Shown here one piece after another: positions 1 through 36,116 of a stretch of DNA of 36,116 bases (its first letter is position 1; the number at the start of each line of letters is the position of its first letter). The translations under genes were made by a program, and so were the position numbers. The stretch lies in assembly GCA_937862805.1 (NCBI GenBank), contig CALMDO010000182.1:1-36116 (forward strand), in the 5' to 3' direction. The notes below the pieces were generated by a model, which searched no databases, had not been told where the DNA came from, and saw nothing but the letters and a program-made list of their open reading frames with translations. Origin of the DNA: an uncultured Bacteroidota bacterium (GTDB taxonomy: Bacteria; Bacteroidota; Bacteroidia; Bacteroidales; FEN-979).

Positions 1-502
1 TGGGGATCATGGATTTTGTTAGCCTGAATATTTCATCAAGAGAAATAACGTATCTGGAGATATAATAAATATCATAATAATCCCGAATCGTGCATCGTTG
101 CGATATCGTGGCCATTTTGAGTACCGCGATTACATCAGCCCTGGCAATATTTACTGTGCCCAATTGAATCGTATGCGGTTTAATCTTGAACGGGATGATC
201 ACTGCTCCCGTTGAAAAAAAGGTCAATTTCACATTGTTGACCAGAAAATCCAGTTGATATGCACGCTCCTCCCTGATCAAACGATGATCGGGAAAGGTTC
301 GGGCAATGAATCGTTTAATTCCGATGGCATCAATCTTCTCAGCATCAAAAATAAAATCGAGGTCCTCCGACTGACGGTGTCCCAGTTGCAGCGCAAGAGC
401 AGTTCCCCCGACAAGGGAGAACCGGGTCATGTATCTTTCCTTTGAAAGAAGTGTTAAAAGCGCTGAAGTGGCCGGAGGGATATTTTTAATTTGAATATTC
501 AT
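1..502 (-). CDS. AbiEii/AbiGii-type nucleotidyltransferase (type IV TA toxin-like), partial, runs off left edge
   Basis: Manual reverse-strand translation from ATG at 502: MNIQIKNIPPATSALLTLLSKERYMTRFSLVGGTALALQLGHRQSEDLDFIFDAEKIDAIGIKRFIARTF...; GGTAL..GHR.SEDLDF is the nucleotidyltransferase signature. Open to position 1, so absent from the ORF track. Confidence 0.85.
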   Translation of the reverse strand, partial: MNIQIKNIPPATSALLTLLSKERYMTRFSLVGGTALALQLGHRQSEDLDFIFDAEKIDAIGIKRFIARTFPDHRLIREERAYQLDFLVNNVKLTFFSTGAVIIPFKIKPHTIQLGTVNIARADVIAVLKMATISQRCTIRDYYDIYYISRYVISLDEIFRLTKSMIP

Positions 503-756
503 TTCCCCAGGATAATTTTATCGACGAGGTTGCATCTTCTCAGCCAGTGGCCGCGTGTTTCAATTTCATGGTTCACCCGGGCAATTACTTCCAATGGAAT
601 CATGGAAGATAATTGAAAAATATCGGCCAGATCTCCATATAGTATTACCATTTCGGCCACGACCTCTTCAGGAAGATCTGCATCGCTGTTGTACGACCAA
701 AACAAATGCCTTGGAAAGGTCGAAATTTTCATCAATTGGCTCTGTTGAGTGAGCAA
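499..756 (-). CDS. Small DUF6922-like protein, possible partner/antitoxin of the nucleotidyltransferase
   Basis: 85 aa with FPRHLFWSYNSDADLPEEVVAEMVILYGDLADI, resembling short DUF6922 proteins; stop overlaps the next start by 4 nt (ATGA at 499-502). Confidence 0.65.
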   Translation of the reverse strand: MLTQQSQLMKISTFPRHLFWSYNSDADLPEEVVAEMVILYGDLADIFQLSSMIPLEVIARVNHEIETRGHWLRRCNLVDKIILGK

Positions 757-802
757 AGATAACTCATTCTCAGGTATTTTGCAACCAAATTGGTCACATG
801 GG

Positions 803-1546
803 TCATTCCAATTCCCTGAGAAAATCCCTTGTAACCTCCAGCTGAATCACAACGCCATCCTTCCGCAACTCACAGATTCGTTTCTTGCGGTCAACCCGGT
901 AAATAAAAGCGCGATTAACAAACGCTGAACGCGACAGGCGTAAAAAATGCCCTTCAGGCAGCATTGCAAGCAAACTTCCGAGGTTGATGGTAACCATTTC
1001 CGTTTGGGTTAAAGAAAAGAAAACCCGACTGTAATTGCCATCGGCAAGGACATAGGCAATCTCTGCCGGGTCGATCAGCAGGAAACCGGCACGGGTGTTT
1101 ACTCTGATCCGGTTGTCATGATGCAGGTGCTGAAGCAGGCGATCGACCTTTTGGCGGAAATCCGCGTCAGCACGGGATACCGCGTAACGTTTGAGGGTTT
1201 CTGCAAGGGCATCCGGATCAACGGGTTTAAGCAGGTAATCGAAAGCAGCCACCTTGAAGGCCCGGATCGCATATTCGTCATAAGCGGTTACAAAAACGAT
1301 GGTTGTTGCAAGATTCAGATCGCGTAGCCGGGCTACCAGGTCAAACCCTGTTTTCCCGGGCATCCTGATATCAAGAAACACCAGGTCGGGATTTTCCTTC
1401 ATGATGACCTCGAGTCCCGAATCAGCGTTGGCAGCCGTGGCCATGATTTCAACCTGAGGATGTCCCGATAAAAGGGAGGTAAGTACCTCGACCGCTTCAG
1501 GCTCGTCGTCGATCAGAACAGTCTTAATATATTTTATCCCGTTCAT
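803..1546 (-). CDS. LytTR-family response regulator
   Basis: Receiver motifs (LIDDEPEA, LVFLDIRMPG, FVTAYDEYAIRAF, DYLLKPVD) and C-terminal LytTR domain. ORF begins at TTG 1552; ATG at 1546 preferred. Confidence 0.93.
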   Translation of the reverse strand: MNGIKYIKTVLIDDEPEAVEVLTSLLSGHPQVEIMATAANADSGLEVIMKENPDLVFLDIRMPGKTGFDLVARLRDLNLATTIVFVTAYDEYAIRAFKVAAFDYLLKPVDPDALAETLKRYAVSRADADFRQKVDRLLQHLHHDNRIRVNTRAGFLLIDPAEIAYVLADGNYSRVFFSLTQTEMVTINLGSLLAMLPEGHFLRLSRSAFVNRAFIYRVDRKKRICELRKDGVVIQLEVTRDFLRELE

Positions 1547-4500
1547 TATCAATTATTTTATAGTTGAACCCTGCAGGAATGATGACGGTTACCCTGGTCC
1601 CGGCAGGTTTGCTTTGCTCGTCCATCAGGTCAGTTACTTCATGGATGATCTTCTGATCGTTGTACCGGTCGAAGAAGTCATAATAGAAATTCAGGATCAT
1701 CATGCCTTTACCGGTAGATTTCTCGCCAAGTTCTTTCGCCTTCTCGCGTCCGATCCCGTTATCCTCAATTTCAAGGTGCAGCCTGTTTCCATTTTCCCGG
1801 ATGGTGATGAGCAGTTCACCCGGTCCATCCGTTTTGTTCAGCAATCCATGCTTCAGGGCGTTTTCGGCATAGGTGTGAATCACCATCTTGGGAACCTCCT
1901 GGCTGAGGTTTACGGGTTGAACAAGGTTAATTTGGTAACGAAACGAATCACGAAACCGTAATTTCTCAATCTCGAGGTAATTCTGCACAAAATTAATCTC
2001 TTCGGCGAGTGTCCGGGTAACCTTATCCCCTGATGTAAGCACCTGCCTTATCAGGTTGGAAAGTTTCACAAAGAAACTGTATGCTTTCTCCTTCTCATCC
2101 TTCATGATCACTGAAGCGATAGAATTAATGGCATTGAAGGTAAAATGGGGATCGATCTGGTTGCGGATCGCGAGCAGTTGTAACTCTGCTATCTTCTTCT
2201 CCGATTCGAGTTTTTCCCGCATAGACTTTTTCCGGCGGCTCATGACCAGGTAACCCGACCAGAAAAAGAAACATGCCATGAGGAGGATCAACAGCGTCAG
2301 GAACCACCAGGTTTGCCAGAAAGCAGGGTGGATGACAATTTCGTAAACAGCCGGCTTGTCAGACCATATCGCGGCATCGTTGCAGGCGATCACCTTAAAA
2401 ATATATTTTCCCGGCGACAGGTTCGTATACACTGCAAAACGCTCGGAGGTGGGTGGAGACCAGTCCTTATCCTGCCCTTCAAGCTGGTACCTGAACCTGA
2501 CGAAGGTCGGTCCGCGAAATACCGGTGCGATAAAATCAATCCGGATATTATTTTCCGAATGGCCGAGGTCGAGACGCCCCTGTGTGACAGCCGCGTTTAC
2601 CCTGGGAACGGGTTTCATGGTTTCATCGAAGACACTGATCTTCCCGATGTAAACCTTAGGAGGCCTGCCTGCTGAGGGAAGGTTTGCCGGATCGATGCAT
2701 TGAAGGTTATCGGTGGTTGCAACCCACAGGATTCCTCGGCTGTCGTAACACACTGCGTTCTGCTGGCATTCATTGCCGGTGAATCCATTGTCCCCATTGA
2801 AAAACCTGATGTTTACGCTGTCGTTCATCCAGAAAGCAGCCAGATCGAGGAATCCGACGCCATGCACCCCTCCAATGAAAAGTTTTGATGAATCGATGAC
2901 ACATAAGCTCACAACCAGGTCATTGAACCATGGATTCAGGACCTTCCGGAATTCCTTCATATCAAATATCCAAAGACCATCGGCATTCCCGATCCAGATA
3001 TTTCCCCTGTGATCCTTTGACATGGCATTGGCGCCCAGCGAATAAGGAAATTCCTTATTCGGGAGATGCGTCACCTTTTCTCCTTCGAGGAATGAGAGGC
3101 CTTTGAAACCGCCCAACAACAATCTGCCGGAACCGGCTTCCATGATGGAGACCACTTTATTTCCCCTGTTCCCGGGAAAAATCTTCAGCATCCGGTAACC
3201 GGGAATGGCCGGGTTCCGCTTCAGAAGGCCTAAATCGGTCCCGATGTATTGGGTGTGTGTTCCGGTATCTTCGAAAAAACTATAGGAAGAGGTCAATGGC
3301 AACCCATCGATTTCCCAAAGCGTGGTACCATCCCAGCGCATCATGCAGGCGGGGTTCATGCTGATGTAAATATTACCAGCCTGATCCCTTCCGCACCCGG
3401 GATAAATCTGCTGTTTTTTTTGTGAACCAAACAAAGAAGGCGTCCTGATATCAGAGATAAGACCCTGCTTGATTTTTTGAATCCCGTCGTCAAATCCTCC
3501 TGCGATGATGTTCTGTTTGCTGTCTTCGGTAACGACCTGGATGTTTTGATGAAGTCCGTCCGATGAATTGTAGTGTGTGAAACTGAATGAGTTCAATCTC
3601 AGCAGGCCCAGCGGCGAGCCTAACCAGATATTTTGTTCCTGATCGAGCAATATGGCATTCGCGGCCGTAAATGGCAATCTGATCCCGGCCATTTTTTGGT
3701 TAATCACCTGACGAAGCATCATGGCCGAGCGGGACGAAAGGAAGATGGAATCCCTGCCCTGAATAAAAAACGGGATCGTGGGTATGTCGGGATCCATGCC
3801 GAAATTGTAAAGTTCCGTAATCACGGTATCTGAAACAGCATAGAGTCTTGACGGCTCTTTTTGCTGTAAATCACTTTTTGAAAAATTCCCCGGTGATTCC
3901 TCCGAAATATATTTGTTGATGGACTGATCGGGGCTCAGGCAATAGATCCGGTCATCCCTGCCAACCATGATCGTGCTGATCGATTTGACAGGCAGCCAGA
4001 CAACCTTGTTGTTGCGGAAACAAGCCAGCTGACCGTGCCTGGCCCTGAAATAGAAGTTCCCGTCTCGTTTTGAAAAAGTCAGGTTCCACGATCCATCTTC
4101 ACAGAACAAGTCGATGATCCGGTCAATAAAGGTGTGATTCAACTTCAAAATTCCATGATGATCGATCTGGAGAACTTCCTTAGACTGAGTAATGAAAAAA
4201 CCTTTGCCGTCACGGCTCCAGAAGCCCGGGAAATGTCCGTCAACCGGATAGCTGGTCAGGTATGTTTTCGTACATCCGTAAGTAAACAGCAGCGTTCCCC
4301 TCGCGGTAAGAATCCAGATGGTACTGTCGTTCAGGTCTTCAATGTTCAGCACCCATGCCTTTGAAATTCCTTGGGAGTCAGCGATGGTCTGAAACAAATT
4401 TCCGTCGAAACGACTGATTCCTGATTTCGTTCCGATCCACAGAAATCCTTTCCTGTCCTGGTGAAGCTTGGTTACCTCCGACTGCACCAGTCCATCGGCA

Positions 4501-4610
4501 ACGGTATAAAGTTTATAGCCTGCCTGCTGAGCAGGAGAATGGAGGAAAAAGAATAAAAAGAGTGAAATGATCAGGATTGTCGTAGATTTCATCAGGGTGG
4601 TCAGAGCCAT
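1524..4610 (-). CDS. Sensor histidine kinase with two-component regulator propeller, YYY-like domain, TM helix and LytS-type kinase domain
   Basis: Signal peptide, repeated propeller motifs (DRKGFLWIGTKSG, DHRGNIWIGNADGLW), RFRYQLEGQDKDW..LSPGKYIFKVIACN, TM segment, QIDPHFTFNAINSI H-box and ENALKHGL / DNGIGR ATPase motifs. Confidence 0.93.
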   Translation of the reverse strand: MALTTLMKSTTILIISLFLFFFLHSPAQQAGYKLYTVADGLVQSEVTKLHQDRKGFLWIGTKSGISRFDGNLFQTIADSQGISKAWVLNIEDLNDSTIWILTARGTLLFTYGCTKTYLTSYPVDGHFPGFWSRDGKGFFITQSKEVLQIDHHGILKLNHTFIDRIIDLFCEDGSWNLTFSKRDGNFYFRARHGQLACFRNNKVVWLPVKSISTIMVGRDDRIYCLSPDQSINKYISEESPGNFSKSDLQQKEPSRLYAVSDTVITELYNFGMDPDIPTIPFFIQGRDSIFLSSRSAMMLRQVINQKMAGIRLPFTAANAILLDQEQNIWLGSPLGLLRLNSFSFTHYNSSDGLHQNIQVVTEDSKQNIIAGGFDDGIQKIKQGLISDIRTPSLFGSQKKQQIYPGCGRDQAGNIYISMNPACMMRWDGTTLWEIDGLPLTSSYSFFEDTGTHTQYIGTDLGLLKRNPAIPGYRMLKIFPGNRGNKVVSIMEAGSGRLLLGGFKGLSFLEGEKVTHLPNKEFPYSLGANAMSKDHRGNIWIGNADGLWIFDMKEFRKVLNPWFNDLVVSLCVIDSSKLFIGGVHGVGFLDLAAFWMNDSVNIRFFNGDNGFTGNECQQNAVCYDSRGILWVATTDNLQCIDPANLPSAGRPPKVYIGKISVFDETMKPVPRVNAAVTQGRLDLGHSENNIRIDFIAPVFRGPTFVRFRYQLEGQDKDWSPPTSERFAVYTNLSPGKYIFKVIACNDAAIWSDKPAVYEIVIHPAFWQTWWFLTLLILLMACFFFWSGYLVMSRRKKSMREKLESEKKIAELQLLAIRNQIDPHFTFNAINSIASVIMKDEKEKAYSFFVKLSNLIRQVLTSGDKVTRTLAEEINFVQNYLEIEKLRFRDSFRYQINLVQPVNLSQEVPKMVIHTYAENALKHGLLNKTDGPGELLITIRENGNRLHLEIEDNGIGREKAKELGEKSTGKGMMILNFYYDFFDRYNDQKIIHEVTDLMDEQSKPAGTRVTVIIPAGFNYKIIDNERDKIY

Positions 4611-5893
4611 TGCAACAGATTTTCCAGCCGTATTCCGCGCGATCCCTTGATCAGTAAAGTACTATCGGAAGGAGGATGGTGTTCGAGCCAGAGGCCGGCC
4701 AGTGCAACATCGTCGAAACAGATATTTTTTCTCTCCCGGTTCACGCGGGTAAAAACCGGACCAACCAGGAAGACCTCATCGAAACCGCTGTCGTGAATCC
4801 TTTGCAGGATATGTTCGTGTTCTTCGTCTGCAGCATCGCCCAGTTCAAGCATATCGCCCAGTATTAATATTTTGCGGGGATAGTCGGTGGCGGCGAAGGA
4901 TTCCAGGGCGGCGGCCATACTGGTTGGGTTGGCATTGTAAGCATCCATCACTACCAGGTTCTTTTCTGTCCTGATCACCTGGGAGCGGTTGTTGCCCGGG
5001 TTGTACTTTTCGAGGGCTGCTTTCATCCGGGGTATTTCCACTTCGAAATAGTTACCGATACAGCTTGCGGCCAGGATGTTCGGAACGTTATACTGTCCGT
5101 AGAGTTGCGTTTCCAGGTGCAGCGATCCCGAGGGTTTGAAGGCAATGTCGAGGGCAATAAAGGGTTTTGCCGTTATCCCGAAGCCGGTACAATCACCCGG
5201 AGAAGTGCCATAGGTGATTTTTTCCAGGTTTTCGGCCAGCGTGGTCAACAGGCGATCATCCTGGTGGAGGAATACTTTTCCCTGGTGATTTGCGAGAAAC
5301 CGGTAGAGTTCTGTTTTGGTAGCCATGACCCCTTCAAATCCTCCGAATCCTTCCAGGTGTGCCCGGCCGATGTTGGTAATGAGTCCGAAGCCGGGCCGGG
5401 TGATTTGGCAGAGAAAATCGATTTCACCGGGATGGTTGGCACCCATTTCGATGAGAGCGATACGGGTTTCGGGTGTCAACCGGAGCAAAGTAAGGGGTAC
5501 GCCGATGTGGTTGTTCAGGTTCCCTTCGGTGGCGATGATTGGATATTTGGTTGCCAGAATGTTAGCGGTAAGTTCTTTGGTGGTTGTTTTCCCGTTGGTG
5601 CCGGTGATGGCTATCACCGGGATATTGAATTGGTCGCGGTGGATGCGGGCAATGCGCTGGAGTGTTACCAATGCGTTTTCCACCAAAAGGCAGCGTGGGT
5701 CAGATGTCAGGGAAGGATCATCGATCACTGCGAACACGGCTCCTTTTCGAAGGGCTTCATGGGCATAGTCATTGCCATTGAAGGTTTCTCCGCGGAGGGC
5801 AAAAAAGAGGGAATCGGGAATGATTTTCCGGGTATCTGTTGAAATGTGTGGATAATCCCGGAAATATTGATAGATCTGGTCGGCGGAGTGCAT
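4601..5893 (-). CDS. murF: UDP-N-acetylmuramoyl-tripeptide--D-alanyl-D-alanine ligase
   Basis: Mur ligase motifs AITGTNGKTTTKEL, NLNNHIGVPLTLL, ALIEMGANHPGEI, DAYNANPTSM, ILGDMLELG. Confidence 0.95.
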   Translation of the reverse strand: MHSADQIYQYFRDYPHISTDTRKIIPDSLFFALRGETFNGNDYAHEALRKGAVFAVIDDPSLTSDPRCLLVENALVTLQRIARIHRDQFNIPVIAITGTNGKTTTKELTANILATKYPIIATEGNLNNHIGVPLTLLRLTPETRIALIEMGANHPGEIDFLCQITRPGFGLITNIGRAHLEGFGGFEGVMATKTELYRFLANHQGKVFLHQDDRLLTTLAENLEKITYGTSPGDCTGFGITAKPFIALDIAFKPSGSLHLETQLYGQYNVPNILAASCIGNYFEVEIPRMKAALEKYNPGNNRSQVIRTEKNLVVMDAYNANPTSMAAALESFAATDYPRKILILGDMLELGDAADEEHEHILQRIHDSGFDEVFLVGPVFTRVNRERKNICFDDVALAGLWLEHHPPSDSTLLIKGSRGIRLENLLQWL

Positions 5894-5905
5894 AACCGGG
5901 GAGGG

Positions 5906-7399
5906 TTATTTCCCTGCTATGGCACCTCCGACCCGTGTCATGGCACAACGGAAACCAACAAAAGCAGAGGCGTCGTTTTCGTCCATGTAGCGACGCATCC
6001 CGGGGTTCAGATAGTAGGCGGGATCTTTCCAACTGCCACCCTTGTAGACGCGGGCGTGGTCGGTGATCAGAGAGCTCACCCCGTACTCATACATCATGGT
6101 AGTAGCGCTTGAATCTCTTACAGCTTCCCGCCAAAGGTTATTGTCAACGTTAGAGGCGAAGTCGCCATCAAGGTAGTTGATGTTGTCAGCCTGACGGTAA
6201 TTTTTCCGGTTCATCGCTTCGGCGGTTGTGATATCGCGGTATTTGATACGGCCCAGGCTGTCTTTTTCAGCAAGGTAGCCTTCAGCGTCGCGTTCCGGTG
6301 TTTTGAACACGTTGCCCCTGAAGGGACGGAAATCGGCGACCTCGATCCCGTTGAGGGGACGGTAAACGTCGAGTACCCATTCGCTAACGTTTCCGGCCAT
6401 GTTGTAAAGGCCATAATCGTTGGGGAAATAGGAGCCGCAGGGGGCAGGAATGTCGGCGCCGTCATTCAGGTTGCCGGCAACCCCCATGTAATCACCTTTT
6501 CCGCGTTTGAAGTTATCCATGAAACTGCCATAGTATTTTGATTCGGCAATGCGAACATAGTTCCCGTTCCAGGGATAGGTTCTTCTTTCGACAATGCGTT
6601 CTTTCTTTGTGTTACCTATCAGTCCGAAGGCGGCGTATTCCCATTCAGCCTCGGTCGGGAGCCGGTATTTGGGTAACATGATCCCGTCTTCCATTTTGAC
6701 TTTCCGTGTACCGGTACCGTTGGGGTTCAGATCGGGAAGGGCTTTGTCAACCAAACCTTCATATTGACCAGCCAGGTAAGCTTCGGTGTTGAAATTGTTT
6801 TCGTTTTTCTGTGCCGGATCCATCGAGAGAATTCCTTTCCGGATCAGGAGCATTTCATTCACCCGGTCGGTCCGCCAGAGGCAGTAGTCGTTGGCTTGTA
6901 CCCAACTGACACCAACAACCGGGTAGTTCCGGTAGGCAGGATGGCGGAAGTAATACTCAGTGAGCGGTTCGTTGTAGGAGAGTTTGTCGCGCCAAACCAG
7001 CGTGTCGGGCAGGGCTTTCCTGTACACACCCGGGTAATCGGTGCCGTAAACTCTGTTGAGCCAGTAGAGGTATTCAATATAATCGAGGTTTCGGACCTCT
7101 GTTTCATCCATGTAAAAACTGGCAACGGAAACCCGGCGGGGTTGATTGTTCCAGTCGAACATGACATCATCCTGTGTCTGACCCATGGTAAAGGTGCCCC
7201 CTTCAATAAAAACAAGGCCCGGGCCGGTTTCCTGATCGGCGAACTTCCTGACTTCAAAACCGCCGTTTTTCGGGTTGTTGTATTCCCAACCGGTGGTGCC
7301 GGAAACTTTGGAACTGCTTCCCTTTTTATTACAGGAGACAGAGATGGTTGTCAGGGCGATGAGCAGTAAAGAAACCTGAAGAAATTGACTGATTTTCAT
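5906..7399 (-). CDS. gldJ: GldJ-like gliding/T9SS lipoprotein (FGE-sulfatase/SUMF1 fold)
   Basis: Lipoprotein signal ending ISVSC; TGWEYNNPKNGGFEV; FIEGGTFTMGQ, YRLPTEAEWEYAA, GNVSEWVLDVY, GGSWKDPAYYLNPGMRRY. Adjacent to murF and a porU/porV locus. Confidence 0.82.
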   Translation of the reverse strand: MKISQFLQVSLLLIALTTISVSCNKKGSSSKVSGTTGWEYNNPKNGGFEVRKFADQETGPGLVFIEGGTFTMGQTQDDVMFDWNNQPRRVSVASFYMDETEVRNLDYIEYLYWLNRVYGTDYPGVYRKALPDTLVWRDKLSYNEPLTEYYFRHPAYRNYPVVGVSWVQANDYCLWRTDRVNEMLLIRKGILSMDPAQKNENNFNTEAYLAGQYEGLVDKALPDLNPNGTGTRKVKMEDGIMLPKYRLPTEAEWEYAAFGLIGNTKKERIVERRTYPWNGNYVRIAESKYYGSFMDNFKRGKGDYMGVAGNLNDGADIPAPCGSYFPNDYGLYNMAGNVSEWVLDVYRPLNGIEVADFRPFRGNVFKTPERDAEGYLAEKDSLGRIKYRDITTAEAMNRKNYRQADNINYLDGDFASNVDNNLWREAVRDSSATTMMYEYGVSSLITDHARVYKGGSWKDPAYYLNPGMRRYMDENDASAFVGFRCAMTRVGGAIAGK

Positions 7400-7415
7400 C
7401 CGTTGAAAATTTTTG

Positions 7416-7446
7416 CAAACCTACATGAAATTTATAATATTTTCAA
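7416..7446 (-). promoter_or_regulatory. Bacteroidetes-type promoter for gldJ
   Basis: Reverse strand: TTG (7446-7444), 20 bp, TAGGTTTG (7423-7416), matching -33 TTG / -7 TAnnTTTG. Confidence 0.65.
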
Positions 7447-7508
7447 TCATCCTCGTAAAATTCGTATTCCCTGCATACCGGGAAAAACGACCAATCCGGA
7501 TGAGATAA

Positions 7509-8474
7509 CTAAAAAACGGGGCATTTTATTGCTTTGATCACCCTTCTTTTTTCGACGGGGTTGAAACGCCATGATGCGGATACTTCGTGAGCCCCGCCCG
7601 AAGCGTTGTTCAGCTTACTTATCGAATAGTCATAACTGTAAGCGATGAAAAGGTTTTTCCAATGAAAACCCAACATCGGGACAACGGCATCGGAATTTTC
7701 GAAATTAAACCGGTACCATGCACCCACCACCAGCGGATCAAAGGTGAGATATATTCCGAGATTCAATTGATGAAACATCCCCTGTTGCTGATACAGGACA
7801 TTGGGGGATAACGAGAACTCTCGCTCCTCGTCACGATAACCATTGTCCAGGTTAATCAGCGCGCCGGCATGCATTGTCAGTTTCATGTACAAGGGAGATC
7901 GTTCGTTTGAAGAAAAGCCGACATCGGGCTGGGAGAGGTGATCAACCGCTACTCCTCCATACAATACCTCGTTGTACATCAGAAAAATACCGGCTCCAAA
8001 ATCGGGAACACCGACAGAGGAGTGATCCAACTTCTCATAAAGGTAAGAGTCCCGATCCCTGGTTGTAAGTTTCGAAGTGTTCAATGCCGTCATGTAATAC
8101 CCTGCCCTGACAGCGCCGCTGGCCTGAAGTTTTTCGCTGATTTTAAATTGGTATGCGTACATGAGGCTGACGGAGGCAGTAGTAAGGGCCCCGTTCCCTG
8201 TCTGGTCGAACCAGCAATCGATCCCGGCCCCGCCGTGCATTGGCTCCAGGTACATATCGTAGGAAGCGTGGTAGGTGACATAAGCGTTGCCCAATCCCGG
8301 CCACTGGTTCCGGTAGTTGACCACCACCCTGGGAGCCCCGGTGCTGCCGGAAAGGGCGGGATTCAGAGTCAGGGGATTGGCATAAAATTGAGAGAATTCA
8401 ATGTCCTGGGAAAATGAATAGGATCCTGCTAAAAAAAACAGTACAAAAAAAAATAAAGGACGGATTCCCTGCAT
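7509..8474 (-). CDS. PorP/SprF family T9SS outer-membrane protein
   Basis: Signal peptide MQGIRPLFFFVLFFLAGSYSFS, then QDIEFSQFYANPLTLNPALSGSTGAPRVVVNYRNQWPG, the family hallmark. ORF extends to 8537; ATG at 8474 fits the signal peptide. Confidence 0.9.
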   Translation of the reverse strand: MQGIRPLFFFVLFFLAGSYSFSQDIEFSQFYANPLTLNPALSGSTGAPRVVVNYRNQWPGLGNAYVTYHASYDMYLEPMHGGAGIDCWFDQTGNGALTTASVSLMYAYQFKISEKLQASGAVRAGYYMTALNTSKLTTRDRDSYLYEKLDHSSVGVPDFGAGIFLMYNEVLYGGVAVDHLSQPDVGFSSNERSPLYMKLTMHAGALINLDNGYRDEEREFSLSPNVLYQQQGMFHQLNLGIYLTFDPLVVGAWYRFNFENSDAVVPMLGFHWKNLFIAYSYDYSISKLNNASGGAHEVSASWRFNPVEKRRVIKAIKCPVF

Positions 8475-8683
8475 TCTGGTAAACCGGTTAAATCGAAGAT
8501 ATCGGCGGCACTGCATCAGTGGCAATGCGATGAACAAATTTCAACGCATCCCCTTAAGCAGGCAACAATATACCTGCCTCTAAAACGTTAATTTTGTCGC
8601 TGATCATATAGTTCTGCAAAAATTTTTCCGGCCGGAAACTTTTTTGCAGTCCCTCTTGTCTTAATGTAATATGGATCGAATCT

Positions 8684-11600
8684 ATGAATAACTGCTATAC
8701 TTCCCCGGTCGTTTATTGGATTGTTCTTCTCTTTCTGACCTTTTCGATACAAGCACAGCAGGTGGTGGTAAAAGAAGCTGTCATTGACTGGGATCCTCCC
8801 GAAACTTGCGGCAATCAACCGGGCAGCGCTATGATCCTCACATTCCAGGGCTCCGTTACCCGTGCCGATTTCGGATTGCTTCCATTCTGGAACTGGTCTT
8901 TCATCAGTGAATCGGCTGAAGAGGAGATCATCCACATCACCCTCGGGAACCTTGTTTTTGAACCCGTCCCTGTCGATCCGGAACATCCCTTGCAGGATCA
9001 ATTCAGGATCCCCGATTCTATAACCTTCATTACAGGGCTCTCCATTCAGCGAAAAATGCCACGGATGACCATCTCCCTGTTGCCCCTGAGAGTAAACCCT
9101 GTAACCGGCCAACCGGAAAAGCTGACGTCATTCACCCTGGAAATGCTCCTTTCAAAAAAATCTTTTCCGGAAGGAAATCTGAAGGAGACGGTGGCCTATG
9201 CCGACCATTCGGTACTGGCCTCCGGGAAATGGTACAAATTTGCCATCACTTCAGGCGGAATTTGCCAACTGACATACGACGACCTGAAAAGCGCCGGGAT
9301 TGATGTGACCTCGATCAACCCTGTCAACCTGCGCATTTACGGCAATCAGGGTGGAATGCTCCCCGAAGCCAATGCAACGGAAAGAATTGATGATCTGCGC
9401 GAAAACGCAATCTATGTTTCAGGAGAGCAGGATGGGCGCTTTGATCCCGGGGATTACATCCTTTTCTATGGACAGTCACCCGATACCTGGAGCTATACCT
9501 CTTCTGACCAACTTTTTCATCATAAAAAGAACATCTACGCCGATCAAACCTGCTATTTTTTAAATTTCGATCTGGGAGCAGGCAAACGCATTGCCGACCT
9601 GCCCTCATCCACCGCGCAGCCCACCGTATACATCGACCGTTTCAACGACTACGCCTTTTATGAAAAGGAGGATCTGAATTTTATCAAATCGGGAAAAGAC
9701 TGGTGGGATAACCAATCTTTTGAACTGACGCTGTCGCGCAACTACACCTTTACTTTTCCCAATATCGATACGGAAAGCCAGGCGGCGCTTACCGTTAAAG
9801 TCGCCGCCAGGTCGCTCATCACCAGTTCCTGGTTTGTCGCTTCGGTGGATGGCCGGAAATTATTGACCCTGGAGATCGACCATACCACTTCGGGCTATGA
9901 AAGCGATTATGCAAAGGAAAACCAGGGTACCGCAACCTTTACACCGAAAAGCCAGGTGCTGACAACCAATTTGCTTTACAATAAATCATCCGGTTCGATC
10001 GGGTATCTTAACTACCTGGAAATCAATGCAACACGAATGTTGGTCCAATCCGGTTCCCAGATGCCTTTCCGGTCGGCAAAATCGGTCATGACAGGAGGCA
10101 TTGCGGAGTATTCGCTGACCGGTAACGGGCAGAACCTGCAGATCTGGGACGTTACCACCACCGGGGAGGCTCGCCGTCTGGTTCCTGAAAAATTCGGGAA
10201 CAACTATACCTTCAGGATTGAATCGGGTATGCTCAGGGAATTCATCTCTTTCGATGGCAGTACTTACATCAAACCCGTCTTCGCGGGAACTGTCGCGAAC
10301 CAGGACCTTCACGCAACCCTTCCGGTCGATTACATCATGGTGGTCCATCCCGATTTTCTTCCTGAAGCGCAGCGGCTGGCAGCTTTTCACGAACAATATT
10401 CCGGGCTCTCCACCTTCATCACTACACCCCAGCTGATCTATAACGAGTTTTCCTGCGGGTCACAGGATATAACAGCGATCCGCGATTTTGTAAGAATGAT
10501 GTACAACAGGGCGCTACCCGGTGAGGAACCGCGTTACCTGTTACTTTTCGGAGATGCTTCCTACGATTACAAAAACAGGGTACAGAACAACACTAATTTC
10601 GTTCCGGCTTTTGAATCGGCAAACTCCCTTGCTCCCGACAAATCTTTTGTTTCCGATGATTACTTCGTTTTGTTGGACCCCAATGAAGGACAGGCCGCCA
10701 CCGGCGATCTGGATATGGGCGTAGGACGGCTACCTGTCTCCACCCTGGCGGAAGCCACTGCCATCGTCAACAAGATCCTTCACTATTGTTCCAATTCCGA
10801 TTCAGTAAAGAACGATTGGAGAAATGTTGTGACTTTCGTGGCGGATGATCAAAACGAAGGGGGCAATTTGTTCGTGAAGGATTCAGAAATATTGGCAGCG
10901 ATCATCGATACAAGCAATCTTTCCTGCAATATCGATAAGATCTATTCGGATGCCTACACCATGGTCAGTACACCCGGAGGCAACCGGTACCCGGAAGTCA
11001 ATGAGGTCATCAATAAAAGAGTCACCAGGGGAAGCCTGATCATGAATTATGTGGGGCACGGGGGTGAAGTAGGATGGGCCCATGAAAGAATATTGGAAGT
11101 TGCCGACATCAAGGGATGGAGGAATCTGGACAACCTGCCTGTCTTCGTGACTGCAACCTGTGAATTCAGCCGTTTCGACGATCCCGAACGAACCTCAGCC
11201 GGAGAATGGGTCTTCCTCAATGAAAACGGCGGAGGAGTAGCGCTCTTTACTACTTCCCGGCTGACTTACGCCGGTACGAACAGGTCGCTGCTGATCAATT
11301 TTTATAAGAGCATTTTCAGGAAAAACAATGGAACTTACCTGAAACTGGGGGATCTCCTGATGGCGGCAAAATACGGGATGGGTTCCTATGCCAACATCCA
11401 TTCGTTTGTCCTGTTGGGTGATCCCGCGATTCAAATGGCCTATCCCGAACTCAGGGTTGTAACCACCTCCATCAACGGCCAACCCCCGTCAAATATACCG
11501 GATACCCTTAAAGCCCTTTCGGAAATCACCATCACCGGAGCAGTACTGAATCCGGATGGAACAGTCGCCAGCGACTTTTCCGGGACCGTCTTCCCGACGG

Positions 11601-12529
11601 TATACGATAAGTCGGTAGAAGTGTGGACCAAAGCCAATTATGGGTTGGATGAAAAGTATCCTTTCTGGCTCAGGAAAAATCCTGTTTACAAAGGGAAAGT
11701 ACAGGTGACCCATGGCCTTTTCTCTTTTACCTTCATTGTTCCGAAAGACATAGCTTATCAGTACGGGATCGGCAAAATCAGTTATTATGCCCGTAGCCCG
11801 GAAACCGATGCGCAGGGGTACGATGAAAACATCCAGGTAGGTGGGTACAATGCTTCTGCTACTCCTGATGATACAGGACCAGCCATCCGCCTCTTTCTGA
11901 ACGACCGGAGCTTCCTCTCAGGTGGAATCACCGGACCCTCTCCCGTGTTGTTTGCCGACGTCAGCGATTCATCCGGGATCAATACGGTGGGAAACGGCAT
12001 CGGTCATGATCTGACCGCCGTACTCGACGGGAAAAACTCCGATCCGTTGATCCTGAATGATTATTATGTTTCCAACCTCAACACTTTTAAAAGCGGTACC
12101 ATTGCCTATCCCATGTCAACACTGGCTGAAGGCGAACACAGCCTGACCCTCAAAGTCTGGGATGTCTATGACAACTCTTCGGAAGCCGGGATCACTTTCG
12201 TGGTGGTCAATTCTACTGAATTTGCTTTCTCGCACCTGATCAATTATCCAAACCCGATGCGCGATCAGACTACATTTTCATGGGAAACCAATCAGGTGAA
12301 CCAACCGTTGGAAGTTGAAATTACCATCTATACCCTGGATGGCAACAGGGTTAAGACCATCCGCCAGACCATCTACAGTCAGAGTTTCCGTAATACGATG
12401 TTCCAATGGGACGGAACCCTTGATAACGGTCAGAAAGTCTCTTCGGGAATATATGTCTATCGGCTTCAGGCTATGTTACCAGATGGGACGGCAAAGCACC
12501 TTACCTCCAAATTGGTAGTGATTCGCTAA
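8684..12529 (+). CDS. porU: PorU-like T9SS sortase, C25 (gingipain) family, full length
   Basis: 1281 aa, signal peptide, NYVGHGGEVGW (His) and VFVTATCEFSRFDDPERTSAGEW (Cys), C-terminal sorting-type domain (NYPNPMRDQTTF...GIYVYRL). Confidence 0.9.
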   Translation: MNNCYTSPVVYWIVLLFLTFSIQAQQVVVKEAVIDWDPPETCGNQPGSAMILTFQGSVTRADFGLLPFWNWSFISESAEEEIIHITLGNLVFEPVPVDPEHPLQDQFRIPDSITFITGLSIQRKMPRMTISLLPLRVNPVTGQPEKLTSFTLEMLLSKKSFPEGNLKETVAYADHSVLASGKWYKFAITSGGICQLTYDDLKSAGIDVTSINPVNLRIYGNQGGMLPEANATERIDDLRENAIYVSGEQDGRFDPGDYILFYGQSPDTWSYTSSDQLFHHKKNIYADQTCYFLNFDLGAGKRIADLPSSTAQPTVYIDRFNDYAFYEKEDLNFIKSGKDWWDNQSFELTLSRNYTFTFPNIDTESQAALTVKVAARSLITSSWFVASVDGRKLLTLEIDHTTSGYESDYAKENQGTATFTPKSQVLTTNLLYNKSSGSIGYLNYLEINATRMLVQSGSQMPFRSAKSVMTGGIAEYSLTGNGQNLQIWDVTTTGEARRLVPEKFGNNYTFRIESGMLREFISFDGSTYIKPVFAGTVANQDLHATLPVDYIMVVHPDFLPEAQRLAAFHEQYSGLSTFITTPQLIYNEFSCGSQDITAIRDFVRMMYNRALPGEEPRYLLLFGDASYDYKNRVQNNTNFVPAFESANSLAPDKSFVSDDYFVLLDPNEGQAATGDLDMGVGRLPVSTLAEATAIVNKILHYCSNSDSVKNDWRNVVTFVADDQNEGGNLFVKDSEILAAIIDTSNLSCNIDKIYSDAYTMVSTPGGNRYPEVNEVINKRVTRGSLIMNYVGHGGEVGWAHERILEVADIKGWRNLDNLPVFVTATCEFSRFDDPERTSAGEWVFLNENGGGVALFTTSRLTYAGTNRSLLINFYKSIFRKNNGTYLKLGDLLMAAKYGMGSYANIHSFVLLGDPAIQMAYPELRVVTTSINGQPPSNIPDTLKALSEITITGAVLNPDGTVASDFSGTVFPTVYDKSVEVWTKANYGLDEKYPFWLRKNPVYKGKVQVTHGLFSFTFIVPKDIAYQYGIGKISYYARSPETDAQGYDENIQVGGYNASATPDDTGPAIRLFLNDRSFLSGGITGPSPVLFADVSDSSGINTVGNGIGHDLTAVLDGKNSDPLILNDYYVSNLNTFKSGTIAYPMSTLAEGEHSLTLKVWDVYDNSSEAGITFVVVNSTEFAFSHLINYPNPMRDQTTFSWETNQVNQPLEVEITIYTLDGNRVKTIRQTIYSQSFRNTMFQWDGTLDNGQKVSSGIYVYRLQAMLPDGTAKHLTSKLVVIR

Positions 12530-12542
12530 AACTGTACTTTTA
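12512..12542 (+). promoter_or_regulatory. Candidate internal promoter between the two porU-like genes
   Basis: TTG (12512-12514), 20 bp, TACTTTTA (12535-12542), one mismatch from TAnnTTTG. Confidence 0.5.
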
Positions 12543-12556
12543 CATTTTTTTTATCC

Positions 12557-15500
12557 ATGCGCCTTCGCTCTGGTTTTTTACTTCTGATTCTGGTCTTCCT
12601 CCTTTTACTACCGATTATATCCAACGCGGCAGGTGAAAGAAAAGCCCATTCGGTACTGGCTACCGGTGAATGGTACAAAATTGCCGTGATGAATTCCGGG
12701 ATTCACAAACTCACCGGCGCTGACCTCATGGCAATGGGTATCGATCTGTTTGCAGTGAACCCGGCCAACCTAAGGCTTTTCGGAAACGGAGGGGGAATGC
12801 TCCCCGAATCCAACGCGGCAGAAAGAGCCGATGACCTCCTCGAAAACCCGGTAGCGCTCTTCGACGGAGGCGATGGCCGCTTCGATCCCGACGATTACCT
12901 GCTGTTCTATGGTGAATCACCAGACCAATGGATTTTTGATGCCTCTACACGGTATTTCAACCATCAGAAAAACCTCTATTCCGATACCACTTTTTATTTC
13001 CTGAACCTGGGATCAACGCCGGGAAAAAGGGTACAAAACCTCCCTTCGACCACGGAAACCCCCAATTATTTTGCCACGACCTTCAACACTTATACTGTTC
13101 ACGAAACTGACTCGCTAAACCTCATCAAATCAGGAAAGGAATGGTATGGAGAAATCTTCGACAACACCCATTCCATCAGGGAATTCCCATTTATATTGAC
13201 CGATATTGATTCCCTTTTTCCCTTGCGCCTTAGAACAGCCGTTGCGACCAAAGCCCCTAACGTCAGCTATTTTGTCATCTTTTCCAATGGACGGAGAATC
13301 GACTCGGTCAAAGTCGACGCAACCAGTCCGGGTGACATATCATGGTTCGGGAAACAAAAAGTTAAACTCTCCATGATCGGCTTTCCTGATGAAGACCAAC
13401 GACTTACTCTTCAGTACAAATTGCCTGTCTCCAACGCCTTGGGCTGGTTGAATTATTTGGAAATCAATTATGTAAGAAAACTTATCTGGAGGGCTCCGCA
13501 AATGGAATTCAGAAATACTGCAGGTTACGGGCCCGATATGATCACGCAATATTACCTCCAAAAGGCTCATTCACAGATCACCATCTGGGATGTGACAAAC
13601 ATTGCTGCCATACGACAATTAGAGACCACCCTGACCGACAGCCTGATGATCTTCAGACAAGCGACTGACAGCCTGCGCCAGTTCATCGCCTTCGACGGTT
13701 CTTTTTATTACCCGGTGATTCCCCTCGGGAAAATTCCAAACCAGGATCTGCATGGATTAGCAAGCCCTCAACTGATCATTGTGACCCATCCTGCTTTTTT
13801 GGCCCAGGCTAACCGGTTGGCCGACTTTCATACAAGGGAAAACGAGCTGACCGTGCAGGTTGTGACCACCGGGACGGTGTATAACGAATTCGGCGGAGGC
13901 AGTCCTGACGCCACAGCCATCCGCGATTTAGTCAGGTTCTTTTATGAAAAAGCCGATTCTTTGTCGCGCCCCCGCTACCTTTTACTGATGGGCGACGGAT
14001 CGTACGACCCAAAAAACCGCATTCCGGGAAACAATAACTTCATACCTACTTTTCAATCGACAGAATCTTTGTCACATACCGGAAGTTTCGTAACCGACGA
14101 TTATTACGGAATCCTCGATGAACCTTATGGACAGGAAGCCAACGGCCCCATCCGGATCGGGATCGGCCGGTTTCCGGTGAGCGATACCGTGACAGCCAAC
14201 GTAATGGTGAACAAGATCATCCATTATTCCGATCACGCGTTCCCGATTACTTCCGATTGGCGCAACACCATCACTTTTGTAGCCGATGATGAAAACCGGA
14301 ACCTCCATTTTCAACAGGCAGAAAAACTGGCTGCCATCGTTGATACCGCCTATCCCGTTTTTAACCTTAATAAGATTTATTTTGACGCCTATCAGCGAAC
14401 ACAGATTCCGGGAGGATACCGTTTCCCGGATGCCACGAAAGCTTTGAATGATGCAGTGGAAAAGGGTTCTTTGATCGTCAATTACACCGGACACGGAGGC
14501 GAAGCAGGATGGGGATATGAACAGGTTTTGACCCTGGCCGACATCGACAGTTGGACCAATGCCGATAAACTCCCGGTTTTCTTTACCGCTACCTGTGAAT
14601 TCAGCCGGTTTGATAATCCCGAACGCTACACTGCAGGTGAAAAGGTGATCCTTCATCCGGGAGGAGGGGCTGTTGCCCTCTTTTCAACCACCCGCCTGGC
14701 CTACGCGGGATATAACATCAAACTGAATATCAGCTTCTTACAGCACCTGATGGACCGGGATCAGGAAGGAAAATACCTCCGGATGGGTGACCTGATCCTG
14801 TTATCGAAAAACCTCAACGGAAACATTCCCCAGCTCAAAAACTTTGTCCTGCTGGGCGATCCTGCCCAACATCTGGCTTTTCCACAATACAATGTCAGAA
14901 CTGTCTCCATCAACGATGAGGCCGTCAACCAGCCGGATACCGTACTGGGTTTATCGACGGTGACGGTTAAAGGATTGGTTGAAGACATTGCGGGACAGCC
15001 TGTTACAAACTTCAATGGAACGTTGACAGCCAAGGTTTATGACAAACCGGTGACCTATTCCACCCTGGGAAACATTCCTCCGCCTGAGACCTATCCCGAA
15101 CCTTTTACAGCCCGGAACTCCCTTCTTTTTAAAGGGTACGCACCGGTGGACCAGGGGGCGTTTACCTTCTCTTTTGTGGTTCCCAAAGGAATTGCACTGC
15201 AGTTCGGCAAAGGGAAACTCAGCTATTATGCCCGGGATGACCAGGCGGATGCAGCAGGATATTGCGACCAGATCATCGTAGGAGGCAGTGACCCTCAAAT
15301 CGACCCTGAGAATGAAGGACCTTCTATCGCCTTGTACATGGACAACAGGGATTTCCAAAACGGTGGCAGAACCAGCATCCAGCCCGTGCTTTTAGCCGAT
15401 CTGTACGACACCAACGGAATCAATTTCACCGGGTTGGGAATCGGTCATGAAATTGAAGCGGTGCTGGATCATGACCGGGCGCATGCGGTGGTGCTGAATG

Positions 15501-15973
15501 ACCAATACACCCCTGATTTCAACTCCTACACGCGAGGTTCGTTGAGCTGGCAATTGGAGGAGCTTACGCAAGGCATTCATACGCTCACGCTGAAAGCCTG
15601 GGATTTGTTCAACAATTCATCAGAAAAAGAGATCTCTTTCTACGTCTTCCCCCAAAGTACCATTACTGTCAAACAGGTGATGAACATTCCCAATCCTGTC
15701 AGGGATCACACGTGGTTTATCTTTCAACCTGAAACCAGCATCCAGGGGGATCTGGAGGTAAGAATCACCATCTATGATATAACCGGCCGGCCTGTTCATA
15801 CCCTTGAAGGGAAAGTGGAGGAGGTCGGCAACGGGCCCGCAAAATTTTACTGGAATGGTACAACCAACGCAGGTACAGTACTGAGAAATGGAGTTTATCC
15901 GTATAAACTGACCTTTAGGGGAAGTGACGGAAGTTACACCGAAATCTCTCAAAAATTGTTAATTCTCCGGTGA
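12557..15973 (+). CDS. Second PorU-like C25-family protease, lacking the N-terminal region of the first
   Basis: 1138 aa; HSVLATGEWYKIAVMNSGIHKLTGADL aligns with HSVLASGKWYKFAITSGGICQLTYDDL of the first copy; NYTGHGGEAGW and FFTATCEFSRFDNPERYTAGE; C-terminal sorting-type domain. Confidence 0.88.
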   Translation: MRLRSGFLLLILVFLLLLPIISNAAGERKAHSVLATGEWYKIAVMNSGIHKLTGADLMAMGIDLFAVNPANLRLFGNGGGMLPESNAAERADDLLENPVALFDGGDGRFDPDDYLLFYGESPDQWIFDASTRYFNHQKNLYSDTTFYFLNLGSTPGKRVQNLPSTTETPNYFATTFNTYTVHETDSLNLIKSGKEWYGEIFDNTHSIREFPFILTDIDSLFPLRLRTAVATKAPNVSYFVIFSNGRRIDSVKVDATSPGDISWFGKQKVKLSMIGFPDEDQRLTLQYKLPVSNALGWLNYLEINYVRKLIWRAPQMEFRNTAGYGPDMITQYYLQKAHSQITIWDVTNIAAIRQLETTLTDSLMIFRQATDSLRQFIAFDGSFYYPVIPLGKIPNQDLHGLASPQLIIVTHPAFLAQANRLADFHTRENELTVQVVTTGTVYNEFGGGSPDATAIRDLVRFFYEKADSLSRPRYLLLMGDGSYDPKNRIPGNNNFIPTFQSTESLSHTGSFVTDDYYGILDEPYGQEANGPIRIGIGRFPVSDTVTANVMVNKIIHYSDHAFPITSDWRNTITFVADDENRNLHFQQAEKLAAIVDTAYPVFNLNKIYFDAYQRTQIPGGYRFPDATKALNDAVEKGSLIVNYTGHGGEAGWGYEQVLTLADIDSWTNADKLPVFFTATCEFSRFDNPERYTAGEKVILHPGGGAVALFSTTRLAYAGYNIKLNISFLQHLMDRDQEGKYLRMGDLILLSKNLNGNIPQLKNFVLLGDPAQHLAFPQYNVRTVSINDEAVNQPDTVLGLSTVTVKGLVEDIAGQPVTNFNGTLTAKVYDKPVTYSTLGNIPPPETYPEPFTARNSLLFKGYAPVDQGAFTFSFVVPKGIALQFGKGKLSYYARDDQADAAGYCDQIIVGGSDPQIDPENEGPSIALYMDNRDFQNGGRTSIQPVLLADLYDTNGINFTGLGIGHEIEAVLDHDRAHAVVLNDQYTPDFNSYTRGSLSWQLEELTQGIHTLTLKAWDLFNNSSEKEISFYVFPQSTITVKQVMNIPNPVRDHTWFIFQPETSIQGDLEVRITIYDITGRPVHTLEGKVEEVGNGPAKFYWNGTTNAGTVLRNGVYPYKLTFRGSDGSYTEISQKLLILR

Positions 15974-16081
15974 TAGGTACAAAGAAAGGGTTATTTTTTT
16001 GATCCGGACAATATTGCCTTGCAGGTACCGTTATTTTTTGAATTCTTTGTTCATTGTAACACTAAACTTTTATAACAACCC

Positions 16082-17278
16082 ATGAAGATCCGCTTCCTCT
16101 TTCTGATTTCCTTAGTGATGATTTCGGCTACCCTCTTTGGGCAAGATACGGAACCCAATGATGGCAGTCGCGTTATTTCTACTGCTGTTCCTTTCCTTAC
16201 GATCGCCCCTGACGCCAGGGGAGGAGGGATGGGAGATGTCGGAGTAGCTACCTCCTCCGATGCCTATGCCATGTATTGGAACCCTGCAAAATATGCTTTC
16301 AGCGATAAGTCGTTCGGATTCGGAATCGGTTATGTACCCTGGCTGAGAGGTTTGGTCAACGATATCGGATTGGCTTCGCTCACCGGGTTCGGAAAGATCG
16401 GCGACAAACAGGCAGTCGCGGCCTCCCTGCGCTTCTTTTCGATGGGTTCGGTGATGTTTACGAATGATGTCGGACAGGAACTGGGGGAAGTAAAACCCAA
16501 TGAGTGGGCCATCGATGCAACGTACGCCAGAAAATTCTCGCAGGAATTCAGCGGCGCCGTTGCGGCCCGGTTCATCTATTCGAACCTGGTCCCGGTCAAT
16601 TATACCGCTTATGATGTTCGCCCCGGTACCTCTTTTGCGGCAGATGTGGCGATTTATTACCACCATGAAATGGATATCAACGGATTGAGTGGCGCTTCCA
16701 TCGATGCCGGGCTGGACATTTCCAATATCGGTGCAAAAATGTCGTACAGCAGCACTTCAGTCATCAAGGATTTTATTCCTACAACCCTGCGTATAGGCCC
16801 CTCCTTTACCATGGATATTGACGACTACAACCGCCTTTCTTTTGCAGTTGATTTTACCAAGTTGCTGGTGCCCACTCCGCCGGTCTATGCCATGGATTCA
16901 AGCGGGAACCCGATTGTCGGGCCGGATGGCAAAAAGGAGATCGAAAAGGGTTATGATCCTGACGTTTCCATTGTCAAAGGGATGATCCAGTCATTCTATG
17001 ATGCGCCTTACGGATTCAAGGAAGAACTTCAGGAGATCAACGTGGCAATCGCTGCAGAATATTGGTACAACAAACTGTTCGCGATTCGCGCAGGCTATTT
17101 TTATGAATCGAAATACAAGGGAAACCGCCAGTTTTTTACCCTTGGCGCCGGTTTACGTTATAATGTTTTCGGACTTGACTTCTCCTACCTGCTGCCCGTC
17201 CACAACAACAACCCCTTACAGAATACCCTTCAATTTACCCTGCTGTTCAATTTCGACAACAAGAAATCAGGTGGTTGA
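16082..17278 (+). CDS. porV: T9SS outer-membrane protein PorV (LptO)
   Basis: Signal peptide; VISTAVPFLTIAPDARGGGMGDVGVATSSDAYAMYWNPAKYAF, characteristic of PorV; FadL-like barrel. Confidence 0.93.
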   Translation: MKIRFLFLISLVMISATLFGQDTEPNDGSRVISTAVPFLTIAPDARGGGMGDVGVATSSDAYAMYWNPAKYAFSDKSFGFGIGYVPWLRGLVNDIGLASLTGFGKIGDKQAVAASLRFFSMGSVMFTNDVGQELGEVKPNEWAIDATYARKFSQEFSGAVAARFIYSNLVPVNYTAYDVRPGTSFAADVAIYYHHEMDINGLSGASIDAGLDISNIGAKMSYSSTSVIKDFIPTTLRIGPSFTMDIDDYNRLSFAVDFTKLLVPTPPVYAMDSSGNPIVGPDGKKEIEKGYDPDVSIVKGMIQSFYDAPYGFKEELQEINVAIAAEYWYNKLFAIRAGYFYESKYKGNRQFFTLGAGLRYNVFGLDFSYLLPVHNNNPLQNTLQFTLLFNFDNKKSGG

Positions 17279-17360
17279 TGAACCAACCTGTTAGTTCGGG
17301 TCAATTTTTATCAATCAACAGTATTAATCGGCTAATGGTTAAACAAGAAGCTGATATCCA

Positions 17361-17837
17361 ATGAATTTCAGAGTAGGTTTCGGATTTGATACCCATGCCC
17401 TGATCCCCGGATCGGGGCTGCGTTTGGGCGGGGTGACCATTCCATTTGACAAAACCTTCAAGGCCCATTCCGACGGCGATGTCCTGATTCATGCCATCAT
17501 CGACGGATTGCTTGGCGCAGCAGGATTGCCTGATATCGGAAACCAGTTTCCCGACACAGATCCGGCTTACAAAGGGATTGATAGCGCGATTCTTTTGAAG
17601 GAGACGATTGAAAGGATCACTGCCAGGGGTTTTTCAGTCGGGAACATCGATACCACCATCGTGCTTCAAAATCCGAAAATCGCCACCCGGATCCCCGCCA
17701 TCGTTGATACCCTTTCTAAAACCATGAACCTCGCCCCTGATTGCATCTCAGTAAAGGCCAAAACCAGCGAAAAACTAGGGTTTATAGGTCGTGAAGAAGG
17801 AGTGTCGGCCTATGCCGTGGTGCTTCTGACCCGGTAA
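17361..17837 (+). CDS. ispF: 2-C-methyl-D-erythritol 2,4-cyclodiphosphate synthase
   Basis: RVGFGFDTHAL, LGGVTIPFDKTFKAHSDGDVLIHAIIDGLLGAAGLPDIGNQFPDTDP, KAKTSEKLGFIGREEGVSAYAVVLL. Confidence 0.97.
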   Translation: MNFRVGFGFDTHALIPGSGLRLGGVTIPFDKTFKAHSDGDVLIHAIIDGLLGAAGLPDIGNQFPDTDPAYKGIDSAILLKETIERITARGFSVGNIDTTIVLQNPKIATRIPAIVDTLSKTMNLAPDCISVKAKTSEKLGFIGREEGVSAYAVVLLTR

Positions 17838-17851
17838 GCCTTATCCGAAGC

Positions 17852-19699
17852 TCACTCCATGGCGTGATCCTGGTAGAATTTCACTGAAAAATCATCCACC
17901 AGCACCGTTTTCTTTCCCTTGTTCCAGACATAGATCTTGAGCTGCGCTTCGGGGTTACGAAAGATCGGAAGGGTCAGAGAAAAAGAGTATTGACGCCATT
18001 TCCTGAATGGGGCGTCAGGAGTATCGTTGACTTTGAATCCCTGCCAAAAGTTTTTTCCAGGCGAGATAGAGTCGGCGCTCAATACTACCCACGCTTCATT
18101 TCCGGCGCCCGGTACACTGTCGTAAAGCATCACGGTCCCTTCCACAAAAAACCGTCCGGGAATTTTGCCGATTTCTTTTGTCTTTATCGCCAATCCGGTG
18201 CTAAAGGGATGCAATGAATCCAGCAAGCTGACACGGGATCCCGAACGGGCGAGGGTGGTCTCTGCCAAAGCCATTCGGATCCAGCCGGGTGTATCTTGTT
18301 CGTTGTCGGATGTCATCGTCAGACAGGGATATTTCATATCGACTGTAAAACCGGGTAATTCCAGGTTTCCTCCTACGCGTTTGTCTTCCGTCGGATCGGC
18401 GTTGAGAAAGAGATAATGGTACTTTTCGCGGTTCATGCTGTTGGGATGGATCATCCAATGGGTGTACTGCCAGGTTTGAAAGAGGTTCAACGCTGCCAGG
18501 GGCAGGAGGATGATCAGCAACAAGGAAGAGCGGATACGGCTTGGGAACCGGTTCATTGTCAGCGCGGGAAGGAGGAAAAATAACCCGTAATAATCGATCA
18601 GCGGGCGCATCCCAAAACCATCGCCATAGTACCAATTCCACCAACTTGCAGTCACATAAGTTGTAGCAGCTAAAAAAATAACCATGATCAACCATCGGAA
18701 GCGGTTGGTAAACCAAAGTCCTAAGGCACAAATCCAGGTGAGGAGAATTATGGGTGTGTAAACGAACAATCCTTTACGATAGCTGAAAAGTATGTTGATA
18801 ATTTCCGGTTGCCCGAACCGAAAACCTTCATTGCGGTAAGGCCAGATGAAAAAATGACCGGTTTGAAGGTACCACAGCAAAGGCTGAATGGCTACCAGCA
18901 TCAGCAGGAGTAGGAAACCTGCCACGGTAGCCCTCATTTCATGCCCTAAAGTCTTTATGAAATCAACGAACTGCCGGGGTGTTCCGGCAAGAAAGGGAAC
19001 CAGCAGGAGAAGCAACAGGTGAGTAGGACGGATCAGCAACAGCAGGGCCAGGAAAAAGCCGGTTATCAGGGATTGTCGCGGGTTCCACTTTATCAATCCC
19101 CTTAAAATACTCAATACGAATCCATTGACAGCGAAAAAGGAGTAGAGGTGCGACATGGTAGGCTGCCAGAGCGAATAGTAGAAGAGGTTGGTTCCGAAAA
19201 GGAGAAAGACGAGTAGTAAAACTGAAAGGTCACGCTGTACATTCAGTTCTTTAAAGATTTTTGCCAGGAACCACAGGCCCATGATCAGGTAAAAGAGGGA
19301 TCCCAGTCCGACAAAGATTTGAAAAAGAAAGCCGTAGCCATCGGCAGGTATCCCCGTCAACCAGGAGAAAAACCAGCCGGCCAGAAAAAAGGGGAGAAGA
19401 AGCAGTGCTTCACCGGCGAAATATTTGTTGACCGGACGATGACCAAACTTTACGAGGTACCCTGGCTCATAACCCGGATCTTTCAGTAATTGTGATTCCC
19501 TATGGACCACTTTTTCGTAAGTCAGATCTCCTTCTAAGAGCAGTGCCGGAAGGTAGGCGTAATAACCTCTTCCGTCGCTGGTGATGATCTGCTTCCACCC
19601 TTCGCCATCCCGGTCGAAGATGCGCAGGGAGAGGAAAAAAGCGACCATGAAGCAACTTATCCCGAACAGTGCGGTACGCGTGGGGTTGATCCTTTTCAT
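17852..19699 (-). CDS. Multi-TM membrane protein, GT-C/PMT-like glycosyltransferase candidate
   Basis: 615 aa, about ten hydrophobic segments, SDGRGYYAYLPALLLEGDL near the N-terminus, soluble C-terminal domain. No definitive catalytic motif identified. Confidence 0.6.
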   Translation of the reverse strand: MKRINPTRTALFGISCFMVAFFLSLRIFDRDGEGWKQIITSDGRGYYAYLPALLLEGDLTYEKVVHRESQLLKDPGYEPGYLVKFGHRPVNKYFAGEALLLLPFFLAGWFFSWLTGIPADGYGFLFQIFVGLGSLFYLIMGLWFLAKIFKELNVQRDLSVLLLVFLLFGTNLFYYSLWQPTMSHLYSFFAVNGFVLSILRGLIKWNPRQSLITGFFLALLLLIRPTHLLLLLLVPFLAGTPRQFVDFIKTLGHEMRATVAGFLLLLMLVAIQPLLWYLQTGHFFIWPYRNEGFRFGQPEIINILFSYRKGLFVYTPIILLTWICALGLWFTNRFRWLIMVIFLAATTYVTASWWNWYYGDGFGMRPLIDYYGLFFLLPALTMNRFPSRIRSSLLLIILLPLAALNLFQTWQYTHWMIHPNSMNREKYHYLFLNADPTEDKRVGGNLELPGFTVDMKYPCLTMTSDNEQDTPGWIRMALAETTLARSGSRVSLLDSLHPFSTGLAIKTKEIGKIPGRFFVEGTVMLYDSVPGAGNEAWVVLSADSISPGKNFWQGFKVNDTPDAPFRKWRQYSFSLTLPIFRNPEAQLKIYVWNKGKKTVLVDDFSVKFYQDHAME

Positions 19700-19768
19700 C
19701 TCTTGAATTCACAAACCGGCCGTTCCGGTCTGTTAACCTGTCAAAATTAGTAAAACCGGTGGATATCA

Positions 19769-19800
19769 TTTGGTAAAGTCAATTAAATGACGTACTTTTG
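19769..19800 (+). promoter_or_regulatory. Promoter of the rpsF-rpsR-rplI operon
   Basis: TTTG (19769-19772), 20 bp, TACTTTTG (19793-19800), exact TAnnTTTG. Confidence 0.75.
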
Positions 19801-19843
19801 CAGTCCTTTTTTAAAAACCATTATTCATTAAAAGTCAAAACCG

Positions 19844-20200
19844 ATGCTAAAACAGTATGAAACCGTTTTCATTATGACTCCCGTTTTGTCTGAAGAACAG
19901 ATGAAGGAAACGGTTGAAAAGTATCAGAAGTTCCTCGTCAGCAAAGGCGCCGAGGTTGTCTTCGAAGATCACTGGGGGCTGCGTAAACTGGCTTACCCCA
20001 TTCAGAAAAAATCAACCGGGTTCTACCATTTGATCGAATTCAAGGCAGAGCCCTCTCTGATCCGTGAATGGGAAGTCACCTTCAAACGCGATGAGCGTAT
20101 TCTTCGTTTCCTTACCGTTGTTCTGGACAAACACATGTTGGCTTACAACGAAAAGAAACGCAACAAGGCAAAAGCCGCGAAAGAAGAAAAAGTTCAGTAA
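19844..20200 (+). CDS. rpsF: 30S ribosomal protein S6
   Basis: MLKQYETVFIMTPVLSEEQMKE...DHWGLRKLAYPIQKKSTGFYHLIEF. Confidence 0.97.
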   Translation: MLKQYETVFIMTPVLSEEQMKETVEKYQKFLVSKGAEVVFEDHWGLRKLAYPIQKKSTGFYHLIEFKAEPSLIREWEVTFKRDERILRFLTVVLDKHMLAYNEKKRNKAKAAKEEKVQ

Positions 20201-20219
20201 CCCCTGAAAATCATTTGAC

Positions 20220-20492
20220 ATGGCAACACAACAACAAGGAGAAATAAAGTATCTGACCCCGATAGCGGTCGATACCAAAAAGAAAAAATATTGCCGCTTC
20301 AAAAAAAGCGGGATCAAGTACATTGACTACAAAGATGCTGACTTCCTTATCAAGTTCGTGAACGAACAAGGGAAACTCTTACCCCGCCGGATCACCGGTA
20401 CTTCTACCAAATACCAGCGGAAAGTAGCCCAGGCAGTTAAAAGGGCACGGCACATCGCGTTGTTACCCTACATTGGTGATTTATTAAAATAA
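20220..20492 (+). CDS. rpsR: 30S ribosomal protein S18
   Basis: [65 protein letters not shown]. Confidence 0.97.
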
Positions 20493-20505
20493 GGAGGCAG
20501 GAACC

Positions 20506-20955
20506 ATGGAAGTAATTTTAAAACAGGATGTGCTAAACCTTGGCTACACGAATGAAAAGGTCAACGTGAAAGCCGGTTATGCCCGCAATTATCTGATCCC
20601 ACAGGGGATTGCTATTCTGGCTACCGAATCCAATAAAAAAGTATTGGCTGAAACGCTGAAACAAAAAGCACACAAGGAAGCCAAGATTAAAAATGCGGCA
20701 GAGGATGTTTCCAAATCCCTGAAGGACCTGGTGGTAAAAATCGGCGCCAAAGCAGCCGAAAGCGGAAAGATCTTCGGTTCAGTCAACGCCCTCCAGATTG
20801 CGCAGGCTTTGAAAGAGCAGCATAACATCGAGATCGACCGCAAAAAGATCCATGTCGATCACGAACACATCAAGGAACTGGGTACCTATAAAGCAAAAAT
20901 TCATCTCCACAAAGAAGTTCAGGTGGAGATCACCTTCGAGGTCTTTGCTGAATAG
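20506..20955 (+). CDS. rplI: 50S ribosomal protein L9
   Basis: MEVILKQDVLNLGYTNEKVNVKAGYARNYLIPQGIAILAT. Confidence 0.97.
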   Translation: MEVILKQDVLNLGYTNEKVNVKAGYARNYLIPQGIAILATESNKKVLAETLKQKAHKEAKIKNAAEDVSKSLKDLVVKIGAKAAESGKIFGSVNALQIAQALKEQHNIEIDRKKIHVDHEHIKELGTYKAKIHLHKEVQVEITFEVFAE

Positions 20956-20988
20956 ACACACTTTCTCTTAAGAAAAAACTGTACTTTT

Positions 20989-21014
20989 ACCCGGGGATTT
21001 CCCCGGGTTTTTTT
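20989..21014 (+). terminator. Intrinsic terminator after rplI
   Basis: ACCCGGGG-ATTT-CCCCGGGT perfect 8-bp stem with 4-nt loop followed by a T tract. Confidence 0.88.
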
Positions 21015-21848
21015 ATGCTTCACCGCCAGCAAATAAAAGATGTTTCTTCCCTCAGAATGAAAAAATTCAGGGATTCCCAAAGGTTGTTTCTGGCTGAAGG
21101 TGAAAAACTGGTGGATGAGCTGCTCCAAAGCCGTTTTCAAATAGCCGGCCTCTATGCCTCGTCCCCGTGGATCGTGACTAACTTTACCCTGATCAACCGG
21201 AAAAAGATCCCGGTTTTCGAGACAGCTGTTCATGAAATGGAAAGGATGACCGCACTGGCTACCCCCAGCCCTGTACTGGCCGTGATCTGCATCCCGGAAC
21301 CCCCCACCCTCCTTTCATCCACCGCGATTGGCCATTCCGATGCGCCCGTCAATCTGTTGCTTTCCCTGCTCAACGGCCCTTCCTCCGGTCTCCTTCTGGC
21401 ACTTGACGGGATCAGCGATCCGGGAAACCTTGGAACCATTGTCAGGATCGCCGATTGGTTTGGGATCACGACGATCTTTTGTTCAGAAAACACGGTTGAA
21501 TTGTACAACCCAAAGGTGGTCCAGGCTACCATGGGCTCCATCGCCCGCGTGGAGGTCCAATATTGCAACCTGAAGACTCTGCTGGAAGCCTGCACCGGCC
21601 GGATTCCCGTCTATGGAGCCTTCCTCGAAGGGAACAACATCCATGAAGAAGACCTCTCCGCAGGTGGACTACTACTGATCGGCAATGAGTCAAGGGGAAT
21701 CTCTGAGACCCTGGAACCATGCGTCACTCAAAAAATTCGGATCCCTTCCTATGGCAATTCTCCGTTCGGGAAAGCCGAATCCCTCAACGCTTCCACGGCA
21801 ACAGCCATCCTCTGCGCCGAATTCAGAAGGGTGATGAATCTGGAATAA
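21015..21848 (+). CDS. TrmH/SpoU-family RNA 2'-O-methyltransferase
   Basis: QIKDVSSLRMKKFRDSQRLFLAEGEKLVDEL; LLALDGISDPGNLGTIVRIADWFGI; LLIGNESRGIS; IRIPSYGNSPFGKAESLNASTATAILCAEF. Confidence 0.95.
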   Translation: MLHRQQIKDVSSLRMKKFRDSQRLFLAEGEKLVDELLQSRFQIAGLYASSPWIVTNFTLINRKKIPVFETAVHEMERMTALATPSPVLAVICIPEPPTLLSSTAIGHSDAPVNLLLSLLNGPSSGLLLALDGISDPGNLGTIVRIADWFGITTIFCSENTVELYNPKVVQATMGSIARVEVQYCNLKTLLEACTGRIPVYGAFLEGNNIHEEDLSAGGLLLIGNESRGISETLEPCVTQKIRIPSYGNSPFGKAESLNASTATAILCAEFRRVMNLE

Positions 21849-21859
21849 TGATGTAAACA

Positions 21860-23140
21860 ATGCTTATGTTAAGAACCAACCTTCTTGTTTTTTTATTGTT
21901 GCTCTGGCCCGGTTTTAGTGGTTATTCACAATCGATGCCCAATATCAACAGGGTATACGACCCCTCCATAAAAACCGTACAAGTTACCAAATCGGGATTC
22001 GAGCTCTCGGCGCCGATCATTCGCCTTCATTCCGATGAACAGATCCGGATCGATTTTGATGATCTCGACCCGGAGATTAAACGTTACAAGTTTACCGTTC
22101 TCCATTGTGAATCGGACTGGTCTCCCACTACTGGTCTTGACCTGCTCGAGGTGATCGACGGATTCAGGGAAGAGAACATCGATCAGTTCGAATACTCCTA
22201 CAACACCACAGTGAAATACACCCATTTTACCGCTTTCTTCCCGACCCCGAACATGCGCCCGCGCATCTCAGGAAATTATCTTCTTGTGGTGTACGAAGAG
22301 GATCCGTTCCGACCGGCATTCACCTGGCGGTTCATGGTATTTGAAACCTCTCCCGTAGTGACAAACGGCAGCGTGGTACAAAGCAGCCGCATGGAAGACC
22401 ACCTGACACGTCAGCAGATCGATATGGTGGTTCATCTGAACGGATTGAGTGTGACCGACATTACACGCGAGATCAAAGTGATCATCCGGCAAAATGGCAG
22501 ATGGGATAACCTGCTCAAACCAGGGCGACCGCGTTTCATCCGCGGCGATGAACTCGATTATCGTTACGACGAAACCATCGTTTTTGACGGTGGCAACCAA
22601 TACCGGTCGTTTGATACCAAAAGTCTGATCTACCAGTCGGAAAGGATAGCCAAAATCAGTTTTGACACGACCAACCAGGTTTTTTTACTTCCCGACCTGC
22701 CCCGTCCATTCAAACAATATGTTTATGATGAGGACCTGAATGGACAGTATTATGTTAAAAATGAAGAACATGCTGAGAACAGCAGTACAGAAGCCGATTA
22801 TGCCTGGGTTCATTTCTTCCTGCCTTATCCCTCTCAGCTTACAAACGGACAGTTCCATATTCTGGGCGACCTTACTCTGGGGGAACTTGGCCCGGAAGGA
22901 CAGATGTCCTACAATTTCACCCGCAAAGGGTACGAATTGAACCTTTTCCTTAAACAAGGTTATTACAACTATCTCTATGCCCTTGCCGGCAAGGACAAAC
23001 CTTATGGAGACATTGCCTTTATCGAAGGAAACCACTGGGAAACGGAGAATGAATACACCGTGATGGTGTACCTTCACGAAACAGGCACACTGTACGACCG
23101 CCTCATTGCCGTGAACTTTATCAATTCTATTCCTAAATGA
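21860..23140 (+). CDS. DUF5103 / T9SS plug-like protein
   Basis: Signal peptide; RVYDPSIKTVQV, FDDLDPEIKRYKFTVLHCESDWSPT, FEYSYNTTVKYTHFTAFFPTPNMRPRISGNYLLVVYEED, typical of DUF5103. Confidence 0.88.
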   Translation: MLMLRTNLLVFLLLLWPGFSGYSQSMPNINRVYDPSIKTVQVTKSGFELSAPIIRLHSDEQIRIDFDDLDPEIKRYKFTVLHCESDWSPTTGLDLLEVIDGFREENIDQFEYSYNTTVKYTHFTAFFPTPNMRPRISGNYLLVVYEEDPFRPAFTWRFMVFETSPVVTNGSVVQSSRMEDHLTRQQIDMVVHLNGLSVTDITREIKVIIRQNGRWDNLLKPGRPRFIRGDELDYRYDETIVFDGGNQYRSFDTKSLIYQSERIAKISFDTTNQVFLLPDLPRPFKQYVYDEDLNGQYYVKNEEHAENSSTEADYAWVHFFLPYPSQLTNGQFHILGDLTLGELGPEGQMSYNFTRKGYELNLFLKQGYYNYLYALAGKDKPYGDIAFIEGNHWETENEYTVMVYLHETGTLYDRLIAVNFINSIPK

Positions 23141-23222
23141 TCGGGATGTCTCCCGGTCTGGGCACATTAAAGGACCAAATCATCACAATTACAAAAGAAA
23201 GTGATGCCTTTACTCATTATCA

Positions 23223-23254
23223 TTTGATAGGGACAGTGTTTCATTTTATTTTTG
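23223..23254 (+). promoter_or_regulatory. Bacteroidetes-type promoter for the LruC lipoprotein pair
   Basis: TTTG (23223-23226), 20 bp, TATTTTTG (23247-23254). Confidence 0.7.
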
Positions 23255-23278
23255 TGGACCAGATAAAATTTTGAAATT

Positions 23279-25336
23279 ATGAACCCCAAATTGAAATACC
23301 TTACCCCCTTGAAACTGGTTATTTTGTTTCTCGGGATGTCGATGTTTTTTATCTCCTGTAAAAAATCGGATGATTCCACCGGCCCGAATGGAGAGACCCC
23401 CGTCAAATCCATGAAAGACCTTGTTATTCCTTATAATTTTGAATGGAACACCACAGTAAACATTGTTTTTTCAATTCAGGCGAAGGATAACAGGGACTAT
23501 CCCCTGACAGGCGTCAGATTCAGGGTTTACACTGCCAGTCCTGACTCCGGAGGAGTCTACATGTTCGGTGGAGTTACTGATGCGACCGGTACCTGGACCA
23601 CTACACAGCCCTTGCCCGCCTACATGACGAAAGTAACAGTGACGAACAATTATGTCGGATTGATCCGCGAACAAGTGATGGCCGTTACCGGCGGTCAGGT
23701 TACCGGATTGTTTGGAGGACTTGCTCCTAAGCCTTTACAACAAAAAGCTTCTTCGGAGATCATTCCCAGTCCCCTGCCGGGTGTTTATTACCTGGGAACC
23801 TTTAACAGCCAGGGTGTTCCCAACTACCTGGTTTCGCCCAACGATCCCGTGGATGCTGTTCTTTTGAACGACCTGAATGCCACTTTGCCCGAATACCAGC
23901 CCGTTCCGACTTACCATCCCGAATATTTAAGCAGTACGGTGCCCAATAACCTTCCCCTGACCGAATTGTGCGATCTCTGGGTGACGTATATCACTGAAGG
24001 GGCCGGATGGACCAATTCTGTTGGTTTTTTTGTCTTTGATACCGATAACCCACCTGCCAATGCTGCAGCCATCGATTCAATCAAAGTGGTCTTCCCAAAC
24101 ATGTCGAATGCAGGAAGCAGCGGAGGACTCAATCCCGGGAATAAAGTTTACATGGGCCGCTATCCTGCAGGAAAATCTGTGGGCTGGGTCATCTTTGCGA
24201 ACGGTTGGAACGGATCGAATGTTACCAACGGAAAGTACCGGATATATTCTATTCCCTCGCTGAACCCGGAGACGGATCCCACCCTGAAAAAGCACACCAT
24301 CCTGTTGCGGGATGCCACGCGCTATTCAATCTTATTAGGTTTTGAAGACTGGCGTCGCGACCAGGGGTCGGACCAGGATTTCAACGACGGTATTCTTTAC
24401 ATCAAGGCCAACCCGGTTACCGGTATAAACACCGATGGCATGCCACTGGTTTCGACAACACAGACCGACACCGACGGCGATGGCGTGCCCGACGTGACGG
24501 ATGATTATCCATCAAATCCCCTCAAAGCTTTTAACAATTATTACCCCAATAAGTCCGGCTACGGATCACTGGCCTTCGAAGACCTTTACCCCAGCCAGGG
24601 CGACTATGATTTTAACGATCTGGTAATCAGTTACCGTTTTAATCAGATCACCAATGCCCTGAACCAGGTGGTAGAAGTTCATGCCGAACTGATCCCCGAA
24701 GCCATGGGCGCTACCCTCCATAATAGTTTTGCTTTCCAGATGAACCTCGCTGCAAATTTGGTACAATCGGTTTCCGGTAACGAACTCAGGCATGGTTTCA
24801 TCAATGTTGCTGCCAATGGCGTTGAATCCGGCCAACGTAAAGCGGTCATCGTGGTGTTTGATGATGCCTGGGATCTGCTTCCCCCTGCCGGAGGCGGGAT
24901 TGGGACCAATACAGAACCCGGAGCTCCTTATGTTATCCCTGATACCCTTAACGTCGTCGTTACCCTGAGCCAACCGGTTCCACAATCGGACATCGGACTT
25001 CCTCCCTACAATCCTTTCATCATTATCGACCGTAACCGTGTAAGGGAAGTCCATCTACCCGATTACCCTCCCACCGATCTGGTTGACGGCTCCGATTGGG
25101 GAGATTATTCCGACGACAGCAACCCGGCAATTGGCCGCTATTATAAGACGCAAACCAATTTACCCTGGGCCATCAACATCTCCGATAAGTTCAGCTATCT
25201 CTACGAAAAAGAAGCCATCAACACGGGTTACCTGAAGTTCAACGCATGGGCTGAGAGCGGAGGCGCCCTTTATCCCGATTGGTACGTCAATACCGCCGTC
25301 GGCTACAGAAACAGTTCGAAGATATACAACCATTGA
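23279..25336 (+). CDS. LruC domain-containing lipoprotein with DUF4114-like region and TSP3-like calcium motif
   Basis: Lipobox FFISCKKSDDS; VGFFVFDTDNPP...GWVIFANGW...WRRDQGSDQDFNDGILYI; TDTDGDGVPDVTDDYPSNP; GSLAFEDLYPSQGDYDFNDLVISYRF. Confidence 0.85.
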   Translation: MNPKLKYLTPLKLVILFLGMSMFFISCKKSDDSTGPNGETPVKSMKDLVIPYNFEWNTTVNIVFSIQAKDNRDYPLTGVRFRVYTASPDSGGVYMFGGVTDATGTWTTTQPLPAYMTKVTVTNNYVGLIREQVMAVTGGQVTGLFGGLAPKPLQQKASSEIIPSPLPGVYYLGTFNSQGVPNYLVSPNDPVDAVLLNDLNATLPEYQPVPTYHPEYLSSTVPNNLPLTELCDLWVTYITEGAGWTNSVGFFVFDTDNPPANAAAIDSIKVVFPNMSNAGSSGGLNPGNKVYMGRYPAGKSVGWVIFANGWNGSNVTNGKYRIYSIPSLNPETDPTLKKHTILLRDATRYSILLGFEDWRRDQGSDQDFNDGILYIKANPVTGINTDGMPLVSTTQTDTDGDGVPDVTDDYPSNPLKAFNNYYPNKSGYGSLAFEDLYPSQGDYDFNDLVISYRFNQITNALNQVVEVHAELIPEAMGATLHNSFAFQMNLAANLVQSVSGNELRHGFINVAANGVESGQRKAVIVVFDDAWDLLPPAGGGIGTNTEPGAPYVIPDTLNVVVTLSQPVPQSDIGLPPYNPFIIIDRNRVREVHLPDYPPTDLVDGSDWGDYSDDSNPAIGRYYKTQTNLPWAINISDKFSYLYEKEAINTGYLKFNAWAESGGALYPDWYVNTAVGYRNSSKIYNH

Positions 25337-26658
25337 TCCACCCTGCGAACAAGCCGCTTCTTCAGTCTTTCCTCCTGTTGTCAGCGCTTTTGATCTTCAC
25401 TCAATGCAAAAAAGATACTGCTGACAACGATCTTCCGGGTATTTCTTCGGGAATGGACGGACTCATCATCGAGCGGCTTTTCAACTGGTCGCTTACACGG
25501 GAAGTCGCAGTACGAATCACAGCACTGGATGGGAATGGCCATCCGATACCCCATGTCCGGTTCGATATTTATCAAGGCAGTGTACAGTCACCGGGAGAAC
25601 GCACTTTTGCCGGGGCCACGGACTCCACCGGCGTTTTCGTGACCAACATGGTTTTCCCGATGGATGCGGAAAAAGCAGTGGTAAAGACCTTTTCTCAAGG
25701 TACTGCCGTCGTTCGTGAAGTTACTATCTCTGACAACGCTCTAATTACTGTTTTTGAAGGGTTGGAACGAGATACCACCACCGACAGTGACTGGGACTAC
25801 ATACCCGATGCATTCGATGACTACCCGGCGGATACTGCTCAATCATTCAATAATTATTTCCCCTCGGAAAATCATTTCGCGACGTTGGTTTTCAACGATT
25901 CCTGGCCGGGAGAGAGCAATTATGACTACAATGATGTAGTAATCCGTTACCGTTGCAACTACATCACCAATTTTTTCAACCAGGTGGTTGAAGTTGACAT
26001 TACCCTGGTTCAGGAAGCGGCCGGGAGTACCCGTCACAATGGTTTTGGAATCCAATTCCGGCTGGATCCTTCCTTATTCGACACGGTGAGCGGATCCCGC
26101 CTCACCACGGGGACAATTCATACGGAACTGAAAGGATATGAATCGGTCCCGGGTACGATGATAGTGATCGCTTATGATGACGGGAGAAGCCTCTTTGAAG
26201 GAGGTGATCTTCCGGGGCCCGTCAATACTGTACCGGGAGTTGCTTACAGGAAGCCGGATACCTTGTCTCTTCGCATTGTATTGCCTGAAAACCAATCAAT
26301 TCCGGTGATCATGTTCGGTCTCCCTCCCTTCAACCCCTTCATTTTCACCGATGGCGACCGGAGCCATGAAATCCATCTTCCCGATCATCCTCCCACTGCC
26401 CTGGCGGATACTACCTTGTTTGGAACACTTTCCGATAATTCGCAGCCTTTGATATTCAGATATTACAAGAACCGCAACAACCTGCCCTGGGCTTTGCATT
26501 TTCCGGGCGAATTCAGCTACCTCACCGAAGGATCGGCCCTCATCCGGGGCTATCCCAAATTCGGTGGTTGGACGGAAAGTGACGGTTCCGCTTATCGTGA
26601 CTGGTATTACAAGGAGGGCCAGGGATACCGCAATGAAGGGTATTTATACAGTCATTGA
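25333..26658 (+). CDS. Second LruC domain-containing lipoprotein, shorter paralog
   Basis: TTG start at 25333 gives MIHPANKPLLQSFLLLSALLIFTQCKKDTADND with lipobox; DSDWDYIPDAFDDYPADTAQSFNNYFPSE..FNDSWPGESNYDYNDVVIRYR parallels the first copy. The tracked start at 25279 lies inside the upstream gene. Confidence 0.83.
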   Translation: MIHPANKPLLQSFLLLSALLIFTQCKKDTADNDLPGISSGMDGLIIERLFNWSLTREVAVRITALDGNGHPIPHVRFDIYQGSVQSPGERTFAGATDSTGVFVTNMVFPMDAEKAVVKTFSQGTAVVREVTISDNALITVFEGLERDTTTDSDWDYIPDAFDDYPADTAQSFNNYFPSENHFATLVFNDSWPGESNYDYNDVVIRYRCNYITNFFNQVVEVDITLVQEAAGSTRHNGFGIQFRLDPSLFDTVSGSRLTTGTIHTELKGYESVPGTMIVIAYDDGRSLFEGGDLPGPVNTVPGVAYRKPDTLSLRIVLPENQSIPVIMFGLPPFNPFIFTDGDRSHEIHLPDHPPTALADTTLFGTLSDNSQPLIFRYYKNRNNLPWALHFPGEFSYLTEGSALIRGYPKFGGWTESDGSAYRDWYYKEGQGYRNEGYLYSH

Positions 26659-26661
26659 GGT

Positions 26662-29046
26662 TCAGAAAGGATAACCGATCCCAAAATTCCAGACGATATC
26701 CTTTAACTGCATTTTATCGAAGTACCAACGGTCATTTTCAGGATACCAGGGCACCCTTAGCGGGATGGCAGGATCGAGACGGAAGATGAAGAAGTCAAAA
26801 TCAAGCCTGATTCCAAATCCCGCGTCAATGGCCACTTGTTTAAAGAATCCGGGAAAAGAGAATTTTCCTCCCGGCAGATCGGCCGTCTCTTTCAATAACC
26901 AGATATTGCCGGCATCAACGAAGAGTGCTCCGCGGATCCATTGGTAGATGGGAAACCGGTATTCGATGTTGGCTTCCAGTTGGATGTCGCCGATTTGATT
27001 GAAAGTGTTTTCCTCCTCCGAATGATAGCTTCCGGGCCCAAGGTAGTACATCTTCCATCCCCGCATACCGTTGGCGCCACCCGCAAAGAAAGCCTTTTCG
27101 AAAGGCAGCACGGTGGAGTTTCCGTACGAAATCCCGATCCCGCCATAAAACCGGTAAACCATCGAGAATTTATTGCCCAGGATGTTAAAGTAGCGGAAAT
27201 CGACATCGGGACGGATGTATTGTGAATAGGGTAAACCGAAGAAATTGTACATCCCGCTATCGCTCTTTTTAAGGTTGAAGAGTTTGTCGATCGCGTAAAT
27301 CAGGTTGCCGCCTGTCTCAAAATTGGAGCGGATATAAAAGAAATCTTTGACTTTGTTAACCTTTTGGTTGCTGAAAGTAAAGCTGTATTTCAGTCCTGCC
27401 ACAATGTGATCGGTATACTGATTCCTGAGTCTCCGGTCGGATTGTGAATTGATGACAGAGTCGAAATAAGCATCGGCAAAGACCCTGACCAGAGAAATTT
27501 CAGCGGGGTTGAGGATGTGGCGGATTTTTTCATTCTGCATCCAGGTGTATCCGAAAGTGATGTTGGAGATGTGCCGATCGTAGTCCTGCTGATGCTGGTA
27601 ATTGTACCCCACGGTGATGGTCGTTTTGGGTTTGAAATTTTTCGACATTTTTTCAGGGCGGATGGGTAGCAGGAACTGGGGAAAAGTGAGTGAAGCGTTC
27701 GCGCCCAGCTCGATGGTGTTGAAGAAGGCAGAGCCTCCGGTGCTTCCCGAAGCTTGCATCTGAAGGGATCCGCTGAGGTTGATCCTGAAAAGTTGTGCTC
27801 CCCTGAACACATTGCGATTCTGGTATCCTATATTACCTTGTATCCCGAAAGCCCCGCCCGAGTTGGTTCCGTCGGTGGTCACGGTAAAAGAGTGTGCCGG
27901 CGATCGTGACAACTCCACTTTGCAATTGAGGATATCTTTTCCGGGGCCTCTTATCGGCGACGGATCGGGGGTCTCCTCAAATTCCAGGTTGATGTAACGA
28001 AATACCTGTAAACCAGATAGTTGCGAATAGGTTTGATTGATGTCAGTCAGGTTGTAGGTGCCTCCCGGATAGAGAAAAATGGACTGGGCTATGGTTCGGG
28101 GTTTGACTTTGAATTTATTACGTGTGAGAAAGTAGAAAGTACCCGGCGGTTGTCCTTTGATGGCACTCTCATAATGCTTAACCAGCGTGTCGTAGCGCAT
28201 GGTATCGGTCATCAGGTGATCGAATTCGGGATAAACAAAAATCTTGTTGATAAAGTATCTTTTGTGAGGAACTGGCAGCGCGAGTCCGAAATTTCCGATG
28301 GAGGGGGCTACCGGGTTGGTGATCTCAAGGGTGATCGCGACACGTTTTTGATTTAAGTTGGTATCGACCCGGTAAACGATATAGATGTTCGAGAAGTTGT
28401 AAAAACCGTAATTCTGAAGGTTGGAGGTGATCCGGCTCCGTTCACTGTCGAGCAGGTAAGTATCAAAATTTGCACCCTTCCGGATGAGGCTTCTGGTCGT
28501 GTCGCGGAACACGAACCGGGCCACCTGGGTATCGGGTATGGCATAATAGATCTCTCTGACCGTGTAAGGTTTTGTTGTTTTCACCAGGTATTCAACAATG
28601 GCTTTCTTTTTATGGAAAATGACCGTATCTCTGATGGTGGAATGAAAATAACCTTTGTTGGTAAGATACATTCCCATCTGCTTTGCAGTGACGGTTATCA
28701 TGCCTGTATCCAGCAAAACCGGGGCGGTTCCCACCTTGGTCCTGAGCCATTTCTTGAATTTCGAATCTTCTCCCTGGCTTCCCAGGTTATAAAAGGCAAT
28801 GTTGGTCCGGAATAACCCCAGAAGTTTCTTGTTGGGTCTTTGCTGAAGGTAAGGGTCCAGATCTTCGGCCGGTACCGACCGGGGAGTCAGTTTGATCCTG
28901 TTTCCGGTCAGGAGGTATTCGTTGGGTGCAAAGTTTTTTGTCACGTTGCATCCGGTCATCATCTCCATGAGGAGGAGCAGGAGGAAAGCCCTGGTGAAGG
29001 TTCTGCGATTTGTAGTCCGGATTTGCAAACAAGTCCTATTTTTCAA
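26662..29046 (-). CDS. tamL: TamL-like BamA/TamA-family outer-membrane lipoprotein
   Basis: Lipobox MEMMTGC; FAPNEYLLTGNRIKL; POTRA-like region; C-terminal barrel with LPFEKAFFAGGANGMRGWKMYYLGPGSY and LEANIEYRFPIYQWIRGALFVDAGNIWLL. Non-ATG (TTG) start. Confidence 0.85.
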   Translation of the reverse strand: MKNRTCLQIRTTNRRTFTRAFLLLLLMEMMTGCNVTKNFAPNEYLLTGNRIKLTPRSVPAEDLDPYLQQRPNKKLLGLFRTNIAFYNLGSQGEDSKFKKWLRTKVGTAPVLLDTGMITVTAKQMGMYLTNKGYFHSTIRDTVIFHKKKAIVEYLVKTTKPYTVREIYYAIPDTQVARFVFRDTTRSLIRKGANFDTYLLDSERSRITSNLQNYGFYNFSNIYIVYRVDTNLNQKRVAITLEITNPVAPSIGNFGLALPVPHKRYFINKIFVYPEFDHLMTDTMRYDTLVKHYESAIKGQPPGTFYFLTRNKFKVKPRTIAQSIFLYPGGTYNLTDINQTYSQLSGLQVFRYINLEFEETPDPSPIRGPGKDILNCKVELSRSPAHSFTVTTDGTNSGGAFGIQGNIGYQNRNVFRGAQLFRINLSGSLQMQASGSTGGSAFFNTIELGANASLTFPQFLLPIRPEKMSKNFKPKTTITVGYNYQHQQDYDRHISNITFGYTWMQNEKIRHILNPAEISLVRVFADAYFDSVINSQSDRRLRNQYTDHIVAGLKYSFTFSNQKVNKVKDFFYIRSNFETGGNLIYAIDKLFNLKKSDSGMYNFFGLPYSQYIRPDVDFRYFNILGNKFSMVYRFYGGIGISYGNSTVLPFEKAFFAGGANGMRGWKMYYLGPGSYHSEEENTFNQIGDIQLEANIEYRFPIYQWIRGALFVDAGNIWLLKETADLPGGKFSFPGFFKQVAIDAGFGIRLDFDFFIFRLDPAIPLRVPWYPENDRWYFDKMQLKDIVWNFGIGYPF

Positions 29047-31780
29047 TCAGGATGCTGCGGTTAATGGTACCGGCTTTGGTTTCAACCCTCACGACATAGA
29101 TCCCTGTCGGGAGGCTGGTGGTGGAGATACGGCTCTCTTTACCGCTCAACGCCTGTTCAAGGAGCTGTTTCCCGGTGGTGGTATAGACCTTCACGCCCAC
29201 CATGTTCTCCATGGAACGGAGGATCAGGTAATCTTTTACAGGATTTGGATAAACCAGCAGGGCATCCTGCGAGAGGTTTTCCACGCCCATCAAGTTTCCG
29301 ATACCCCCATTCAGCAGAGCCGGCGTGAAGAGGTTCCCGTCGTAATCGGAGAATTCCAGGGGTGTGGGGGAAGTGTTCCAGATTACCAGTGCCGGTTCGG
29401 TTGTTTTGGTCATAAAATGAAGATGACACAATGGTTTGTCATTGACAGTGATTCCTTTCAGGTCTGCAGCCCATACAAAGGTCAGTTGGCCCGGAACGGG
29501 AACACCTGTCAACACATTATCGATTCCCTCGTACCATGTGTCAGCCCCGGTAAATGTGAGTTTCGAAGGATCATAGCTGATGGAGAACTGGAAGGATCCC
29601 ATGTTTTGGAGATCGTTGGCATAAACGGGGATCACAACTTCTCCTTCTGCGGGATCGATGGTGCCTATCGTCAGAGCGCCGGAAGTTGCTTTGGTAACTT
29701 CCGGGGTGCTGTTTCCTTTACCCGATGGGACATAGGATGCGTTGGCATCGCCATAACATAAACCGTTGAAATTCAGCGAAGTGTTTGCTCCGCTGATCGT
29801 TACAGGCGTGTTGTTAAAGAGCCAGTCGCCAACGGTAAAAGAGTTGGTGACGCCGCCGATTCTCTTTTTGATCAGTAGTACATCGGCTGCGGTAAGGCTT
29901 CCTGAACCGTTCACATCACCGGAGGCCAGAAAGATTCCTTCAAGGAGAGCGATGTTGCCGATATGTTTACGGTAAAGCAATACATCAAGTGCTGTGACGC
30001 CGCCCCAGGGTTTGGCAGTAGCCGGTTCCAGGGTATAATTCCCATTGATCAATCCGCCGAAGGAGTAGCTTCCTGAGGCTGAAGTGGTGGTCGTAGCGAT
30101 CACCGAACCCTCATTGTTTTTGAGGTTAAGGGTGATACCGGCCAGCGGGGTGGGGGTGGGGCCGGGGTAGGTGACTACTCCTGTCAGAGAAAAGGTTGTT
30201 GCGGCATTCAGGGTGAAGCAACCGATGCGGGTTTTCCAGTTCGACGCGTTGGTGGTTTGGTAATACTCCTGGGTGTACCAGAATTTTGAGGGGTCGGAGG
30301 GATCGACGTTCATGGCGCTGTAATCGCCCCAGCGGCTCGGGGTACCGCTCCAGGTATTGGTTTGGGAGCCAAGACCTTCTTTGATGACCCCTTCCTGGAC
30401 GGTCATTTCATTCAGCGGGTCGCCGGCTAAACGGCCTGTGTAGTAAACCGACGGGAATTTGGTGCTGCTGGAGATAGAGTAACCCAGGGCAATATCGCCT
30501 GCAGGGTTCATGGCAATACTGCCCATCCAGCGCGAGTGGGCATCGGGTGCGTAAGTACCTTGCTGATAGATGGACCATGCGTCGGTTCCGGTTTTCCGAA
30601 GTTCAAACCACCGTATTCCGGCCTTGTTGGAACCTACGTTCACGGTTCCGCAAGCAACCATTGAAAAGTGATCTTCGAAAGTGCGGAACTGTAACCGGAA
30701 CATTAAACGACCGGAGAGGGCATCGAGTTTCACGGAGGTACCTTTTTGAACGATACCACCGGTGATGTTCCCGTTAAAAGCGCTGACATTGAGCAAAGCA
30801 TGTTGCTGGTAAGTAGAAGCGCTCGGGTTGGTCCAGTCCACGTGGAAAGCATACATTCCAAGACGGTCGGGACTATCATTCAGATAGGTAAAATAGTTAG
30901 GGGTGCCCACCGGAGGGAAAGTCCCGTCACAATCGGCCGGAAGTACGGCGTACGGCTCGGTGGCTGCATTCAATGAGAAAGTGACCATGTTGGCTGTAGG
31001 GTCACCCGCCAGCATCTTGGTCCGGTTCATGGCAACGGCGCCGGTGCCGACATAGTTCAGGCTGTTGGCTGAAAAACGGTTCATGGTCATGTAATAACCA
31101 TCGGGCCAAACACCAATCTTCGGGTAGTCGGGCATATCGCTAAATTGGAACTGGTAACGGTACCACGATCCAGTGGGATCGCCGGTAGCACTGATGGCCA
31201 CCATTTCATAGAAGGGGCCACTTGGGTAATTGGGCAATGAAAACTGTGAAAAGAGCCAGCGGTCAGCCTCTTCGTCGTACAGCACGATTCCGTCGCCATC
31301 ATTGCTGTTGTTGGGCATTCCGGAAAAGATGGAACTGTTGTTCAGGGGGCCCAATACCAGGGTTCCGGTTTTGCTATAAATGGCGTATTTACAGTTGACT
31401 TCCTGGAAATAGTAATCAGGACCCACGTCACCGTCGGTATCCGGCGGGCACAAACCCATCGTATTTCCGACCCCGTCAAAAGATTGTTCGACTGAGTCTG
31501 TTTCCCGTGGTCCGTTCCACGATTGAACCATGGGATCAGAAGCACGGGGATCATCTGTATCTGCTGAACGAAAACGCTCGTGATGGAGCATATTTTTCAC
31601 CACCCCGTCTTTCCAGGTCCTGTCCGCTTCATCGGGAAGGTTCTTAACCATTTCCCGTAACGGCGGAGAGACATCAAAGTAGGTCGCTTGGATAACAATG
31701 GGTTTAGGGGCCTCCTGCTGCCCGTAAGAGAGGAAAACAATCAGGGAAAAAGCCCCAAAGAGCGTAAACAGTTTTTTCAT
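29036..31780 (-). CDS. T9SS cargo with dockerin-like repeats, cohesin-like domain and C-terminal type A sorting domain
   Basis: Signal peptide; Cna-B-like segment (AGITLNLKNNEGSVIATTTTSASGSYSFGGLINGNYTL); TALDVLLYRKHIGN and SGDVNGSGSLTAADVLLIKKRIGG; VVIPVYANDLQNMGSFQFSISYDPSKLTFTGA; C-term VYPNPVKDYLILRS...GIYVVRVETKAGTINRSILIEK. Confidence 0.85.
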   Translation of the reverse strand: MKKLFTLFGAFSLIVFLSYGQQEAPKPIVIQATYFDVSPPLREMVKNLPDEADRTWKDGVVKNMLHHERFRSADTDDPRASDPMVQSWNGPRETDSVEQSFDGVGNTMGLCPPDTDGDVGPDYYFQEVNCKYAIYSKTGTLVLGPLNNSSIFSGMPNNSNDGDGIVLYDEEADRWLFSQFSLPNYPSGPFYEMVAISATGDPTGSWYRYQFQFSDMPDYPKIGVWPDGYYMTMNRFSANSLNYVGTGAVAMNRTKMLAGDPTANMVTFSLNAATEPYAVLPADCDGTFPPVGTPNYFTYLNDSPDRLGMYAFHVDWTNPSASTYQQHALLNVSAFNGNITGGIVQKGTSVKLDALSGRLMFRLQFRTFEDHFSMVACGTVNVGSNKAGIRWFELRKTGTDAWSIYQQGTYAPDAHSRWMGSIAMNPAGDIALGYSISSSTKFPSVYYTGRLAGDPLNEMTVQEGVIKEGLGSQTNTWSGTPSRWGDYSAMNVDPSDPSKFWYTQEYYQTTNASNWKTRIGCFTLNAATTFSLTGVVTYPGPTPTPLAGITLNLKNNEGSVIATTTTSASGSYSFGGLINGNYTLEPATAKPWGGVTALDVLLYRKHIGNIALLEGIFLASGDVNGSGSLTAADVLLIKKRIGGVTNSFTVGDWLFNNTPVTISGANTSLNFNGLCYGDANASYVPSGKGNSTPEVTKATSGALTIGTIDPAEGEVVIPVYANDLQNMGSFQFSISYDPSKLTFTGADTWYEGIDNVLTGVPVPGQLTFVWAADLKGITVNDKPLCHLHFMTKTTEPALVIWNTSPTPLEFSDYDGNLFTPALLNGGIGNLMGVENLSQDALLVYPNPVKDYLILRSMENMVGVKVYTTTGKQLLEQALSGKESRISTTSLPTGIYVVRVETKAGTINRSILIEK

Positions 31781-32088
31781 GGATCTGGTTTTACGATTTT
31801 TTGGTAAAGTTAAAGAACTTTTAATTTCACCGCTAAGCCCGGTAGAATTTCTTGTAAAAGGTCACTTGAAATAAATCCCGGTTCCTACGATGAATACTTC
31901 ACCCCGGACAACACTTTTTTTAACAAAAGAACTTTTCTTCTCTGGCTTTGTCATACCGGGGGCGAGGCCAGAGATAATCGACCCAGCCCTGCCCTTTTTC
32001 AAATAATCACGGGAAAAGTCAAGTTTCACAGCGTCACACAGGCTGGCTACCCCGGAAATTTGTATTTTCGCATCGTAATCAAACCCTT

Positions 32089-33267
32089 ATGAAACAACGA
32101 TACCTGATCTTCTGGTTTTTCCTGGTAATCAATCTTCCGGCTTTTGCCCAGTGGACCCTTTGTAATCCAGGCCATGGCAACGTGTACACAATGGAAGTGT
32201 GTGGCGATACCATCTTTGAAGGAACCCTGGAGGGAATCTATGTTTCGACCGATCATGGAGCCACCTGGAATGAATCTGGCGAGGGACTGGCCTATCCGAT
32301 CGTCAGGGATCTTTTAACATTGGGAGATAAGCTCTTTGCCGCTACCGATTCCGGGATATACGTGACCACCGACCGGGGTTTGTCATGGAACCCGGCCTGT
32401 GAAGGGCTTACGGGTTACCAGGTTTCGGCATTGTGCAGCAATGATTATGGCCTGTTCGCAGCTACTTTCGATGGCGGAGTTTTCGTTTCGCAGAATGAAG
32501 GAAACTCCTGGAACCCTGTAAACAACGGTTTGGAAAATCCTGAAATTCATGCCCTTGCATCACGCGGTGATGAGTTATATGCCGGAACGATGGGCAATGG
32601 CGTCTATCGTTCAGTGGATAACGGGAACTCATGGTTCCCCATCAATGATGGACTTGCCTCTCTTTATATCAAATCGCTTTACACCTGGAACGGAAGGATC
32701 TGGGCCGGTTCGATGGGAGGATTCCGCATTCTTGAGCCTGGCGCCATGGAATGGAGCGACGTCAATGGTACCCTGTTGTATGATGTACGCTCTTATACCC
32801 CTTATGGAGATAAACTTTTCATCGGTACCGACGGCGGAGGTGTTTTTTATACTCCCGACAATGGATTGAACTGGATCAAGTGCAATGAAGGCTTCCATGA
32901 CATGACCATTTACTCGATGGCCGTTTGCGGACCCTGGGTTTTCGCGGGTCAATGCTGTGGGAACGGCCTCTGGCGAAGGCCAGTAGAGCAATGCGTAGGA
33001 TTTAATTCCCCTGATGTACTCGGGCAGGTTGCCCTGTATCCCGTTCCTTTCAATAACCGTTTCACGATGGAACTTCCTGATATTCAATCTTCGGAGAGCA
33101 TCAGAGCTTCCCTTTACGATGCTTCCGGCCACCTTCTCTATTCCCGGGATATAGCGGAGAAAAAAACGGTTATCCCGGTTGCCAACCCTTCGCCGGGAAT
33201 TTATTTCCTGCAGATTCAGACCTCCTCAGGAAACCTTCTCAGGATGGTTACTTCCTACGGTCGATGA
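32089..33267 (+). CDS. Secreted BNR/Asp-box beta-propeller protein with T9SS sorting domain
   Basis: Signal peptide; Asp-box repeats GIYVSTDHGATWN, GIYVTTDRGLSWN, GVFVSQNEGNSWN, GVYRSVDNGNSWF, GVFYTPDNGLNWI; C-term ALYPVPFNNRFTMELP...GIYFLQIQTSSGNLLRMV. Confidence 0.85.
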   Translation: MKQRYLIFWFFLVINLPAFAQWTLCNPGHGNVYTMEVCGDTIFEGTLEGIYVSTDHGATWNESGEGLAYPIVRDLLTLGDKLFAATDSGIYVTTDRGLSWNPACEGLTGYQVSALCSNDYGLFAATFDGGVFVSQNEGNSWNPVNNGLENPEIHALASRGDELYAGTMGNGVYRSVDNGNSWFPINDGLASLYIKSLYTWNGRIWAGSMGGFRILEPGAMEWSDVNGTLLYDVRSYTPYGDKLFIGTDGGGVFYTPDNGLNWIKCNEGFHDMTIYSMAVCGPWVFAGQCCGNGLWRRPVEQCVGFNSPDVLGQVALYPVPFNNRFTMELPDIQSSESIRASLYDASGHLLYSRDIAEKKTVIPVANPSPGIYFLQIQTSSGNLLRMVTSYGR

Positions 33268-33293
33268 GGATAAACAGAATGGCTGTGTGCGTT

Positions 33294-35438
33294 TCAGAAC
33301 TGAAGTGTGACAGTACCATAGAGTACCCGTCCCGGTTCAAACAGCCGTTCCGTACTGCCCACCATCCTGCGGTTCAGATGCTCATAATAGGGGGTGTCGA
33401 ACAGATTGTTGATTCCTCCTGAAAGGGTCGCAAACCGGCAGGGTTTATAGGTGATCGACAAGGTTGCGGTGACGAACCCCGGGGTGTTTTGTTCTCCATA
33501 GGATTGAGAAATGCGGTATTGCGGGCTTACAAACCGGATGGTAGCCCCCGGGATCAGTTTATCTTTGAAGAATTTCCATGAAAAACCAATGGATCCCTCC
33601 AGGGGGGGGATTTCCGGGAGAGGATCATTTTTCACTGTCTCCTGTCCCACAACCTGACCGCCCGAAACAATGTATTTCATTGCTTCCGGTTCGAATCCGT
33701 ATGTCGCTGCCGCAGTCGCAACTACCTCCCACTGTTTCCCGACCGGTGATTGCCAGGAGAGCTCAAAACCGGTAAGATATGCCCCATTGGTGTTGAAAAA
33801 CTGCTTCACTCCTGGCGCTCCCTGAGTGGAGGGTTTGATGAGGGAAGGTGGAAGTACTTTCCCGATGATGTAGTTCCGGATCCAGGAAAAAAAACCGCCC
33901 ACCGACAAAAGACCCAGGTCCGGGGTGGTGAAATCAAAAGCTACATCGGCCTGGTAGTTCTCCTCGGGTTTCAGTTGAGGATTGCCCAGGTAGTCGTAAG
34001 CGTCGTACTGTACCGGCATAAGCCTGATGTACCGTTCCAACAGTGAAGGACTTCTTGATCCTTTACCCAGGGAGGCCCTGAGGGAAAGCCATCCGGTGAG
34101 TTGCTTTTTGATCCCCAGGCTGAAACTTACGTTGAAAAAACCGGAAGTCAGATCATCAAAATATGCCACGCCTTCCCTGACCAACCGGAAGGTGTCGCCG
34201 GAAGCGGCCTGGTTGTAGTCGAGCCGAAGGGCTGCCACCCATTCGACTGCATTGACAGGTATCTTGTATTCAGCGAAGAGTGCAGCATTGTTGGAAGTGG
34301 CATTTAACCAAACGTTAGCGTGTTTCACTGAAACGAAGGTATCTCCAGCCATGATCATTTTCATGGTCATTACCTTGTCCCCATCTTTATACACGTGTTC
34401 ATAGTCTCCCCCGACGAGAAACCGTTGCTTCCCGACGGTGAATTGCCCGGTGAATCTCCCTCCGGCACTCCGACTGTTAACTGTAGTAACGGCCTGCATC
34501 AAGCTGGCTGTAGGACGATTCAGGTTATCCATTACATGATGCACGGCCGTGAAATACCCCTGAATCTCGGTGCTATGTAACGTTTTTCCCGGATTTTTTC
34601 CTGTATAACGAATTATTGCCACTTGGGTCTGGTCTGTTCTTTCATCCATGGGAAGGGCAGGGTACATGACATTTTTTCCCTGGTTATACGAATAGTCGAG
34701 GATCAGTTGATGATTTCGGGAAAGAAGGAATCCGATAGCCGCGGTACCATACAGTTTGTTGAACGAGGTATTGAAAATCTCCTGATTCCCGGCCCGATAG
34801 CTGCCGTATCCTTTGTACCCACCGCTGGCGTTGAAAAAGACGAAGCGGTTGCCACCCGATAACGTGAGGTGTTCCCTTTGACCGTTCCAGTTGGTTTCGA
34901 AACCGTAGAGGAAGGAACCATGGATCTCCGGGTGGTCGCAGGGTCGGGGTTGGACCGTTTCAAGGTTGATCAGTGCACCCAGGACAGGGCCATATTTCAG
35001 GACGTAGGGGCCCTTGAGCAGTTCAATCTTTTGAATGTTCTCGCTTTCCACGTGGGAAGCAGTCGGATCCATCCGGTTGGGGCATCCTCCTTCGATCCTG
35101 ACTCCGCTGTTCAGAACGACAGAGACCTGGTTGTATTTGAACCCACGGACAACCGGATCGATTCCGATGCCCCCTTTCCGAATTCCGGATACGTTGGGCT
35201 CTTTCCGCAGAAAATCACCGATATCCCTGATGGCGAATGTTTCCATTTCGAGGAAAGGGATGACCAGGATGGGATAAAGTTTGCCGGTTTTTCCGATCAC
35301 TTCTACCTCGCTAAGCTTCAGGGTGTCGTGCGGGAGGTTGCCTTGTGCGTGAAGGGTTTTGGGGAAAATACAGCCAAATACGGCGACCGTGATCAGAAAA
35401 ACCAGGTGAAAAGGATTGTCAAAGCAGCAGGTTCCCAT
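33294..35438 (-). CDS. TonB-dependent outer-membrane receptor, OprC/NosA-like (copper) candidate
   Basis: Plug domain (DIGDFLRKEPNVSGIRKGGIGIDPVVRGFKYNQVSVVLNSGVRIEGGCPNRMDPTASH), barrel, terminal aromatic F. CPNRM at 35070-35084 and HVM at 34530-34538. ATG at 35438 preferred over TTG at 35465. Confidence 0.9.
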   Translation of the reverse strand: MGTCCFDNPFHLVFLITVAVFGCIFPKTLHAQGNLPHDTLKLSEVEVIGKTGKLYPILVIPFLEMETFAIRDIGDFLRKEPNVSGIRKGGIGIDPVVRGFKYNQVSVVLNSGVRIEGGCPNRMDPTASHVESENIQKIELLKGPYVLKYGPVLGALINLETVQPRPCDHPEIHGSFLYGFETNWNGQREHLTLSGGNRFVFFNASGGYKGYGSYRAGNQEIFNTSFNKLYGTAAIGFLLSRNHQLILDYSYNQGKNVMYPALPMDERTDQTQVAIIRYTGKNPGKTLHSTEIQGYFTAVHHVMDNLNRPTASLMQAVTTVNSRSAGGRFTGQFTVGKQRFLVGGDYEHVYKDGDKVMTMKMIMAGDTFVSVKHANVWLNATSNNAALFAEYKIPVNAVEWVAALRLDYNQAASGDTFRLVREGVAYFDDLTSGFFNVSFSLGIKKQLTGWLSLRASLGKGSRSPSLLERYIRLMPVQYDAYDYLGNPQLKPEENYQADVAFDFTTPDLGLLSVGGFFSWIRNYIIGKVLPPSLIKPSTQGAPGVKQFFNTNGAYLTGFELSWQSPVGKQWEVVATAAATYGFEPEAMKYIVSGGQVVGQETVKNDPLPEIPPLEGSIGFSWKFFKDKLIPGATIRFVSPQYRISQSYGEQNTPGFVTATLSITYKPCRFATLSGGINNLFDTPYYEHLNRRMVGSTERLFEPGRVLYGTVTLQF

Positions 35439-35462
35439 GGTTAAACTTTGATATAAGAGGGT

Positions 35463-35470
35463 CAAAAATA
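35463..35470 (-). promoter_or_regulatory. -7 box of the TonB receptor promoter
   Basis: Reverse strand TATTTTTG, exact TAnnTTTG, 25 bp upstream of ATG 35438. Confidence 0.55.
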
Positions 35471-35475
35471 GCCAT

Positions 35476-35498
35476 TATATGAACAGAAGTTCACTATA
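35476..35498. promoter_or_regulatory. Candidate operator (inverted repeat)
   Basis: TATATGAAC-AGAA-GTTCA(c)TATA: 9-bp arms with a single-base bulge, between the divergent genes. Confidence 0.5.
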
Positions 35499-35502
35499 TT
35501 TG
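35495..35502 (+). promoter_or_regulatory. -7 box of the DUF134 gene promoter
   Basis: TATATTTG, exact TAnnTTTG, upstream of ATG 35518. Confidence 0.5.
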
Positions 35503-35517
35503 TCATTTCTCTTGTCA

Positions 35518-36105
35518 ATGTCAAGGCCCAAACAAAAACGGATGGTCTCCCGTCCCCCTGTAATGGAGGGATTTAAACCATTTGGCATTCCAATGGCAGA
35601 TCTTGAGCCGGTGGTCCTTTTATTCGAGGAGTATGAAGCGATCCGGTTGTTGGATTACCAGGGGATGACCCAAATGGAGGCTGCCCATGAGATGGCGGTT
35701 TCGCGGCCCACCCTGACGAGGATTTACGAAAAAGCCCGCATGACGCTGGCGGAGGCTTTCGTTGAGGGGAAGGCCATTTTCATCGCGGGGGGTAATTTTC
35801 ATACCGAAGAATATTGGTATCGCTGTGAAGAATGTCACCAAATCCTGATTGGTGACAAGGAGATGAAAGGATGTACTGTCTGCCGGTCGAGGCATATCCG
35901 GAAGCTCTCGGATCAGCCGTCGAAAGCCGATCAGGAGAAGAAGGAAAACCAACCTGGTTTTTGCATCTGCCTCAGTTGTAATACACGGATCCCGCATCTG
36001 CCAGGTGTCCCCTGCAAGAATGGTATTTGTCCCCGGTGCGGGAAACCGATGATCCGGGAAAACAGTTATCATCACCTGCTTTACAAGAAAAAGAAGGGTT
36101 TGTGA
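35518..36105 (+). CDS. DUF134-family HTH protein with C-terminal zinc ribbons
   Basis: MSRPKQKRMVSRPPVMEGFKPFGIP...VVLLFEEYEAIRLLDYQGMTQMEAAHEMAVSRPTLTRIYEKAR (DUF134), then CEECHQIL..CTVCRSRH and CICLSCNTRI..CKNGICPRCGKPM. ATG 35518 preferred over 35479. Confidence 0.88.
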   Translation: MSRPKQKRMVSRPPVMEGFKPFGIPMADLEPVVLLFEEYEAIRLLDYQGMTQMEAAHEMAVSRPTLTRIYEKARMTLAEAFVEGKAIFIAGGNFHTEEYWYRCEECHQILIGDKEMKGCTVCRSRHIRKLSDQPSKADQEKKENQPGFCICLSCNTRIPHLPGVPCKNGICPRCGKPMIRENSYHHLLYKKKKGL

Positions 36106-36116
36106 CGAACCATCTC

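Follow-up and report, generated by a model that had tools for sequence, protein, structure and literature searches.

In the window, by which we mean the whole stretch of 36,116 nucleotides that was analysed, two genes encoding PorU-family proteins lie one behind the other on the forward strand. PorU cleaves the CTDs of T9SS cargo proteins and attaches the cargo, and it forms complexes with PorV, PorQ and PorZ. The first gene, porU-A (8684..12529, + strand), encodes a long form of 1281 amino acids, in which a signal peptide, a prodomain-like N-terminal domain, an N-terminal cluster, a C25 catalytic domain, two Ig-like domains and a CTD follow one another. It is separated by 27 bp from porU-B (12557..15973, also on the + strand), which encodes a short form of 1138 amino acids without the prodomain-like domain. 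Downstream lie porV (16082..17278, +; NF033710, 483 bits), the sole high-scoring PorV gene of the genome, and ispF (17361..17837, +; TIGR00151), a conserved neighbour found in identical gene order at two further loci (L235 and L237). Upstream of porU-A, on the opposite strand, are a gene for a PorP/SprF-family outer membrane protein (7509..8537, − strand; TIGR03519, 239 bits), the conserved divergent neighbour gldJ (5906..7399, − strand; TIGR03524, 485 bits), which also occurs at L235 and L236, and murF.

PorU-A and PorU-B align with 44% identity over 1115 amino acids (residues 175-1281 and 31-1138, respectively; E=0), from the common motif HSVLA(S/T)G(K/E)WYK onwards. Both exceed the 420-bit cut-off of the T9SS sortase PorU model (NF033707) about three-fold, A with 1301 bits (model positions 1-1094) and B with 1222 bits (1-1095), and both match the structure of P. 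gingivalis PorU (6za2) along their whole common length, to the end of 6za2. An AlphaFold model of PorU-B (pLDDT 88) has the same structure as its best match in the PDB (E=4e-85). We rejected an identity as PorU2 (NF052324), whose cut-off of 450 bits is reached neither by A (193 bits) nor by B (168 bits). The C25 catalytic domain (PF01364, 344 bits in each protein) spans residues 550-918 of PorU-A (10331..11437, +) and 407-770 of PorU-B (13775..14866, +). As located in an alignment of 229 PorUs, the catalytic histidine lies in the motif GHGGE (His792 of A, codon 11057..11059; His646 of B, codon 14492..14494; both +) and the catalytic cysteine in TATCEFSRFD (Cys826 of A, codon 11159..11161; Cys680 of B, codon 14594..14596; both +). 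A reading of the DNA from its sequence alone (the sequence-only reading) had described adjacent paralogues of these lengths with both motifs, and its coordinates, lengths, motifs and gene order were correct. It had also given both proteins sorting-type C-termini, and each C-terminus indeed matches the Ig-like FlgD_ig model, barely over the cut-off, while the type A sorting model TIGR04183 is reached by A only (23.2 bits, with a cut-off of 23). The shorter N-terminus that it ascribed to PorU-B is genuine: 174 residues precede the HSVLA anchor in A, and 30, including the signal peptide, in B.

Both proteins further contain a putative latency β-hairpin segment (residues 973-1011 of PorU-A, 11600..11716, +; residues 827-867 of PorU-B, 15035..15157, +), the length of which is steady, at 38-40 amino acids across A copies and 39-43 across B copies. 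In PorU the latency hairpin belongs to the first Ig-like domain, and the hairpin role of the segments in A and B is presumed from P. gingivalis PorU. The entry title of that structure reads 'dimeric latent PorU', and P. gingivalis PorU is kept latent by a hairpin that is swapped between two protomers (PMC10202324).

The N-terminal domain that PorU-B is missing comprises about 150 amino acids (residues 20-173 of PorU-A; 8741..9202, +) and has a gingipain-prodomain-like fold. In a Foldseek search of the whole PDB with its AlphaFold model (pLDDT 92), ranks 1-6 were all prodomains of RgpB or Kgp (4ief, 5mun; probability 1.00, E-values from 1e-5 to 1.6e-3, query-normalised TM-scores of 0.47-0.56), and the next match had E=0.18. 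The sequence profile of the domain also had the RgpB prodomain (4ief_A) as its top match, at an insignificant E=0.21, and a search for sequence matches to Propeptide_C25 (PF08126) found 1 among 34 members (E=0.025) and none for the window. In the gingipains RgpB and Kgp a prodomain of this fold is likewise N-terminal to a C25 peptidase, but there it directly precedes the catalytic domain, whereas the PorU domain is separated from its peptidase by about 370 residues. Long-form PorUs (NF052318) have the same kind of N-terminal extension as PorU-A, although PorU-A scores below the cut-off of that model (31.6 bits over residues 12-152; cut-off 40), and the name of that family is silent on the gingipain-prodomain fold found here. 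From the modelled fold we infer a zymogen-type role for the domain of PorU-A, and the same model suggests that long-form PorUs in general could be made as zymogens, which offers a testable hypothesis for how they might be inactive before export.

To place the pair in context we used two samples, one of 159 genomes from the phylum and one of 158 genomes from the order Bacteroidales. That a single PorU is the usual state of a T9SS, as the sequence-only reading had assumed, agrees with the sampled PorU-positive genomes beyond the order, all 109 of which have one PorU (the window's own genome aside). In one of these single-PorU genomes the lone PorU is broken into two frames (G231:C3), and another PorU has an in-frame TAG (G073:C108); each is either a sequencing error or a pseudogene. 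Within the Bacteroidales sample, PorU was found in 141 of the 158 genomes and matched at least twice in 38, a number that includes fragments and unlinked copies, with about 22 genomes having a tandem on one contig. Both copies were matched in every one of 25 genomes of the window's family, and the tandem pair is spread patchily over some 16-19 Bacteroidales families. The named carriers comprise one Lentimicrobium and otherwise uncultured Bacteroidales, many of which come from lake metagenomes. In carriers the two genes are on the same strand and always in the order A then B, mostly with gaps of a few to tens of bp; this fixed order and the short gaps suggest that A and B may share one transcript. 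One genome (G020, locus L094) has a triple array, A-B-B', in which B has been duplicated once more. Recent, separate PorU duplications outside the A/B clade were seen at L123 (G112) and L115/L116 (G026), one of them tandem and the other unlinked; in a FastTree phylogeny neither the G112 duplication nor the second copies that lie unlinked in G026, G088 and G156 belong to the A/B pair.

The N-terminal domain does not follow the division into first and second copies. In the window's family (f1) it is B that has lost the domain, in families f6 and f111 it is A, and in one group of loci (L164-L166 and L177) it is both copies; a short A copy at L102 is a contig-end artefact. As the domain has been lost from A, from B or from both, depending on lineage, it does not define either copy, and we discarded length as a marker of A versus B because of the independent losses from A.

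The FastTree phylogeny of 229 PorUs groups almost all first copies with one another and almost all second copies likewise (support for B 0.995), over 16 or more families, the exceptions being two second copies of family f4, which fall outside B, and the first copy of L117, which falls outside A. Our main tree (IQ-TREE, LG+C20 PMSF, 57 rows; supports are ultrafast bootstrap/SH-aLRT) has all B copies in one clade (100/98) and sets A and B together apart from most other single PorUs (95/90). Support is moderate for the A side (87/85), which has two single-copy genomes nested inside, and weak for many of the deep branches within A and within B. A quick 64-row LG+C20 tree that included the fast-evolving f4 pair recovered all 23 B copies as monophyletic (99), with the f4 copy L112_B inside B, and L117_A lies on the A side in both C20 trees. 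L065 and L077, long-branched PorUs of genomes beyond the order, fall inside the A side of the 64-row tree, without strong support. Forcing A and B of the window's family together was rejected (delta lnL 51, AU p=0.0125). A recent or family-specific duplication, which the sequence-only reading had named among the findings that would speak against its proposal, is rejected by this test and by the monophyly of B across families; the copies form separate, old clades. As read from these trees, the A/B pair goes back to a single old duplication in a large part of the Bacteroidales. The distances between genomes measured on A and on B are correlated (r=0.95 over 820 pairs), with a median B/A ratio of 1.24 and the larger distance on B in 98% of the pairs.

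Both active sites had been proposed to survive under selection, and this is borne out: all 229 PorUs, every B copy included, retain the catalytic His and Cys, and for G006 versus G011, the only genome pair close enough for the calculation (synonymous sites were saturated in others), whole-gene dN/dS is.017/.143 for A (~0.12) and.012/.077 for B (~0.16). By this measure both copies are under purifying selection. An alignment of A against B has 65 universally conserved columns and only one position with type-II divergence, which is Thr861 in PorU-A (codon 11264..11266, +) and Ala715 in PorU-B (codon 14699..14701, +). An HMM profile alignment sets Thr861 opposite Gln282 of the gingipain RgpB, a residue of the S1 loop that contacts P1 (PMC4357240, PMC4626109), so the divergent position would be expected to line the cutting site. 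With the reservation that related sequences are not independent counts, the position is Thr in all 57 A copies; among 47 B copies it is Ala in 38, Thr in 6 and Ser in 3, and among 125 other PorUs it is Val in 90, Ala in 19, Ile in 10 and Thr in 1. The single outside Thr belongs to copy 1 of L117, itself the first member of a tandem pair, and the six B copies with Thr all come from the window's family (L094 and the L164-L168/L177 group). The residue is Ala in several of the closest single-PorU relatives, which makes it probable that the change took place in A.

PorV and PorZ do not follow the number of PorUs. Each of 60 genomes has one clear PorV gene together with weaker members of the family, whatever its number of PorUs (in G000, one PorV of ~416 bits and two weaker members), and each of 26 genomes searched has one PorZ, again regardless of PorU number. 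Duplication of PorV or PorZ alongside PorU was thus rejected, and since both are single, a second full attachment complex is lacking. Within the A clade, three genomes (G171, G116 and G132) have A alone, with PorV directly downstream, and have lost B; their genes are in the same setting as those of the window, with gldJ and murF on one side and porU-porV-ispF on the other. No genome that was looked at closely has B by itself, and A is therefore most readily taken as the core copy. Type A CTD candidates exceed 460 in each of two single-PorU genomes (G158 and G103), and among up to 109 candidates scored per genome, the genomes that lost B have at least 16 (G171), 28 (G132) and 84 (G116) CTD matches. 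A tie between PorU dosage and the number of CTD cargo proteins is unsupported among these scored candidates. Genomes with a single PorU thus handle CTD candidates in equal or larger numbers, and a second PorU is not generally needed for them.

Taking together two complete PorUs in A-B order, with catalytic dyads and under purifying selection, a single PorV and PorZ, divergence at one S1-loop position and a prodomain-like domain that A has and B has lost, all of which are read directly from the sequences, we think the chances somewhat better than even that these are two co-expressed and functionally diverged PorU sortases acting on one PorV/PorZ, with A as the core enzyme and B as an accessory one. 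One operon would yield both PorU-family CTD-signal peptidase/sortases, which would leave the cell via the T9SS through their own CTDs, be held by PorV and serve a common PorV/PorZ attachment machinery. PorU-A would be the core sortase, controlled by a zymogen-type prodomain as well as by the putative hairpin segment that serves dimer latency in P. gingivalis, and PorU-B an accessory sortase with another P1 or acceptor preference, for example for released versus anchored cargo or for a subset of CTDs. Such a different preference would explain why B has been kept so long with its chemistry intact, and why some lineages have lost it. However, the specificities of A and B might not differ, there being one fixed divergence between them, and the contact of RgpB Gln282 with P1 being a main-chain one; the six B copies that share Thr with A also speak against a difference. 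A more elaborate version, which we offer tentatively, would have PorU-A (with a Thr S1 loop and usually a prodomain) and PorU-B (mostly with Ala) share one PorV and handle different cargo or acceptors, with latency split between an intramolecular prodomain and an intermolecular hairpin; this would hold for a large share of the Bacteroidales, one that is uncultured.

The main rival follows from the latency of P. gingivalis PorU, which depends on a hairpin between protomers: A and B could be mutual inhibitors or activators within one attachment complex, a hetero-oligomer for control and not a pair of substrate specificities. This arrangement, which we consider unlikely, is in keeping with the hairpin exchange in the latent P. 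gingivalis dimer (PMC10202324; 6za2), with the conserved length of the putative hairpin region in both copies, with tight co-encoding in a fixed order next to one PorV, and with the loss of the prodomain from A or from B according to lineage, a pattern that would fit if a single prodomain often sufficed for a pair. The close correlation of A and B distances also fits it, but would be expected from a common vertical history as well; moreover, A works without B where B has been lost, and the L164-L166 and L177 pairs have no prodomain on either copy. The near-equal chemistry of the two sequences, with so many universal columns to one divergent position, could also mean that B is a redundant copy kept for the amount of enzyme, without a role of its own, and its faster evolution, its occasional loss (including from G171 and G132, with few CTD cargo proteins) and the gain of a third copy in G020 are consistent with this. 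We doubt such an explanation, in that the retention of two copies across many families under purifying selection is long for redundancy, and in that single-PorU genomes include those with the most CTD candidates and G116, with 84 CTD matches, lost B; copy number does not follow the need for dosage. Lastly, the patchy occurrence of the pair among families and the weakly supported deep branches within A and B would allow the tandem operon to have spread between families by horizontal transfer, its function being the same as with two diverged sortases; the shared genomic setting of the window and the B-loss genomes, and the uniform presence of the pair in the window's family, make this very improbable.

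On balance we regard the A/B pair as a variant of a known enzyme family that is widespread in uncultured Bacteroidales. P. gingivalis PorU (6za2) shares with A and B the His-Cys dyad and the CTD, and its hairpin has a putative counterpart in both, but it is a lone short-form PorU, whereas here there is a tandem pair, one member of which has an extra N-terminal domain. PorU2 (NF052324) is a related C25 sortase-like protein, and the tandem pair arose from a different duplication, within PorU proper. The GldK/GldJ and GldN/GldO pairs of the gliding T9SS (PMC10202324) are likewise T9SS duplicates that have been kept together, but they are ring or lipoprotein components and not sortases. The sequence-only reading had asked if tandem PorU was already a described arrangement; our search, which was confined to the open-access literature, turned up no description of PorU in tandem or in pairs. 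According to a 2023 review, how PorU sorts anchored from released cargo is unsolved (PMC10202324). An anciently diverged PorU pair in one T9SS with a single PorV and PorZ lets anchoring and release be separated genetically, and the pair may split tasks that other bacteria manage with one PorU.

Several further genes were noted. About 4.6 kb downstream of porV is a gene for a T9SS plug protein (PF17116; 21860-23140, +). It is followed by two adjoining genes for DUF4842 proteins (23279-26658, +), the ends of which overlap and the first of which also contains DUF4114; they are likely tandem paralogues. An Omp85-family gene (26665-29046) adjoins the gene for a 914-amino-acid protein (29039-31780, − strand) that combines a T9SS type A sorting domain with dockerin and cohesin matches, and T9SS cargo with cohesin and dockerin modules is, to our knowledge, uncommon. 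Beyond the PorU family, G000 encodes five more large C25 peptidases (L003-L007, L238; G000:C186:6369-23126 and G000:C184), four of the five within one stretch, and at L238 the long open reading frames that were scanned terminate in type A sorting domains.
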